DNA of 64,000 nucleotides. Origin: Streptococcus australis (GTDB taxonomy: Bacteria; Bacillota; Bacilli; Lactobacillales; Streptococcaceae). The notes beneath the pieces are model-generated. The model was not told the DNA's origin. It saw nothing but the letters and a program-made list of their open reading frames with translations, and searched no databases. Shown piece after piece: positions 1 through 64,000 of the stretch (position 1 is the first letter of the stretch; every line of letters starts with the position of its first letter). The stretch spans positions 558,001-622,000 of the forward strand of contig NZ_LR594040.1 in NCBI RefSeq assembly GCF_901543175.1, read 5' to 3'. Position numbers and translations under genes: made by a program.

Positions 1-1
1 C

Positions 2-358
2 CGCAAGGACGACAAGGGCAACTTGCGTGAACTTCACCTTGAAAAATCTATCGATGTTTTAAACATTGGCGAGCCTGCTAATAGCCGTCCTGTCACTGTC
101 AAAGCAGATGATCTACGTTCCACTCTCCTTGTATCCAATGAATTCTTCGCAGTTTACAAGTGGGAAATTACTGGCAAAGTTGACTTTGAAAAGACAGCTG
201 ACTATAGCTTGTTTAGCGTCTTGACTGGTCAAGGTCAGCTTACTGTTGACGGAAAAAACTATCCAATCCAAAAAGGGAGCCACTTTATCTTGCCAAGTGA
301 TGTTGAAGCTTGGACGATAGAGGGACAAGGTTTGGAATTGATTGTTAGTCATCCATAA
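2..358 (+). CDS. manA: Mannose-6-phosphate isomerase, C-terminal part
   Basis: The frame is open from the window edge and ends at TAA 356-358, so only the last ~118 residues are present; the TTG at 23 is internal, not a start. The segment RKDDKGNLRELHLEKSIDV followed by a cupin-like beta-rich tail (GQGQLTVDGKNYPIQKG, HFILPSDVEAW) fits the C-terminal domain of class I phosphomannose isomerase, which interconverts mannose-6-phosphate and fructose-6-phosphate in the cytoplasm. The zinc-binding residues of the N-terminal domain lie outside the window. It converges on the transporter gene, and the two share a terminator. The family call rests on pattern recognition of the tail only. Confidence 0.8.
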   Translation, partial: RKDDKGNLRELHLEKSIDVLNIGEPANSRPVTVKADDLRSTLLVSNEFFAVYKWEITGKVDFEKTADYSLFSVLTGQGQLTVDGKNYPIQKGSHFILPSDVEAWTIEGQGLELIVSHP

Positions 359-363
359 AAAGA

Positions 364-396
364 AAGGACTTGAGAGATATTCTCAAGTCCTTTTTG
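364..396. terminator. Bidirectional intrinsic terminator between manA and the transporter gene
   Basis: A perfect 10-bp stem GGACTTGAGA (366-375) / TCTCAAGTCC (381-390) with a 5-nt loop is flanked by TTTTT on the right and AAA on the left. It can end transcription of the two convergent genes. Confidence 0.85.
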
Positions 397-397
397 A

Positions 398-1738
398 TTA
401 CATAAATTGGGCGATAAAGACCACAATGATGATAATTGGAATGATAAAACGAAGAAGGAAGAGCCAGACTTGGAAAAGTCTCTGTTTCCATGTTCTTTCA
501 TCAAGATGGAGTTCCTCCATAGCAAGTGTCTTCTTAAAAATGTAGCCTGTAAAGAGTGAAAGGCAGAGAGCTCCAAAGGGCATGAGGAGATTGGAAACCA
601 AGAAATCCATGGCATCAAAGAAGGTTTTACCCAAAATATGAACATCCGACATAACTCCATAGGATAGGGCTGAAGGAATTCCAAAGACGAAGGTCAAGAT
701 TCCTAAAATGGCACTCCATTTAGCACGCTTGCGGTTGTCCTGGTTGGTGATATTGCCCACATTGATTTCCAGCATCACGACAGAAGAAGTGACCGTCGCA
801 AAGAGGAAGAGCAAAAGGAAGAGGATGTAGAAAATGGTTCCAAAAGGCATCTTGTCAAAGAGTTGAGGCAAGACGATAAAGAGCAGGCTAGGTCCCCCTT
901 CAGACTGGATATTGAAGGCTGACATAGCTGGGAAAATAGCCAGTCCTGCCATAATGGATACCGAGATATTCATGGCTACAATAGAAATTCCTGACTGGAC
1001 CAGATTGGTTTTCTTATCCAAGTAGGACGCATAGGTCAGCATGGCTGTCACCCCTAGTGAGAGGGCAAAGAAAGATTGTCCCAGAGCATAGAGGAGGCCA
1101 GCACTGGTTAGTTTTGAAAAGTCTGGTTTGAGGAAGTAGAGAACGCCTTCCATGGCATTTGGCAAGCTGAGAGAGCGCCCGATGATGACGACAAAAATGA
1201 TAAAGAGCAGAGGCATCATAACCTTAGATGCTCTTTCAATCCCTTTTTGAACCCCACGTGATACAATAAAGATATTCAACAAGATAAAGGCAGCTTGAGC
1301 TCCTAAGGCAATGGCTGGATTTGAAATGATTGAAGTGAATAACTGAGCATAATCACCCGTTCCACCAAGCTGGAATAATTTCCCAAACTCAATACCCAGA
1401 TAGACTAAAATCCATCCTCCAATAACACTGTAAAAGGATAGGAGGATAAAGAGGGCAAAGGCACCAATCCAACCGATAAAATTGTATTTGCTGTTGTTGC
1501 CAAGTTTTCCAAAGGTTTTGATAGCAGAAACGCCAGCACTACGGCCAAGGGCAAACTCAGCAAGCAGGAGTGGAAAACCGATTAAAATAGTGGAAATGAG
1601 AAAGACCAGTAAAAAGCCTCCACCGCCATTTGCAGCAGTCATGTAGGGAAACTTCCAAACGGCACCAAGCCCGATGGCTGAACCAGCAGATGCTAGAATA
1701 AAGCCTAGTTTCGAGCCCCATTGCGATTTTTCTGACAT
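398..1738 (-). CDS. Neurotransmitter:sodium symporter (NSS/SNF) family transporter
   Basis: This 446-residue polytopic membrane protein has the SNF family hallmark near the N-terminus: WGSKLGFILASAGSAIGLGAVWKFPY shows the unwound TM1 region that binds Na+ and substrate in LeuT-like transporters. About 11-12 hydrophobic segments follow, the usual number for the family. Bacterial members import amino acids or related amines with Na+; the substrate cannot be read from sequence. The start at 1738 (MSEKSQW) was chosen over the upstream start at 1807 because it agrees with family N-termini and has AAAAGGAG upstream, at a rather long spacing of about 14 nt. A strong hairpin with a U-rich tail lies in its leader (separate entry), suggesting attenuation. 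Confidence 0.88.
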   Translation of the reverse strand: MSEKSQWGSKLGFILASAGSAIGLGAVWKFPYMTAANGGGGFLLVFLISTILIGFPLLLAEFALGRSAGVSAIKTFGKLGNNSKYNFIGWIGAFALFILLSFYSVIGGWILVYLGIEFGKLFQLGGTGDYAQLFTSIISNPAIALGAQAAFILLNIFIVSRGVQKGIERASKVMMPLLFIIFVVIIGRSLSLPNAMEGVLYFLKPDFSKLTSAGLLYALGQSFFALSLGVTAMLTYASYLDKKTNLVQSGISIVAMNISVSIMAGLAIFPAMSAFNIQSEGGPSLLFIVLPQLFDKMPFGTIFYILFLLLFLFATVTSSVVMLEINVGNITNQDNRKRAKWSAILGILTFVFGIPSALSYGVMSDVHILGKTFFDAMDFLVSNLLMPFGALCLSLFTGYIFKKTLAMEELHLDERTWKQRLFQVWLFLLRFIIPIIIIVVFIAQFM

Positions 1739-1761
1739 AGTTAAACTCTGATCTCCTTTTT

Positions 1762-1801
1762 CAAAATAAGAAAAGGCTACTTGAGTTGTCAAATAGCCTT
1801 C
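1762..1801 (-). promoter_or_regulatory. Leader hairpin with U-rich tail (possible attenuator)
   Basis: Read on the minus strand, AAGGCTATTTGA pairs with TCAAGTAGCCTT around a CAAC loop (12 bp, one G-U), followed by TTCTTATTTT. This resembles an intrinsic terminator, yet it sits between the likely promoter region and the ribosome-binding site of the transporter. A second, smaller hairpin GGCTC-ATAAA-GAGCC (1809-1823) lies just upstream. No T-box consensus and no known riboswitch core was recognised. Confidence 0.55.
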
Positions 1802-1937
1802 TCTCAATGGCTCTTTATGAGCCTTCTGTTTGATTGATAGACTTGACTATCCTATCATGTTTTCTGAGGTCTGTCAAGAAAACCATTTTCAAGTTTTCAC
1901 ACCTTTCTCAAAAAGTTAAAAATTTTCGCAAAAACAC

Positions 1938-1968
1938 TTGACTCTGACCTAAGGGTAGGGTTTATACT
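1938..1968 (+). promoter_or_regulatory. MerR-type promoter/operator
   Basis: TTGACT (1938-1943) and TATACT (1963-1968) are separated by 19 bp. This over-long spacer is typical of promoters untwisted by MerR-family activators. The spacer holds an imperfect dyad centred on CCTAAGG. The MerR gene starts 20 bp downstream, which predicts autoregulation. Confidence 0.75.
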
Positions 1969-1988
1969 ATCCTTGTAAGGAGGAAATC

Positions 1989-2732
1989 ATGTACCATATA
2001 AAAGAAGCTGCGCAGCTTTCAGGTGTCTCTGTCAAGACCCTGCACCACTACGATAAGATAGGACTCTTGGTTCCGTTAAAGTCGGAAAACGGCTATCGAA
2101 CCTACAGTCAAGAGGATTTGGAACGCCTTCAGGTCATTCTGTATTACAAATATCTAGGCTTTTCTTTAGAAAAAATAGCAGAGCTATTAAAGGAAGAAAG
2201 GACAGATTTATTGCCCCATTTGACTAGGCAGTTGGACTATTTAACTCGAGAAAGGCAACATCTGGATACCTTGATTTCCACCTTGCAAAAAACCATTCAA
2301 GAACAAAAAGGAGAAAGAAAAATGACCATTGAGGAAAAATTCACTGGATTTAGCTATCAAGACAATCAAAAATACCACCAAGAAGCGGTAGAGAAGTATG
2401 GACAAGAAGTCATGGATCAAGCCCTCGAGCGACAAAAAGGTCGTGAAGATGAGTCTACGGCCGCCTTTAACCAAGTTTTTCAAGCTCTGGCAAAAAACCT
2501 TAAAAATGGACTAGCTGCAACAGCAGACGAAAATCAAGAAGAAGCTGCTAAACTCTTGCAAGCTATTCGTACTTATGGATTTGACTGCTCTATTGAGGTA
2601 TTCGGTCATATCGGTAAAGGTTACGTCTACAACCCAGAGTTCAAGGAAAATATTGACAAGTTTGGATCTGGTACAGCCCAGTACACAGCAGATGTCATTG
2701 CAGCTTACGTTCGAACAAATGGAGAATCATGA
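1989..2732 (+). CDS. MerR-family regulator with C-terminal TipAS-like drug-binding domain
   Basis: This 247-residue cytoplasmic regulator starts with a typical MerR winged helix (YHIKEAAQLSGVSVKTLHHYDKIGLL, residues 2-27), then a dimerisation coiled coil (about 80-110), then a domain starting near residue 115 (EEKFTGFSYQDNQKYHQEA) of the TipAS/TipAL type that binds hydrophobic peptides or antibiotics. Family members activate multidrug resistance genes on ligand binding. A good AAGGAGG site precedes ATG 1989. The 19-bp-spacer promoter upstream indicates self-control; no transporter target follows directly. The stop codon TGA is the first part of the hairpin DNA described next. Confidence 0.88.
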   Translation: MYHIKEAAQLSGVSVKTLHHYDKIGLLVPLKSENGYRTYSQEDLERLQVILYYKYLGFSLEKIAELLKEERTDLLPHLTRQLDYLTRERQHLDTLISTLQKTIQEQKGERKMTIEEKFTGFSYQDNQKYHQEAVEKYGQEVMDQALERQKGREDESTAAFNQVFQALAKNLKNGLAATADENQEEAAKLLQAIRTYGFDCSIEVFGHIGKGYVYNPEFKENIDKFGSGTAQYTADVIAAYVRTNGES

Positions 2733-2902
2733 CCACCCGTCTAACGGGTGGTTTGCACCAGGGCTATAAGCCCAAATTACTAGCCAGCGCCTAAAGACGC
2801 TGGCTTTCACGTTGTTCAAGCCTTATTGCTCTTGACTCGTCACTCGCCTCTCAAAGAGGCTTGAGTATCACTTACCACTATCATCCCTAAAGGGATCCTC
2901 AT
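2732..2902. mobile_element. Structured non-coding insertion, possibly an IS200/IS605-like remnant
   Basis: About 170 bp rich in perfect short hairpins separates the MerR gene from a truncated GNAT frame. Visible stems are ACCACCCGT/ACGGGTGGT (2732-2752), GGGCT/AGCCC just after, AGCCAGCG/CGCTGGCT near 2792-2815, GCCTCT/AGAGGC near 2848-2863 and ATCCCT/AGGGAT near 2883-2896. Such subterminal palindromes are characteristic of IS200/IS605-type ends, but no transposase is present and the exact borders are unclear. The GNAT frame resumes directly after it. The family assignment is tentative. Confidence 0.4.
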
Positions 2903-3316
2903 CCTGATGTTGAGCTAACTCGAAACTCTATTCGCAATTGGGTTGCTTCCTATGCCAATCTCAACTATTACGAATGGGCCATTTGTCTCAAAGAAAACCC
3001 AGAGCAAGTGACAGGAGATATCAGCATCGTTGAGATGGATGAGATTGACTCTAGCTGTGAGATTGGGTATGTTTTAGGAAAAGATTATTGGGGTCGTGGT
3101 ATGATGACGGAGGCCTTGAAAGCTGTGTTAGACTTTTGTTTTACTCAAGCAGGATTTCAAAAGGTCAGAGCACGTTATGCCAGTCTCAACCCAGCTTCAG
3201 GTCGTGTGATGGAAAAGGCGGGGATGTCCTATCTTAAGACGGTTACCAATGGTGTGGAGAGAAAAGACTACGTTGCACACCTTATTTATTACCAGATAAG
3301 TAGGGAAGACAGGTGA
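2903..3316 (+). pseudogene. GNAT acetyltransferase, N-terminus missing
   Basis: An open frame beginning near 2891 (after a stop at 2888-2890) encodes the second half of a GNAT acetyltransferase of the RimJ/RimL type. The acetyl-CoA-binding motif is intact (IGYVLGKDYWGRGMMTEAL) and the end is typical (NPASGRVMEKAGMSY). Roughly the first 40-50 residues expected for the family are absent, replaced by the hairpin-rich DNA upstream. An internal GTG at 3008 would give a 102-residue protein, but no ribosome-binding site supports it. It is best read as a gene truncated by an insertion or deletion. Confidence 0.7.
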
Positions 3317-3337
3317 TTTTCTTTTCTGTTTCTATCA

Positions 3338-3363
3338 AAGTCAGACCTTGTCTGGCTTTTTTT
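3338..3363 (+). terminator. Intrinsic terminator after the GNAT remnant
   Basis: The stem AGTCAGAC/GTCTGGCT (one G-T pair, loop CTT) is followed by seven or more T residues. Confidence 0.75.
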
Positions 3364-3478
3364 CGTAAGATTTCTAAATAAGCTGATTAAATTCCTATTT
3401 TTCCCTATCATTGTCCCTGTTTTTTCTTAGACTTGGGAATTATAATAGACTTATCAAAAGAAAGAAGAGTAAAAAGAT

Positions 3479-4189
3479 ATGGACAGTGTATTCTTTTTTA
3501 TCAGTGTTTTTCTTGCTGGAATTCTTTCCTTCTTTTCTCCTTGTATTTTACCTTTGTTGCCGGTCTATGCAGGGGTCTTGCTGGATGACAAAGATGGTGC
3601 TCAGGCTTCTAGCGAAAAATTGTCAATCTCACTTGTTAGTTTATTGCGAACTTTGGCCTTTATAGCGGGGATTTCTTTTATCTTTATCTTACTGGGCTAT
3701 GGAGCTGGTTTTTTAGGCAATTTGCTGTATGCCTCTTGGTTTCAGTATGTGACAGGCATAGTAATCATTCTTTTGGGCTTGCACCAGATGGAAGTCTTAC
3801 ATTTTATGAGACTTTACAAGGAAAGAAGGCTACAATTAAAGAGACAGGGGCAAAAGGGTAACGGCTATAGTCAGGCATTTTTACTGGGTTTAACCTTTAG
3901 TTTTGCTTGGACGCCATGTGTGGGGCCAGTTCTGGGGTCTGTTTTAGCTTTGGCGGCTTCAGGTGGTTCAGGTGCTTGGCAGGGAGCTGGTCTCATGTTG
4001 GTTTACACGCTGGGTTTGGCGCTACCATTTTTGGTTCTAGCTCTCGCCTCCAGCTATGTTTTGAAACATTTTCGAAAACTCCATCCTTATCTCGGAACCC
4101 TCAAAAAAGTGGGTGGTTTCCTCATTATCGTGATGGGAATCTTGGTGCTTTTGGGGAATGCTTATATTTTGACAAGATTATTTGAATAG
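3479..4189 (+). CDS. ccdA: CcdA-family thiol-disulfide transport membrane protein
   Basis: This 236-residue, six-helix membrane protein carries electrons from cytoplasmic thioredoxin to extracytoplasmic thioredoxin-like proteins. The two redox cysteines are visible: C22 in FFSPCILPLLP and C147 in AWTPCVGPVLG, the hallmark pair of CcdA/DsbD transmembrane domains. It is followed at once by a CxxC lipoprotein and an MsrAB enzyme, so its job is to feed reductant to methionine sulfoxide repair at the cell surface. A TATAAT box lies at 3441-3446. Neighbours and order match the pneumococcal ccdA1-etrx1-msrAB1 cluster. Confidence 0.92.
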   Translation: MDSVFFFISVFLAGILSFFSPCILPLLPVYAGVLLDDKDGAQASSEKLSISLVSLLRTLAFIAGISFIFILLGYGAGFLGNLLYASWFQYVTGIVIILLGLHQMEVLHFMRLYKERRLQLKRQGQKGNGYSQAFLLGLTFSFAWTPCVGPVLGSVLALAASGGSGAWQGAGLMLVYTLGLALPFLVLALASSYVLKHFRKLHPYLGTLKKVGGFLIIVMGILVLLGNAYILTRLFE

Positions 4190-4202
4190 AGAGGAAGAAG
4201 AA

Positions 4203-4766
4203 ATGAAAAAATGGAAAACATGTCTCCTTGGAGTCGGCTCAATTTGTTGTTTGACAGCCTGTTCGGCTAAAAACATGTCAGACGAAGCTACTATGAAGGA
4301 GCAAACCAAAACAGAACAAGTCAGTTCACAAACTGCGACTAAAGGTCAGGCGGTTGCTGATTTTGAACTAACAGGAGTAGATGGTAAGACCTATCGTTTA
4401 TCTGACTACAAAGGCAAGAAAATCTATCTTAAATTCTGGGCTTCTTGGTGTTCTATCTGTTTAGCCAGTCTTCCAGATACGGATGAAATTGCTAAGGATT
4501 CAGGTGATGACTATGTGGTCTTGACAGTGGTGTCTCCTGGTCACAAGGGAGAACAAGCGGAAGCAGACTTTAAGAACTGGTACAAGGGATTGGATTATAA
4601 AAATTTACCGGTTTTAATTGATCCGTCAGGCAAACTTTTGGAAAGTTATGGTGTTCGTTCTTACCCGACTCAAGCCTTTATAGACAAGGAAGGCAAGCTA
4701 GTCAAAACGCAACCAGGTTTTATGGATAAGGATATGATTTTAAAATCATTAAAGGAAATGGGGTAG
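4203..4766 (+). CDS. etrx1: Thioredoxin-like surface lipoprotein (TlpA/ResA type)
   Basis: The 187-residue lipoprotein has signal peptide MKKWKTCLLGVGSICCLTAC with lipobox LTAC (lipidated Cys about residue 20). A thioredoxin fold follows, with redox motif WASWCSIC and a cis-Pro region (RSYPTQAFIDKEG). It should accept electrons from CcdA and reduce the MsrAB enzyme encoded next. The start at ATG 4203 was preferred over the in-frame upstream start at 4182 because a GAGGAAGAA sequence precedes it and the signal peptide begins there. It lies 13 bp after ccdA and 9 bp before msrAB, so one operon is likely. Confidence 0.9.
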   Translation: MKKWKTCLLGVGSICCLTACSAKNMSDEATMKEQTKTEQVSSQTATKGQAVADFELTGVDGKTYRLSDYKGKKIYLKFWASWCSICLASLPDTDEIAKDSGDDYVVLTVVSPGHKGEQAEADFKNWYKGLDYKNLPVLIDPSGKLLESYGVRSYPTQAFIDKEGKLVKTQPGFMDKDMILKSLKEMG

Positions 4767-4775
4767 AGAAAGGCT

Positions 4776-5888
4776 ATGAATGATAAAGTAAAACTTTTTG
4801 TCTTGGCAGGGGTCATTCTCCTAGTCCTAACCGGTTTCTATTTTCTATTGATGCGAAATTCAGGGCAGACAGATAGCTCGCAAATAGAGAAAGCGTCAGT
4901 TAGCCAAGGAGGAAAAACAGTGAAAAAAACAGAAGTTAGTAAAGATGCAAACTTGCACGAAATTTATCTAGCTGGGGGATGTTTCTGGGGAGTGGAGGAA
5001 TACTTCTCACGCGTACCTGGAGTGACAGATGCCGTTTCAGGCTATGCAAATGGTAGAGGGGAAACAACCAAGTACGAATTGATCAATCAAACTGGACATG
5101 CGGAGACTGTCCATGTCACCTATGATGCTAATCAAATTTCCCTCAAGGAAATCCTGCTTCATTACTTCCGTATTATCAATCCAACCAGCAAAAATAAACA
5201 AGGAAATGATGTGGGAACCCAGTACCGTACTGGTGTTTATTACACAGATGAAAAGGATTTGGAAGTAATCAACCAAGTCTTTGATGAAGTGGCTAAGAAA
5301 TACGACCAACCTCTGGCAGTTGAAAAGGAGGCCTTGAAGAATTTTGTGGTGGCTGAGGATTACCACCAAGACTATCTTAAGAAAAATCCAAATGGCTACT
5401 GTCATATCAATGTCAATCAGGCAGCCTATCCTGTCATTGATGCCAGCAAATATCCTAAACCAAGTGATGAAGAATTGAAAAAGACCTTGTCACCTGAGGA
5501 GTATGCAGTTACCCAGAAAAATCAAACAGAACGGGCTTTTTCAAATCGCTACTGGGATAAGTTTGAATCTGGTATCTATGTAGATGTGGCAACTGGCGAA
5601 CCCCTCTTTTCATCAAAGGACAAGTTTGAGTCTGGTTGTGGCTGGCCTAGTTTTACCCAGCCAATCAGTCCAGATGTTGCCACCTACAAAGAAGATAAGT
5701 CCTACAATATGACACGTATGGAAGTGAGAAGCCGAGTTGGAAATTCTCACCTTGGCCATGTCTTTACGGACGGTCCACAGGACAAGGGGGGCTTGCGCTA
5801 CTGTATCAATAGTCTCTCTATCCGCTTTATTCCCAAAGATCAAATGGCAGAAAAAGGCTATGCTTATTTACTAGATTATGTCGATTAA
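4776..5888 (+). CDS. msrAB: Membrane-anchored bifunctional methionine sulfoxide reductase MsrA-MsrB
   Basis: The 370-residue protein has an N-terminal membrane anchor (residues 5-26), a linker, an MsrA domain (about 62-215; catalytic [10 protein letters not shown] with C69) and an MsrB domain (about 227-367; GCGWPSF and the catalytic Cys in [11 protein letters not shown]). Together they reduce both diastereomers of methionine sulfoxide in surface proteins. The fused order A-B and the anchor match the pneumococcal extracellular enzyme. It is the third gene of the ccdA-etrx-msrAB operon and should be re-reduced by the upstream lipoprotein. Confidence 0.95.
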
Positions 5889-5920
5889 GAGGGCTTTCCT
5901 AAGCAGTTAGAGGAGAATTT

Positions 5921-5929
5921 TGCTATACT
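5921..5929 (+). promoter_or_regulatory. Extended -10 promoter element
   Basis: TGCTATACT (TGn plus TATACT) lies 30 bp upstream of the response regulator start. No clear -35 box is visible, as is usual for extended -10 promoters. Confidence 0.55.
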
Positions 5930-5958
5930 GATACTAGTAAGTGGGAAAGGAGCAGAGC

Positions 5959-6696
5959 ATGACCTACACAATCTTAATCGTAGAAGATGAGTATCTGGTA
6001 AGACAAGGCTTGAGCAAGCTGGTCAATGTAGCAGCCTACGATATGGAAATCATCGGTCAGGCTGAAAATGGTAGGCAGGCTTGGGACTTGATTCAAAAGC
6101 AGGTGCCAGATATCATTTTAACCGATATCAACATGCCTCAGCTAAATGGCATCCAGTTGGCCAGTCTGGTACGAGAAACCTATCCACAAGTTCATTTGGT
6201 CTTTTTAACGGGTTACGATGATTTTGATTATGCCTTGTCTGCTGTCAAACTCGGTGTGGATGACTACCTGCTCAAACCCTTTTCTCGTCAGGATATTGAG
6301 GAAATGTTGGGGAAAATCAAGCAAAAACTAGATAAGGAAGAAAAGGAAGAGCAGTTACAAGATTTACTGACTGATAAGTTTGAAGGAAATATAGCCCAGA
6401 AGATCCAGTCTCATCTAGCTGATAGCCAATTCAGTTTAAAGAGCTTGGCCAGTGACTTGGGTTTTAGTTCGACTTATCTGAGCTCCTTGATTAAGAAAGA
6501 GTTGGGCCTACCTTTTCAGGATTATTTGGTGCGAGAACGTGTCAAACAAGCTAAGCTCTTGCTCTTGACAACGGATTTAAAGATTTATGAGATCGCAGAG
6601 AAGGTTGGTTTTGAAGATATGAACTACTTTACCCAACGCTTTAAACAGATTGCGGGTGTGACACCTCGTCAGTTTAAGAAGGGGGAAGGCCAATGA
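5959..6696 (+). CDS. Response regulator, CheY receiver plus AraC-type DNA-binding domain (YesN-like)
   Basis: The 245-residue protein has receiver domain residues 1-120 with acidic pocket VEDE and phosphoacceptor D56 (ILTDINMPQ), conserved T (FLTGYDDF) and K (LLKPF), then an AraC/XylS double helix-turn-helix (about 145-240, ending FTQRFKQIAGVTPRQFKKG). The start at ATG 5959 is set by AAAGGAG 6 nt upstream; a GTG 18 bp earlier is less likely. It overlaps the kinase gene by ATGA, so translation is coupled. Position after msrAB matches the pneumococcal TCS09 (zmpR/zmpS) pair in my memory; the zmpB metalloprotease gene is not present here. Confidence 0.9.
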   Translation: MTYTILIVEDEYLVRQGLSKLVNVAAYDMEIIGQAENGRQAWDLIQKQVPDIILTDINMPQLNGIQLASLVRETYPQVHLVFLTGYDDFDYALSAVKLGVDDYLLKPFSRQDIEEMLGKIKQKLDKEEKEEQLQDLLTDKFEGNIAQKIQSHLADSQFSLKSLASDLGFSSTYLSSLIKKELGLPFQDYLVRERVKQAKLLLLTTDLKIYEIAEKVGFEDMNYFTQRFKQIAGVTPRQFKKGEGQ

Positions 6697-8384
6697 AACG
6701 TTCTTCTCTCCTAGTTAGAATGGTTATTTCCATCTTTCTAGTATTTCTCATTCTCCTGGCTGTGGTTGGGACTTTCTACTATCAATCTAGTTCTTCAGCC
6801 ATTGAGGCTACCATTGAAGGCAATAGCCAGACGACTATCAGTCAAACTAGCCACTTTATCCAGTCTTATATCAAAAAATTAGAAACCACCTCGACCAGTT
6901 TAACCCAGCAGACGGAAGTCCTAGCCTATGCCGAGAATCCCAGTCAAGACAAGGTCAAGGGAATCCGAGATCTGTTTTTGACCATCTTAAAGGCAGACCA
7001 GGATTTGAAAACGGTGGTACTGGTAACCAAATCCGGTCAGGTCATTTCTACAGATGACAGTGTGCAGATGAAAACTTCCTCAGATATGATGGCTGAGGAC
7101 TGGTACCAAAAGGCCATTCATCAGGGAGCCATGCCCGTTTTGACCCCAGCTCGTAAATCAGACAGCCAGTGGGTTATTTCTGTCACTCAAGAACTTGTTG
7201 ATGCAAAGGGAGTTAATTTGGGCGTGCTTCGCTTGGATATTTCTTATGAAACTCTGGAAGCCTATCTAAATCAACTTCAGTTAGGTCAGCAGGGCTTTGC
7301 CTTTATCATCAATGAAAAGCATGAATTTGTTTACCATCCTCAACACACAGTTTATAGTTCGTCTAGCGAAATGGAGGCCATGAAACCCTATATTGAGACA
7401 GGGCAGGGTTATACTCCAGGCCACCAATCCTATGTGAGTCAGGAAAAGATTGCAGGAACTGATTGGACGGTTATAGGTGTGTCTTCACTGGAGAAGTTAG
7501 ACCAGGTTCGGAGTCAACTCATGTGGACCTTGCTGGGGGCTAGTGTCACATCTCTTCTTGCCTGTCTCTGCTTGGTGTGGTTCAGTCTCAAACGCTGGAT
7601 TGCGCCTTTGGAGGATTTGAGAGAAACTATGCTGAAAATTGCTTCTGGTGATCAGAATCTTCGTGCCAAGGAAGCTGGTGCCTATGAACTGAGAGAAGTG
7701 ACTCGCCAGTTCAATGCCATGTTGGATCAGGTTGATCAGCTGATGGCAGCTATTCGCAGGCAGGAAGAAGCGACCCGGCAGTACGAACTTCAAGCCCTAT
7801 CGAGTCAGATTAACCCCCATTTCCTCTATAATACCCTAGATACTATCATCTGGATGGCTGAATTTCAGGATAGTCAGCGAGTGGTTCAGGTGACCAAGTC
7901 CTTGGCGACCTATTTTCGCTTGGCGCTCAATCAAGGTAAGGACTTGATTTGCCTGTCTGATGAAATCAATCATGTCCGCCAGTACCTCTTTATCCAGAAA
8001 CAACGCTATGGAGATAAGCTGGAATATGAAATTGATGAAAATCCTGCCTTTGATAATTTAGTCTTGCCTAAGCTGGTCCTGCAACCCTTGGTGGAAAATG
8101 CTCTTTACCATGGCATCAAGGAGAAGGAAGGTCAGGGTCATATTAGAGTCTCTGTCCAGAGACAGGATTCAGGATTGGTCATCCGCATTGAGGATGACGG
8201 CATTGGTTTCCAAGTTGCCGGCGATAGTAGTCAGAGTAACCTCAAACGTGGGGGAGTTGGTTTGCAAAACGTTGATCAACGCCTCAAACTTCATTTTGGA
8301 GAAAACTATCAGATGAAGATCAATTCTGCACCCGAAAAAGGGACGACGGTTGAAATATACATAAATAGAATAGAAACTAGTTAA
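6693..8384 (+). CDS. Sensor histidine kinase, YesM/LytS-type (His_kinase family)
   Basis: This 563-residue membrane kinase has TM1 (about 9-27), a large extracellular sensor of dCache type (about 30-275), TM2 (about 280-302), a HAMP linker (about 303-355), and a His_kinase dimerisation segment SSQINPHFLYNTLDTIIW with the phosphorylated His at codon 376. An HATPase domain follows, with N box (PLVENALYHGIKEK) and G boxes (DDGIGF, GGVGLQNV). It phosphorylates the overlapping upstream regulator. YesM/YesN-type pairs often sense carbohydrates, but the ligand here is unknown. The terminator 0-25 bp downstream closes the unit. Confidence 0.92.
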   Translation: MKRSSLLVRMVISIFLVFLILLAVVGTFYYQSSSSAIEATIEGNSQTTISQTSHFIQSYIKKLETTSTSLTQQTEVLAYAENPSQDKVKGIRDLFLTILKADQDLKTVVLVTKSGQVISTDDSVQMKTSSDMMAEDWYQKAIHQGAMPVLTPARKSDSQWVISVTQELVDAKGVNLGVLRLDISYETLEAYLNQLQLGQQGFAFIINEKHEFVYHPQHTVYSSSSEMEAMKPYIETGQGYTPGHQSYVSQEKIAGTDWTVIGVSSLEKLDQVRSQLMWTLLGASVTSLLACLCLVWFSLKRWIAPLEDLRETMLKIASGDQNLRAKEAGAYELREVTRQFNAMLDQVDQLMAAIRRQEEATRQYELQALSSQINPHFLYNTLDTIIWMAEFQDSQRVVQVTKSLATYFRLALNQGKDLICLSDEINHVRQYLFIQKQRYGDKLEYEIDENPAFDNLVLPKLVLQPLVENALYHGIKEKEGQGHIRVSVQRQDSGLVIRIEDDGIGFQVAGDSSQSNLKRGGVGLQNVDQRLKLHFGENYQMKINSAPEKGTTVEIYINRIETS

Positions 8385-8412
8385 CTCCCAGTCAATTCTG
8401 GGAGTTTTACTT
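8383..8412 (+). terminator. Intrinsic terminator after the histidine kinase gene
   Basis: A perfect 9-bp stem AACTCCCAG (8383-8391) / CTGGGAGTT (8398-8406), overlapping the stop codon, is followed by a T-rich tail. Confidence 0.8.
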
Positions 8413-8479
8413 TTAAAAATCAGAATGATCAGTCCGTCTTGATAAAATCAGTAAAAAAAGATATGATAGTAGGAGAAAA

Positions 8480-9058
8480 ATGAGGTTAAGAGTGATGGAC
8501 AAAAGTAGAATTGAAACAGAAACACAGCAGGTAATTGAAGATATTTTGAAAAAGGCTGGATTGCATGAAGGAAGCCTCTTTGTCCTAGGTCTATCTTCTA
8601 GCGAAGTTTTAGGTGGACAAATTGGTAAGGAATCAAGCCAAGAAATTGGGGAAATCATTGTGAAGACAATTCTAGATATCCTGGAAGGGAAAGGAATTCA
8701 TCTAGCTGTTCAAGGTTGTGAACATGTCAATCGGGCCCTCGTCGTTGAACGTCAGGTGGCAGAGCAGTTTGGTCTGGAAATCGTCAGTGTCCTTCCTACT
8801 CTTCATGCAGGGGGTTCGGGTCAGCTAGCTGCCTTTAAGTTTATGAAGGACCCTGTTGAAGTGGAGTTCATCACGGCTCATGCGGGAATTGATATCGGAG
8901 ATACTGCAATTGGCATGCATGTCAAGCATGTGCAGGTTCCGATTCGACCAGTTTTGCGTGAGATTGGCCATGCCCACGTAACGGCTCTTGCTAGCCGTCC
9001 AAAACTAATCGGTGGTGCGCGTGCGCAGTATCCAGAAGATTCTATCAGAAAGTCATAA
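8480..9058 (+). CDS. UPF0340/TIGR01440-family protein
   Basis: The 192-residue soluble protein matches the conserved hypothetical UPF0340 family. Recognisable blocks are [20 protein letters not shown], an [16 protein letters not shown] stretch, and [14 protein letters not shown]. No biochemical role is firmly established for the family. ATG 8480 is preceded by AGGAG at a short 4-nt spacing; a second ATG (8495) is possible but has no better site. The preceding gene ends in a terminator, so it likely has its own promoter within 8410-8475. Confidence 0.8.
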
Positions 9059-9114
9059 GTGGGCTTAGAATGATCATAAGTTAGAGATGGATTTCAAGTA
9101 TATAGAGGTTAAAG

Positions 9115-9642
9115 TTGGAAAATTGTGTTTATATCATTTCGGGTCCCCCAGGTGTTGGAAAGAGCACTGTCAGCAAAGAGTTGGCCTATTCTTTTGATAA
9201 AAGTGCGGTTATAGAGGGGGATATGATTTACTTAATGATTAAAGGAGGACTCGTAGCTCCTTGGGAAGATGATGGATTTTACATGGATTTGTTCTGGGAT
9301 AATATCATCAGCCTGACCAATAATTTCTTGGACCGTGGCATTACTGTTGTGATAGAGTATGTCATATTTGAAGATCAACTGAAGAAAATCGCAGCCTTCT
9401 TAAAGGAAAAACAAATTAAGCTAAAATATTGTGTCCTAATGGCAGAAGAAGAAACCTTGAAAGATAGGGATTCTTCTCGGAAAGAAATTGAGAGAACAGG
9501 CGATTTATCAATCCAAGCAAGAAATGATTTCTTAGCTAAAAATAGTGAGAAACGTCATTTTCTGTATACGGATGATTTAGATGTCAAAGAAACGGTAGGC
9601 ATCATTAAAACCTCAAATCAATTTTTAATTTCTGAACAGTAA
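9115..9642 (+). CDS. Small P-loop kinase-like ATPase
   Basis: This 175-residue protein has Walker A GPPGVGKST (residues 10-18) directly at the N-terminus and an early acidic motif (VIEGDMIYLM) as in small nucleoside, shikimate or chloramphenicol-phosphotransferase-like kinases. A lid-like Arg/Lys-rich stretch (KDRDSSRKEIERTGD) appears near residue 130. The substrate cannot be named. The start is TTG 9115, supported by AGAGGT 5 nt upstream; no ATG fits before the P-loop. It is followed by a hairpin terminator. It occupies, with the previous gene, the position where I expect zmpB in pneumococcus. Confidence 0.7.
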   Translation: MENCVYIISGPPGVGKSTVSKELAYSFDKSAVIEGDMIYLMIKGGLVAPWEDDGFYMDLFWDNIISLTNNFLDRGITVVIEYVIFEDQLKKIAAFLKEKQIKLKYCVLMAEEETLKDRDSSRKEIERTGDLSIQARNDFLAKNSEKRHFLYTDDLDVKETVGIIKTSNQFLISEQ

Positions 9643-9644
9643 AA

Positions 9645-9693
9645 GACAGAGAGAGTAAGGGTATAGAAACCATTACTTCCTCTGTTCTTTTTT
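9645..9693 (+). terminator. Intrinsic terminator
   Basis: An imperfect stem (CAGAG plus AGTAA pairing with TTACT plus CTCTG across a 2-nt mismatch) ends in a run of six or more T. The remaining 9694-9860 stretch holds no gene that I can support. Confidence 0.6.
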
Positions 9694-9861
9694 GTTGAAT
9701 TTTTGTGCAAAGTGTTCCAAATAAGGCCTTCTTTAACTAGAAAAACTAGTGCCATCTGATAGAGAATTGCCAAAAGTAGAAAAAAGTAACTTAGAGAAGA
9801 TATTTCGTTATAGGAATCAGTAAACAAAGCTTGATTTAGCTGTTCTAGGTCGGCTTTTTTA

Positions 9862-9876
9862 TGCTATACTAAAGGT
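9862..9876 (+). promoter_or_regulatory. Extended -10 promoter almost touching the pabBC start codon
   Basis: TGCTATACT (9862-9870) is followed by only AAAGGT before ATG 9877. Transcription usually begins about 7 nt after the -10 box, at or next to the A of the ATG. A leaderless or near-leaderless mRNA is predicted. Confidence 0.6.
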
Positions 9877-11592
9877 ATGCATAGAAAAACAGTGATTGAT
9901 TTTAGGGCTTTGGGGGAGAGATACACCTTTACCCAACCTATCAAAGAGTTAAAAACGAGAGATTTAGCAGAAGTGGCAGATTTGCTGGCGCAAGTGGAAA
10001 GCTACCAAGAACAGGGCTATTATGTCGTGGGTTATGTCAGCTATGAGGCCGCACCTGCTTTTGAGGAGAAATTAGCAGTTCATAAAGCTCCTTTACTGGC
10101 AGAGTACCTGCTATATTTTACTGTTCATGATGGGGTGGAAACATCCCCTATTCCTTTGACTTATGAGGAAGTAGATTTGCCTTCAAAATGGCAGGAAGTA
10201 ACATCTGCAGCAGACTATGAAAAAGCTATTGGGCAGATACACCATCATTTGCGTCAGGGGGACACCTATCAGGTCAACTACACCGTCCAACTCAAGCAAG
10301 ACTTAAGTGCCAATCCTTTTGCCATCTACAATCGCATGGTGGTAGAACAGGAGGCGGGCTACAATGCCTATGTTGAACATGACGAGATGGCAGTGATTTC
10401 CATGAGCCCAGAGCTCTTTTTTGAGCAAAATGACCGTGAGTTGACAACGCGACCAATGAAGGGAACAACCCAGCGGGGAGTGATTGACCAAGAAGACCTA
10501 GAGCTGGCCAGTTGGCTAGAACAGGATCCCAAAAATCGCTCTGAAAATATGATGATTGTGGACCTCTTGCGCAATGATATGAACCGTATTTCTGAAGTGG
10601 GGAGCGAGCACGTGGAGCGTCTGTGCCAGGTGGAGCAGTATTCGACTGTTTGGCAGATGACTTCGACTATCAAGAGTCAGTTGCGACCGGATGTGGACTT
10701 GGTTGCCATTTTTCGCTCACTCTTTCCTTGTGGTTCCATAACGGGAGCTCCGAAAATTGCGACCATGGAAATCATCAAGAACTTGGAGCCTCAACCGCGT
10801 GGAGTCTACTGCGGAACGATTGGTCTCTTGCTTCCAAATGGGCGACGAATTTTCAATGTCGCCATTCGAACCATTCAACTGCATCAAGGGCAAGCTATCT
10901 ATGGAGTTGGCGGAGGGATTACTTGGGATAGTACTTGGGAATCTGAATACCGAGAGGTTCATCAAAAGGCGGCTGTTCTCTATCGTAAACAAGCTCGTTT
11001 CCAATTGATTACAACTGGGAAAATCAGCCAAAAACAACTGCTGTTTGAAGATCAACATCTGGAAAGACTGACAAAGGCGAGTCGGTATTTTGCCTATCCT
11101 TTTGATCCGGAAGACCTGAGACAAAGGATAGAGGAAGAGTGCCAAGCTTGCGATTCCCACCAAGACTATCGTTTGCGAATTACTCTTAACAAGTCTGGAG
11201 AGCTGGAACTCAGTCGTCAAGTATTAACCTCCCTTAGTCCAAGCTTCTGCCAAGCTCAACTCTGTCTACAGGAAGCGGATTTACAGCAAGCATTTACCTA
11301 CTTCAAAACCACTCACAGACCGCATTTAAATCTAGATAAACAAGAAATCATTTACCATAATGCAGCAGGAGAATTGCTGGAAACCTCTATTGGAAATCTG
11401 GTTCTGAAAATCGCTGGGAAGCTCTACACACCGCCTATCATATTTGGAATTTTGCCAGGAATCTATCGTCAGCATTTGCTGGAAACAGGACAGGTAGAAG
11501 AGAAAGTCTTGACCTTGAAAGATCTGTCCCAAGCAGAAGCTATCTATGGCTGTAATGCGGTTAGGGAGATGTATGAGTTGGAAGTGATATAA
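9877..11592 (+). CDS. pabB: Aminodeoxychorismate synthase component I fused to a class IV aminotransferase/ADC lyase domain (PabB-PabC)
   Basis: This 571-residue cytoplasmic enzyme serves p-aminobenzoate synthesis for folate. Residues about 60-365 form a chorismate-binding domain: TTRPMKGTTQRG, LLRNDMNRIS, and the signature FPCGSITGAPKIATMEII. Residues about 370-571 resemble 4-amino-4-deoxychorismate lyase (fold-type IV PLP enzymes), with LETSIGNLVLKIAGKLYTPP and LPGIYRQHLLE. The fusion would convert chorismate to PABA given glutamine amidotransferase PabA, which is not encoded nearby. It follows a promoter placed so close to ATG 9877 that translation may be leaderless. Confidence 0.9.
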   Translation: MHRKTVIDFRALGERYTFTQPIKELKTRDLAEVADLLAQVESYQEQGYYVVGYVSYEAAPAFEEKLAVHKAPLLAEYLLYFTVHDGVETSPIPLTYEEVDLPSKWQEVTSAADYEKAIGQIHHHLRQGDTYQVNYTVQLKQDLSANPFAIYNRMVVEQEAGYNAYVEHDEMAVISMSPELFFEQNDRELTTRPMKGTTQRGVIDQEDLELASWLEQDPKNRSENMMIVDLLRNDMNRISEVGSEHVERLCQVEQYSTVWQMTSTIKSQLRPDVDLVAIFRSLFPCGSITGAPKIATMEIIKNLEPQPRGVYCGTIGLLLPNGRRIFNVAIRTIQLHQGQAIYGVGGGITWDSTWESEYREVHQKAAVLYRKQARFQLITTGKISQKQLLFEDQHLERLTKASRYFAYPFDPEDLRQRIEEECQACDSHQDYRLRITLNKSGELELSRQVLTSLSPSFCQAQLCLQEADLQQAFTYFKTTHRPHLNLDKQEIIYHNAAGELLETSIGNLVLKIAGKLYTPPIIFGILPGIYRQHLLETGQVEEKVLTLKDLSQAEAIYGCNAVREMYELEVI

Positions 11593-11646
11593 CTATGGAT
11601 TTTTCAATTAAGTTTTAGATTTATTTGTTAATATTTAATATTTGAT

Positions 11647-11676
11647 TTGAAAGAAAAATTAAGCATATGGTATACT
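11647..11676 (+). promoter_or_regulatory. Promoter of the Pro-rich surface protein gene
   Basis: TTGAAA (11647-11652), an 18-bp spacer and TATACT (11671-11676) preceded by TGG (extended -10). It lies 35 bp before ATG 11712, which also argues against translation starting at 11667. Confidence 0.65.
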
Positions 11677-11711
11677 ATAGTTATAAATCATTAAAAACAA
11701 TGGAGATTTTT

Positions 11712-13907
11712 ATGAAAAAATCAAAAAAAATTTTAGTAACCAGCTTAGCAACTGCAACACTGGGGCTTATTTCATTTGCAGATACAACTGGATCCTTTCC
11801 TTTTTCGGTTCAGCATGTTTCTGCTCAAGAAAAGGATGCATCTAAAAATGGTAAGATTGTAAAAGAGAATACAACTTCGGCGTCAAATCAAGCTGAGAAA
11901 CCAAAAACACCAACGCAAAAATCTGCTGAGAAACCAGCGCCAAAATCAGCACCAAAACCCGCGCCGAAGCCAGCACCAAAACCCGCGCCGAAGCCAGCAC
12001 CAAAACCCGCGCCGAAGCCAGCACCAAAACCCGCGCCGAAGCCGGCACCAAAACCCGCGCCGAAGCCGGCACCAAAACCCGCGCTGAAGCCGGCACCAAA
12101 ACCCGCACCGAAGCCGGCACCAAAACCCGCACCGAAGCCGGCACCAAAACCCGCGCCGAAGCCAACACCAAAACCCGCGCCGAAGCCGGCACTAAAACCG
12201 GCGCCGAAGCCGGCACCAAAACCTGCGCCGAAGCCGGCACCAAAACCAGCGCCGAAGCCGGCACCAAAACCAGCTGAGAAACCGAAAACGCCAGCACCGA
12301 AACCCGCTGAGAAACCGAAAACGCCAGCTCAAAAACCTGCTGAGAAACCAAAAACACCAGCACAAAAACCTGCTGAGAAACCAAAAACACCAGCACCAAA
12401 ACCAGCTGAGAAACCGAAAACGCCAGCTCAAAAACCTGCTGAGAAACCGAAAACGCCAGCACCAAAACCAGCTGAGAAACCGAAAACGCCAGCTCAAAAA
12501 CCTGCTGAGAAACCGAAAACACCAGCACCAAAACCAGCTGAGAAACCGAAAACGCCAGCTCAAAAACCTGCTGAGAAACCGAAAACGCCAGCTCAAAAAC
12601 CAGCTGAGAAACCGAAAACGCCAGCTCAAAAACCTGCTGAGAAACCGAAAACACCAGCACAAAAACCTGCTGATAAACCAAAAACACCGGCACCAAAACC
12701 GACTGAAAAAGCTAAAGAAACAACTCCTAAACAGGATAAATCACAATCTAAAGTTCAGTCTGGCTGGGTAGGAAATTACTACCTCAAATCAGATGGAAAG
12801 AGAGCTAAAAATGAATGGGTAGATGGTGGTCGTTATTATGTTGATTCTGATGGAAAAAAGGTTAAAAGTGACTGGATTTATGATAAAAACTATGGTTCAT
12901 ATTATTATCTAACAGCAGAAGGAAGCTCTGCTCGCAATAAATGGGTAGGAAATTCTTATCTCAAATCAGATGGAAAGATGGCCAAGAATGAATGGGTAGA
13001 TGGTGGCCGTTACTATGTTGATTCTGAAGGCAAAATGGTAAGGGAAAAATGGGTAGATGGTGGCCGTTACTATGTAGGATACGATGGTGTGCGGCAACCA
13101 AAACCAGCAGATGGGAACCAGTACAATGCTGCTTTAAGGAGAGCGAAAAGCTATAATTCGTGGGCAAATATGTCAAAAAAAGCTCTCTATGACCAATTAA
13201 TGTTTCATGGTTTTTCAAGTTCAGCAGTGCAGTATGCCATCGATCACTTGAATGCAGATTACAAAGCAAATGCCTTAGCTAAAGCAAGAGAATACCGAAA
13301 ATATAGTAATATCTCAAAAATTGAAATTTATGACAGGCTAACTTCTTCTTGGATTGGAAAATTTACAAAAGAAGAAGCAAACTATGCCATTCAAAAACTT
13401 AATCTACCATCAGAAGGCAGCCATGTTCGCAATAAATGGGTAGGAGCTTATTATTATAAACCGGATGGAAAGATGGCCAAGAATGAATGGGTAGATGGCG
13501 GTCGTTACTATGTTGATTCTGAAGGCAAAATGGTAAGGGATAAATGGGTAGATGGTGGTCGTTACTATGTAGGATACGATGGTGTGCGGCAACCAAAACC
13601 AGCAGATGGGAACCAGTACAATGCTGCTTTAAGGAGAGCGAAAAGCTATAATTCGTGGGCAAATATGTCAAAAAAAGCTCTCTATGACCAATTAATGTTT
13701 CATGGTTTTTCAAGTTCAGCAGTGCAGTATGCCATCGATCACTTGAATGCAGATTATAAGGCAAAAGCCTTAGCTAAAGCAAGAGAATATCGAAAATATA
13801 GTAATATCTCAAAAACTGAAATTTATGACAGGCTAACTTCTTCTTGGATTGGAAAATTTACAAAAGAAGAAGCAAACTATGCCATTCAACATCTAGGGGA
13901 TAAATAG
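11712..13907 (+). CDS. Secreted Pro-rich cell-wall-binding repeat protein with Ltp domains
   Basis: The 731-residue protein has a signal peptide ([21 protein letters not shown], cleavage about HVSAQ), then ~270 residues of PKPA and [11 protein letters not shown] repeats (about 65-340). W/YY/GK repeats of the choline- or glucan-binding type follow ([27 protein letters not shown]; about 350-460 and 573-626). Two copies of a ~100-residue module each hold two Ltp-like helical repeats ([23 protein letters not shown]; about 466-563 and 631-731). No LPXTG motif is present, so attachment is probably non-covalent through the W repeats. The start ATG 11712 has GGAG 6 nt upstream. Its location before glk matches a pneumococcal 'surface protein, putative' gene. 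Function is unknown. Confidence 0.82.
11936..12716 (+). repeat. Proline-rich coding repeat array (PAPKPAPK and AEKPKTP units)
   Basis: The first part repeats 24-bp blocks encoding PAPKPAPK with GCGCCGAAGCCGGCACC-type units, and is markedly GC-rich compared with its flanks. The second part repeats 33-bp blocks encoding [11 protein letters not shown] or [11 protein letters not shown]. Copy number is expected to vary between strains by slippage. The protein segment should form an extended polyproline wall-spanning stalk. Confidence 0.9.
12945..13890 (+). repeat. 495-bp tandem duplication inside the surface protein gene
   Basis: The stretch encoding a W-repeat plus two Ltp repeats is present twice, offset by 495 bp (for example ACGATGGTGTGCGGCAACCA at 13081 and 13576), with near identity at the DNA level. 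This points to a recent internal duplication. Confidence 0.85.
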
Positions 13908-13944
13908 TTATTAATTATAAAATGTAACTTTTTCATGCAAACCT

Positions 13945-13973
13945 TTGCACAAATTTGATGATTTTGTTATACT
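13945..13973 (+). promoter_or_regulatory. Promoter of glucokinase gene
   Basis: TTGCAC (13945-13950), 17-bp spacer, TATACT (13968-13973) with TGT just before (extended -10). It lies 37 bp upstream of the start. Confidence 0.7.
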
Positions 13974-14010
13974 AGTACTGTAAGCATTTTCAATTAAAAA
14001 GGAGAATATG

Positions 14011-14970
14011 ATGAGTCAAAAGATTATCGGGATTGACCTTGGTGGAACTTCTATCAAATTTGCAATCTTGACAACAGCAGGAGAAATCCAAGAAAAATGG
14101 TCTATCAAGACTAACATTTTGGATGAAGGAAGCCATATCGTAGATGATATGATTGAGTCTATTCAACATCGTTTGGACTTGCTTGGATTGTCAGCTACGG
14201 ATTTCCGAGGGATTGGAATGGGATCACCTGGTGTGGTTGACCGTGAAAAAGGAACTGTTATCGGTGCCTACAACCTAAACTGGAAAACCCTTCAACCAAT
14301 TAAAGAAAAGATTGAAAAAGCCTTGGGTATTCCATTCTTCATCGATAATGATGCCAACGTAGCTGCTCTTGGTGAGCGCTGGATGGGCGCTGGTGACAAC
14401 CAACCCGACGTTGTCTTTATGACACTTGGTACAGGTGTTGGTGGCGGTATCGTGGCAGAAGGAAAATTGCTCCACGGTGTTGCTGGTGCTGCTGGTGAGC
14501 TTGGTCACATCACTGTTGACTTTGACCAACCAATCGCATGTACCTGTGGTAAAAAAGGCTGTCTTGAGACAGTTGCTTCAGCAACAGGGATTGTCAACTT
14601 GACTCGTCGTTATGCAGATGAATACGAAGGCGATGCGGCCTTGAAACGCTTGATCGATGACGGTGAAGAAGTAACTGCTAAAACTGTCTTTGACCTTGCA
14701 AAAGAAGGAGACGACCTTGCTTTGATCGTTTACCGTAACTTCTCACGTTACTTGGGAATTGCTTGTGCCAACATCGGATCAATCCTCAACCCTTCAACGA
14801 TTGTTATCGGAGGTGGGGTGTCAGCTGCGGGAGAATTCCTTCTCCAAGGTGTTCAAAAAATCTACGACGAAAATACCTTCCCACAAGTACGTACATCTAC
14901 TAAATTGGCTCTTGCAACTCTAGGAAATGACGCTGGAGTTATCGGAGCGGCATCACTTGTATTGCAATAA
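14011..14970 (+). CDS. glk: Glucokinase (ROK family)
   Basis: The 319-residue cytoplasmic enzyme phosphorylates glucose with ATP. The phosphate-binding motif IGIDLGGTSIKFA opens the protein, the catalytic Asp lies in FFIDNDANVAALGE, and the ROK zinc motif CTCGKKGCLE is complete. It also matches the gki locus used in pneumococcal typing as I recall it. Two ATGs are adjacent (14008 and 14011); 14011 is preferred because AAAGGAG then has 6-nt spacing. A promoter lies just upstream and a strong terminator follows. Confidence 0.95.
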   Translation: MSQKIIGIDLGGTSIKFAILTTAGEIQEKWSIKTNILDEGSHIVDDMIESIQHRLDLLGLSATDFRGIGMGSPGVVDREKGTVIGAYNLNWKTLQPIKEKIEKALGIPFFIDNDANVAALGERWMGAGDNQPDVVFMTLGTGVGGGIVAEGKLLHGVAGAAGELGHITVDFDQPIACTCGKKGCLETVASATGIVNLTRRYADEYEGDAALKRLIDDGEEVTAKTVFDLAKEGDDLALIVYRNFSRYLGIACANIGSILNPSTIVIGGGVSAAGEFLLQGVQKIYDENTFPQVRTSTKLALATLGNDAGVIGAASLVLQ

Positions 14971-14975
14971 AATAA

Positions 14976-15026
14976 TAAAAGAGGGAAAATGCTAACCTAG
15001 AGTTAGTAATGTTCCTCTTTTCTTTT
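14976..15026 (+). terminator. Intrinsic terminator after glk
   Basis: A long imperfect hairpin AAAAGAGG...GCTAAC / GTTAG...CCTCTTTT ends in TCTTTTTT. Its T-run abuts the thyA promoter. Confidence 0.8.
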
Positions 15027-15029
15027 TTA

Positions 15030-15038
15030 TGCTATACT
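15030..15038 (+). promoter_or_regulatory. Extended -10 promoter of thyA
   Basis: TGCTATACT directly follows the T-tail of the glk terminator and lies 29 bp before the thyA start. Confidence 0.6.
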
Positions 15039-15067
15039 AGTTAAGACTATAAATGAGGTGAGGGTAA

Positions 15068-15907
15068 ATGACAAAAGCAGATACGATTTTTAAAGAGAAT
15101 ATTGAACGAATCCTCAAAGACGGTGTCTTTTCTGAACAAGCACGTCCCAAGTACAAGGATGGGACTGTTGCCAATTCCAAGTACATAACGGGTGCCTTTG
15201 CGGAGTATGATTTGTCTAAGGGGGAATTCCCCATTACGACCTTGCGCCCCATTGCAATCAAATCCGCCATCAAGGAAGTTCTCTGGATTTACCAAGATCA
15301 GTCTAATAGCCTAGAAGTGCTAAATAGCAAGTACAATGTTCATTACTGGAATGACTGGGAAGTGGGAGATACGGGAACCATCGGTGAGCGCTATGGGGCG
15401 GTCGTTAAGAAACACGACATCATCAATAAGCTTCTCAAACAATTGGAAGCCAACCCTTGGAACCGTCGCAATATCATCTCTCTCTGGGATTACCAAGCTT
15501 TTGAGGAGACGGACGGCCTTCTTCCATGCGCCTTTCAGACCATGTTTGATGTCCGTCAGGTTGATGGGGACATCTATCTGGATGCGACTTTGACCCAGCG
15601 TTCTAATGATATGCTGGTGGCTCACCATATCAATGCCATGCAGTATGTGGCTTTACAGATGATGATTGCCAAGCATTTTGGATGGAAGGTTGGGAAGTTC
15701 TTCTACTTCATCAACAACCTTCATATCTATGATAATCAGTTTGAACAAGCAGAAGAATTGCTTCGTCGTGAGCCGTCAAACTGCCAACCTCGTTTGGTTT
15801 TAAATGTTCCTGATGGGACCAATTTCTTTGATATCAAAGCGGAGGACTTTGAGTTGGTTGACTATGATCCAGTCAAGCCACAACTGAAGTTTGATTTGGC
15901 TATTTAA
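15068..15907 (+). CDS. thyA: Thymidylate synthase
   Basis: The 279-residue cytoplasmic enzyme methylates dUMP to dTMP using methylenetetrahydrofolate. Visible signatures are the active-site Cys in [15 protein letters not shown], the dUMP phosphate-binding Arg in [11 protein letters not shown], and [31 protein letters not shown] precedes ATG 15068. Length is within the range of the bacterial family. It stands alone between its own extended -10 promoter and a bidirectional terminator. Confidence 0.95.
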
Positions 15908-15914
15908 GAAAATA

Positions 15915-15944
15915 AAAAGAAGTTGAGATTTCTCAACTTCTTTT
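15915..15944. terminator. Bidirectional terminator between thyA and the DUF3042 gene
   Basis: AAAAGAAGTTGAG pairs with CTCAACTTCTTTT around a short loop, with A-rich and T-rich flanks, so it serves both convergent genes. Confidence 0.85.
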
Positions 15945-15949
15945 GTGTA

Positions 15950-16120
15950 TTAATGTGATACGCGACGGCGAGCTGCTTTTTTGCGGTTTTCTTCGATGAA
16001 AGCTGCTTTTTGCTCTTCTGGCTCAATCACTTTCTTTTTAATTGCGTATACTGCACCTGCAACGGCAGCGACAGTTCCTGCGACACCTGTTACAAGACCT
16101 TTAGCGAATCCTTTAGCCAT
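15950..16120 (-). CDS. Small single-TM protein, DUF3042 family
   Basis: The 56-residue protein is MAKGFAKGLVTGVAGTVAAV..., with a Gly/Ala/Val transmembrane or amphipathic segment (about 8-25) followed by a charged tail ending KKAARRRVSH. This pattern is the DUF3042 family of Lactobacillales; its role is unknown. The start at 16120 is fixed by a strong AAAGGAGG about 8 nt upstream. The longer in-frame start at 16162 lacks such a site. It is transcribed opposite to its neighbours. Confidence 0.8.
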   Translation of the reverse strand: MAKGFAKGLVTGVAGTVAAVAGAVYAIKKKVIEPEEQKAAFIEENRKKAARRRVSH

Positions 16121-16192
16121 GAGTCTTCCTCCTTTATCTTCCCGATCAGCCAGACTCCTCAAGTGGTAGTATTTTTCTGACTGACCTTTTTA

Positions 16193-16201
16193 TGATATAA
16201 T
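16193..16201 (+). promoter_or_regulatory. Extended -10 promoter of the miaA operon
   Basis: TGATATAAT is a full TGn-TATAAT element 40 bp before miaA. The likely cluster miaA-hflX-hypothetical-rnz-SDR starts here. Confidence 0.6.
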
Positions 16202-16240
16202 AATAGTAACGAAAAAATGAGAATTTTTCAAGGAAAAAAG

Positions 16241-17125
16241 ATGAAAACAAAAATAATTGTGATTGTTGGACCGACTGCTGTTGGAAAAACTGCCCTTGCT
16301 ATTGAAGTGGCCAAGCGCTTTGGTGGAGAGGTGGTCAGTGGTGACAGTCAGCAAGTTTACAGAGGGTTAGATATTGGGACGGCCAAGGCTAGCCCAGAGG
16401 AGCAAGCTGCTGTTCCTCATCATTTGATTGATGTCAGAGAGGTGACCGAGTCTTACTCGGCTTTTGATTTTGTTTCAGAATCTAAGAAGGCTATTGAGGA
16501 TATTAAGAGACGTGGCAAGCTTGCTGTTATCGCTGGTGGAACTGGGCTTTATATCCAGAGCTTGCTTGAAGGCTATCATCTAGGTGGGGAAACACCTCAT
16601 GAGGAGATTGTAGCCTATCGAGCTAGTTTAGAGCCTTATTCAGATGAGGAATTAGCTCATCTTGTGGAGCAAGCAGGTCTTGAAATTCCCCAGTTTAACC
16701 GTCGTCGTGCCATGCGCGCCTTGGAAATTGCCCATTTTGGTCAGGATTTGGAAAATCAGGAGAGTCCTTATGAACCATTGATTATCTGCCTGGATGATGA
16801 ACGAAGTCAACTTTATGAGCGTATCAACCATCGAGTGGACCTGATGTTTGAGGTTGGGCTTTTGGATGAGGCAAAGTGGCTTTTTGACCATTACCCTGAT
16901 GCGCAGGCAGCCAAAGGCATTGGCTACAAGGAACTCTTTCCATATTTCCGTGGGGAGCAGACTTTTGAGGAAGCTAGTGAGAGTCTTAAACAGGCGACTC
17001 GTCGTTTTGCCAAGCGCCAGCTGACCTGGTTCCGTAATCGCATGCAGGTGACCTTTTATCAGATTGGAGAGTCTGGTGTGCAGGAGCGTATTTTTAACCA
17101 GATTGAGGAGTTTTTAGATGATTGA
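16241..17125 (+). CDS. miaA: tRNA dimethylallyltransferase
   Basis: The 294-residue enzyme adds a dimethylallyl group to A37 of tRNAs reading UNN codons. P-loop GPTAVGKT (residues 10-17), the [16 protein letters not shown] motif, the [13 protein letters not shown] block and the C-terminal [11 protein letters not shown] are all present. The start at ATG 16241 has AAGGA 6 nt upstream; an in-frame ATG 24 bp earlier has none. It overlaps hflX by 8 bp, indicating translational coupling. Confidence 0.95.
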
Positions 17126-18356
17126 AACAGAGAAAAAAGAGGAACGTGTCCTGCTCATCGGTGTAGAATTGCAGGGCATGGACAATTTTGATCTCTCCAT
17201 GGAAGAATTGGCCAGTCTAGCCAAGACAGCTGGGGCAGTTGTTGTAGATAGCTACAGACAAAAACGTGAAAAATATGATTCCAAGACCTTTGTCGGCTCT
17301 GGTAAGTTGGAAGAAATTGCGCGGATGGTGGATGCAGAAGAAATTACTACTGTCATTGTCAACAACCGTCTGACACCACGGCAAAATGTTAATCTAGAGG
17401 AAGTTCTCGGGGTCAAGGTTATTGATCGTATGCAGCTGATTTTGGATATTTTTGCCATGCGAGCTCGAAGCCACGAAGGGAAACTCCAAGTGCATTTGGC
17501 TCAGCTCAAGTATCTCTTGCCTCGTTTGGTTGGTCAGGGGATTATGCTCAGCCGTCAGGCTGGGGGGATTGGTTCTCGTGGACCTGGTGAAAGCCAGCTA
17601 GAACTGAACCGTCGTAGCGTTCGCAATCAAATCACGGACATTGAACGCCAGCTCAAGGTGGTTGAGAAAAATCGGGCGACAGTCAGAGAAAAACGTTTGG
17701 AGTCGAGTACCTTTAAGATTGGTTTGATTGGTTACACTAATGCTGGAAAATCAACCATTATGAACACCTTGACCAGTAAGACCCAGTATGAGGCAGACGA
17801 GCTCTTTGCGACTCTGGATGCGACGACTAAGAGTATCCATCTTGGTGGCAATCTACAAGTAACCTTGACTGATACCGTTGGCTTTATCCAAGATTTGCCG
17901 ACTGAGTTGGTGTCAAGTTTTAAGTCGACCTTGGAAGAAAGCAAGCATGTAGACCTTCTAGTTCATGTCATTGATGCTAGCAATCCTTATCATGAGGAAC
18001 ATGAAAAAACGGTTCTGTCTATCATGAAAGATTTGGACATGGAGGACATTCCTCGCTTGACCCTTTATAATAAAGCGGATTTGGTGGAGGATTTCACGCC
18101 TACCCAGACACCTTATGCTCTCATTTCTGCCAAGTCTGAGGATAGTCGTGAGCAGCTGCAAGCTTTATTTTTAGAAAAAATCAAGGATATTTTCGAATCC
18201 TTTTCCCTGCGCGTGTCTTTTTCTAAGTCCTACAAAATTCATGATTTAGAAAGCGTGGCAATCCTTGAAAGCCGAGACTATCAAGATGATTGTGAAATCA
18301 TCACAGGCTATATTTCTGAGAAAAACAAATGGAGATTAGAGGAATTTTATGACTGA
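17118..18356 (+). CDS. hflX: GTPase HflX
   Basis: The 412-residue ribosome-associated GTPase helps rescue or split stalled ribosomes in characterised bacteria. An N-terminal HflX domain ([17 protein letters not shown]-type region [15 protein letters not shown]) precedes a coiled coil and a G domain with G1 [10 protein letters not shown]3 [11 protein letters not shown]4 NKAD and G5 SAKS. It overlaps miaA by 8 bp and the next gene by 8 bp. The miaA-hflX pairing is widespread. Confidence 0.95.
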
Positions 18357-18972
18357 TATGAAATCATTAGCCCTCAAGTATGGCGGTTATACCAGCCTTG
18401 ATAAGGTTTATCTGGAACAATTGTTAGCTGGGAAATCAGAGCAGGAGCAGTTAGCTCTCATTACCCCTCCGCCTAGCGTGGTCAATGCTTACTTCGCAGA
18501 ACTCTACCAGAAAAAGAGCCCTCAATCTGCGACTGATTATTTTGCAGAACTAAGTCAGGAGTTAAACCTCTATAACGCTCAACCGACCTTTACAGTGGAA
18601 ATCAAGCCCTTTATTCGCCTCAATCTATCTGGCAAGTCTTTTGGTTTTTGCTATGAGGAAGAAGGTCTTGGGCGGATTTTCTCAGAAACTGAGGAAGCAA
18701 TCACTGCTGACTTGCTCTTTGAAATTGCTCAGATTTTCCCTCATCAGCTAGTCTATGAGGAGTCTGGAAAGATTTATATGAAGGAGCTTGGAGAGGAAAA
18801 AGTCTTCTCTGTGGAGAGTTTGACTCCTTTAACGGATTTAGAAACCTTAGCAGATGGTCGTAAGCGACTCAAAGGTTATAGTCAGGAGGAACTTTTACAG
18901 GAATCTCAAGCTTTTACTGGCAAGCGCTATTTCCGATCGGAAAACCGCACAGCCATGTTATATATTGATTAA
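18349..18972 (+). CDS. Conserved streptococcal hypothetical protein
   Basis: This 207-residue, mainly acidic, soluble protein has no membrane segment or recognised catalytic motif. It begins [22 protein letters not shown]; its start overlaps the hflX stop by 8 bp (ATGACTGA), so it is translated from the same mRNA. I recall the orthologue being wrongly labelled as cystathionine beta-lyase in some genomes; nothing in the sequence supports a PLP enzyme. Function is unknown, with a possible link to RNA processing by neighbourhood only. Confidence 0.75.
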
Positions 18973-18986
18973 TTAGAAAGTATCGA

Positions 18987-19916
18987 ATGGATATTCAATT
19001 TTTAGGAACGGGGGCTGGTCAGCCCTCTAAAGCCCGCAACGTTTCGAGCCTCGCCCTCAAACTCTTGGATGAGATCAACGAAGTCTGGCTCTTTGACTGT
19101 GGCGAAGGAACGCAAAATCGCATTCTGGAAACCACGATTCGACCACGTAAGGTCAGCAAAATCTTTATCACTCACCTGCATGGAGACCATATCTTTGGAT
19201 TGCCAGGATTTCTCTCTAGCCGTGCTTTTCAGGCCAATGAAGAGCAGACAGATTTGGAAATCTATGGACCTCAAGGAATCAAGTCATTTGTCTTAACCAG
19301 CCTTCGTGTGTCAGGTTCTCGTCTGCCTTATAAGATTCATTTCCATGAGTTTGACCAGAATTCTCTAGGAAAAATCCTTGAGACCGATAAATTCACTGTG
19401 TATGCAGAGGAACTGGACCACACTATTTTCTGTGTTGGTTATCGTGTCATGCAAAAGGATCTTGAGGGAACCTTGGATGCTGAAAAACTCAAGGCTGCTG
19501 GTGTGCCGTTTGGACCTCTTTTTGGAAAAATCAAAAACGGTCAGGATGTTGTTTTAGAAGACGGAACTGAAATCAAGGCAACGGACTATATATCAGCTCC
19601 ACGTCCAGGTAAGATTATCACTATCTTGGGTGATACTCGAAAAACCAACGCCAGTGTGCGTCTGGCTGTCAATGCTGATGTCCTAGTCCATGAGTCCACA
19701 TATGGCAAGGGCGATGAGAAAATTGCCCGCAACCACGGACACTCTACCAATATACAGGCTGCTCAGGTCGCGGCAGAAGCAGGAGCCAAACGCCTCTTGC
19801 TCAACCATATCAGCGCCCGCTTTCTCTCAAAAGATATTAGTCAGCTCAAGAAAGATGCGGCCAGCATTTTTGAAAATGTGCATGTTGTTAAAGACTTGGA
19901 AGAAGTGGAAATTTAA
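18987..19916 (+). CDS. rnz: Ribonuclease Z
   Basis: The 309-residue metallo-beta-lactamase-fold endonuclease matures tRNA 3' ends. It begins [21 protein letters not shown], contains the zinc motif [13 protein letters not shown] (about residues 60-72), and later GDTRKT, HESTYG and NHISARF blocks that complete the metal site. Length is typical of the short form (RNase ZS). It lies 14 bp after the hypothetical gene in the same cluster. Confidence 0.95.
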
Positions 19917-19937
19917 GTGCCACAGAAAGGAAGAAAC

Positions 19938-20693
19938 ATGCGAACGATTCTCATTACAGGTGCTAGCGGTGGCTTAGCCCAAGAAATGGTCAAACTCTTG
20001 CCAAATGACCAACTCATTCTGCTAGGTAGAAATAAGGAAAAATTAGCTCAGCTCTACGGAAATCATTCTCAGGCAGAATTGGTCGAGATTGACATTACCG
20101 ATGACCAAGCCCTAGAAACTTTAGTGGCTGACCTCTACCAACGTCATACCAAAATTGATGTCTTAATCAACAACGCTGGTTACGGAATTTTTGAAGATTT
20201 CGACCAGATTTCTGACAAAGACATTCACCAGATGTTCGAGGTCAATACCTTTGCCCTGATGAATCTGTCTCGTCTAGTGGCGACTCGTATGAAGGAAAGT
20301 CGAAAAGGTCATGTTATCAATATCGTCAGCATGGCAGGTTTGATTGCAACAGCTAAGTCCAGTCTCTACTCAGCGACCAAGTTTGCGGCTATTGGTTTTT
20401 CTAACGCTCTACGCCTTGAACTCATGCCCTATAGTGTCTATGTAACTACGGTCAATCCAGGACCAATCCGAACTGGATTTTTTGACCAGGCAGACCCAGA
20501 TGGTAGCTATCTCAAGTCTGTTGAGCGATTTCTCTTAGAACCAGATGCGGTTGCTAAAAAGATTGTCAAAACCATAGGAAAAAATAAACGAGAACTCAAT
20601 CTTCCTTTTTTGCTCAATTTAACCCACATATTTTATACTCTCTTTCCCAAGCTAGCTGATAAGTTGGCAGGGGGAATCTTTAACTATAAGTGA
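19938..20693 (+). CDS. Short-chain dehydrogenase/reductase (classical SDR)
   Basis: The 251-residue Rossmann-fold oxidoreductase has the cofactor motif TGASGGLA (TGxxxGxG-like with the last Gly changed to Ala), NNAGYG, catalytic Ser in VSMAGL, and YSATKFA with the Tyr-Lys pair. Its substrate is unknown. ATG 19938 is chosen because AGAAAGGAAG precedes it; the GTG at 19917 would start directly at the rnz stop without a ribosome-binding site. It is the last gene of the conserved miaA cluster before the IS element. Confidence 0.9.
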   Translation: MRTILITGASGGLAQEMVKLLPNDQLILLGRNKEKLAQLYGNHSQAELVEIDITDDQALETLVADLYQRHTKIDVLINNAGYGIFEDFDQISDKDIHQMFEVNTFALMNLSRLVATRMKESRKGHVINIVSMAGLIATAKSSLYSATKFAAIGFSNALRLELMPYSVYVTTVNPGPIRTGFFDQADPDGSYLKSVERFLLEPDAVAKKIVKTIGKNKRELNLPFLLNLTHIFYTLFPKLADKLAGGIFNYK

Positions 20694-20796
20694 GAAGACG
20701 ATGGATACTTCTGATACTTTTCAAGCTTCATGACGCTTGCTTATCTATGTCAAGTAACAACACCCTCGCAATAAAGCAGTTCTTTATGAGCACACT

Positions 20797-20826
20797 GAAA
20801 AAGTCATCCAATTGATGGCTTTTTTG
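20797..20826. terminator. Hairpin at the left IS end that may block incoming transcription
   Basis: AAGTCATC-CAATT-GATGGCTTTTTT forms a short stem (one G-T pair) with a T-run, just inside the left inverted repeat and before the transposase promoter TGTTATACT (20825-20833). Confidence 0.5.
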
Positions 20827-20833
20827 TTATACT
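20825..20833 (+). promoter_or_regulatory. Extended -10 promoter of the transposase gene
   Basis: TGTTATACT lies 17 bp upstream of the transposase start, inside the element. Confidence 0.5.
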
Positions 20834-20850
20834 AGAGATGAGGTGAAATG

Positions 20851-22308
20851 ATGCTTGATAATCAGTTAACTATGGATGTCAGTCCTTATTCTAGTTTGTA
20901 TCATATCGTTGTTCCGAAAACCCACTTTTTACGTCAGCTAACTGAACTCTGTGATTTTAGCTTTATTTATGATGAACTAGAAAAAAATTATCGTCCTGAT
21001 TTTGGGCGTAAAGCTTATTCACCGATTATGATGTTCAAATATCTCTTGTTGAAAGATATTTATAAGTTATCAGATGTCGATGGGGTGGAACGTTCCTTGT
21101 CAGATATGGCCTTTAAATTTTTTCTTGGTCTAGCTCCAGAGGATTCTGTTATCGAACCATCCTCTCTGACAAAATTTAGAAAGCTAAGAATTAAAGATGA
21201 CAAGCTACTTGACGTATTGATTCAGAAATCTGTTCAAATTGCACTCGAACACAACTTGATTAAGAGTAAGATCCTCATTGTGGATGCCACTCACACCAAA
21301 GCTCATTATAATCATAAGAAGCCCCAAGAAATTCTTAGGGAGCGTTCAAAAACTTTACGTAAAACGATTTATCAACATTCAGAAGATATCAAAATAGAAT
21401 TTCCAAAGAAACCTCAGGAAGATAACCTTGAAGCAGAGTTGACCTATACAGAGGAATTAATGGCTGTGGTTGAAAAACATGAGGAACTCTTAGCTCTGCC
21501 GGCTGTGTCTCAAAAGTTCAATTATCTAAAAGAAGCTGTCGAGGACGACTTAGAACACTTGGAATCTTCTGTTAAAGAGGAGGCTAAGCTTGGACATAAG
21601 ACAGCCGACACCTCTTTCTATGGCTATAAAAGTCATATCGCTATGACGGATGAACGGATTATTACTGCTTGTGTGGTCACTTCTGGCAAACAAAGTGATG
21701 GGAAATATTTACCTGAGTTATATGCCAAAACAATGGAAAATAATCTGGATATCGAGACTATTATTGGTGATGCGGCTTATTCAGGAAAGGACAACATTCA
21801 ACTAGCTCGTAAAGAAAAGATTCATTTGGTGTCAAAACTGAACCCTTCTGTTTCAAAAGGTTACCGTAAAGAAGAGGATGCGTTTGAATTAAATAAAGAC
21901 GCAGGGCTATTTGTCTGTCCGGAAGGACACATGGCTATTCGCAAAGCAAGGACAGGGAAAAAATATCAAAATAAGAATCAAGTCGTCACTCATTACTTTG
22001 ACATTGAGAAGTGCAAGAGTTGCCTTTCCAAGGAAGGGTGTTATAAGGAGGGGGCAAAGTCTAAAACTTATTCAATAACCATTAAGAGTAACGACCATCT
22101 TTTCCAGAAGAAATTTCAGGAAACACCGTATTTTAAAGAAATGGCCAGACATCGCTATAAAATCGAAGCGAAGAATGCCGAACTAAAACAGAGACATGGC
22201 TTTGATGTCGCAAGGGCATCAGGTCTTTTCAACATGGAATTACAGGCAGCTACAAGTATCTTCGTGGTCAATATGAAACGAATTATAACCTTAATAAATA
22301 CAAAATAA
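20851..22308 (+). CDS. IS1182-family DDE transposase
   Basis: The 485-residue transposase appears complete. The N-terminal domain (about 20-130) contains RPDFGRKAYSPIMMFKYLLL and the DVDGVERSLSDMAFKFFLGL block typical of IS1182/IS1380-like DDE enzymes. Acidic catalytic motifs are VDATHTKAHYNHKK (about 147), GDAAYSG (about 307) and the final E region (KIEAKNAELKQRHGFDVA). A Cys cluster (CKSCLSKEGC) lies between. GAGGTG is 5 nt before ATG 20851, preferred over the adjacent ATG 20848. No frameshift or stop is seen, so it may be active. Confidence 0.9.
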   Translation: MLDNQLTMDVSPYSSLYHIVVPKTHFLRQLTELCDFSFIYDELEKNYRPDFGRKAYSPIMMFKYLLLKDIYKLSDVDGVERSLSDMAFKFFLGLAPEDSVIEPSSLTKFRKLRIKDDKLLDVLIQKSVQIALEHNLIKSKILIVDATHTKAHYNHKKPQEILRERSKTLRKTIYQHSEDIKIEFPKKPQEDNLEAELTYTEELMAVVEKHEELLALPAVSQKFNYLKEAVEDDLEHLESSVKEEAKLGHKTADTSFYGYKSHIAMTDERIITACVVTSGKQSDGKYLPELYAKTMENNLDIETIIGDAAYSGKDNIQLARKEKIHLVSKLNPSVSKGYRKEEDAFELNKDAGLFVCPEGHMAIRKARTGKKYQNKNQVVTHYFDIEKCKSCLSKEGCYKEGAKSKTYSITIKSNDHLFQKKFQETPYFKEMARHRYKIEAKNAELKQRHGFDVARASGLFNMELQAATSIFVVNMKRIITLINTK

Positions 22309-22352
22309 CCGAGGAATTCGCTCAAATTGATGAGAGATTCCTCGGTTTTCAT
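22307..22352 (+). terminator. Terminator inside the right IS end
   Basis: AACCGAGGAAT (22307-22317) pairs with ATTCCTCGGTT (22337-22347) and is followed by TTC-ATTTTG. It closes the transposase transcript at its stop codon. Confidence 0.75.
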
Positions 22353-22437
22353 TTTGTTAAAAGTAAGAGGCTTACTTTTTCAGTGGGCTCGCGAGTGGGT
22401 CGGGGGAGGAGCTGTTATATCTATGTTTAACAATGTT

Positions 22438-22953
22438 TTACCTTGATTTATTAATCATATCCATATAAGATATGTCAATAAAATCTTTTTTCTTAATCTT
22501 AAGCATTTTTATAATATCATCAACCTTTTTCTCTGCTGATTGTCTTGTTTCGTCTTTAGGGAGAATATACTCAACTTCAATAAAATTACCTAAGCCAGCA
22601 ACTTCGTCTAAATGGAATCTAATATTCTCCTTAAGATAAAGGGTTCTGCTCTTTTTCACTTCACCAATTTTTCCCAGTAATGTTGAAAGCATGGAATCGA
22701 CAAGCCTAGGATTTTTAACTTTTATTCGTTTGTATTTAGAAACCTTTCTTCCAGCAATGTTTTGGCGGATATAAAAAATTAGTTCAGACTCTGAGTTGTT
22801 GATAGTTCGCATCTTTAATCTACCAAGCTTAAAATTGTAGAAAATATCTCGTTGTTTTAATATTTCTGGGTTTGCTTGACTATATTTTATAATAATATTT
22901 TTTGCTAAATTTCGATTATTTAATTTTGCTTTAAATTCTATATTTGATGACAT
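22438..22953 (-). CDS. CYTH-domain protein (class IV adenylyl cyclase/triphosphatase-like)
   Basis: The 171-residue soluble protein begins MSSNIEFKAKL, an E-x-K-x-K variant of the CYTH signature, with later tunnel-type motifs: GRLKMRTI, ESELIFYIRQ, KYKRIKV, IRFHLDEVAGLGNFIEVEY. CYTH enzymes act on triphosphates (adenylyl cyclase CyaB, thiamine triphosphatase, tripolyphosphatase); which reaction occurs here is unknown. ATG 22953 begins 1 nt after the stop of the SAHH-like gene, so the two are translationally coupled. An in-frame start 45 nt upstream would overlap the previous gene. AT-rich codon use suggests transfer. Confidence 0.75.
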   Translation of the reverse strand: MSSNIEFKAKLNNRNLAKNIIIKYSQANPEILKQRDIFYNFKLGRLKMRTINNSESELIFYIRQNIAGRKVSKYKRIKVKNPRLVDSMLSTLLGKIGEVKKSRTLYLKENIRFHLDEVAGLGNFIEVEYILPKDETRQSAEKKVDDIIKMLKIKKKDFIDISYMDMINKSR

Positions 22954-22954
22954 T

Positions 22955-24145
22955 TTAATCCCTATTTGATAGAGACAACCAATCTTTAGCGATTTCACCT
23001 CTAGAATCCTTACCAGATGAATGTATCACTCCTACAGGATACTTATCTCTATCATGTTTTAATAATTTACAAGCACAGACTACTATTTCAGCAAAAACAA
23101 TATCTAATAACTCCGTAGGAAGAGTTGGCAAGATAAAATTAACTGCCGTGCCATTATTCAATACTAATATATCCTTAGCTACGTCTAATTTATATTTTAA
23201 CATATGTTTATTGATTTTAAAAGGTTTTTCAACCGTTTCTTCAATAAGGCTATCAATGTCAAATTCCGTATTTTTTGACCCACCACTAACCAATATAACA
23301 CCATTTTTACAAATATTCATATCTTTTACGGTAAAAGCACCATTTGGATTTCCTGTTGCGAAAAATATGATGTCAACTTTAGGTAAAAGAGCGTGTCTTT
23401 TGTGTATTTTATAGCCGTCAATGAATGCGTGTAGATTTTTTTCATCACTAGAATCATACACATAAACATCCATATCATTTCGTCTTAAGTTTAGGGCAAT
23501 ATTCTTACCTATCATTCCGTACCCAACAACTAACGCCTTTCGACCGGACATTAAAATACCAGATTTTCTTAATATTTGCTCCGTAGCATTGACAATATCT
23601 CGTCCTACAAATCTTGCTTCAATTTCTTTTAATGGACTTCTAGCCACAGAAAAGATAGGGTATTGAAATGATTCAATCTCTTTCAAATATCTATTATGCC
23701 CAAACGTTGTATCTTCTATAACTCCTTTAATTACTCTGGCTAAATCTGGACATTCATCATTAAGCCTCATGAGGTGAGATAGAAAATATCCTCCTACATC
23801 AATTATTATAATTTCTTTCCCATCAGTCTCACTTTTTTTAGTGGCATTTTTTAAGAGTTTGTATAATATATCTGTCTCTTCTAGAATCTTATAGTCTTCA
23901 TTGATAATGCTATATTTTTTCTTTAATAGCCTTTTTAAAACAGACTGATCAATAGAATATGGTTTTGCAATCACTGAAAATATTTCAGCCCCAGACTCTT
24001 CCAATAACTTTATTAAATTTTCAGTAGTCTCCAAAATATGCTCAAGAATAATTATTCGTGCCTTTTCAAATAACTTTCTATTTCGCTGTTGTTTTAAATA
24101 TTTTCCGCAAACTTTTAATTGATTGTCTACGAATTGATACCCCAT
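22955..24145 (-). CDS. Divergent S-adenosylhomocysteine hydrolase-like NAD-binding protein
   Basis: The 396-residue protein resembles adenosylhomocysteinase: GVIEDTTFGHNRYL parallels the family block GxxEETTTGVHRL, and GRKALVVGYGMIGKNIALNLRR is a clear NAD-binding Rossmann motif (about residues 215-240), followed by FFATGNPNGAFT and LNNGTAVNF, which match later SAHH blocks. It is shorter than true SAHH. The catalytic K...D spacing (TKxxFDN) appears as PLKEIEAR, so K may be kept but D and N are not. The C-terminal NAD-contacting Lys/Tyr tail is absent. Streptococci normally recycle SAH by Pfs/LuxS, so this is probably a different activity. ATG 24145 has AGAGGTG upstream. Confidence 0.72.
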   Translation of the reverse strand: MGYQFVDNQLKVCGKYLKQQRNRKLFEKARIIILEHILETTENLIKLLEESGAEIFSVIAKPYSIDQSVLKRLLKKKYSIINEDYKILEETDILYKLLKNATKKSETDGKEIIIIDVGGYFLSHLMRLNDECPDLARVIKGVIEDTTFGHNRYLKEIESFQYPIFSVARSPLKEIEARFVGRDIVNATEQILRKSGILMSGRKALVVGYGMIGKNIALNLRRNDMDVYVYDSSDEKNLHAFIDGYKIHKRHALLPKVDIIFFATGNPNGAFTVKDMNICKNGVILVSGGSKNTEFDIDSLIEETVEKPFKINKHMLKYKLDVAKDILVLNNGTAVNFILPTLPTELLDIVFAEIVVCACKLLKHDRDKYPVGVIHSSGKDSRGEIAKDWLSLSNRD

Positions 24146-24339
24146 AATAAACACCTCTATATCTTTTTGAATTGAGCAGAAAGTTTTATATTTGACCATC
24201 TTCGACAAATCATTATTGACATCAATTTATAAAATTTCAGCCAGAGGCTTAGTCGAGTCTTGACTACGATTGATGGTTATTCGATTGTCGAAAGAAGTAT
24301 CCGTATTGTTTCTATACGATTATAATTTTATTGTACCAT

Positions 24340-24352
24340 AATTTTGTTAAAT
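24340..24352 (-). promoter_or_regulatory. Possible promoter of the SAHH-like/CYTH pair
   Basis: On the minus strand TGGTACAAT (extended -10) and a nearby ATTATAAT occur about 180-200 bp upstream of the SAHH-like start in very AT-rich DNA. The long leader and AT bias keep this uncertain. Confidence 0.35.
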
Positions 24353-24509
24353 TTCTTAATTTCTATCTACATTATTTTACAGAGATTACAGAAAAAAGAA
24401 ACTCACGCAATATGAATCGAAGGTTCGCTAGAGCAACAATAACATTTTTTATAAAAATTTTCACTCATAAAGAAATAATTACTGAATCAAATCAGTGAAA
24501 GTCAGCTCA

Positions 24510-25091
24510 GTTCCTCAACTTCTACAACTGAAATCTCAATATCGGGCTCAGTCAATTTCTCTTTAAAACTATCCGCTAGTTCTTAAAAAAACTCATCATC
24601 CGTTTCAATTTCGAAAATTTCAATCAAATATCCCTCAGCTTTCGAAACGAGAGATTCTAAAGGTTTCAAAACTGGTTGGCTTTCTTGGTTGAAATCGACT
24701 TCTTGGTAAGTGGTACTAGATTGATTGGTGGTATGAAATTAAGGCGTAATAAAAACATTCAACCAGAAATAAATAAGGTCTAATGGAATGGTTGAGCTTA
24801 TAAGACTTCTTTAAATCAATTCGGATCGATACAAGCAAGTTGGTTGATTCTTCCAAAAATTCAAAGAAATCTTCAAGTGTGGAATCCAGTTGAAACTTGT
24901 TTTTTTTTTTTGTAATTCAGCTGAGACAATCTCTTTTCGGCTTCTAAAATATAGGGCGAAAAGCCTTTTTTATCAATTTCATCTTGGACGACACCTACTA
25001 GACTTCGTCCTTTATTTTTGCCCGAAAAATACTTATTGAAATCTGTATCTGAAATATTAGCGTGAGCATATTCGGCTATGACGGAGGTCAA
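24510..25091 (-). pseudogene. Decayed gene of unknown type, frameshifted at a 12-nt homopolymer
   Basis: On the minus strand an open stretch of about 70 codons (25091-24873; SVIAEYAHANISDTDFNKYF, GRSLVGVVQDEIDKKGF) runs into a 12-A tract (24900-24911). In the next frame coding sense continues (LEDFFEFLEESTNLLVSIRI), then a stop, then another sensible acidic stretch (ESLVSKAEGYLIEIFEIETD, a TAA, then LADSFKEKLTEPDIEISVVE). The pieces are consistent with one inactivated gene. I do not recognise the family; proximity to a recombinase remnant suggests an integrative element. No intact gene was found in 24146-25666. Confidence 0.5.
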
Positions 25092-25178
25092 TCCTTTACT
25101 GACGGTTTTAGGATTAGATCAAATTTCTTTATTGGCATGCTTAAAAACAAGCTGAAACAGCTCTGAGAGTAGAAACAT

Positions 25179-25391
25179 ATGCGACTTCCAAAGTGGCATG
25201 ATTTTCGCATTTCCAAATATACAGAACTTCCAGAATTAACCGTTGAAATCGTAAATGAGCTGATTGACAAGATTGTGATTCAAAAGCCAATAGGAACGAA
25301 ACACAATAGAATCATTCAGATAGATATTTACTACAATTTCATCAGAAAACTAAACAACGAAAAAAGCAAGCCAGATAAGTTGACTCGCTAA
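25179..25391 (+). pseudogene. C-terminal remnant of a large serine recombinase
   Basis: About 65 codons read YTELPELTVEIVNELIDKIV then IIQIDIYYNFIRKLN before a stop. This matches the C-terminal end found in large serine recombinases of integrative elements (the '...ELTPEILxxLIDKIxV...IxIYYxFIG' pattern). The catalytic N-terminal domain and the DNA-binding part are missing. It marks the edge of a lost or decayed mobile element beside the AT-rich accessory genes. Confidence 0.6.
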
Positions 25392-25638
25392 TATTACCTA
25401 ATCACTAAACTGCTGAGTGTCAGGTCGCCGTAAAAGGAATTTTTTTATAACATTTTACTGAGTGACAAGAAATGTTTGCTTTTGTTCTAAATCTACATTC
25501 ACATTTTTTGAATCTTCTACAAATTTTAGAAAAAACAATCAAAAATATGATTTTTTGTGTTTAGGGTATTGAAATTTCCTATATTATTTTATAAAATAAG
25601 GATAAAAGGCTATGAAAAAGTAATGCGCTTACAAAGAA

Positions 25639-25652
25639 ATGGAAGCGGTTAC
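25639..25652 (+). promoter_or_regulatory. Candidate CcpA (cre) site before bgaA
   Basis: ATGGAAGCGGTTAC fits the streptococcal cre consensus (ATGAAARCGNTTWC-like) with few mismatches and lies immediately upstream of the ribosome-binding site. A second partial match (TGCGCTTACA) lies 15 bp upstream. It predicts glucose repression by road-blocking. Confidence 0.55.
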
Positions 25653-25666
25653 TAAAGGAGGATTTT

Positions 25667-28600
25667 ATGGAAAAAGGCCATTGGAATCGTAAAAGAGTCT
25701 ACAGTATTCGTAAGTTTGCTGTAGGAGCTTGCTCTGTCATGATTGGAACCTGTGCTGTTCTATTTGGAGGAAGTGTCGTTGGAGAATCATCAGTTTTTGC
25801 GGATGAAACTCCTATTGCGCACACTGTAGAACAAGCAAAAGAGGAAAGTCCAGCAGTGGAGGAAAAACAGGATCAAGCAGTAGCAGAGAAGAACGAGGCT
25901 GCAAGTGTGGAACAAAGTCAAGCTGCTGCCATTGAAGCAAGTAAACCAGAGGTGAAAGAAGATGAAGCCATAACTCCGAAAGAGGAAAAAGCATCTTCTA
26001 AACCTGAAGAAAATGATCCAAAGGTAGAATCACAAGCTTCAAGTCAAGAAAAACCTATCAAGGAAGAAGTTAAAGCTGCGACAAATGAAGAAGTAAATCA
26101 AATGATTGAAGACAGAAAAGTGAATTTTAATCAAAATTGGCACTTCAAACTCAATGCGAACTCTAAAGAAGCTGTGAAACCAGATGCAGATGTATCAACA
26201 TGGCAAAAATTGGATCTTCCACATGACTGGAGTATCTTTAACGATTTTGACCATCAATCACCTGCCCAAAACGAAGGTGGACAGCTAAATGGTGGTGAAG
26301 CTTGGTATCGTAAGACCTTTAAACTTGATGAAAAAGATCTCAAGAAAAATGTTCGAGTGACCTTTGATGGTGTCTACATGGATTCTCAAGTCTATGTCAA
26401 TGGCCAGTTAGTGGGACATTATCCAAATGGTTATAACCAGTTCTCATACGATATCACAAAGTACCTTCACAAAGATGGTCGTGAGAATGTGATTGCTGTC
26501 CATGCAGTCAACAAACAACCAAGTAGCCGTTGGTACTCAGGTAGCGGTATTTACCGTGATGTGACCATGCAGGTGACAGATAAGGTTCATGTTGAAAAAA
26601 ATGGAACAACCATCTTAACGCCAAAACTTGAACAACAGCAACACGGCAAGGTTGAAACGCATGTGACCAGCAAAATCGTCAATACAGACGATAAAGACCA
26701 TGAACTTGTAGCAGAGTATCAAATTGTAGAGCGTGGTGGTCAAGCAGTGACTGGCTTGGTTCGTACAGCGAGTCGTACCTTGAAAGCACATGAATCAACA
26801 AGCCTTGATGCTATTTTAGAAGTTGAAAAACCAAAACTCTGGACAGTTTTAAATGACAAACCTGCCTTGTACGAATTGATTACGCGTGTTTACCGTGATG
26901 GTCAATTGGTTGATGCTAAGAAGGATTTGTTTGGTTACCGTTACTATCACTGGACGCCAAATGAAGGCTTCTCTTTGAATGGCGAACGCATTAAATTCCA
27001 TGGTGTTTCCTTGCACCATGACCACGGAGCACTTGGAGCAGAAGAAAACTATAAGGCAGAATACCGTCGTCTCAAACAAATGAAGGAGATGGGGGTTAAC
27101 TCTATTCGTACAACCCACAACCCTGCTAGTGAGCAAACCTTGCAAATCGCTGCAGAACTTGGTTTGCTCGTTCAGGAAGAGGCCTTTGATACTTGGTATG
27201 GTGGAAAGAAACCTTATGACTATGGTCGTTTCTTTGAAAAAGATGCCACTCACCCAGAAGCTCGAAAAGGCGAAAAATGGTCTGACTATGATCTTCGTAC
27301 CATGGTCGAAAGAGACAAAAATAACCCAGCTGTCTTCATGTGGTCTATCGGGAATGAAATCGGTGAAGCCAATGGTGACGCCCACTCACTTGCAACGGTT
27401 AAACGCTTAGTAAAAGTGATTAAAGATGTTGATACTACACGTTATGTTACCATGGGAGCAGATAAGTTCCGTTTCGGTAATGGTAGTGGTGGACATGAGA
27501 AGATTGCCGAAGAACTCGATGCAGTTGGTTTCAACTATTCAGAAGACAACTATAAGAAACTTCGTGCGAAACATCCAAACTGGTTGATTTATGGTTCAGA
27601 AACATCTTCAGCAACCCGTACACGTGGTAGCTATTATCGCCCTGAACGTGAATTGAAACATAGTAACGGACCTGAACGTCATTACGAACAGTCTGACTAT
27701 GGTAATGACCGAGTTGGCTGGGGTAAAACGGCAACAGATTCATGGACTTTTGACCGTGACAACGCTGGCTATGCTGGACAGTTTATCTGGACAGGTACGG
27801 ACTATATCGGTGAGCCTACGCCATGGCATAACCAAAACCAAACTCCCGTTAAGAGCTCTTACTTTGGTATCGTAGATACAGCAGGTATTCCAAAACATGA
27901 CTTCTACCTCTACCAAAGCCAATGGGTTTCTGTTAAGAAGAAACCAATGGTACACCTCCTTCCTCACTGGAACTGGGAAGACCCTACTCTAAAAGCGAAC
28001 GTAGCTGATGCAGAAGGTAAGATTCCAGTTCGTGCATATTCAAACGCTGCTAGCGTAGAATTGTTCTTGAATGGTCAATCTCTTGGAGTTAAGACCTTCA
28101 ACAAAAAACAAACTAGCGATGGACGGACTTACCAAGAAGGTGCCAATGCCAAGGAACTGTACCTTGAGTGGAAGGTTGCTTACCAACCAGGTACTTTAGA
28201 AGCAGTAGCTCGTGATGAAGCTGGTAAAGAAATTGCTCGTGACAAGATTACCACTGCAGGCCAGCCAGCAGGTGTTCGTCTCATTAAGGAAGAGCACGCA
28301 ATCGCAGCAGATGGAAAAGACTTGACTTACATCTACTATGAAATTGTTGACAGTCAAGGGAATGTAGTCCCAACTGCAAATAATCTGGTTCGTTTCCAAT
28401 TGCATGGCCAGGGTCAACTTGTTGGTGTCGATAATGGGGAACAAGCCAGCCGTGAACGTTATAAGGCGCAACCAGATGGCTCTTGGATTCGCAGAGCCTT
28501 TAACGGTAAAGGGGTTGCCATTGTTAAATCAACTGAGCAAGCAGGTAAATTCACTCTTACTGCCCACTCTGATCTCTTGAAATCTGGTCAAGTAACTGTC

Positions 28601-31600
28601 TTTACTGGTAAAAAAGAAGACCAAGAAAAGACCGTTCTCGGAACAGAAGTACCAAAAGTACGTACTGTTATTGAAAAAGAGCCAAAAATGCCGAAGACAG
28701 TCGGTTTTATCTACAGTGATGGCAGTCGTGAAAAACGTCCAGTAACTTGGTCTTCAGTTGATGTGAGCCAAGCAGGAGTTGTGACTGTTAAAGGTATGGC
28801 AGACGGACGTGAAGTTGAGGCCCGTGTCGAAGTTCTAGCAATTGCAAATGAGCTTCCAACTGTTAAACGTGTTGCTCCAGGAACAGACTTGAGCGCTGTT
28901 GACAAATACGTTTCTATTGCCGTTACGGATGGAAGCGTACAAGAATACGAAGTTGATAAGTGGGAGATTGCGGAAGCAGATAAAGCTAAACTGTCAGTTG
29001 CAGGATCACGTATTCCAATGACTGGCCAACTGGGTGGTGAGACTATTCACGCTACCCTTGTAGTAGAAGAAGGTAATCCTGCAGCACCTGTAGTACCAAA
29101 TGTGACTGTTGGTGGTGAGGAAGTCTCTGGTCTTACTACTCAAAATCCAATGCAATATCGCACTCTTGCTTACGGTGCATCCTTGCCAAAAGTAGCAGCA
29201 AGTGCTGAAAATGCGAATGTTACCGTAGTCCAAGCAAGTGCAGCAAACGGCATGCGTGCAAGCATTTATGTTCAACCAAAAGATGGTGGCCCTCTTCAAA
29301 CTTATGCGATTCAATTCCTTGAAGAAGCACCGAAAATTGACCATTTGAGCCTACAAGTAGAGCAAGCTGACGGTCTTAAAGAAGATCAAATAGTGAAATT
29401 GTCCGTACTCGCTCATTATCAAGACGGAACACAAGCAGTTTTACCAGCTGATAAAGTAAGCTTCTCTACAAGTGGTGAAGGGGAAGTTGCAGTCCGTAAA
29501 GGAATGCTTGAATTGCATAGACCGGGAGCAGTCACTCTGAAAGCGGAATATGAGGGGGCTAAAGGTCAAGTTGAACTCACTATCCAAGCCAATACTGAGA
29601 CGAAGGTTGCGCAATCCATCCGTCCAGTAAATGTAGTGACAGACTTGCATCAAGAACCTACGCTTCCATCAACAGTAACTGTTGAGTATGACAAAGGTTT
29701 CCCTAAAACTCACAAAGTCACATGGCAAGCTATTCCAAAAGAAAAACTAGACCACTATCAAACCTTTGAAGTGCTAGGTAAAGTTGAAGGCCTTGACCTT
29801 GAAGCGCGTGCTAAAGTCTCTGTAGAAGGTATCGTTTCGGTTGAAGAAGTCAGTGTGACAACACCAATCGCAGAAGCGCCACAATTACCAGAAAGTGTTC
29901 GTACCTACGATTCAAATGGTCACGTTTCATCTGCCAAGGTTGCTTGGGATGCGATTCAATCAGACCAATACGCTAAGGAAGGTGTCTTTACAGTCACTGG
30001 TCGCCTAGAAGGTACGCAATTAACTACCAAACTTCATGTTCGTGTGTCTGCTAAAACAGAGCAAGGAGCAAATATCTCTGACCAATGGACGGGTTCAGAA
30101 TTGCCACTGGCCTTTGCTTCAGACTCAAATCCAAGCGACCCTGTTTCAAACGTCAACGATAAATTGATTTCCTTTAATGACCGACCAGCCAATCGTTGGA
30201 CAAACTGGAATCGTAGTAATCCAGAAGCTTCAGTCGGTGTCCTATTCGGAGATTCAGGTATCTTGAGCAAACGTTCAATTGATAATTTAAGTGTCGGATT
30301 CCACGAAGATCATGGAGTCGGTGCACCTAAGTCTTACGTGATCGAGTATTATGTTGGTAAGACTGTTCCAACAGCTCCTAAAAATCCTAGCTTTGTAGCC
30401 AATGAAGACCATGTATTTAATGATCCAGCTAACTGGAAACCTGTTACAAATCTAAAAGCCCCTGCTCAACTCAAGGCTGGAGAAATGAATCACTTTAGCT
30501 TTGATAAAGTTGAAACCTATGCTGTTCGCATTCGCATGGTTAAAGCAGATAATAAGCGGGGAACTTCTATCACAGAAGTACAAATCTTTGCGAAACAAGT
30601 TGCGCCAGCTAAACAAGGACAGACAAGAATCCAAGTTGACGGTAAAGACTTGGCAAACTTCAACCCTGATTTGACAGACTACTACCTTGAGTCTGTAGAT
30701 GGAAAAGTTCCTACAGTAACAGCAAGTGTTAGCAACAATGGTCTCGCGACGGTTGTTCCAAGCGTTCGCGAAGGTGAGCCAGTTCGTGTCATCGCGAAAG
30801 CTGAAAATGGTGACATCCTAGGAGAATACCGTCTACACTTTACTAAGGATAAAGACTTACTTTCTCGTAAACCTCTAGTTGCGGTTAAACAAGCTCGCTT
30901 GTTGCAACTAGGTCAACCACTTGAATTGCCAATGAAGGTTCCGGTTTACTTCACAGGTAAAGAAGGCTACGAAACAAAAGACTTGGCAGTGGAATGGGAA
31001 AAAGTTCCAGCAGAAAATCTGACAAAAGCAGGTCAATTTACTGTTCGAGGCCGTGTCCTTGGTAGTGACCTCGTTGCTGAATTCTCTGTACGAGTGACAG
31101 ACAAACTAGGTGAGGCTCTTTCAGACAACCCTGACTATGATGAAAATAGTAACCAAGCCTTTGCCTCAGCAACTAATGATATTGACGACAGTTCTCATGA
31201 CCGTGTAGACTATATCAATGACAGAGATCACTCTGAAAATCGTCGTTGGACAAACTGGTCTCCAACACCATCTTCTAACCCAGAAGTATCAGCGGGTGTG
31301 ATCTTCCGTGAAAATGGTAAGATTGTAGAACGGACTGTTGCGCAAGCCAAACTTCACTTCTTTGCAGATAGCGGAACGGATGCACCATCTAAACTTGTTC
31401 TAGAACGCTATGTCGGTCCAGAGTTTGAAGTGCCAACCTACTATTCAAACTACCAAGCCTACGAATCAGGCCATCCATTCAACAATCCAGATAACTGGGA
31501 AGCTGTTCCTTATCGTGCGGATAAAGACATTGAAGCTGGTGATGAAATTAACGTAACATTTAAAGCCGTGAAAGCCAAAGCCATGAGATGGCGTATGGAG

Positions 31601-33169
31601 CGCAAGGCTGATAAGAAGGGTGTTGCAATGATTGAGATGACCTTCCTTGCACCAAGCGAATTGCCTCAAGAAAGCACTCAATCGAAGATTCTTGTAGATG
31701 GAAAAGAACTTGCTGATTTCGCTGAAAACCGTCAAGATTATCAAATCACCTATAAAGGTCAACGTCCAAAAGTCTCAGTCGAAGAAAGCAATCAAGTAGC
31801 TTCAACTGTAGTAGATAGTAGCGATGATAGCCTTCCAGTACTTGTTCGCCTCGTTTCAGAAAGTGGAAAACAAGTCAAGGAATATCGTATCCAACTAGTC
31901 AAGGAAGAACCAGTTTCTGAGAAAACAACCCCTGCTATTCAAGAAGAAAATCCAAGTCTTGAGGTTGTCGAAAAAGAACTTGCCTTCCAGACTGTTGAAA
32001 AAGAAGATTCAAGTCTATATGTAGGAGAAAGCCGTGTAGAACAAGAAGGACAAGTTGGTAAGGAACGCATTCTTACATCTGTAAGTCCAGACGGAACTCG
32101 TGAAGAGAAACTCCGTGAAGTGCTTCAGGCTCCTGTTGACCGGGTTCTTCTTGTTGGAACTAAACATGGTACGGTTCAACCACTTGATGGCAATGCAAGT
32201 TTAGTGCATGAAAAACCAGAGCTTCTGGTGGAAGAAGAGGCAATTGATTTCAAAGTTCAAGAACGTAAGACTGATAAACTTTATGTGGGGGAAAGTCGTG
32301 TTCTTCAAGAAGGTAAAAAAGGTGTGCGTGTTCATCTTATCGAAGTGGAGAACGGGAAACGCACCCTAAAGGAAACCTTTGATAAGGTAGCATCGCAAGA
32401 TCGTATCGTGGAAGTTGGAACCAAGCGAGGTACAGCCCAACCACTTGATGGTGTCAGAGATTTAGTTCATCATAAACCAGAACTACTAGTAGAAGAAAAA
32501 GAAGTTGATTTCCAAGTTCAAGAACGTAAGACTGGTAAACTTTATGTGGGTGAAAGTCGTGTTCTCCAAGAAGGTCAAAAAGGTGTGCGTGTTCATCTAG
32601 TAGAAGTCGAAAACGGTAAGCGTACATTGAAAGAAACTTTTGATAAGATAGTTGCGCAAGATCGTGTCGTGGAAGTTGGAACCAAGGGAGGTACGGCTCA
32701 ACCACTTGATGGTATCAGAGATTTAGTTCATCGCAAACCAGAACTACTAGTAGAAGAAAAGGAAGTTGATTTCCAAGTTCAAGAACGTAAGAATGATACA
32801 CTTCCAGCAGGGCAAACTCGTGTAATCCAAGAAGGTCAAAAGGGTGTTCGTATCCATCTAGTAGAAGTCGAAAATGGTAAGCGTACACTGAAAGAAACCT
32901 TTGATAAGATAGTAGCACAAGATCGTATCGTGGAAGTTGGAACTGCTGTAGTGCAAGGAGAACCAAATCCACAAGTTTCTGTCAAGCCAGATGCGCACCA
33001 ACTGGCTCAAACGGGAGCGCGCTCTCAAGAAGAAAAAGCGACACAAACTGAAAAAGATCACCTTCCAAATACAGGAAGTGAGTCTCAGATGTCAGCTTTA
33101 GCAGCAGGATTGGCTCTCTTGGGCTTAGGTGCAGGCCTTGCAGCTACTACTCGCAAAAAAGAAGATTAA
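25667..33169 (+). CDS. bgaA: LPXTG-anchored surface beta-galactosidase BgaA
   Basis: The 2500-residue wall-anchored exo-beta-galactosidase removes terminal galactose from host glycans and can act as an adhesin. It has a YSIRKFAVGACSVMIG signal peptide, GH2 sugar-binding and immunoglobulin-like domains (about 145-430) and a GH2 barrel with acid/base E564 (SIGNEIGEA) and nucleophile E645 (YGSETSS). Bacterial Ig-like domains follow, then two CBM71-like galactose-binding modules (about 1465-1645 and 1820-2005, each with RWTNW), four G5 domains (about 2100-2430) and LPNTG plus TM and KKED. AAAGGAGG precedes ATG 25667. A cre-like site suggests CcpA control. It is longer than the roughly 2230 residues I recall for pneumococcus. 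Confidence 0.95.
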   Translation: MEKGHWNRKRVYSIRKFAVGACSVMIGTCAVLFGGSVVGESSVFADETPIAHTVEQAKEESPAVEEKQDQAVAEKNEAASVEQSQAAAIEASKPEVKEDEAITPKEEKASSKPEENDPKVESQASSQEKPIKEEVKAATNEEVNQMIEDRKVNFNQNWHFKLNANSKEAVKPDADVSTWQKLDLPHDWSIFNDFDHQSPAQNEGGQLNGGEAWYRKTFKLDEKDLKKNVRVTFDGVYMDSQVYVNGQLVGHYPNGYNQFSYDITKYLHKDGRENVIAVHAVNKQPSSRWYSGSGIYRDVTMQVTDKVHVEKNGTTILTPKLEQQQHGKVETHVTSKIVNTDDKDHELVAEYQIVERGGQAVTGLVRTASRTLKAHESTSLDAILEVEKPKLWTVLNDKPALYELITRVYRDGQLVDAKKDLFGYRYYHWTPNEGFSLNGERIKFHGVSLHHDHGALGAEENYKAEYRRLKQMKEMGVNSIRTTHNPASEQTLQIAAELGLLVQEEAFDTWYGGKKPYDYGRFFEKDATHPEARKGEKWSDYDLRTMVERDKNNPAVFMWSIGNEIGEANGDAHSLATVKRLVKVIKDVDTTRYVTMGADKFRFGNGSGGHEKIAEELDAVGFNYSEDNYKKLRAKHPNWLIYGSETSSATRTRGSYYRPERELKHSNGPERHYEQSDYGNDRVGWGKTATDSWTFDRDNAGYAGQFIWTGTDYIGEPTPWHNQNQTPVKSSYFGIVDTAGIPKHDFYLYQSQWVSVKKKPMVHLLPHWNWEDPTLKANVADAEGKIPVRAYSNAASVELFLNGQSLGVKTFNKKQTSDGRTYQEGANAKELYLEWKVAYQPGTLEAVARDEAGKEIARDKITTAGQPAGVRLIKEEHAIAADGKDLTYIYYEIVDSQGNVVPTANNLVRFQLHGQGQLVGVDNGEQASRERYKAQPDGSWIRRAFNGKGVAIVKSTEQAGKFTLTAHSDLLKSGQVTVFTGKKEDQEKTVLGTEVPKVRTVIEKEPKMPKTVGFIYSDGSREKRPVTWSSVDVSQAGVVTVKGMADGREVEARVEVLAIANELPTVKRVAPGTDLSAVDKYVSIAVTDGSVQEYEVDKWEIAEADKAKLSVAGSRIPMTGQLGGETIHATLVVEEGNPAAPVVPNVTVGGEEVSGLTTQNPMQYRTLAYGASLPKVAASAENANVTVVQASAANGMRASIYVQPKDGGPLQTYAIQFLEEAPKIDHLSLQVEQADGLKEDQIVKLSVLAHYQDGTQAVLPADKVSFSTSGEGEVAVRKGMLELHRPGAVTLKAEYEGAKGQVELTIQANTETKVAQSIRPVNVVTDLHQEPTLPSTVTVEYDKGFPKTHKVTWQAIPKEKLDHYQTFEVLGKVEGLDLEARAKVSVEGIVSVEEVSVTTPIAEAPQLPESVRTYDSNGHVSSAKVAWDAIQSDQYAKEGVFTVTGRLEGTQLTTKLHVRVSAKTEQGANISDQWTGSELPLAFASDSNPSDPVSNVNDKLISFNDRPANRWTNWNRSNPEASVGVLFGDSGILSKRSIDNLSVGFHEDHGVGAPKSYVIEYYVGKTVPTAPKNPSFVANEDHVFNDPANWKPVTNLKAPAQLKAGEMNHFSFDKVETYAVRIRMVKADNKRGTSITEVQIFAKQVAPAKQGQTRIQVDGKDLANFNPDLTDYYLESVDGKVPTVTASVSNNGLATVVPSVREGEPVRVIAKAENGDILGEYRLHFTKDKDLLSRKPLVAVKQARLLQLGQPLELPMKVPVYFTGKEGYETKDLAVEWEKVPAENLTKAGQFTVRGRVLGSDLVAEFSVRVTDKLGEALSDNPDYDENSNQAFASATNDIDDSSHDRVDYINDRDHSENRRWTNWSPTPSSNPEVSAGVIFRENGKIVERTVAQAKLHFFADSGTDAPSKLVLERYVGPEFEVPTYYSNYQAYESGHPFNNPDNWEAVPYRADKDIEAGDEINVTFKAVKAKAMRWRMERKADKKGVAMIEMTFLAPSELPQESTQSKILVDGKELADFAENRQDYQITYKGQRPKVSVEESNQVASTVVDSSDDSLPVLVRLVSESGKQVKEYRIQLVKEEPVSEKTTPAIQEENPSLEVVEKELAFQTVEKEDSSLYVGESRVEQEGQVGKERILTSVSPDGTREEKLREVLQAPVDRVLLVGTKHGTVQPLDGNASLVHEKPELLVEEEAIDFKVQERKTDKLYVGESRVLQEGKKGVRVHLIEVENGKRTLKETFDKVASQDRIVEVGTKRGTAQPLDGVRDLVHHKPELLVEEKEVDFQVQERKTGKLYVGESRVLQEGQKGVRVHLVEVENGKRTLKETFDKIVAQDRVVEVGTKGGTAQPLDGIRDLVHRKPELLVEEKEVDFQVQERKNDTLPAGQTRVIQEGQKGVRIHLVEVENGKRTLKETFDKIVAQDRIVEVGTAVVQGEPNPQVSVKPDAHQLAQTGARSQEEKATQTEKDHLPNTGSESQMSALAAGLALLGLGAGLAATTRKKED

Positions 33170-33196
33170 GTTTAGTTACAAGCTAAACTGAACAGG

Positions 33197-33225
33197 AAAA
33201 GGCCAGAGTGACGCTCTGGTCTTTT
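33197..33225 (+). terminator. Intrinsic terminator after bgaA
   Basis: AAAAGGCCAGAG pairs with CTCTGGTCTTTTT around a short loop, with a T-run. Confidence 0.8.
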
Positions 33226-33337
33226 TCGTCTGAGTTGTAATAGTAAACAAATGTTTAAAATAGTCAATCCCATTCCAAATGGATTTTGCTCAAAATTCAT
33301 AAGGTGCCCTTTACGCTTATAAAAAGAGATGTCGTGT

Positions 33338-33366
33338 TTGAAAATAATTGATAAATATGCTACAAT
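33338..33366 (+). promoter_or_regulatory. Promoter of the secY2 operon with a ~520-nt leader
   Basis: TTGAAA (33338-33343), a 17-bp spacer and TACAAT (33361-33366) preceded by TGC (extended -10). The next credible gene starts at 33894. Between them is a possible 26-codon frame at 33417 (MKSLQLSKEHDQ...) after a GGGAGAG sequence, and two perfect hairpins: ATATTTCG/CGAAATAT (about 33733-33752) and TAGCAAAC/GTTTGCTA (33845-33869). No conserved gene was recognised in this stretch. Confidence 0.6.
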
Positions 33367-33893
33367 AGTAGGAACTGGTAATTTTTATAAATGATTTTTA
33401 GGGAGAGAAAAATCGGATGAAATCCCTTCAACTTTCGAAGGAACATGATCAGATGAGAAAGCGTAAAATCCTTAAATTTTCTCTGATGTTATCATAAAAT
33501 TTAAAAATGGGATCCTCAATCTTGTGAGGAATTTGATTGTGGAACTGATTTTTTAGATGTCAATTGTGGTGACAAAATTGACATACTTATAAAAATTTTA
33601 AGGATTAAGTAAATCCGTTTATGCATTTGATAATGTTCGAATAGAAGAAATGGAAGAACAGGTGTTCTCACATGAAAATATTCAAGGATAGAAGAGAAGC
33701 TCCAAGTAGATTTACACTCATGAGGTGCTCCTATATTTCGTAGGCGAAATATCATGGTAAGCCAGTTAATCCTATCTTGTCTATCAGTGGGATGAGCCTG
33801 TTTTCTTAGATTACCTTACTGTTACGATGGTGCATGAGCATTGCTAGCAAACGATCGCAAGGTTTGCTAAATATAAAGAATAAAGGATGACAG

Positions 33894-35153
33894 ATGAAAC
33901 ATTTCGGTCTTAAAAAACAAAAACGAACAAGTATTTTTTTCCGAAGAGCAATTTTTACAATTTTGGTCATCGCGATCTATTTACTTGGTCGCCATATTTT
34001 ACTTCCAGGATACAATGGCAACACAGGTTTTTCACAAATAAGTGAGCAAAACCCCTTGGCCTATTTATATTCCTTAGCAGGAGTAGATGTCTCTCGGATT
34101 TCCATGTTTTCTTTAGGATTAGGTCCTTGGATTACGACCATGATTGTCTGGCAGGTTATCAATTTAAATAAAAGTTGGAATATCCAGTCCTGGTCATTGA
34201 AAAAAGCGGATTTTGTCCAAAAAATTCTCACTTTGATTTTTTCAGTGTTACAGGGGATAGCTATTATGTACACAGCTCGTTCGGAAAATGGACGCTTTTT
34301 GCTTCTTGTAGATGATTGGATTTATAATATGGCTGTACTAGCAACTGTTGTAGCAGGAAGCTTTGTTATTATCTGGTTGGCTAGTTTGAATGTTAGCAAG
34401 GGAGTAGGCGGGCAGACAATTATTATTATTTCAGGAATTCTGCTACAATTTGCTAACCAATTAGTGGTATTGATAGGACAATCTGTTTTGTCTAAAGAAG
34501 GACTGGCCTTTCTAGTAGGTGCGGCGATCTCATTTTTGATCTTGGGCTATATTGCCGTGGTCTGCGAGAGGGCTGAAATTCGTTTGCCTCTAAATCGAGT
34601 CATGTTAAGTAGTCGTTACTATGGTAAGTCTTACCTCCCTATCAAATTTCTTCCCTCAGGAGGAATGCCGATTATGTATGCCTCGAGTGTTATTATGTTG
34701 CTTCAGTTGGTATTAGACTGGTTTGGACATGGTTTTACAAAAAATTTTGGTAGTTTATTTGACTTTACAAAACCTCTAAGTTTGGCCTTTTATCTGCTAG
34801 CTATCTATCTTCTTGCAATTTTATTTGCCTATATCAACTTAGAACCAGAAGAAACAGCGAAACGTTTACAACGTCAAGGGGAATACCTAGACTATATCCA
34901 GCCTGGGAAAGCAACTTTAAAAGTTTTGAAACATTACATTTCCTTGCAGTCTAACGTAGGAGCACTCTACCTAATCGTTTTTATTGGTTTACCCTATTTC
35001 ATTAATTTCTTCCTACCTCTTCCAAATTTGCTTTTGACTATACCAAGTACATTGATCATTTTAGTCAGTATGCTCTTGCCTTTGCATGAAGAAATACGTA
35101 TCTTGAGAATTGGGACTTACTACCACAAAGAATTAGAATTTAAAGGAGAATAG
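33894..35153 (+). CDS. secY2: Accessory Sec translocase channel SecY2
   Basis: This 419-residue polytopic protein with about ten hydrophobic segments forms the dedicated membrane channel that exports the serine-rich glycoprotein with SecA2 and the Asp proteins. It is shorter and more divergent than housekeeping SecY, with family-like segments GRHILLPGYNG near TM1, LGLGPWITTMIVWQV and GVGGQTIIIISGIL. AAAGGA lies about 7 nt before ATG 33894. It heads a tight operon secY2-asp1-asp2-asp3-secA2 (gaps or overlaps of -14 to +6 bp). Confidence 0.93.
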   Translation: MKHFGLKKQKRTSIFFRRAIFTILVIAIYLLGRHILLPGYNGNTGFSQISEQNPLAYLYSLAGVDVSRISMFSLGLGPWITTMIVWQVINLNKSWNIQSWSLKKADFVQKILTLIFSVLQGIAIMYTARSENGRFLLLVDDWIYNMAVLATVVAGSFVIIWLASLNVSKGVGGQTIIIISGILLQFANQLVVLIGQSVLSKEGLAFLVGAAISFLILGYIAVVCERAEIRLPLNRVMLSSRYYGKSYLPIKFLPSGGMPIMYASSVIMLLQLVLDWFGHGFTKNFGSLFDFTKPLSLAFYLLAIYLLAILFAYINLEPEETAKRLQRQGEYLDYIQPGKATLKVLKHYISLQSNVGALYLIVFIGLPYFINFFLPLPNLLLTIPSTLIILVSMLLPLHEEIRILRIGTYYHKELEFKGE

Positions 35154-35159
35154 AGGGAT

Positions 35160-36758
35160 ATGTTTTACTTTGTACCATCTTGGTATAGACAAGATCGGAA
35201 ATGGTACTCTACCACTCTGCCTTTCTATTACGTGTCTAAAAATATGATGTTTGATGATGCGGTGAATTTGCTGCGAATGTTTCAGCAATCAGGAGAGGCA
35301 AATACCACTCTGATTTTGAACTATTCACCACATATTCGAACCTTTCTTTATCAGCAAAGAATATTGCCAGAAACTGTATGGAATCTATTTGATACTATAC
35401 AAGGCCTGACGGATGTATCTGTACGTAAAATTCGTCTAGAAGATATTAAGTGGCCTCAAGGAGTAGAATTCTTCTATACTCCTTTTATGATTGAGGTATA
35501 TTTAAATCAAGAGCACTATGCTAAAATTAACTTTTCACAAACAGGTAATTTCTTTGATATTACTTATTTTGAGGGTGGGCAGACAAATCATCAGTTAATC
35601 TTTGATGATCGTGGATTTGTTTCAAGTATCATCTATTTTGAAAATAATCAGCCTTACTACCAAGATTATTTAAATTTACAAGGTACATGGCAGTTTAGGG
35701 AATTTTTGGGCACAGAAAATCATCAAGTACTTATCAACCCTGAGGCACAGGCTACATTTGCAAAAGAAGTTTACCAAGATATTGAAGAATTGATCAATGA
35801 AAAATTAGATCAGTATCTAACTTCTACGTTAACGAAGGATGATACGATTGTGATTTCGTCAGATGTGCAGCACAATCACTTTTTCCAAAAGATTAAGAAA
35901 AATCATTATGTTATTTTGTCTTTTTTTGGAGATCGCTATCCAATCACAAACCAAGAGCAGTTGTTAACGGATTTGACAGACACGCCGTTCTTCGTTGTTG
36001 ATAGTTTAAATAAAATTGAAACGATGGCAGCTAATGTGGATCTAGAACAGTTGCCGGGCTTTTATGAGATTCCGCCTTATGATACTCATCTAAACTTAGG
36101 GCATAGTCAAAGAAAAAAAGAGTTAATTGTTTACGTCAATTACGACAATCTACCAGCAGATCAAATTCAATATGTGTTTACGACTTTGTTTGAAATGATG
36201 TTGAAAAATGAATGGATTGACTTGCTGGTTGGAACACAAAGTCAGGATTTTGGTCGAGAGGCCTATATAAAACAGGTACTAGAAAGCTATCTATCACTTA
36301 AGCCAGAATATGAACAAGATTTGATTTTTGTTGATAAAGAGAAAAGAGCGAGAGGTGAGAACCGAGTTCTTGATGATGAAGAGGAGATTGTTCGTGAACG
36401 GATTGATATTGAGACTATTCATAGCAACGTCGATTTGATTAAAGTTCTGAAGTACGTTCGTATTATACTAGATTTGGGGACTCCGGCTGATGTGTTGACT
36501 CAAATCGCTGGCATTAGTGGAGGGATCCCTCAGGTTAACTTGTATAGCTCTTCTTATGTGAAGCATGGAGAAAATGGTTGGATTCTAGAGGATATTTCAG
36601 ATTTTGAAGAGGCACTCTTATACTACCTCACAAACTTAGAACATTGGAATCAATCTCTAGTTCACTCAGTCAAGAAGATTGAACAGTACACAAGGGGTGA
36701 GATTGTCGATATGTGGAAAAATACCATAAAGGAATTAAAAGGAAATGAAAAAAATTAG
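35160..36758 (+). CDS. asp1: Accessory Sec system protein Asp1
   Basis: The 532-residue cytosolic protein begins MFYFVPSWYRQDRKWYSTTL, the family's characteristic N-terminus. Asp1 has a glycosyltransferase-like (GT-B) fold without activity and works with Asp2, Asp3 and SecA2 to deliver the glycosylated adhesin to SecY2. It starts 6 bp after secY2 and overlaps asp2 by 14 bp. Its length is close to that of other streptococcal Asp1 proteins. Confidence 0.92.
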   Translation: MFYFVPSWYRQDRKWYSTTLPFYYVSKNMMFDDAVNLLRMFQQSGEANTTLILNYSPHIRTFLYQQRILPETVWNLFDTIQGLTDVSVRKIRLEDIKWPQGVEFFYTPFMIEVYLNQEHYAKINFSQTGNFFDITYFEGGQTNHQLIFDDRGFVSSIIYFENNQPYYQDYLNLQGTWQFREFLGTENHQVLINPEAQATFAKEVYQDIEELINEKLDQYLTSTLTKDDTIVISSDVQHNHFFQKIKKNHYVILSFFGDRYPITNQEQLLTDLTDTPFFVVDSLNKIETMAANVDLEQLPGFYEIPPYDTHLNLGHSQRKKELIVYVNYDNLPADQIQYVFTTLFEMMLKNEWIDLLVGTQSQDFGREAYIKQVLESYLSLKPEYEQDLIFVDKEKRARGENRVLDDEEEIVRERIDIETIHSNVDLIKVLKYVRIILDLGTPADVLTQIAGISGGIPQVNLYSSSYVKHGENGWILEDISDFEEALLYYLTNLEHWNQSLVHSVKKIEQYTRGEIVDMWKNTIKELKGNEKN

Positions 36759-38331
36759 TGTTTTGCAAATTGCTGATGAAAATTGGCAGGAGCAATATGA
36801 AATTCCTAGTAATATAAAATGGACCTTTGTCAAACCAGAAGACATCGTTTCTTTATTGCCAGAAGATATCGGGATCTTAAATAGAGAGGCTGAGACTGAG
36901 GCGGAAAACGGAAAAAAAAAGAAGAAAAAAGTAGATAAACCGTTTGATGTCGTGTTGGTAGATACCGCTGAATATTTAGAGTATGTTACTATCTTGGATC
37001 AGAAAATTCAGGTTTACCGTCTGTTCTATCATGAGCGTTGTCGAATCACTACGAAAACATTGGAACGATTTCTTTTGCGTAAAAAGGCCGTGAAAACAAA
37101 TTTTGAAAATCCAGAGCAAATGCTACATATATTTTCACGTGGTTTTTTCTCTAAACAAAATGGAACGAAACTAAGTGTTAATCATCTAGTCGCTGCACCA
37201 TCTTTTGAAGGTCAAATCAGTTATGAAGGGACAAACTACCTTCGTTTATGTGGCCGATATGGTGAGGATTATCAGACTATCGCGACATATCAACATAATA
37301 TTTTTCTGAGTGGGGAGATGCCCTTAGATTTGTGGCCTGAGTTCAGAGTTTCAGAAGGTTGTTCGATCCGCTACGTTGTTAAAGGTTTTCCTGCTGGAAA
37401 TTCTCCCATGCAAGAATGGATTTATGATGAAACGAGTTTCGATCGGTCCCTGACGTTAGATGTAAATGATTCGTATTATTTGAGTATCAGCATTCAAGCA
37501 AAGGGACAAGGGATTGTAAAACTTGGTCCCTGCCACTATCGAGACTCCCATCTTGGTTATGGAGACTTGTTAGTCGGAGGAAAACGAATTAGCGACAAAA
37601 ATCGAGAAGAACTGATTTATTTTTTCCATCCAGGAGATTTGAAACCACCGTTGAACATCTATTTTTCAGGGTACCGTCCCGCAGAGGGATTTGAGGGATA
37701 CTGGATGATGAATAATTTGGGGTCGCCATTCTTACTGGTAGGGGATCCGCGTTCAGAGGGGGGCGCTTTCTATCTTGGATCGGAGGAGCTAGAACAAAAA
37801 CTTCTCCAAGTGGTTCATAACTGCTTAGATGAACTTGGTTTTACGACGGAACAACTGACCTTGTCAGGTTTATCAATGGGAACTTTTGGCGCCCTTTACT
37901 ATAGTTCTAAGTTGGAACCTCATGCCGTTATTGTCGGAAAACCTCTTGTTAACTTAGGAGATATGGCAGAAAATGAGTCAACTATTCGTCCGGGAGGATT
38001 TCCAACATCACTGGATTTGGTGTATCGTACAATAGGGGAGTTATCAAGCGAAGCTACAGCTCAGCTTAACGAACGTTTTTGGACGGCTTTTGAGTCAGCT
38101 GATTTTTCAAAGACTAAATTTATCATGTCCTATATGTATCAAGATGACTATGATATGTCTGCCTATCCTGATATGCTGGATGAGTTAGGACAGCGAGATT
38201 ACCGCGTCAGCGTTATCAGTAAAGGGTTGACTGGACGACACAACGATGACACAATAGGTATTGTTGAATGGTTCTTTAACCAATATAAAACACTATTAAT
38301 GAATAGTTTTGAAAGGGAGTTTAAATCGTGA
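36745..38331 (+). CDS. asp2: Accessory Sec system protein Asp2 (GlcNAc O-acetyltransferase)
   Basis: The 528-residue cytosolic protein has an alpha/beta-hydrolase-like catalytic core. The nucleophile motif LSGLSMGTFGALYYSS (GxSxG, around residue 373) and a C-terminal His in GLTGRHNDDTIG are visible. In characterised systems Asp2 acetylates GlcNAc on the adhesin and is also needed for export. An unusual Lys run (GKKKKKKVDKP, about 55-65) interrupts the N-terminal region and is encoded by a long A tract, a possible slippage point. It overlaps asp1 (14 bp) and asp3 (4 bp). Confidence 0.92.
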   Translation: MKKISVLQIADENWQEQYEIPSNIKWTFVKPEDIVSLLPEDIGILNREAETEAENGKKKKKKVDKPFDVVLVDTAEYLEYVTILDQKIQVYRLFYHERCRITTKTLERFLLRKKAVKTNFENPEQMLHIFSRGFFSKQNGTKLSVNHLVAAPSFEGQISYEGTNYLRLCGRYGEDYQTIATYQHNIFLSGEMPLDLWPEFRVSEGCSIRYVVKGFPAGNSPMQEWIYDETSFDRSLTLDVNDSYYLSISIQAKGQGIVKLGPCHYRDSHLGYGDLLVGGKRISDKNREELIYFFHPGDLKPPLNIYFSGYRPAEGFEGYWMMNNLGSPFLLVGDPRSEGGAFYLGSEELEQKLLQVVHNCLDELGFTTEQLTLSGLSMGTFGALYYSSKLEPHAVIVGKPLVNLGDMAENESTIRPGGFPTSLDLVYRTIGELSSEATAQLNERFWTAFESADFSKTKFIMSYMYQDDYDMSAYPDMLDELGQRDYRVSVISKGLTGRHNDDTIGIVEWFFNQYKTLLMNSFEREFKS

Positions 38332-39362
38332 GATACAAGGAAGAAGTCTATTTTGCTTATTGGGATATCCAAAGCGTATCTCAGTATCTATACGGTTCAT
38401 CTGTCAAACTGTTAGACGGTGGTCATGTTTTGTATGAAAACCAGTTCATGCCTTCGGGGACAGTTATTCATGAATGGCACTCACGGGCAAACTATCAGGC
38501 TTTACGCAATACGAGTCAGCTTCCTGAATTGAAACGTGGGCAAAACTATATCTTTGGCAGTCATATAGAAACCATCCCAGAAAATTCAACATACTTAAAA
38601 GTTGAATTTATGGATGCTCGAGATGAAGAAATTTCGAATCAAATCATTAAACAGGGGGAGAGAGTGAGCATATGCGTTCCAGATAGTACACAATATTACA
38701 AGGTGCAGTTAGTCAGCTCGGGTTGTCATCGCTTCCTGTTTGAAGGGATTTATGTTGCTGAGGAGCAGTTAGCGGATTATACAGTGGATCGCTACTGGAT
38801 ATCTGATTTACTTCATCAGGATTCCGAGAAAGAAACGATGTATGTTTGCTTTACTGAACCCGAACTCAATCGAACAGGTTTTATCCCAGAACATGTTCGT
38901 GAACATTTCTCAAATGTATTGATTGTTAATTCGTCTTATAGGGAGGCGCTCCTATACATGGAGGAACGATTTTACGAAACCTTGCTTGAAACGATTGAAG
39001 AATTAGCGCAAGAGCATCTTTTTGAAAAAGTGGCTTTTGTTGGTTACGGAGCGATTTCTAATATTGCGGCCCTGCATTACTCCAAACAATTTGGAAATTC
39101 ATACGCTCTTGTGACGGATGAGTTTTTAAGTGAACTAGATTATCAACGCTTGCTGGAACGTTATCGTAATCGAGTAAATCCGCCTATTTTTAAAGAATTA
39201 TTGCTGCAGCAATTTAATCCGACAAAAGTTAAGGAATATGCGAACTTGAAGACTAGACCACGTGAACTAGCAAACATTGAATATTTATTAGATAAGTCAT
39301 TTTTACTTCAAGCGATTGACTTGGAGAAAATTGAAGAGTGGATGAGAAAGAATGAAAACTAA
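38328..39362 (+). CDS. asp3: Accessory Sec system protein Asp3, with C-terminal extension
   Basis: The 344-residue protein starts at GTG 38328 inside the asp2 stop (GTGA overlap). The first ~150 residues (YFAYWDIQSVSQYLYGS, GTVIHEWHSRANYQ) match the Asp3 domain, a carbohydrate-binding-like beta fold that bridges Asp1 and Asp2. The remaining ~190 residues (from about DRYWISDLLH) include a Rossmann-like stretch (EKVAFVGYGAISNIAALHYS) that I do not firmly associate with short Asp3 forms. It overlaps secA2 by 11 bp. Confidence 0.85.
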   Translation: MRYKEEVYFAYWDIQSVSQYLYGSSVKLLDGGHVLYENQFMPSGTVIHEWHSRANYQALRNTSQLPELKRGQNYIFGSHIETIPENSTYLKVEFMDARDEEISNQIIKQGERVSICVPDSTQYYKVQLVSSGCHRFLFEGIYVAEEQLADYTVDRYWISDLLHQDSEKETMYVCFTEPELNRTGFIPEHVREHFSNVLIVNSSYREALLYMEERFYETLLETIEELAQEHLFEKVAFVGYGAISNIAALHYSKQFGNSYALVTDEFLSELDYQRLLERYRNRVNPPIFKELLLQQFNPTKVKEYANLKTRPRELANIEYLLDKSFLLQAIDLEKIEEWMRKNEN

Positions 39363-41739
39363 ACGATTCAATTTGACCAACTCCTATAAACTAATGCGTT
39401 ACAAAAAGATTTTGGAGAAGGTTAATAAACTATCTGATAGTTATGCAGCTATGTCAAATGAGAAACTGCAAGCTCAGACAAAATGGTTTAAAGAACGCCT
39501 TTCTGGAGGAGAAAGCTTGCAGTCCATTTTGCCAGAAGCGTATGCAACCATTCGTGAGGCGGCCAAGCGTATATTAGGATTATATCCTTATGATGTTCAG
39601 GTTTTAGGAGCCTTGGTTATGCAAGACAATCAGATTGCAGAAATGAGAACAGGGGAAGGAAAAACCTTGACAGCTATCCTTCCTTTATACCTAAATGCCT
39701 TGACGGAAAAAAGTACGATCTTAGTCACGGCCAATGAATATTTGGCGGCGCGTGATGCCAAGCAAATGGCACCTGTTTTTCGATTTTTAGGAATGACAGT
39801 TGGAGTAGGTGTCTCGGAAGATCCGGCAAAAAAACTTAAAATTCCTCAAAAACAACAAATCTATAAGAATGATATTGTCTATACAACACATAGTGCGTTA
39901 GGGTTTGATTACCTAGAAGAAAACTTGGCGACATCTCAATCAAAGAAGTTTTTACCAAAATTTTATTTTTGTTTGGTCGATGAAGTAGATGCAGCCTTGC
40001 TAGATAGTGCGCAGATGCCGCTAATCATTTCAGGTTCTCCTCGGGTTCAATCCAACCTCTTTCTCTCGTGTGATGAGTTTGTGAAAACTCTAAAAGAAGG
40101 GGAAGATTTTAATTTAGACTCCACTCGGACGTCTGTATGGTTGACGAGAAAAGGAGTAAAGGAAGCAGAGGTTTATTTCCGCGTTCAGAATGCCTATGAT
40201 CCAGATAATTACCAGCTCATTCGCCAAATTAACCTAGCTTTGAGAGCTAACCACTTATTTGAAAAAGATCGTCAGTACACGGTGGATAATGGCGAAGTTA
40301 AACTGATGGATGAGGCGACAGGACGTCTCTTGGAAGGAAATAAACTCCAATCAGGATTGCACCAAGCACTAGAAGCCAGAGAACGTGTGAAAATCACATT
40401 GGAAACGCGTTCGATGGCCTCTATTACCTATCAAAATTTATTTAGAATGTTTCCAAAATTAGCAGGAATGACGGGTACTGGTAAAGTTTGTGAGGAGGAG
40501 TTCAGAGACGTTTACGATTTGGGAGTCGTAGTTGTTCCTACACGAAAACCCAATTTACGAATTGATTATCCAGATGAAATCTATCTCACGATTCCTCAAA
40601 AATTATATGCTTCATTGGAGTATATCAAAAAATTACATAAAAAAGGCCAGCCAGTTTTAATTGCGACAGGATCGGTTGGAATGTCTGAGATTTATTCTAT
40701 GCTCTTACTCCAAGAGGGAATCGCCCATAATGTGTTGAACGCCCATAATGCAGCAAAAGAGGCTGAGATGATCGCACTGGCTGGTAGACGTTCTGCAGTG
40801 ACAGTAGCAACATCAATGGCAGGTCGTGGAACAGATATTATCTTGGAAGAAGGAGTTGCTGAGTTGGGTGGACTCGCTGTTGTTGGAACGGAGAGAATGT
40901 CCAGTGAGCGAGTGGATTTGCAGCTTCGTGGTCGTGCCGGACGACAAGGCGCTCCAGGATTGAGTAAATTCTTTATTTCTCTTGAGGATGATCTTATTTC
41001 CAAGTCTGGTAGCAAATGGATTAGTGAGTACTATCATAAAGAAATTGCAAAACCAGAGGAAAAACAAAAGATTCATTTGACCTCTCGTCGTATTAGATAT
41101 GCGGTTGAAGAAGCTCAGAAGAATAGTGATAACGCGTCAGCGGCTTCCAGACGTTCAACGGAACGATATGATGAAAGTATCCGTATTCAGCGACAGATTA
41201 TCTACAATAAACGTAATAAGCTCATCTCCCATCCAGAATTTGATTTGACCTATTTCTTGTCTACTCTATCGGATGCAGTGGACATTTATACAAGTAAAAC
41301 ACCGTTTAAAGAGCGGGCGGATCTGTTTCGCTTTGTTTTGGATAATATTAGTTATTACTGCGAGGATATTCCAGATGATCTAGATGTTACGGATTTACGG
41401 CAAGTTAAAAAGTTTTTATCCGACCTCCTTGTTTCAGAGTACCAGCAGAAAAAAGATAAAATCAAGGATTTAGAGTTGTTCAATCAATTTCAAAGAACTG
41501 TCGTTTTGAGAGCGATAGATGACTGTTGGGTTGAGCAGGTTGACTATTTACAGCAATTTCAAGGTTTGGTGTCTAGTCAAGGGTATGCCCAAAAAAATCC
41601 AGTCTTTGAGTTTCATAAAGAAGCTTTTAAATCATACAAAAAAATGAATGCAGATATAAATCTAAACATTATAAAAAATATGACATTGAGTTACATTAAT
41701 ATTAAGCCTTCTGGGAAGTTAGAAGTTTTCTTTGGCTAA
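39352..41739 (+). CDS. secA2: Accessory Sec ATPase SecA2
   Basis: The 795-residue DEAD-type motor drives export through SecY2. It has Walker A MRTGEGKTLTAI (about 97-108), DEVD box in FCLVDEVDAALLDS, helicase motifs TSMAGRGTDI and LRGRAGRQGAPG, and a preprotein cross-linking region between. The C-terminal zinc-binding tail of housekeeping SecA (CxCxSGxxxxxCH) is missing, as expected for SecA2. It overlaps asp3 by 11 bp and is followed by a strong new promoter rather than directly by gtfA. Confidence 0.95.
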   Translation: MKTKRFNLTNSYKLMRYKKILEKVNKLSDSYAAMSNEKLQAQTKWFKERLSGGESLQSILPEAYATIREAAKRILGLYPYDVQVLGALVMQDNQIAEMRTGEGKTLTAILPLYLNALTEKSTILVTANEYLAARDAKQMAPVFRFLGMTVGVGVSEDPAKKLKIPQKQQIYKNDIVYTTHSALGFDYLEENLATSQSKKFLPKFYFCLVDEVDAALLDSAQMPLIISGSPRVQSNLFLSCDEFVKTLKEGEDFNLDSTRTSVWLTRKGVKEAEVYFRVQNAYDPDNYQLIRQINLALRANHLFEKDRQYTVDNGEVKLMDEATGRLLEGNKLQSGLHQALEARERVKITLETRSMASITYQNLFRMFPKLAGMTGTGKVCEEEFRDVYDLGVVVVPTRKPNLRIDYPDEIYLTIPQKLYASLEYIKKLHKKGQPVLIATGSVGMSEIYSMLLLQEGIAHNVLNAHNAAKEAEMIALAGRRSAVTVATSMAGRGTDIILEEGVAELGGLAVVGTERMSSERVDLQLRGRAGRQGAPGLSKFFISLEDDLISKSGSKWISEYYHKEIAKPEEKQKIHLTSRRIRYAVEEAQKNSDNASAASRRSTERYDESIRIQRQIIYNKRNKLISHPEFDLTYFLSTLSDAVDIYTSKTPFKERADLFRFVLDNISYYCEDIPDDLDVTDLRQVKKFLSDLLVSEYQQKKDKIKDLELFNQFQRTVVLRAIDDCWVEQVDYLQQFQGLVSSQGYAQKNPVFEFHKEAFKSYKKMNADINLNIIKNMTLSYINIKPSGKLEVFFG

Positions 41740-41743
41740 TACT

Positions 41744-41772
41744 TTGACAGATTCTGTTGTAGACTTTATAAT
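41744..41772 (+). promoter_or_regulatory. Perfect consensus sigma-A promoter
   Basis: TTGACA (41744-41749), 17 bp, TATAAT (41767-41772) match the consensus at all 12 positions, located 5 bp after the secA2 stop. It should drive the Ser/Glu/Trp-repeat gene strongly and independently of the secY2 operon. Confidence 0.85.
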
Positions 41773-41807
41773 GATGATATAACTGTATTTTTGGAGAAAA
41801 TCATATT

Positions 41808-44222
41808 ATGAGTAAAAATAATAACAAAGAGCTAAAGGGATTTAAACGTTTGATATCAAAGTTTAAGCAAAAAGGTAAGGAAGATAGTGATTACCGTAGC
41901 CTAGATGCAACTAAATCAAAGCCCGTTAGTCGAAAACTCAAAGAGCAAAAGGAAATTATTCTGAGTGCTAGTGAAGAACTTGAGTTACCAACAGAGTCAG
42001 TTTCTGTCATGGAAGCCTTAGAAGACTTTCAGGAAAGGAACAGTTTGGGAGTGGCTGACTTGATAAGGAATGTTAGTCAGAGTTTGTCAACTAGCGCTTT
42101 AGCTTCCCTCAGCCTTTCTGTCGCAGATTCGTACAGTGAGTCGTTTAGCCAGAGTATATCAGCAAAAGGATTCTCGCTTCGAGAGTCCATGTCTGAGAAC
42201 TACTCATTAGTGGTCTCTTCTTCAGAATCTGAATCTGAGTCCCTTTCCTTGGTTGATAGCCTCTCTAATTCTGAGCATTTGACAGGGGAGTCTCTTTCCT
42301 TGAGTGAATCAGAGCAAGTGAGTCCGAGTATTTCCGAGTCTGAGTTCTATAGCCTGAGCCAGAGTGAGTGGGACTCCGTTTCAGAATCCCAAAGCATTTC
42401 AGAATCAGAGTGGTGGAGTTATTCCGAATTAGAACAAGCAAGTCAGAGTGTTTCCGAGTCCGATTTCTATAGTCTGAGCCAGAGTGAGTGGGACTCCGTT
42501 TCAGACTCCCAAAGCATTTCAGAGCAGGAATGGTGGAGTTATTCCGAATCAGAGCAAGCGAGTCAGAGTGTCTCCGAGTCCGAGTTCTATAGCCTGAGCC
42601 AGAGTGAATGGGAATCCGTTTCAGAATCCCAAAGCATTTCAGAATCAGAGTGGTGGAGTTATTCCGAATCAGAACAAGCGAGTCAGAGTGTCTCCGAGTC
42701 CGAGTTCTACAGTCTGAGTCAGAGCGAGTGGGAATCCGTTTCAGAATCCCAAAGCATTTCAGAATCAGAGTGGTGGAGTTATTCCGAATCAGAACAAGCG
42801 AGTCAGAGTGTCTCCGAGTCCGAGTTCTACAGTCTGAGTCAGAGCGAGTGGGAATCCGTTTCAGAATCCCAAAGCATTTCAGAATCAGAGTGGTGGAGTT
42901 ATTCCGAATCAGAACAAGCGAGTCAGAGTGTCTCCGAGTCTGAGTTCTATAGCTTGAGCCAGAGTGAGTGGGAATCCGTTTCAGAATCCCAAAGCTACTC
43001 AGAGCAGGAGTGGTGGAGCTATTCCGAATCAGAACAAGCAAGTCAGAGTGTTTCCGAGTCTGAGTTCTATAGCCTGAGCCAGAGTGAATGGGAATCCGTT
43101 TCAGAATCCCAAAGCTACTCAGAACAAGAGTGGTGGAGTTATTCCGAATCAGAACAAGCGAGTCAGAGTGTCTCCGAGTCCGAGTTCTATAGCCTGAGCC
43201 AGAGTGAGTGGGAATCCGTTTCAGAATTCCAAAGCATTTCAGAATCAGAGTGGTGGAGTTATTCCGAATCAGAGCAAGCGAGTCAGAGTGTCTCCGAGTC
43301 CGACTTCTATAGCCTGAGTCAGAGCGAGTGGGAATCTGTTTCAGAATCCCAAAGCATTTCAGAATCAGAGTGGTGGAGTTATTCCGAATCAGAGCAAGCG
43401 AGTCAGAGTGTCTCCGAGTCTGAGTTCTATAGCCTGAGCCAGAGTGAGTGGGAATCTGTTTCAGAATCCCAAAGCATTTCAGAATCAGAGTGGTGGAGTT
43501 ATTCCGAATCAGAGCAAGCGAGTCAGAGTGTCTCCGAGTCCGAGTTCTACAGCCTGAGTCAGAGCGAGTGGGAATCCCTTTCGGAGTCTGAATCCTTGAG
43601 TGAGATGATTTCTCATTTACTTTCTGAGTCCGAGTCATTAAGTTTGAGCGAAGTCCTCTATCTCAGTGAGTCTGAATCCTTGAGTCAAAGCCAACAAATA
43701 TCTGAATCCTTAAGTCAAAGTCAGAGTGTAGCTGATTCGGTGAGTTTAAGGAAAGCATCCCTATCTCAATCCTATAGTATGTTAGAATCAGAATTTGGTT
43801 CCTATAGACAGAGTGTAGCGGAGACAGAAGTATTCGCGCATGACTTGCATACTTCGGAACGTCTGTATAAGAGCCTCTCTGAACAGGATATGAGCCCTCT
43901 AACTCACCAGCAAAAAGTGCAAGAAGTGATGACACCTGAAATTTCTGAAGAAGGATCGTCTCAAGCACCTATTGTTGAGGAGCAACAGGAGTCTGAAAAT
44001 AGAGAAGAATTGATAAAGAATGTAGATTTGCAAGACTCTCTGAAACATCTGTCTCACTATTCAGGAGCAAATGGTACAAATTTAAGGATGACAGAACGCC
44101 AACTCTACCATCTACTCAAACCAGGTTCGCAGCCCCTAGCACGTGACTTAAGAAATGTTGCAAGTGAATTGTCTGGTTTGGTTGCTATTACTCAAAAAAG
44201 GGAAGATGAGAAATCATCCTAA
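41808..44222 (+). CDS. Ser/Glu/Trp 40-residue repeat protein in the accessory Sec locus
   Basis: The 804-residue protein is not one I can name. Residues 1-60 are basic (KGFKRLISKFKQKGKE), 60-170 Ser-rich, then 11 tandem 40-residue repeats (about 172-595; unit SESEFYSLSQSEWESVSESQ plus a half with SEWWSY and SEQASQS), then a Ser/Glu and a charged C-terminal region. There is no visible signal peptide, no KxYKxGKxW motif, no TM segment and no LPXTG. A cytosolic location is therefore predicted unless it uses an atypical signal. It lies between secA2 and gtfA, and the GtfA/GtfB enzymes glycosylate Ser-rich sequence in the cytosol, so it could be a substrate or scaffold. It is driven by a perfect consensus promoter. 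Confidence 0.75.
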   Translation: MSKNNNKELKGFKRLISKFKQKGKEDSDYRSLDATKSKPVSRKLKEQKEIILSASEELELPTESVSVMEALEDFQERNSLGVADLIRNVSQSLSTSALASLSLSVADSYSESFSQSISAKGFSLRESMSENYSLVVSSSESESESLSLVDSLSNSEHLTGESLSLSESEQVSPSISESEFYSLSQSEWDSVSESQSISESEWWSYSELEQASQSVSESDFYSLSQSEWDSVSDSQSISEQEWWSYSESEQASQSVSESEFYSLSQSEWESVSESQSISESEWWSYSESEQASQSVSESEFYSLSQSEWESVSESQSISESEWWSYSESEQASQSVSESEFYSLSQSEWESVSESQSISESEWWSYSESEQASQSVSESEFYSLSQSEWESVSESQSYSEQEWWSYSESEQASQSVSESEFYSLSQSEWESVSESQSYSEQEWWSYSESEQASQSVSESEFYSLSQSEWESVSEFQSISESEWWSYSESEQASQSVSESDFYSLSQSEWESVSESQSISESEWWSYSESEQASQSVSESEFYSLSQSEWESVSESQSISESEWWSYSESEQASQSVSESEFYSLSQSEWESLSESESLSEMISHLLSESESLSLSEVLYLSESESLSQSQQISESLSQSQSVADSVSLRKASLSQSYSMLESEFGSYRQSVAETEVFAHDLHTSERLYKSLSEQDMSPLTHQQKVQEVMTPEISEEGSSQAPIVEEQQESENREELIKNVDLQDSLKHLSHYSGANGTNLRMTERQLYHLLKPGSQPLARDLRNVASELSGLVAITQKREDEKSS
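42322..43590 (+). repeat. Eleven tandem 120-bp coding repeats
   Basis: The block beginning TCCGAGTCTGAGTTCTA recurs every 120 bp (42331, 42451, 42571 ... 43531), with high DNA identity and mainly synonymous or S/E, Q/E, D/E changes. The antisense strand is also open through the array; I treat that as a composition effect. Confidence 0.92.
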
Positions 44223-44272
44223 ATAGAACTTGCAATCATTAAATAGAAATAATAAAATCAAAAGGAGTCACT

Positions 44273-45442
44273 ATGATTAGAAATATGATGTCAAATAGTA
44301 AAAAAGCTTTGGGTACTACAGATGTACTACCCGTTGACCAATATCGGATAGAAGTTTTGAATGGAACAGTTGACTACAAAAATGTACCTTTAGGATCCTA
44401 TGATATCCTAGGGAGATTTGTTTCAGCAGGTCAGAGAGATTATACAGAAGACCTGAATTTGATTCAATCAATGGGTTTTAATGCCTATAGAATCTCGATC
44501 TCTTGGGCACGCATCTTTCCAAGTGGTGAAGAGTTGCAGCCGAGTGAAGAGGGGTTGAAATATTATGAAGCAATCATCGATGACGTATTAGAAAAAGATA
44601 TCGAACCGATTGTGACATTGAGTCACTTTGATCTTCCGCTGAATCTATACGAAAAATATGGAGCTTGGAAAAGCCGCAATATGATTGAACTCTTTGAGCG
44701 TTACGCAGAGGCTGTCTTTCAGTACTTTAAGGACAAAGTGAAGTATTGGATTACCTTCAATGAGTTCAATGTTTTGCACCATTTGCCGTTTCTTGGTGGG
44801 GGATTGTCTTTTGGACCAGATGACAATCAAGAACAGGTGATTTGGCAAGCAGCTCATTATCAATTAGTTGCTTCTGCACGTGCAATCAAGCTCGGAAAAA
44901 CAATCAACCCAGAGTTTCAGTTTGGTGGGATGATGGTTGTTAGTAAAAACTACAGTCAGCAAACTGAAAGTACTATTGATGTAATGGAAGCAGAAGTCAA
45001 AGATAGGGAAAATTATTTGTTTACAGACGTGCAAGTTCGTGGATACTACCCAAATCACTTTTTGCGTCGTTTGGAACGTGATCAAATCGCCTTGGATATT
45101 GAAAATGACGACCTCTTTGTCCTAAGAGATGGGAAAATTGACTTTGTCAGCTTCAGTTATTATGCATCAAGCAATTCCCAAGAAGTTTTTATCAACAAAT
45201 ATGCAAATAATGGCCAAAATCGCATTGATTCTTTGGGACTTCGCCTCGTGATGAACAATCTTTACGATCGTTACCAAAAACCACTCTTCGTCGTAGAAGA
45301 TGATGTGGTCTTGGATGATTCAAATAGCGTAGCAACTGAAGAGCTGAAAACGAATATCCAAGAGATCGTGAAAACAGTTGAGTATGATGGTGTGGAATTA
45401 CTTGGCTATACACCACTTACTTTTACGGAACTAAATTTTTAA
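44273..45442 (+). CDS. GH1 glycoside hydrolase-like protein, shortened and with altered active-site motifs
   Basis: The 389-residue protein is clearly of the GH1 (beta-glucosidase/6-phospho-beta-glucosidase) fold: NAYRISISWARIFPSG, IEPIVTLSHFDLPLNL, YWITFNEFNVL, ELLGYTPL. It lacks the N-terminal strand with the usual Q-x-E-G-A substrate motif and the last ~60-70 residues containing the substrate-binding W/E loop. The acid/base E164 is kept but NEP is NEF; the nucleophile E342 is kept but ENG is EDD. It is either a pseudo-enzyme or a specialised glycan binder or hydrolase for the adhesin. AAAGGAGT precedes ATG 44273. It follows the repeat gene by 50 bp. Confidence 0.8.
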   Translation: MIRNMMSNSKKALGTTDVLPVDQYRIEVLNGTVDYKNVPLGSYDILGRFVSAGQRDYTEDLNLIQSMGFNAYRISISWARIFPSGEELQPSEEGLKYYEAIIDDVLEKDIEPIVTLSHFDLPLNLYEKYGAWKSRNMIELFERYAEAVFQYFKDKVKYWITFNEFNVLHHLPFLGGGLSFGPDDNQEQVIWQAAHYQLVASARAIKLGKTINPEFQFGGMMVVSKNYSQQTESTIDVMEAEVKDRENYLFTDVQVRGYYPNHFLRRLERDQIALDIENDDLFVLRDGKIDFVSFSYYASSNSQEVFINKYANNGQNRIDSLGLRLVMNNLYDRYQKPLFVVEDDVVLDDSNSVATEELKTNIQEIVKTVEYDGVELLGYTPLTFTELNF

Positions 45443-45504
45443 AATAGGAAGTAATAACTCGAATTCTTTCTGGTTTAAGAGTAGTGTTCATGTTTTGACT
45501 TTTG

Positions 45505-45537
45505 AAAATGTCTGATCTATCAATCAGACATTTTTTA
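45505..45537 (+). terminator. Intrinsic terminator after the GH1-like gene
   Basis: AAAATGTCTGAT (45505-45516) pairs with ATCAGACATTTT; a run of T follows. Confidence 0.85.
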
Positions 45538-45640
45538 GAAATGGATGAGCTTTAAGCTAAGTTCGAGTTTTGCTTGATAGCGCTTCAGGATATTTTCCTT
45601 ATTTGGAGCTTAGAAAAGAATAGCAATTTACGCTATTTTA

Positions 45641-45649
45641 TGCTACAAT
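45641..45649 (+). promoter_or_regulatory. Extended -10 promoter before the DivIVA-like gene
   Basis: TGCTACAAT is identical to the -10 element of the secY2 operon promoter (33358-33366). It begins the unit DivIVA-like-gtfA-gtfB-asp4-like. Confidence 0.55.
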
Positions 45650-45697
45650 GAGGGGGAGTGGTGTAAATCAGAATAAGTAAGGAATAGAGGGAGCAAA

Positions 45698-46384
45698 ATG
45701 AGACTTAAGAAAACATTGTTCGGTAACTACCGTGCTAAGGAAGTCGAAGATTGTATCGAAGCATTAGAGGAAGGGTTCGATCGTGAAATTCAAAAGAAGA
45801 ATGAAAAAATCGAGTCCCTACGTAAAAAAATCGACTCTATGAAGAATCAAGAAAAAGAGATCGGTGAAGCAATCATTTATGCCAAATCTCTTGTTATTGA
45901 AGCTCATGATAGGGCTGAAAAAGAAGCTAAAGAAGTTTTAGAAAAGGCGCAAAAAGACTATTTGGATACGAGAGAATCTATTCTCGAAGAAATCGATACT
46001 CTGACAAAAAAACGGGCAGAGGCTGAGAGATTGTATAATTTACAAAAAGAAAAAATTAAAAATATTATTAGTCGAATTGATGATTTTCTAGAACTGGACG
46101 ATATCGATGCTAAACCAAAAGATATCAAAAAAATTCAAGAATTACGTAAAGAACTTGATAGACCAGAAGAAGTTGCTAAGGAGAAAGAAGAGGTGGTGCC
46201 TGAGAGAGAAAAAATCCATCTCGAACAACCCCTTGCAAAAACAGGAACAGATAGTACCATCTCTGTCAGCCACATCACTTCACGTCGCGTAAAACCTAAA
46301 AAGAAAGACGAAGATAAGTTAGATGATGATAAGGGCAAGAGAATCAAACGTCTTTCGAGAATTAAACGAGATAACTTTTTGTAA
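45698..46384 (+). CDS. DivIVA-like coiled-coil protein in the accessory Sec locus
   Basis: The 228-residue soluble, strongly charged protein has an N-terminal LKKTLFGNYRAKEVEDCIEALEEGF reminiscent of the DivIVA lipid-binding motif (F-x-GY-x3-EVD-x-FL), then continuous heptad-rich coiled coil (about 25-125), a shorter helix, and a basic tail (RRVKPKKK, RIKRLSRIKR). DivIVA proteins bind curved membrane and recruit partners to septa and poles. Its place just before gtfA suggests it could position the adhesin export machine. GAGGGAG lies before ATG 45698 and gtfA begins 14 bp after its stop. The family call is by pattern only. Confidence 0.65.
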   Translation: MRLKKTLFGNYRAKEVEDCIEALEEGFDREIQKKNEKIESLRKKIDSMKNQEKEIGEAIIYAKSLVIEAHDRAEKEAKEVLEKAQKDYLDTRESILEEIDTLTKKRAEAERLYNLQKEKIKNIISRIDDFLELDDIDAKPKDIKKIQELRKELDRPEEVAKEKEEVVPEREKIHLEQPLAKTGTDSTISVSHITSRRVKPKKKDEDKLDDDKGKRIKRLSRIKRDNFL

Positions 46385-46398
46385 GAGGATAATCAAAT

Positions 46399-47928
46399 AT
46401 GACAATTTATAACATCAATTTGGGGATTGGCTGGGCGAGTAGCGGTGTAGAATATGCACAGATTTACCGTGCAAAATTGCTTCGTAGTGTTGGCTTAGAA
46501 GCGAAGTTCATCTTTATGGATTTTATATCTGCTGATAACATTGAACATTTGACAAAGAATATTGGCTTTGAAGATTCTGAAGTTATCTGGCTTTATCAGT
46601 ATTTTACAGATGTTAAAATTGCACCGACGACCTATACGCTAGCACAGGTCTTAGCGAGTTTCAATAAAGAGCCCCTCGAAATTATTCGAGACACCGATAT
46701 GAAGACGATTCGACTTGTATTTGATGATGGTGATTTTGTGACTTGTTATGCCTGTGATATGGACAAAGAATTGATTGAGCGCGCTGAAATTGTTTCGCGT
46801 GGTTGTTTGATTCAAAAAGAGTACTATACTTATACGAAGAATTTTATCGAGTATTTTAGTCCGATGAATGGTCATGCGCAATTATATCAACGTACCTGGC
46901 TCAATGAAGATGGCAGTGTGGCTTATGAGGAAATCATCAATGAAGTCGATGGTAGACAGGAGACGCAAGTCTATCGTTTCCCAAATCATGTTTTCTATTC
47001 TAAGCAAGAGTTTGTCGCACATTTTATGAGAAGTTTGTCTCTGACGGACAAAGATTTATTGATCTTAGACCGAGAGACAGATATTGGTCAAGCTATCTTT
47101 GCTAATAAGGGCGCTGCAAAGCTAGTCGTAATCGTTCATGCAGACCACTTTAGTGAAAATCCTGCTGAGAAAGACTATATTTTATGGAATAACTATTATG
47201 AGTATCAGTTCGAACATGCTGACGAGGTGGACTATATCGTTAACTCGACCGATGCGCAAACGAACCTACTCAAAGAACAATTCGCTCAATATACAAACAT
47301 CAAACCAAATGAAATCTTGACTATTCCGGTGGGAAGTTTGGATCAATTGCGTCATCCAGAAGGAGAGCGCAAGCCGTTTGGATTGATTACAGCTTCTCGC
47401 TTGGCAAGTGAAAAGCATATTGATTGGTTGATTCACTCTGTAGTGAAGGCACATGAGCAATTACCTGAAATCACTTTTGATATCTATGGTACGGGTGGTG
47501 AAAGAGCCATGTTGGAGCAGTTGATTCATGAGTTAAATGCAGAAGAGTATATCCGTCTGATGGGACATCACCACATGGCAGATGTTTATCGAAATTACTC
47601 TGCTTACCTGTCTGCCTCGACAAGTGAAGGATTTGGTTTGACCTTGTTAGAAGCGGTTGGCTCTGGTCTGCCAATTATTGGTTTTGATGTACGTTATGGA
47701 AATCCAACCTTTATCCGTGATGGGGAAAATGGCTACTTGATTCCTGAGGCGCGTCCAGATGATCTGGATGCAATGACAACAGAATATGCAGAAAAGATTG
47801 TCCAGCTATTTACTCAACATTCCCAAGAAGATTTATCCCGTGTGTCCTACGAGGTGGCAGAACCATATCTTGATGAACATATCGCCCAGCGTTGGTATGA
47901 TCTTGTTCAATCTGCACAGCATCAGTAG
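46399..47928 (+). CDS. gtfA: SRR glycoprotein O-GlcNAc transferase catalytic subunit GtfA
   Basis: The 509-residue GT-B glycosyltransferase (GT4 type) begins MTIYNINLGIGWASSGVEYAQ, as in other accessory Sec GtfA proteins. The C-terminal donor-binding half contains ITASRLASEKHIDWL and the E-x7-E type motif EGFGLTLLEAVGSGLP. With GtfB it transfers GlcNAc from UDP-GlcNAc to Ser/Thr of the adhesin in the cytoplasm. It is followed by gtfB after 27 bp. Confidence 0.94.
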   Translation: MTIYNINLGIGWASSGVEYAQIYRAKLLRSVGLEAKFIFMDFISADNIEHLTKNIGFEDSEVIWLYQYFTDVKIAPTTYTLAQVLASFNKEPLEIIRDTDMKTIRLVFDDGDFVTCYACDMDKELIERAEIVSRGCLIQKEYYTYTKNFIEYFSPMNGHAQLYQRTWLNEDGSVAYEEIINEVDGRQETQVYRFPNHVFYSKQEFVAHFMRSLSLTDKDLLILDRETDIGQAIFANKGAAKLVVIVHADHFSENPAEKDYILWNNYYEYQFEHADEVDYIVNSTDAQTNLLKEQFAQYTNIKPNEILTIPVGSLDQLRHPEGERKPFGLITASRLASEKHIDWLIHSVVKAHEQLPEITFDIYGTGGERAMLEQLIHELNAEEYIRLMGHHHMADVYRNYSAYLSASTSEGFGLTLLEAVGSGLPIIGFDVRYGNPTFIRDGENGYLIPEARPDDLDAMTTEYAEKIVQLFTQHSQEDLSRVSYEVAEPYLDEHIAQRWYDLVQSAQHQ

Positions 47929-47955
47929 GGATTCGAAAAGAAAGGCATAAACACT

Positions 47956-49284
47956 ATGATTTGTTTATTTGAACGCTATGATCAAGCGAGTTTTGACTTG
48001 TTACGTTCACTTAAGGTGGCTGGGCTAGACTGCCCTGTTGTCGTGATCCGAGACGATGGCTACCTCGCACCTGATGTTGAGTCGCCTTACAGTTACTTTA
48101 CTGGAGATGTGGCTTCAGAGGACGATCTACCTCTTTATTTTAACCTTGTTCCAAAGCCTCATTTGTGGGAAATCCGCTCGAGTAATGTTAATGGTGAAAT
48201 CTTAGATATGGGTAAGAAACGTGCCAATATCTTTTACCGTCAACCAACACACGAACGTCGCGTGCGTGCAGTCGAGTGGTTGGATGATCAAGGCCGTGTA
48301 CGTGCTGCGGACATTTACAATCGCAAGGGACGTCTCTTTGCACAGATTACCTATGATGATACCCAACGTCCAACTCATACACGCTACTTTAATCAGGATA
48401 ACGTAACGGTGATTATGGAAAATCATCTAACAGAGGATATTGTCTTAACTCTTGATGGAAAACGCCATATTTTCAATTCTAAGCAGGAGTTTGTAATCTT
48501 TTACTTGCGATATCGTGGATATGATACAGATCGCATTATCTACAATTCTCTAGCAACACCATTTTTAGTAGCCGTTGGTCTGACTCCGAAAGAAGGACGA
48601 GCAGAGGATATTCTCTTCTGGCAGGAGCCGATTGGAGAGGAGTTGCCGGGTAACATGAAAGCAGCGATGCAGTTGCCTCATCGCAACATCCGTATCGCAG
48701 TACAGGATAAGCAAGTTTATGATAAAATCCTCAAGCTTGCAACACCAAAAGAGAAGAGTTACTTCCGCAATGTTGGTTATCTCTATCAATACCATCGCCT
48801 CAATAATATGAATCCAGAAGCTTTGATCCTGACGAATAGTGACCAAATCGAGCAAATTAAGTCACTTTTGACTCAATTACCAAATGTTCATTTCCATATT
48901 GGAGCGATCACTGAGATGTCAAGTCATTTGATGGAATTAAATCGCTATCCGAATATTTCCCTCTACCCTAATATTCGTCCAGCTAAGGTGAATGAGCTCT
49001 TTGCTCGCTGTGACTTGTATCTGGATATCAACATCAGTGATGAAATTCTCAATGGCAGTCGAACAGCTTTTGAGAATAATATGCTGATTCTCAGTTTTGA
49101 GACGACTTGTCACAATCATCGTTTCGTTGCAGAAAGTCATATTTATCCGGTGGAAAATGTATCAGCCATGGTAGGTAAGATTCAGGGAGTTCTCTCTCTT
49201 CCATCTGAGATGGAGGCTGCTCTTGCTAAGCAAAAACAGGCGGCGAATCAGGCTGATCTGGAAGCCTACAAGGCAATTTTATAA
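47956..49284 (+). CDS. gtfB: GtfA-stabilising partner GtfB
   Basis: The 442-residue protein begins MICLFERYDQASFDLLRSLK and is the acceptor-binding, non-catalytic partner of GtfA in SRR glycoprotein O-glycosylation. A GT-B-like fold is retained but the donor-site motifs of GtfA are absent, in line with its chaperone or adaptor role. The strict pair gtfA-gtfB is conserved in accessory Sec loci. Confidence 0.92.
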   Translation: MICLFERYDQASFDLLRSLKVAGLDCPVVVIRDDGYLAPDVESPYSYFTGDVASEDDLPLYFNLVPKPHLWEIRSSNVNGEILDMGKKRANIFYRQPTHERRVRAVEWLDDQGRVRAADIYNRKGRLFAQITYDDTQRPTHTRYFNQDNVTVIMENHLTEDIVLTLDGKRHIFNSKQEFVIFYLRYRGYDTDRIIYNSLATPFLVAVGLTPKEGRAEDILFWQEPIGEELPGNMKAAMQLPHRNIRIAVQDKQVYDKILKLATPKEKSYFRNVGYLYQYHRLNNMNPEALILTNSDQIEQIKSLLTQLPNVHFHIGAITEMSSHLMELNRYPNISLYPNIRPAKVNELFARCDLYLDINISDEILNGSRTAFENNMLILSFETTCHNHRFVAESHIYPVENVSAMVGKIQGVLSLPSEMEAALAKQKQAANQADLEAYKAIL

Positions 49285-49352
49285 GCTAATAAGACAAGGG
49301 CTTGCTTTCGATGAAAGCAAGTTCCTTTCTATCAACAGAAAAGGAGGAGCAC

Positions 49353-49529
49353 ATGTCTAACAAGGACAATGGAATTTTACAAGAACATATACGAGAACAG
49401 CTAGATAATCGAAAGAAACCCCTAAAAAGGGAGAAGCAAGATTTTAGCATGATTGCTGTGTTGGGCGGAGTTCTCTTTCTCGTCACCCTTTTGGTCACGC
49501 TACTCATGCAGTTGGGACACTTTTTCTAG
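49353..49529 (+). CDS. asp4: Small single-TM accessory Sec protein (Asp4/SecE-like)
   Basis: The 58-residue protein has a charged N-terminal half (EHIREQLDNRKKPLKREKQ) and one C-terminal TM segment (about 34-53; AVLGGVLFLVTLLVTLLM). Asp4 of other loci is a small SecE-like partner of SecY2, and position right after gtfB fits. The start at ATG 49353 is set by AAAGGAGGA; the longer in-frame ORF from 49302 has no ribosome-binding site. No separate Asp5 (SecG-like, two-TM) gene was found. Confidence 0.75.
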   Translation: MSNKDNGILQEHIREQLDNRKKPLKREKQDFSMIAVLGGVLFLVTLLVTLLMQLGHFF

Positions 49530-49566
49530 GATTTTTTCTATATGGAGGAGCTCTCTAGAACAGATA

Positions 49567-49597
49567 AACCTTGACGATTTGCTCGTCAAGGTTTTTT
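49567..49597 (+). terminator. Terminator after asp4-like gene
   Basis: A perfect stem AACCTTGACGA / TCGTCAAGGTT with loop TTTGC and TTTTT tail separates the export operon from the adhesin gene. Confidence 0.9.
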
Positions 49598-49775
49598 TAT
49601 GTCTATCTAATTGAACTAGTGTGAAAGGGGGGAGGAATTTCAAAAGATAATAATACGTTTCCAATAATTTGAACCTTAAAAGCGAACTTTAGATAAAAAT
49701 TAGGAATTTTAATTGGTCATTTCGAGTATAAATGCTTGAAAAGGAGGAGCCGTTTTGGTAAAATGATAGATGGTG

Positions 49776-49928
49776 TATACTAGATAAAAGTAACTGGTAT
49801 ATCCCAGATGGAATCTGCTTTTTCTGAGTCAAAGGGATAAAAACTGAGACTGACTGCGGCTTTTATTGGCTTTGGTTTTGAGAGGGCAGCGCAACTACGC
49901 TTTGTTAATGATCATGAGGTTAACAAAG
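49776..49928 (+). promoter_or_regulatory. Likely adhesin gene promoter and 5' leader hairpin
   Basis: TATACT (49776-49781) is the best -10 candidate, with a poor -35. In the ~170-nt leader a perfect hairpin CTTTGTTAA (49900-49908) / TTAACAAAG (49920-49928) with an 11-nt loop ends ~20 nt before the AAAGGA ribosome-binding site. There is no U-run, so a role in mRNA stability or translation is more likely than termination. The rest of 49598-49958 holds no gene that I can support. Confidence 0.5.
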
Positions 49929-51485
49929 GGTCGCAATTGGATAAAAGAAAGGAATCGAATGTTTCGAAGTAAAAAATTTAACAAAGATTTCGAGATCGTA
50001 GATGAGAAAAAGCGTTATAAGCTTTACAAGTCGGGGAAAAACTGGGTGAAAGCCTCGAACTCTCAATTGGATCTCTTCCGTATCGGTGGGATGGGCGAAG
50101 TTGTCTCTAGTACCCTGTCAGACACTGAAGAACTTGATCACGCACACCTTAGTCTTAACACGTTAGCGGGTATAGGGGGAATCCTGGCCGCGGGGGCTGC
50201 AGGATTTGTGATGACTCAAGAGCAAACTGTATACGCAGATGAAACATCTGAGTACAAAGAAACGGATAAAGCAGTCATCGCAGCTGAACCGAAAGCAGCT
50301 GAAACAACTGAAACAAGTACTAACTCAATCATCGCTCAAGCGCAAGCAGAAGTAAAGAAAGCTCAAGCAGAACAAGCATCTGCCTCAGCTTCTGTATCAG
50401 TCAGTCAATCTGTTGAGGCTCAAGTGAGTGCGAGTCAGTCAGCTTCAGTCAGTCAATCTGCCTCAGCAAGTCAGTCAGTTTTAGCTAGTCAGTCAGCATC
50501 TGCAAGTGCTTCAACATCAGCAGGTCAGTCAACTGTTCCAGCATCTGAGTCAGCGAGTCAATCAACATCAGCTCCTGCATCAGTCTCAGCAAGCGCAAAA
50601 ACATCTGCCTCAGTAAGCTCTGCACCATCAGAGTCAGCAAGCGCTCCAGCACCTGCCTCTGTAGTTGAGAGTACATCAGTTGTTAGCGAACCGTCAGCTC
50701 AGGCTTCTGTGTCTACCTCAACTTCTGCATCGCTCAACCTTAAGGTCAACCCTGCAGCAAGTCTTGTATCAGGTAGTGCTAACCAAAGTTTGGCAAGTGC
50801 AGCTCTTAGCACAAGTCAAGCAGTAACGACCAGCAACAATATCGCAGCTGGTGTTGTAGCGGATAAGAACCAAGCCCAAGGTAAGGATACAACCAAGCAA
50901 GCTGAGAAAGACCAAAAAGCAGATAAGGCTGTAAATAATTCACCAAAAGAAGCAGGTCAGTCAGGTTTCCGTAGTGCTGGTTATTCAGGTTTCCGTAGGT
51001 TGCCACAACCAGGTGATGAAGGATTTGATTGGGCTCCGAGACTTCAGGTCATAGATGGACCTGGGAATGTTGTTCTCCAACCTGGTCAAAAGTTCAATTT
51101 CACTGTAACTATCCATCACAGAAACTCTACAAACCAATTTGTACATCCAGCTAAACTAACTCTGATAGATAACTACAGACGGATTAAACCAAATGGTGAC
51201 TGGATAACATATAAATTTACTTCTAGTGGCCCTGATGTTAAGATGAGAGTTTATGGTACTGTTCCAGAGAATCCTCAATCACTTACATATTTTGCAGCAC
51301 TGCAAAATGAGGGAACAAATCAAAGGAGATTCCCGATAAGAGGCTTCTCAATGACTATTGATGGTAACGGTAGCATCTCTAAGTCGACATCAGCAAGCCA
51401 ATCAGTAAGCTCAAGTCAAAGAGCTTCAGCGAGTGCATCGCTTAGCGCACATCAATCCCACTCAGCATCTGTATCAGCAAGCATC

Positions 51486-52160
51486 AGTGCGAGCCAATCA
51501 GCATCAAGCTCAGCAAAAGCTAGCCAAAGTGCTTCAGCAAGTCGCTCAGCTTCAGCATCTGTAAGTGCAAGCCAATCAGCGTCAAGCTCAGCAAAAGCTA
51601 GCCAAAGTGCTTCAGCAAGTCGCTCAGCTTCAGCATCTGTAAGTGCAAGCCAATCAGCGTCAAGCTCAGCAAAAGCTAGCCAAAGTGCTTCAGCAAGTCG
51701 CTCAGCTTCAGCATCTGTAAGTGCAAGCCAATCAGCATCAAGCTCAGCAAAAGCTAGCCAAAGTGCTTCAGCAAGTCGCTCAGCTTCAGCGTCTGTAAGT
51801 GCTAGCCAATCAGCATCGAATTCAGCAAAAGCTAGCCAAAGTGCTTCAGCAAGTCGCTCAGCTTCAGCATCTGTAAGTGCAAGCCAATCAGCGTCAAGCT
51901 CAGCAAAAGCTAGCCAAAGTGCTTCAGCAAGTCGCTCAGCTTCAGCATCTGTAAGTGCAAGCCAATCAGCATCAAGCTCAGCAAAAGCTAGCCAAAGTGC
52001 TTCAGCAAGTCGCTCAGCTTCAGCATCTGTAAGTGCAAGCCAATCAGCATCAAGCTCAGCAAAAGCTAGCCAAAGTGCTTCAGCAAGTCGCTCAGCTTCA
52101 GCGTCTGTAAGTGCTAGCCAATCAGCATCGAATTCAGCAAAAGCTAGCCAAAGTGCTTCA
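51486..52160 (+). repeat. 78-bp tandem repeats in the SRR region
   Basis: Eight full copies and one partial copy of a 26-codon unit ([20 protein letters not shown] plus SASASV) occur in direct tandem with almost identical DNA. Lys and Arg occur once per unit, unlike the later repeats. Confidence 0.9.
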
Positions 52161-52309
52161 GCATCTGTATCAGCTAGCCAAAGCGCATCAGCATCTGTAA
52201 GTGCAAGCGACTCAGCTTCAGCGTCTGTATCAACAAGCATCAGTGCGAGCCAATCAGCATCAAGCTCAGCAAGTGCTAGTCAAAGTGCTTCAGCAAGTAC
52301 AAGCGACTC

Positions 52310-53935
52310 AGCATCTGTATCCGCTAGCCAATCAGCTTCAGCTTCTGTAAGTGCAAGTCAATCAGCTTCAGCATCTAATAACCAGAACTCAGCTTCTATC
52401 TCAGCAAGCGCGAGCCATTCTGCGTCAATTAGTGCGAGCCAAAGTGCATCAGCGTCTGTATCAGCAAGCATCAGTGCGAGTCAATCAGCATCTGTATCAG
52501 CAAGCCAAAGCGCATCAGCTTCTGTAAGTGCAAGCGACTCAGCATCTGTATCCGCTAGCCAATCAGCTTCAGCTTCTGTAAGTGCAAGTCACTCAGCTAG
52601 CGCATCAGTATCCGCAAGCCAAAGTGCTTCAGCATCAGCATCTAACAACCAGAACTCAGCTTCTATCTCAGCAAGCGCGAGCCATTCTGCGTCAATTAGT
52701 GCGAGCCAAAGTGCATCAGCGTCTGTATCAGCAAGCATCAGTGCAAGTCAATCAGCTAGCGCATCAGTATCAGCAAGCCAAAGTGCTTCAGCTTCAGCAT
52801 CTAACAACCAGAACTCAGCTTCTATCTCAGCAAGCGCGAGCCATTCTGCGTCAATTAGTGCGAGCCAAAGTGAATCAGCGTCTGTATCAGCAAGCATCAG
52901 TGCGAGTCAATCAGCATCTGTATCAGCTAGCCAATCAGCATCAGCTTCTGTAAGTGCAAGCGACTCAGCATCTGTATCCGCTAGCCAATCAGCTTCAGCA
53001 TCTGTAAGTGCAAGTCAATCAGCTAGCGCATCAGTATCAGCAAGCCAAAGTGCTTCAGCTTCAGCATCTAACAACCAGAACTCAGCTTCTATCTCAGCAA
53101 GCGCGAGCCATTCTGCGTCAATTAGTGCGAGCCAAAGTGAATCAGCGTCTGTATCAGCAAGCATCAGTGCGAGTCAATCAGCATCTGTATCAGCTAGCCA
53201 ATCAGCATCAGCTTCTGTAAGTGCAAGCGACTCAGCATCTGTATCCGCTAGCCAATCAGCTTCAGCTTCTGTAAGTGCAAGTCAATCAGCTAGCGCATCA
53301 GTATCAGCAAGCCAAAGTGCTTCAGCTTCAGCATCTAACAACCAGAACTCAGCTTCTATCTCAGCAAGCGCGAGCCATTCTGCGTCAATTAGTGCGAGCC
53401 AAAGTGCATCAGCGTCTGTATCAGCAAGCATCAGTGCGAGTCAATCAGCATCTGTATCAGCAAGCCAAAGCGCATCAGCTTCTGTAAGTGCAAGCGACTC
53501 AGCATCTGTATCCGCTAGCCAATCAGCTTAAGCATCTGTAAGTGCAAGTCAATCAGCAAGCGCATCAGTATCTGCAAGCCAAAGTGCTTCAGCTTCAGCA
53601 TCTAACAACCAGAACTCAGCTTCTATCTCAGCAAGCGCGAGCCATTCTGCGTCAATTAGTGCGAGCCAAAGTGCATCAGCGTCTGTATCAGCAAGCATCA
53701 GTGCGAGTCAATCAGCATCTGTATCAGCAAGCCAAAGTGCATCAGCTTCAGCATCTAACAACCAGAACTCAGCTTCTATCTCAGCAAGCGCGAGCCATTC
53801 TGCGTCAATTAGTGCGAGCCAAAGTGCATCAGCGTCTGTATCAGCAAGCATCAGTGCGAGTCAATCAGCATCTGTATCAGCAAGCCAAAGCGCATCAGCT
53901 TCTGTAAGTGCAAGCGACTCAGCATCTGTATCCGC
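52310..53935 (+). repeat. 267-bp higher-order repeats (NNQNSASIS units)
   Basis: The marker ACCAGAACTCAGC recurs at about 52381, 52648, 52807, 53074, 53341, 53608 and 53761. Spacings are 267, 159, 267, 267, 267 and 153 bp, i.e. an 89-codon unit with shortened versions. The nonsense codon lies in this array; the same position one unit upstream (53262-53264) is TCA. Confidence 0.88.
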
Positions 53936-54070
53936 TAGCCAATCAGCTTCAGCATCTGTAAGTGCAAGTCAATCAGCTTCAGCATCTGTATCAGCTAGTC
54001 AATCAGCAAGCGCATCAGTATCTGCAAGTCAATCAACTTCAGCATCTGTAAGTGCTAGCCAATCAGCAAG

Positions 54071-55714
54071 CACAAGCTTGAGCAATAGCGTATCTGCTTC
54101 AATCAGTGCAAGCCAATCATCTTCAGCATCAGTATCAGCAAGTCAATCAGCTTCAGCATCTGTAAGTGCAAGCGAATCAACTAGCGCATCAGTATCAGCA
54201 AGTCAATCAGCTTCAGCATCAGTAAGTGCAAGCGAATCAACTAGCGCATCAGTATCTGCAAGTCAAAGCGCTTCAGCATCTGTAAGTGCAAGCGAATCAG
54301 CTTCAGCGTCTGTATCAGCTAGCCAATCAGCAAGCGCATCAGTAAGCTCAAGCGAATCAACTAGCGCATCAGTATCAGCAAGTCAATCAGCTTCAGCATC
54401 TGTATCAGCTAGCCAATCAGCTTCAGCATCAGTATCTGCAAGTCAATCAACTTCAGCGTCTGTATCTGCAAGTCAATCAACTAGCGCATCAGTATCTGCA
54501 AGTCAATCAACTTCAGCATCTGTAAGTGCAAGCGAATCAACTAGCGCATCAGTATCAGCAAGTCAATCAGCTTCAGCATCTGTAAGTGCAAGCGAATCAA
54601 CTAGCGCATCAGTATCTGCAAGTCAAAGCGCTTCAGCATCTGTAAGTGCAAGCGAATCAGCTTCAGCGTCTGTATCAGCTAGCCAATCAGCAAGCTCAAG
54701 CGAATCAACTAGCGCATCAGTATCAGCAAGTCAATCAGCTTCAGCATCTGTATCCGCTAGCCAATCAGCTTCAGCATCTGTAAGTGCAAGTCAATCAGCT
54801 TCAGCATCTGTATCAGCTAGTCAATCAGCAAGCGCATCAGTATCTGCAAGTCAATCAACTTCAGCATCTGTAAGTGCTAGCCAATCAGCAAGCACAAGCT
54901 TGAGCAATAGCGTATCTGCTTCAATCAGTGCAAGCCAATCATCTTCAGCATCAGTATCAGCAAGTCAATCAGCTTCAGCATCTGTAAGTGCAAGCGAATC
55001 AACTAGCGCATCAGTATCAGCAAGTCAATCAGCTTCAGCATCAGTAAGTGCAAGCGAATCAACTAGCGCATCAGTATCTGCAAGTCAAAGCGCTTCAGCA
55101 TCTGTAAGTGCAAGCGAATCAGCTTCAGCGTCTGTATCAGCTAGCCAATCAGCAAGCGCATCAGTAAGCTCAAGCGAATCAACTAGCGCATCAGTATCAG
55201 CAAGTCAATCAGCTTCAGCATCTGTATCAGCTAGCCAATCAGCTTCAGCATCAGTATCTGCAAGTCAATCAACTTCAGCGTCTGTATCTGCAAGTCAATC
55301 AACTAGCGCATCAGTATCTGCAAGTCAATCAACTTCAGCATCTGTAAGTGCAAGCGAATCAACTAGCGCATCAGTATCAGCAAGTCAATCAGCTTCAGCA
55401 TCTGTAAGTGCAAGCGAATCAACTAGCGCATCAGTATCTGCAAGTCAAAGCGCTTCAGCATCTGTAAGTGCAAGCGAATCAGCTTCAGCGTCTGTATCAG
55501 CTAGCCAATCAACTAGCGCATCAGTATCTGCAAGTCAAAGCGCTTCAGCATCTGTAAGTGCAAGCGAATCAGCTTCAGCGTCTGTATCAGCTAGCCAATC
55601 AGCAAGCTCAAGCGAATCAACTAGCGCATCAGTATCAGCAAGTCAATCAGCTTCAGCATCTGTATCAGCTAGCCAATCAGCAAGCGCATCAGTATCTGCA
55701 AGTCAATCAACTTC
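54071..55714 (+). repeat. 822-bp tandem duplication
   Basis: The segment starting CACAAGCTTGAGCAATAGCG at 54071 reappears at 54893, and the two stay matched for about 620 bp before an extra block in the second copy. A recent duplication within the adhesin repeats is the simplest reading. Confidence 0.8.
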
Positions 55715-57464
55715 AGCGTCTGTATCAGCTAGCCAATCAGCTTCAGCATCAGTATCTGCAAGTCAATCAACTTCAGCGTCTGTATCTGCAAGTCAATCAA
55801 CTAGCGCATCAGTATCTGCAAGTCAATCAACTTCAGCATCTGTAAGTGCAAGCGAATCAACTAGCGCATCAGTATCAGCAAGTCAATCAGCTTCAGCATC
55901 TGTAAGTGCAAGCGAATCAACTAGCGCATCAGTATCTGCAAGTCAAAGCGCTTCAGCATCTGTAAGTGCAAGCGAATCAGCTTCAGCGTCTGTATCAGCT
56001 AGCCAATCAGCAAGCGCATCAGTAAGCTCAAGCGAATCAGCAAGCGCATCAGTAAGCTCAAGCGAATCAACTAGCGCATCAGTATCAGCAAGTCAATCAG
56101 CTTCAGCATCTGTATCAGCTAGCCAATCAGCAAGCGCATCTGTAAGTGCAAGCGAATCAACTTCAGCATCTGTATCAGCAAGCACAAGCTTGAGCAACAG
56201 CGTGTCAGCTTCAGCATCAGTATCTGCAAGTCAATCAGCTTCAGGGTCTGTAAGCTCAAGTCAATCAGCTTCAGCATCTGTATCAGCTAGCCAATCAACT
56301 AGCGCATCAGTATCTGCAAGTCAATCAGCTTCAGCGTCTGTATCAACTAGCGCATCAGTATCTGCAAGTCAATCAGCTTCAGCATCTGTATCAGCTAGCC
56401 AATCAGCAAGCACAAGCTTGAGCAATAGCGTATCTGCTTCAATCAGTGCAAGCCAATCAGCTTCAGCATCAGTATCAGCAAGTCAATCAGCTTCAGCATC
56501 TGTATCAGCTAGCCAATCAGCAAGCGCATCAGTATCTGCAAGTCAATCAGCAAGCGCATCAGTATCTGCAAGCCAATCAGCAAGCACAAGCTTGAGCAAC
56601 AGCGTATCTGCATCAATCAGTGCATCTGAATCAGCAAGCACAAGCTTGAGCAACAGCGTGTCTGCTTCAATCAGTACTTCAGTATCAGCAAGCGCATCAG
56701 TATCTGCAAGTCAATCAGCTTCAGCGTCTGTATCAGCTAGTGCATCAGTATCTGCAAGTCAATCAGCAAGCACATCAGTATCTGCAAGTCAATCAACTTC
56801 AGCATCTGTATCAGCTAGCGAATCAACTAGCGCATCAGTATCTGCAAGTCAATCAGCTTCAGCATCAGTATCAGCTAGCCAATCAGCAAGCGCATCAGTA
56901 TCTGCAAGTCAATCAACTTCAGCATCAGTATCAGCTAGCCAATCAGCAAGCGAATCAGCTTCAGCATCAGTATCTGCAAGTCAATCAACTTCAGCGTCTG
57001 TATCAGCAAGCCAATCAGCAAGCGCATCAGTATCTGCAAGTCAATCAGCTTCAGGGTCTGTAAGCTCAAGTCAATCAGCTTCAGCATCTGTATCAGCTAG
57101 CGAATCAACTAGCGCATCAGTATCTGCAAGCCAAAGCGCTTCAGCATCTGTAAGTGCAAGCGAATCAGCAAGCGCATCAGTATCTGCAAGTCAATCAGCT
57201 TCAGCGTCTGTATCTGCAAGTCAATCAGCTTCAGCATCTGTAAGTGCAAGCGAATCAACTAGCGCATCAGTATCTGCAAGCCAAAGCGCTTCAGCATCTG
57301 TATCAGCTAGCCAATCAACTAGCGCATCAGTAAGCTCAAGCGAATCAACTTCAGCATCTGTATCAGCTAGCCAATCAGCAAGCGCATCAGTATCTGCAAG
57401 TCAATCAACTAGCGCATCAGTATCTGCAAGTCAATCAACTTCAGCATCTGTATCAGCTAGCCAA

Positions 57465-59300
57465 TCAGCAAGCACAAGCTTGAGCAACAGCGTGTCTGCT
57501 TCAATCAGTGCTAGCCAATCAGCAAGCACAAGCTTGAGCAACAGCGTGTCTGCATCAATCAGTGCTAGCCAATCAGCAAGCACAAGCTTGAGCAACAGCG
57601 TATCTGCATCAATCAGTGCTAGCCAATCAGCAAGCACAAGCTTGAGCAACAGCGTGTCTGCTTCAATCAGTGCATCTGAATCAGCAAGCACAAGCTTGAG
57701 CAACAGCGTGTCTGCTTCAATCAGTGCATCTGAATCAGCAAGCACAAGCTTGAGCAACAGCGTATCTGCATCAATCAGTGCAAGCCAATCAGCAAGCACA
57801 AGCTTGAGCAACAGCGTGTCAGCTTCAATCAGTGCATCTGAATCAGCAAGCACAAGCTTGAGCAACAGCGTATCCGCTTCAATCAGTGCTTCAGCATCAG
57901 TAAGCTCAAGTCAATCAGCTTCAGCATCAGTAAGCTCAAGCGAATCAACTTCAGCATCTGTATCAGCAAGCACAAGCTTGAGCAACAGCGTGTCAGCTTC
58001 AATCAGTGCTTCAGTATCAGCAAGCACAAGCTTGAGCAACAGCGTATCCGCTTCAATCAGTGCATCTGAATCAGCAAGCACAAGCTTGAGCAACAGCGTA
58101 TCTGCTTCAATCAGTGCATCTGAATCAGTAAGCACAAGCTTGAGCAACAGCGTGTCTGCTTCAATCAGTGCTAGCCAATCAGCAAGCACAAGCTTGAGCA
58201 ACAGCGTGTCTGCTTCAATCAGTGCTAGCCAATCAGCAAGCACAAGCTTGAGCAACAGCGTGTCTGCATCAATCAGTGCTAGCCAATCAGCAAGCACAAG
58301 CTTGAGCAACAGCGTATCTGCATCAATCAGTGCTAGCCAATCAGCAAGCACAAGCTTGAGCAACAGCGTGTCTGCTTCAATCAGTGCATCTGAATCAGCA
58401 AGCACAAGCTTGAGCAACAGCGTGTCTGCTTCAATCAGTGCATCTGAATCAGCAAGCACAAGCTTGAGCAACAGCGTATCTGCATCAATCAGTGCAAGCC
58501 AATCAGCAAGCACAAGCTTGAGCAACAGCGTGTCAGCTTCAATCAGTGCATCTGAATCAGCAAGCACAAGCTTGAGCAACAGCGTATCCGCTTCAATCAG
58601 TGCTTCAGCATCAGTAAGCTCAAGTCAATCAGCTTCAGCATCAGTAAGCTCAAGCGAATCAACTTCAGCATCTGTATCAGCAAGCACAAGCTTGAGCAAC
58701 AGCGTGTCAGCTTCAATCAGTGCTTCAGTATCAGCAAGCACAAGCTTGAGCAACAGCGTATCCGCTTCAATCAGTGCATCTGAATCAGCAAGCACAAGCT
58801 TGAGCAACAGCGTATCTGCTTCAATCAGTGCATCTGAATCAGTAAGCACAAGCTTGAGCAACAGCGTGTCTGCTTCAATCAGTGCTAGCCAATCAGCAAG
58901 CACAAGCTTGAGCAACAGCGTGTCTGCTTCAATCAGTGCTAGCCAATCAGCAAGCACAAGCTTGAGCAACAGCGTGTCTGCATCAATCAGTGCTAGCCAA
59001 TCAGCAAGCACAAGCTTGAGCAACAGCGTATCTGCATCAATCAGTGCTAGCCAATCAGCAAGCACAAGCTTGAGCAACAGCGTGTCTGCTTCAATCAGTG
59101 CATCTGAATCAGCAAGCACAAGCTTGAGCAACAGCGTGTCTGCTTCAATCAGTGCATCTGAATCAGCAAGCACAAGCTTGAGCAACAGCGTATCTGCATC
59201 AATCAGTGCAAGCCAATCAGCAAGCACAAGCTTGAGCAACAGCGTATCTGCATCAATCAGTGCTAGCCAATCAGCAAGCACAAGCTTGAGCAACAGCGTG
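57465..59300 (+). repeat. 714-bp tandem duplication of [13 protein letters not shown] repeats
   Basis: The same order of [13 protein letters not shown] blocks with ASES, ASQS and ASVS variants, plus a [17 protein letters not shown] spacer, is repeated with a 714-bp offset (for example 57841 and 58555). It is visible in DNA variants such as TATCCGCTTC shared at both places. A partial third copy precedes it. Confidence 0.85.
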
Positions 59301-61192
59301 TCTGCTTCAATCAGTACTTCAGTATCAGCAAGCACAAGCTTGAGCAACAGCGTATCTGCATCAATCAGTGCTAGTCAATCAGCAAGCACAAGCTTGAGCA
59401 ACAGCGTATCTGCATCAATCAGTACTTCAGTATCAGCAAGCACAAGCTTGAGCAACAGCGTATCTGCATCAATCAGTGCAAGCCAATCAGCAAGCACAAG
59501 CTTGAGCAACAGCGTATCTGCATCAATCAGTGCTAGCCAATCAGCAAGCACAAGCTTGAGCAATAGCGTGTCTGCATCAATCAGTGCATCTGAATCAGCA
59601 AGCACAAGCTTGAGCAACAGCGTATCTGCATCAATCAGTGCAAGCCAATCAGCAAGCACAAGCTTGAGCAACAGCGTATCTGCATCAATCAGTGCTAGTC
59701 AATCAGCAAGCACAAGCTTGAGCAACAGCGTATCTGCATCAATCAGTACTTCAGTATCAGCAAGCACAAGCTTGAGCAATAGCGTATCTGCATCAATCAG
59801 TGCTAGCCAATCAGCAAGCACAAGCTTGAGCAACAGCGTATCTGCATCAATCAGTGCAAGCCAATCAGCAAGCACAAGCTCGAGCAACAGCGTATCTGCA
59901 TCAATCAGTGCAAGCCAATCAGCAAGCACAAGCTTGAGCAATAGCGTGTCTGCATCAATCAGTGCATCTGAATCAGCAAGCACAAGCTTGAGCAACAGCG
60001 TATTAGCTTCAATTAGTGCATCTGAATCAGCAAGCACAAGCTTGAGCAATAGCGTGTCTGCATCAATCAGTGCATCTGAATCAGCAAGCACAAGCTTGAG
60101 CAACAGCGTATCTGCATCAATCAGTGCTAGCCAATCAGCAAGCACAAGCTTGAGCAACAGCGTATCTGCATCAATCAGTGCAAGCCAATCAGCAAGCACA
60201 AGCTTGAGCAACAGCGTATCAGCTTCAATTAGTGCATCTGAATCAGCAAGCACAAGCTTGAGCAACAGCGTATTAGCTTCAATCAGTGCATCTGAATCAG
60301 CAAGCACAAGCTTGAGTAACAGCGTAAGTACATCTACATCACTTAGCAATAGCGTTTCAAGCAGTTTGAGTACAAGTGCGTCACAACAATCTAACTCATT
60401 CAGCTATAGTAAGGGTGATCCAACAAGCGAATCTAAGCCAGAGTTTAACCTTCCTAGCTACCTTGAATCTGTAAGTGCAAGTGACTCAGTTTCACTTAGC
60501 AAATCAGTAAGTGTGTCATTGAGCGATAGTACTTCAGCATCAATCAGCGCAAGTGAGTCAGTCTCAACAAGCACAAGCTTGAGTGACAGCATTTCTGCAT
60601 CAATCAGTGCAAGCAACAACTCAGGTAGCGGTTCAGGTTCAACAAGCACAAGCAATGACTCAGCAAGTCAATCAGCTTCAGCATCTGTATCAGCTAGCCA
60701 ATCAACTAGCGCATCAGTATCTGCAAGTCAATCAGCTTCAATCAGTGCAAGCAACAACTCAGGTAGCGGTTCAGGTTCAACAAGCACAAGCAATGACTCA
60801 GCAAGTCAATCAGCTTCAGCATCTGTATCAGCTAGCCAATCAGCTTCAATCAGCACAAGTGAATCAGTTTCAACAAGCACAAGCTTGAGCGACAGCGTAA
60901 GTACCTCAGCTAGCTTGTCTGACAGTGCTTCAATCTCAAGCGCTTTGAACCACTCACAAGCTCCTGCACAACAACCTGCTGGACCAGGACGCTCAAACGG
61001 TAGAAGACTTCCAAATACAGGAACTGCAAGTAACCAATTTGCTGGTCTTGGATTAGGAGTAGCTGTCTTGGCAACTGCCTCTCTTCTTGGCAAGAAGAAG
61101 AAATCAGCAGCTTCTGAAATGGATTTAGAAGACTAAGTCCCAGAAATCGACTAAAATGAAATTGCTGATATCATTTTAGCGATGAAAACAAG

Positions 61193-61226
61193 AACCCCGG
61201 ATGGCTCAAGGCTATCTGGGGTTTTT
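61193..61226 (+). terminator. Terminator after the adhesin gene
   Basis: AACCCCGGATGGC pairs imperfectly with GCTATCTGGGGTT and is followed by TTT. A further hairpin CTAAAATGA/TCATTTTAG lies upstream (61151-61179). Confidence 0.75.
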
Positions 61227-61620
61227 GGCTCTTTGTCAACTGTAGAGAGTGAGATCTAACTAAGCATGATAGAGAGTCAGATTGGTTCTCTCTTTTCTAA
61301 CATTCAAAGTAACGAGAATTATCATTCTAAATTTTTGAAAATCAGATACTAGACATTTTATATTCTTGCTGATTGCTTCCAACTTAGTATTGAAATGAAG
61401 GGGATTCAAGGATATTATGATGTAGGATTTGGATTGGAGAAAAGTTTAAAACACTGCCTGAAAAGGAGGGGAGGCCTCGTCAATTTTATTTTTGATGGAT
61501 TTCCATTTCTAAACATTCTAAAGAACCTAATGATGTCTTACTGGTTATTAATCACTACCAAAGAGAATATCCGAATTACAAGACAGCTTTAAAAGCACTT
61601 AGGAATAAGAGGTAAAAATA
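61227..61620. mobile_element. Possible ISL3-like end and decayed coding trace
   Basis: GGCTCTTTGTCAACTGTAGA (61227-61246) resembles ISL3-family terminal repeats as I remember them. Farther on, one plus-strand frame reads sensibly but broken by a stop (LPEKEGRPRQFYF, then EPNDVLLVINHYQREYPNYK and KALRNKR to TAA 61613-61615). I do not recognise the family. No intact gene is present from 61137 to 61776. Confidence 0.3.
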
Positions 61621-61715
61621 TTACACTACTCATTGCATATACTTAACGAAATAGATAAAAATCTAAAATTTATAGAGAAAATAATATAATTTCGACCTTT
61701 TGTGACAGGAATTGC

Positions 61716-61744
61716 TTGACTAAATAAAACTAAAGCTGTATAAT
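61716..61744 (+). promoter_or_regulatory. Promoter of aliB
   Basis: TTGACT (61716-61721), 17 bp, TATAAT (61739-61744). A weak CodY-box-like AT stretch (AATTTATAGAGAAAA, about 61669-61683) lies upstream; its match is too poor to claim. Confidence 0.75.
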
Positions 61745-61776
61745 AAGGCAAATATCTAAAACAGGAGGTTCTGGAA

Positions 61777-63735
61777 ATGAAAAAGTCTAAGGTCAAGTAT
61801 CTGACACTGGCAGGTGTCGTGTTAAGCGCAGGTATCCTATTGAGCGCATGTGGGAACTCAGCAAGTTCATCTAAAACATATAACTATGTCTATTCTAGTG
61901 ATCCATCTAGTTTGAACTATCTAGCAGAGAACCGTGCAACAACCAATGATATCGTTACCAATCTGGTAGATGGTTTGATGGAAAATGACCAATATGGTAA
62001 CTATGTTCCATCTTTGGCAGAGGATTGGACCGTTTCCAAGGACGGTTTGACTTATACCTACAAACTTCGTAAAGATGCCAAGTGGTATACATACGAAGGT
62101 GAAGAATACGCACCTGTAACTGCTCAAGACTTTGTGACAGGTTTGAAATATGCGGCAGATAAAAAATCTGAAGCCTTGTACTTGGTTCAAGACTCTGTAG
62201 CAGGTTTGGATGACTATATCAACGGTAAAACAACAGACTTTTCAACTGTCGGTGTGAAGGCGATTGATGACCAAACAGTTCAGTACACTTTGACACGTCC
62301 AGAATCTTATTGGAACTCTAAAACAACTTCAACCATTCTCTTCCCTGTCAATGCGGATTTCTTGAAATCAAAAGGGGATGATTTTGGTAAGGTAGACCCT
62401 TCTAGCATTTTGTACAATGGACCCTTCTTGATGAAATCATTTGTTTCAAAATCTGTTATCGAATACAAGAAAAATCCGAACTACTGGGATGCTAAAAATG
62501 TCTTTGTGGACGATGTGAAATTGACTTACTATGATGGTAGTGACCAAGATGCCCTAGCTCGTAACTTTGTAGAAGGAGTCTACAGCTACGCGCGTCTCTA
62601 TCCAAATAGCTCAAGCTTTGAAGGAATTAAAGAGAAGAACAAGGATAACATCATCTATAGTATGCAAACCGCAACTTCTTATTACTTGAACTTCAACTTG
62701 GACAGAAAATCTTATAACTTCACTTCTAAGTCCTCAGATATCGAAAAGAAATCAACACAAGAAGCAGTTCTGAATAAAAACTTCCGTCAAGCCTTCAACT
62801 ATGCTTATAACCGTACAGCCTATGGAGCTCAATCTCAAGGGGAAGATGGAGCAACGAAGATTATTCGTAACCTAGTGGTACCTCCTACATTTGTAAGTAT
62901 CAACGGAAAAGACTTTGGCGATGTTGTTTCAGAAAAGATGGTCAACTATGGTCAAGAATGGCAAGGAATTAACTTTGCAGACGCGCAAGATCCATACTAC
63001 AATCCTGACAAGGCTAAAGCTAAATTTGCAGAAGCTAAGAAAGAATTGGAAGCTAAGGGTGTGCAATTCCCAATTCACTTGGATGTATCAGTTGACCAAT
63101 CAGCTAAAAAAGGTGTACTTGAAGCAAGTTCTTTAAAACAATCCATCGAATCTGTTCTAGGAGCTGAGAATGTGGTTATTGATATCCAACAATTATCAAC
63201 AGATGACTTCGATAATTCTAGCTACCTCGCTCAAACGGCAGCTCAAAAAGACTTTGATATCTATAATGGCGGTTGGAGTGCTGACTACTTGGATCCATCA
63301 AGCTATCTAGATATCCTAAATGTCAATAACGGCGGTATGTTGCAAAACCTTGGTCTAGAACCAGGTGAGGTCAATGACAAGGCTAAGGCAGTTGGTCTGG
63401 ATACTTACACTCAAATGTTAGAAGAAGCTAACAAGGAGCAAGATCCAGCGAAACGTTATGAAAAATATGCAGAAATTCAAGCTTGGCTCGTTGATAGCGC
63501 CCTTGCAATTCCAAACGTTTCCCTTGGTGGAACACCTAGCTTGAGAAAGACAGTTCCATTCTCAGCACCATTCTCACAAGCAGGAAATAAGGGTGTGGAA
63601 TCATACAAGTACCTCAAGTTACAAGATAAGACTGTAACGGCTGATGAGTATGAAAAAGCTAAAGAAAAATGGCTGAAAGAAAAAGAAGAATCAAATAAAA
63701 AAGCCCAAGAAGAACTGGCAAAACACGTTAAATAA
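61777..63735 (+). CDS. aliB: Oligopeptide ABC transporter substrate-binding lipoprotein AliB
   Basis: The 652-residue surface lipoprotein has signal peptide KYLTLAGVVLSAGILLSAC with lipobox LSAC, followed by an SBP_bac_5 (peptide-binding) fold: TYNYVYSSDPSSLNYLAENR, DWTVSKDGLTYTYKLRKDAK and the family block PVTAQDFVTGLKYA. The closing Lys/Glu-rich helix EKWLKEKEESNKKAQEEL is as in pneumococcal AliB. It delivers peptides to the Ami permease, encoded elsewhere. AGGAGG lies 8 nt before ATG 61777, and a consensus-like promoter and terminator frame it as a single-gene unit. Confidence 0.94.
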   Translation: MKKSKVKYLTLAGVVLSAGILLSACGNSASSSKTYNYVYSSDPSSLNYLAENRATTNDIVTNLVDGLMENDQYGNYVPSLAEDWTVSKDGLTYTYKLRKDAKWYTYEGEEYAPVTAQDFVTGLKYAADKKSEALYLVQDSVAGLDDYINGKTTDFSTVGVKAIDDQTVQYTLTRPESYWNSKTTSTILFPVNADFLKSKGDDFGKVDPSSILYNGPFLMKSFVSKSVIEYKKNPNYWDAKNVFVDDVKLTYYDGSDQDALARNFVEGVYSYARLYPNSSSFEGIKEKNKDNIIYSMQTATSYYLNFNLDRKSYNFTSKSSDIEKKSTQEAVLNKNFRQAFNYAYNRTAYGAQSQGEDGATKIIRNLVVPPTFVSINGKDFGDVVSEKMVNYGQEWQGINFADAQDPYYNPDKAKAKFAEAKKELEAKGVQFPIHLDVSVDQSAKKGVLEASSLKQSIESVLGAENVVIDIQQLSTDDFDNSSYLAQTAAQKDFDIYNGGWSADYLDPSSYLDILNVNNGGMLQNLGLEPGEVNDKAKAVGLDTYTQMLEEANKEQDPAKRYEKYAEIQAWLVDSALAIPNVSLGGTPSLRKTVPFSAPFSQAGNKGVESYKYLKLQDKTVTADEYEKAKEKWLKEKEESNKKAQEELAKHVK

Positions 63736-63752
63736 CCAGTCTATTCAACAGG

Positions 63753-63786
63753 AAAAACGATAGTTTCTCAAGGAACTATCGTTTTT
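63753..63786 (+). terminator. Terminator after aliB
   Basis: AAAAACGATAGTT pairs with AACTATCGTTTTT around TCTCAAGG; the stem also has an A-rich left side. Confidence 0.85.
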
Positions 63787-63845
63787 GTATAGTTTGAAAC
63801 TATAACTAGCTCTTGAAAAGAAGAAAATGAGTTGGCGAAAATAAG

Positions 63846-63854
63846 TGGTACAAT
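63846..63854 (+). promoter_or_regulatory. Extended -10 promoter before the final gene
   Basis: TGGTACAAT is a TGn-TACAAT element 26 bp upstream of ATG 63881. Confidence 0.5.
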
Positions 63855-63880
63855 AGTTACTATAGATTTGGAGGTATTGT

Positions 63881-64000
63881 ATGAGCAAAGAACGACACAT
63901 CAACACAATTTTAGCCCAGGCGGGAATCAAGTCAGATAAGGCGACAGGTGCTTTGGTGACGCCACTACATTTTTCAACAACTTATCAGCATCCAGAGTTC
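63881..64000 (+). CDS. metB: Cystathionine gamma-synthase-type PLP enzyme, N-terminal part
   Basis: Only 40 codons are inside the window. The N-terminus MSKERHINTILAQAGIKSDK followed by GALVTPLHFSTTYQHPEF is typical of Cys/Met-metabolism PLP enzymes (cystathionine gamma-synthase or lyase). GGAGG lies about 8 nt before ATG 63881. The position next to aliB matches pneumococcus. The lysine-bearing active site lies beyond the edge, so the exact enzyme cannot be fixed. Confidence 0.75.
   Translation, partial: MSKERHINTILAQAGIKSDKATGALVTPLHFSTTYQHPEF

What the first reader, a model, noticed from the sequence alone, without database searches (positions are those of the whole stretch)
41744..46384. 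Three-gene insertion inside an accessory Sec / SRR adhesin island
Seen: between secA2 and gtfA, which are usually close neighbours in described streptococcal loci, lie a Ser/Glu/Trp-repeat protein, a GH1-like protein and a DivIVA-like coiled-coil protein, with two extra promoters and a terminator. Known: this locus glycosylates and exports one giant adhesin. Inference: the three form an add-on module, for example a cytosolic glycan-bearing scaffold, a glycan-recognising pseudo-enzyme and a pole or septum targeting factor. I know of no described role for such proteins in this pathway.
Basis: partly seen in the sequence, partly recalled or inferred. Interest (0 to 1): 0.82.

Follow-up and report, generated by a model that had tools for sequence, protein, structure and literature searches.

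The report
Extra three-gene kit for sticky hairs
Some mouth streptococci carry three extra genes inside the machinery that makes their long sugar-coated surface hairs; in the genomes searched the three came as a set, and they may be the parts that put the hairs on one side of the cell.

Summary
Between secA2 and gtfA lie a leaderless Ser/Glu/Trp-repeat protein (SEW, 804 aa), a trimmed glycoside-hydrolase-1 protein (GH1L, 389 aa) and an extra DivIVA-like coiled coil (228 aa). Strong matches to all three occur in the same 21 of 284 Streptococcus genomes; all 21 have gtfA, 20 also SecA2, SecY2 and an SRR signal. By anatomy they are two units: SEW+GH1L, and DivIVA-like+gtfA+gtfB. In three genomes two islands look merged by reciprocal loss (one lacks secY2/secA2, the other gtfA/gtfB), yet all three genes remain. 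GH1L lacks barrel strand 1 and the phosphate-binding tail, keeps both catalytic Glu, and is under purifying selection. S. cristatus-type genomes hold a second Ser-rich+GH1L pair. Six streptococci without the set carry a weakly related DivIVA-like gene just upstream of a YSIRK adhesin gene. Named carriers are S. cristatus, S. oralis (one subsp. dentisani) and Streptococcus sp.; S. cristatus and dentisani are reported with tufted or one-sided fibrils. Most likely (0.5): a helper set that concentrates SRR glycosylation and export at one site. No experiment shows this; one carrier without SecA2, SecY2 or SRR signal counts against a strict link.

The parts
33894..35153 (+). secY2 (divergent)
   Evidence: Pfam SecY; TIGR02920 245.7 bits, under cut-off 249.6
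35160..36758 (+). asp1
   Evidence: TIGR03713 over cut-off
36745..38331 (+). asp2
   Evidence: TIGR03712 over cut-off
38328..39362 (+). asp3, long form (344 aa)
   Evidence: TIGR03711 covers residues 11-141 only; 344 aa also in L016, L122, L181, L184; 146 aa in the four ordinary islands read
39352..41739 (+). secA2
   Evidence: TIGR03714 1077.5 bits, over cut-off 930
41744..41772 (+). promoter of the SEW-GH1L unit (TTGACA-17-TATAAT, 12/12)
   Evidence: matched in 12 of 12 secA2-SEW gaps and readable in 3 loci without secA2 there
41808..44222 (+). SEW: leaderless Ser/Glu/Trp-repeat protein, basic amphipathic N-terminus, acidic repeats, short conserved C-terminus
   Evidence: 21/284 genomes
42306..43582 (+). 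120-bp (40-aa) tandem repeat array inside SEW, 10.6 copies
44273..45442 (+). GH1L: GH1-derived protein without barrel strand 1 and without the C-terminal tail of the enzymes; catalytic E164 and E342 kept
   Evidence: 21/284 genomes at 74% identity or more
45505..45536 (+). likely intrinsic terminator after GH1L
   Evidence: z -3.7; a hairpin of different sequence is seen by eye at the same place in the two S. cristatus loci printed; not listed
45641..45649 (+). extended -10 (TGCTACAAT) of the DivIVA-like/gtfA/gtfB unit
   Evidence: read by eye in 5 of 5 loci printed; not flagged by the scan
45698..46384 (+). DivIVA-like coiled coil (one helix 13-133, disordered tail)
   Evidence: Pfam DivIVA 24 bits; model; 21/284 genomes at E 1e-54 or better
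46399..47928 (+). gtfA
   Evidence: TIGR02918 741.7 bits
47956..49284 (+). gtfB
   Evidence: TIGR02919 526.4 bits
49353..49529 (+). small one-span ORF in the place where asp4 would be expected (label recalled; no family search run)
49959..61136 (+). SRR adhesin with KxYKxGKxW signal, interrupted by an in-frame TAA at 53529-53531

Best explanation
The three genes are a dedicated cytoplasmic helper set of one divergent accessory Sec lineage, most likely the part that gathers SRR-adhesin glycosylation and export at one place on the membrane so that the fibrils appear as a one-sided tuft. Proposed mechanism: the DivIVA-like coiled coil marks a curved membrane site and touches SecA2 (inferred); SEW docks on the membrane by its basic amphipathic N-terminus, and its long acidic Ser-rich repeat, perhaps a GtfA/GtfB substrate that is not exported, forms a multivalent scaffold (inferred); GH1L, a GH1 fold turned into a binding protein, is SEW's partner, binding its glycans or conserved ends (inferred from constant pairing). 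Shown: the anatomy, the joint occurrence, the link to gtfAB and asp1-3, purifying selection, and the extra DivIVA-family gene. Inferred: location, glycosylation of SEW and all contacts.
For: Identical carrier sets of 21 of 284 genomes for the three genes at strong scores; 21/21 have gtfA against 181/284 overall (Fisher p 7e-5, not corrected for kinship); 20/21 have SecA2 at E 0, SecY2 (8 of the 20 just under the curated cut-off) and an SRR signal. In G131, G230 and G125 the ordinary island lacks gtfA-gtfB and the module-type island lacks secY2/secA2, yet SEW, GH1L, DivIVA-like, asp1-3 and gtfAB of the module type remain. SEW+GH1L recurs as a separate pair in 9 of the 21 carriers, the S. cristatus-type genomes. 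Weaker DivIVA-like relatives sit directly upstream of a YSIRK adhesin gene in 6 of 6 genomes (giant in the 3 read in full). Precedents: DivIVA influences SecA2 secretion in Listeria (passage of PMC4010754); DivIVA cross-links with SecA in B. subtilis (passages of PMC3924036). Named carriers are S. cristatus, S. oralis and Streptococcus sp.; S. cristatus has lateral tufts and dentisani asymmetric SRR fibrils (passages of PMC9446765 and PMC10188223), while Fap1 fimbriae of S. parasanguinis are called peritrichous (passages of PMC2335109).
Against: No location data. G121 (complete, one contig) keeps the module, asp1-3 and gtfAB but has no detectable SecA2, SecY2 or KxYKxGKxW adhesin. In G092 the DivIVA-like gene lies in two frames, in G128 and G125 SEW is split, in G125 gtfA too. 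The tuft link is at species level only: the dentisani strain studied by microscopy (F0392) was not available here, and Ronis 2019 and Handley 2005 were not held. Fibril placement in genomes with an ordinary island and no module is unknown. GH1L keeps both catalytic Glu, so it may be an enzyme. The DivIVA-adhesin pairs are at 31-33% identity, E 9e-8 to 4e-6.
Confidence: 0.5

Rival explanations
1. Glycosylation helper, not a positioning device: SEW is a cytosolic GtfAB substrate that buffers, primes or titrates the glycosyltransferase, and GH1L trims or senses the glycan; the DivIVA-like protein merely holds the complex at the membrane.
For: DivIVA-like stays directly upstream of gtfA-gtfB even where the island is split (4 of 4 such genomes); G121 keeps gtfAB and SEW without a detected SRR signal, SecA2 or SecY2; both catalytic Glu invariant in 16 of 16 aligned proteins and 41 of 41 in the larger set, enzymes included.
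Against: GH1L lacks strand 1 and the tail of the enzymes in 11 of 11 family members aligned; the second paralogue changes the residue before the acid/base Glu (Asn to Lys); a trimming enzyme does not by itself need a DivIVA-like partner.
Confidence: 0.3
2. SEW is itself exported as a leaderless serine-rich surface protein by this divergent SecA2, with GH1L and the DivIVA-like protein as its chaperones.
For: Leaderless proteins have been reported as SecA2 substrates in Listeria, though indirect release was discussed (passages of PMC4010754); SEW resembles SRR tracts in composition.
Against: No KxYKxGKxW signal and no wall anchor in the sequence, N-terminus a short basic amphipathic segment; G121 has SEW without a detectable SecA2.
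Confidence: 0.08
3. Hitchhikers: genes trapped in the island that spread with it and have no function in the pathway.
For: Islands recombine and carry mobile debris (transposase-like ORFs in L122, a restriction-modification-like insert in L012).
Against: Identical carrier sets, dN/dS 0.05-0.12 for GH1L and 0.10-0.19 for DivIVA-like in the pairs that are not saturated, conserved promoter, retention after the island was split, repeated pairing of a Ser-rich protein with GH1L.
Confidence: 0.07

Closest known systems
Streptococcal accessory Sec / SRR glycosylation island (secY2-asp1-3-secA2-gtfAB-SRR)
   Same: Same core genes; same order secY2-asp1-asp2-asp3-secA2 ... gtfA-gtfB as in G119; SRR adhesin with KxYKxGKxW signal
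   Different: 4,659 bp with SEW, GH1L and DivIVA-like between secA2 and gtfA; asp3 of 344 instead of 146 aa; GtfA on a long separate branch. The review passages read (PMC7661464, PMC6973325) name extra glycosyltransferases as accessory genes, none of these three
6-phospho-beta-glucosidase BglA (GH1; 2xhy, 6wgd, 3pn8)
   Different: Starts after barrel strand 1 and stops eight residues after GYTP: no N-terminal NQxEG segment, no SxxxxKRY tail, shortened loop before the nucleophile
DivIVA / GpsB
   Same: N-terminal LFGxYxxKEV..I..LE segment and long coiled coil; Pfam DivIVA hit
   Different: Additional paralogue; under the Pfam cut-off in the window (24-26 bits) and in G018 (26.8), just over it in G121, G125, G131 and G230; tied to gtfAB
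SRR adhesins (GspB, Fap1, Hsa type)
   Same: Long serine-rich acidic repeats, encoded in the same island
   Different: SEW has no export signal and no LPxTG; its units are 40 aa with Trp/Tyr/Phe

Membership tests
Accessory Sec / SRR island | secY2, asp1-3, secA2, gtfA, gtfB and an SRR adhesin together | tested here: met
   SecY2 slightly under its curated cut-offs, adhesin frame interrupted
Accessory Sec / SRR island | secA2 directly followed by gtfA, as in the ordinary island of G119 (a usual, not a defining, trait) | tested here: not met
   12 nt in G119 against 4,659 nt here
GH1 glycoside hydrolase | fold and two catalytic Glu | tested here: met
GH1 glycoside hydrolase | complete eight-stranded barrel | tested here: not met
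   strand 1 absent in 11 of 11 family members aligned; seven barrel strands in the model
GH1 glycoside hydrolase | 6-phosphate-binding tail (SxxxxKRY; its role is recalled) | tested here: not met
   sequence ends before it in 11 of 11 family members aligned
GH1 glycoside hydrolase | hydrolytic activity | not testable with these tools
   needs an assay
DivIVA | Pfam PF05103 over gathering score | tested here: inconclusive
   24.1-26.0 bits in the window, 26.8 in G018, 28.6-29.5 in four others; cut-off 28
DivIVA | long coiled coil after an N-terminal membrane-binding segment | tested here: inconclusive
   helix 13-133 with pLDDT mostly over 90 and conserved LFG.Y at residues 7-11; oligomer and lipid binding not testable
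SRR adhesin (for SEW) | KxYKxGKxW signal and LPxTG anchor | tested here: not met
   none in the sequence; the only KxYKxGKxW hit in this genome is the adhesin
One-sided fibril determinant | loss of lateral position on deletion | not testable with these tools
   needs mutants and electron microscopy

The most novel reading that the evidence does not exclude
SEW, GH1L and the DivIVA-like protein build an intracellular organelle-like scaffold, held together by O-glycans that GtfA/GtfB put on a protein never meant for export and read by a disarmed glycosidase, which fixes the accessory Sec translocon to one flank of a coccus and so makes the lateral tufts with which S. cristatus and S. oralis build corncobs in plaque.
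Probability: 0.25. Interest if true: 0.92.

Novelty: new variant of a known kind. Interest (0 to 1): 0.72.

Why it matters
Lateral tufts marked S. crista (now S. cristatus) when it was described ('tufted fibrils', reference title seen); its tufts are said to enable adhesion to Corynebacterium matruchotii, and dentisani to form asymmetric fibrils that likely act in adhesion. In the texts I could search I met no gene proposed to set the one-sidedness. This work names three candidates that track an accessory Sec lineage found in these species, shows that they survive rearrangement of the island, and hints at a wider theme, DivIVA-like proteins coupled to large adhesins, since other streptococci place a DivIVA-like gene before a YSIRK adhesin gene. 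If SEW is glycosylated, it would also be a Ser-rich protein that stays inside the cell in a protein O-glycosylation system.

Tried and rejected
Considered and set aside: (1) assembly or repeat artefact: rejected, the genes recur in 21 genomes. (2) Broken or leftover bgl gene: rejected, GH1L is a family of about 390 aa under purifying selection. (3) Canonical DivIVA or GpsB moved into the island: rejected, a 264-298-aa DivIVA frame and a 115-130-aa GpsB-sized frame lie elsewhere in all 7 genomes tested; G119 and G230 show one further short frame over cut-off beside divIVA, so a plain count of family members does not separate carriers from the one non-carrier, only the hit at the module position does (the name GpsB is recalled). 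(4) Antisense ORF 42265-43638 (457 aa) as a gene: probably a mechanical shadow of the repeats; not tested. (5) Asp3 extension as a copy of Asp2: no similarity found, no solved relative by sequence. (6) A piece of the window's SRR repeat as probe for adhesins in G121: uninformative, it also missed G131 and G230, where an SRR adhesin is seen. (7) SEW and the Ser-rich protein of the second pair as clear homologues: only short N- and C-terminal matches (single-comparison E 0.003 and 0.002, hhalign probability 10 and 13%), so suggestive only. (8) Sampling of the order: SEW in G000 plus one E 0.009 hit, DivIVA-like strongly in G000 only, with 4 weak hits, of 246 genomes; the draw held no other known carrier, so it speaks on other genera only. 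(9) PDB profile search with the DivIVA-like alignment gave coiled coils without clear meaning, and the single protein none. (10) GtfA tree: the tool warns that non_G009 joins the module group by long branches with weak support (61/63); the grouping of the 10 module rows itself is 100/100.

Literature: eight searches listed no paper whose title or abstract start deals with these genes; the library holds open-licence papers only, and I read passages of nine of them, none whole. Ronis 2019 (one-sided fibrils) and Handley 2005 (SrpA) are not held; I know them through citing passages and recall.
Full report
WHAT IS THERE. The window lies in a 1.93-Mb Streptococcus genome. The island runs secY2, asp1, asp2, asp3, secA2, SEW, GH1L, DivIVA-like, gtfA, gtfB, a small one-span ORF and an SRR adhesin. 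SEW has 804 residues, 31% Ser, 17% Glu, 31 Trp, net charge -121, no membrane span (best 19-residue hydropathy 0.83) and no signal; its N-terminal segment (best window residues 2-19) is basic and amphipathic (moment 0.56, above 99.8% of the protein's windows) and its last 30 residues are conserved. In G121 the N-terminal window is amphipathic too (0.47) but ties with one at residue 49. A 12/12 promoter precedes SEW and is matched in 12 of 12 secA2-SEW gaps printed; the same element can be read before SEW in three loci where secA2 is absent, next to what looks by eye like a scar of the secA2 end. GH1L is followed by a likely terminator, and the DivIVA-like gene has its own extended -10, read by eye. 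So there are two transcription units by anatomy; transcripts were not measured.

DISTRIBUTION. In 284 Streptococcus genomes (one per species) GH1L at 74% identity or more is in 21, the SEW N-terminus in 21 (E up to 0.001), the DivIVA-like protein at E 1e-54 or better in 21, plus 6 weak ones. The three sets are identical: G000, G018-G025, G092, G113, G114, G116, G121, G125, G128, G131, G201, G225, G230, G241. GtfA is in 181 of 284 at E 1e-100 (178 over cut-off) and in all 21. SecA2 over cut-off is in 167 of 284; 20 of the 21 have a match at E 0. SecY2: 20 of 21, of which 8 S. oralis-type ones lie just under the curated cut-off (245 against 249.6 bits) at the island. Fisher p for gtfA is 7e-5, not corrected for kinship. 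By position, 17 of 21 have secA2-SEW-GH1L-DivIVA-like in this order: seen by tblastn for 15 of them, window included (G201 has a contig break inside SEW, so only the part from SEW on is in one piece; G018 has a 6.6-kb restriction-modification-like insert before DivIVA-like), and by hit coordinates for SEW-GH1L-DivIVA-like in G019 and G025. Thirteen named records carry GH1L at 75% or more: six S. cristatus, three S. oralis, one S. oralis subsp. dentisani and three Streptococcus sp. (which kept 79 of 107 loci).

RECIPROCAL LOSS. In G131 (record titled S. oralis subsp. dentisani), G125 (titled S. oralis) and G230 (unnamed) the module-type island is split: a giant adhesin, asp1, asp2, asp3, SEW, GH1L in one place and DivIVA-like, gtfA, gtfB in another; I call this the dentisani type. 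In G131 and G230 a contig end cuts SEW, whose end still adjoins GH1L; in the draft G125 SEW and gtfA are split into frames. The three genomes also have an ordinary island secY2-asp1-asp2-asp3-secA2, in which gtfA and gtfB, present right after secA2 in G119, are missing. So two islands seem to have merged, each supplying what the other lost, and all three module genes were kept. G121 keeps asp1-3, SEW, GH1L, DivIVA-like, gtfA and gtfB in one stretch broken by transposase-like ORFs and another adhesin, but shows no SecA2 over cut-off, no SecY2 beyond the canonical SecY level and no KxYKxGKxW signal. I cannot say whether this is recent decay or a second function.

PAIRS ELSEWHERE. Nine of the 21 carriers (the S. 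cristatus type: six by record title, one Streptococcus sp. Marseille-P6264, two unnamed) have a second GH1L (51-53% identical) directly after another leaderless Ser-rich protein, with no accessory Sec gene in the 19-kb stretches read. The six weak DivIVA-like relatives (31-33%) lie directly upstream of a YSIRK-type adhesin frame in 6 of 6; in the three read in full it has 2,391, 2,779 and 2,941 residues, the first rich in collagen-flanked surface repeats. For the other three only the first 486-493 residues lie in the locus.

LINEAGE. In a tree of 30 GtfA proteins (10 of the 21 carriers' and 20 of the 160 other genomes', picked by me) the module-type GtfA form one group, 100/100, on a branch of 0.83 (root by midpoint, long-branch warning for one outside row). 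The module therefore marks a divergent lineage. Asp3 is 344 residues in the module-type loci listed and 146 in the four ordinary islands read.

HOW IT MAY WORK. See Best explanation. The step from 'belongs to the pathway' (about 0.85) to 'positions it' (about 0.5) rests on the DivIVA family's known use as a topological factor, the reported influence of DivIVA on SecA2 in Listeria and its cross-link to SecA in B. subtilis, the DivIVA-adhesin pairing elsewhere, and the overlap of named carriers with species described as tufted or one-sided. The abstract of Ronis 2019 is recalled, not read; the passage in PMC9446765 says that dentisani forms fibrils distributed asymmetrically and that S. cristatus has tufts that enable adhesion to C. 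matruchotii. Fap1 fimbriae of S. parasanguinis are called peritrichous; no S. parasanguinis record is among the named carriers, but its absence was not tested by name. Related splitting is in print: Streptococcus sp. DD12 has two SecA2/Y2 clusters, one without gtf genes (passage of PMC6973325).

LIMITS. Some carriers have damaged copies: DivIVA-like in G092, SEW in G128 and G125 (both drafts). Promoter and terminator calls are by sequence only.

Noticed in passing
window 53529-53531: The SRR adhesin of this strain is interrupted by an in-frame TAA in its repeats; the same frame stays open on both sides. Other carriers have open SRR frames of over 4,000 residues (G025, G092, G113, G116).
   Followed up: partly
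window 38763-39362: Asp3 carries about 200 extra C-terminal residues that the Pfam, NCBIfam and PDB sequence searches do not explain; the long form is seen in the module-type loci read, the short one in four ordinary islands.
   Followed up: partly
L187:9906-10490, L188:9686-10249, L189:9593-10177, L150, L153, L154: A small DivIVA-like gene directly upstream of a YSIRK adhesin gene in six streptococci without the module: another possible DivIVA-adhesin pair.
   Followed up: partly
L113:6831-10680 and the corresponding place in L112, L114-L120: Second leaderless Ser-rich protein plus GH1L pair in nine S. cristatus-type genomes; in L113 it lies beside an ABC transporter, with no accessory Sec genes near.
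   Followed up: partly
L122:2135-18894 and L185 (genome G121): Module, asp1-3 and gtfAB kept in a complete genome without detectable SecA2, SecY2 or SRR signal.
   Followed up: partly
L012:11445-17584: A DNA-methylase-like and a specificity-subunit-like ORF and a transposase-like ORF between GH1L and the DivIVA-like gene in one S. cristatus (labels by eye).
   Followed up: no
P0038: A GH1L relative at 65% in Streptococcus sp. oral taxon 056 F0418, a lineage outside the 21 carriers; its neighbourhood was not seen.
   Followed up: no
window 25667-33169: A 2,500-residue YSIRK/LPxTG adhesin upstream of secY2 whose relatives also precede asp1 in three dentisani-type loci.
   Followed up: no
window 42265-43638, minus strand: A 457-residue open frame antisense to the SEW repeats, probably a by-product of the repeat sequence.
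   Followed up: no
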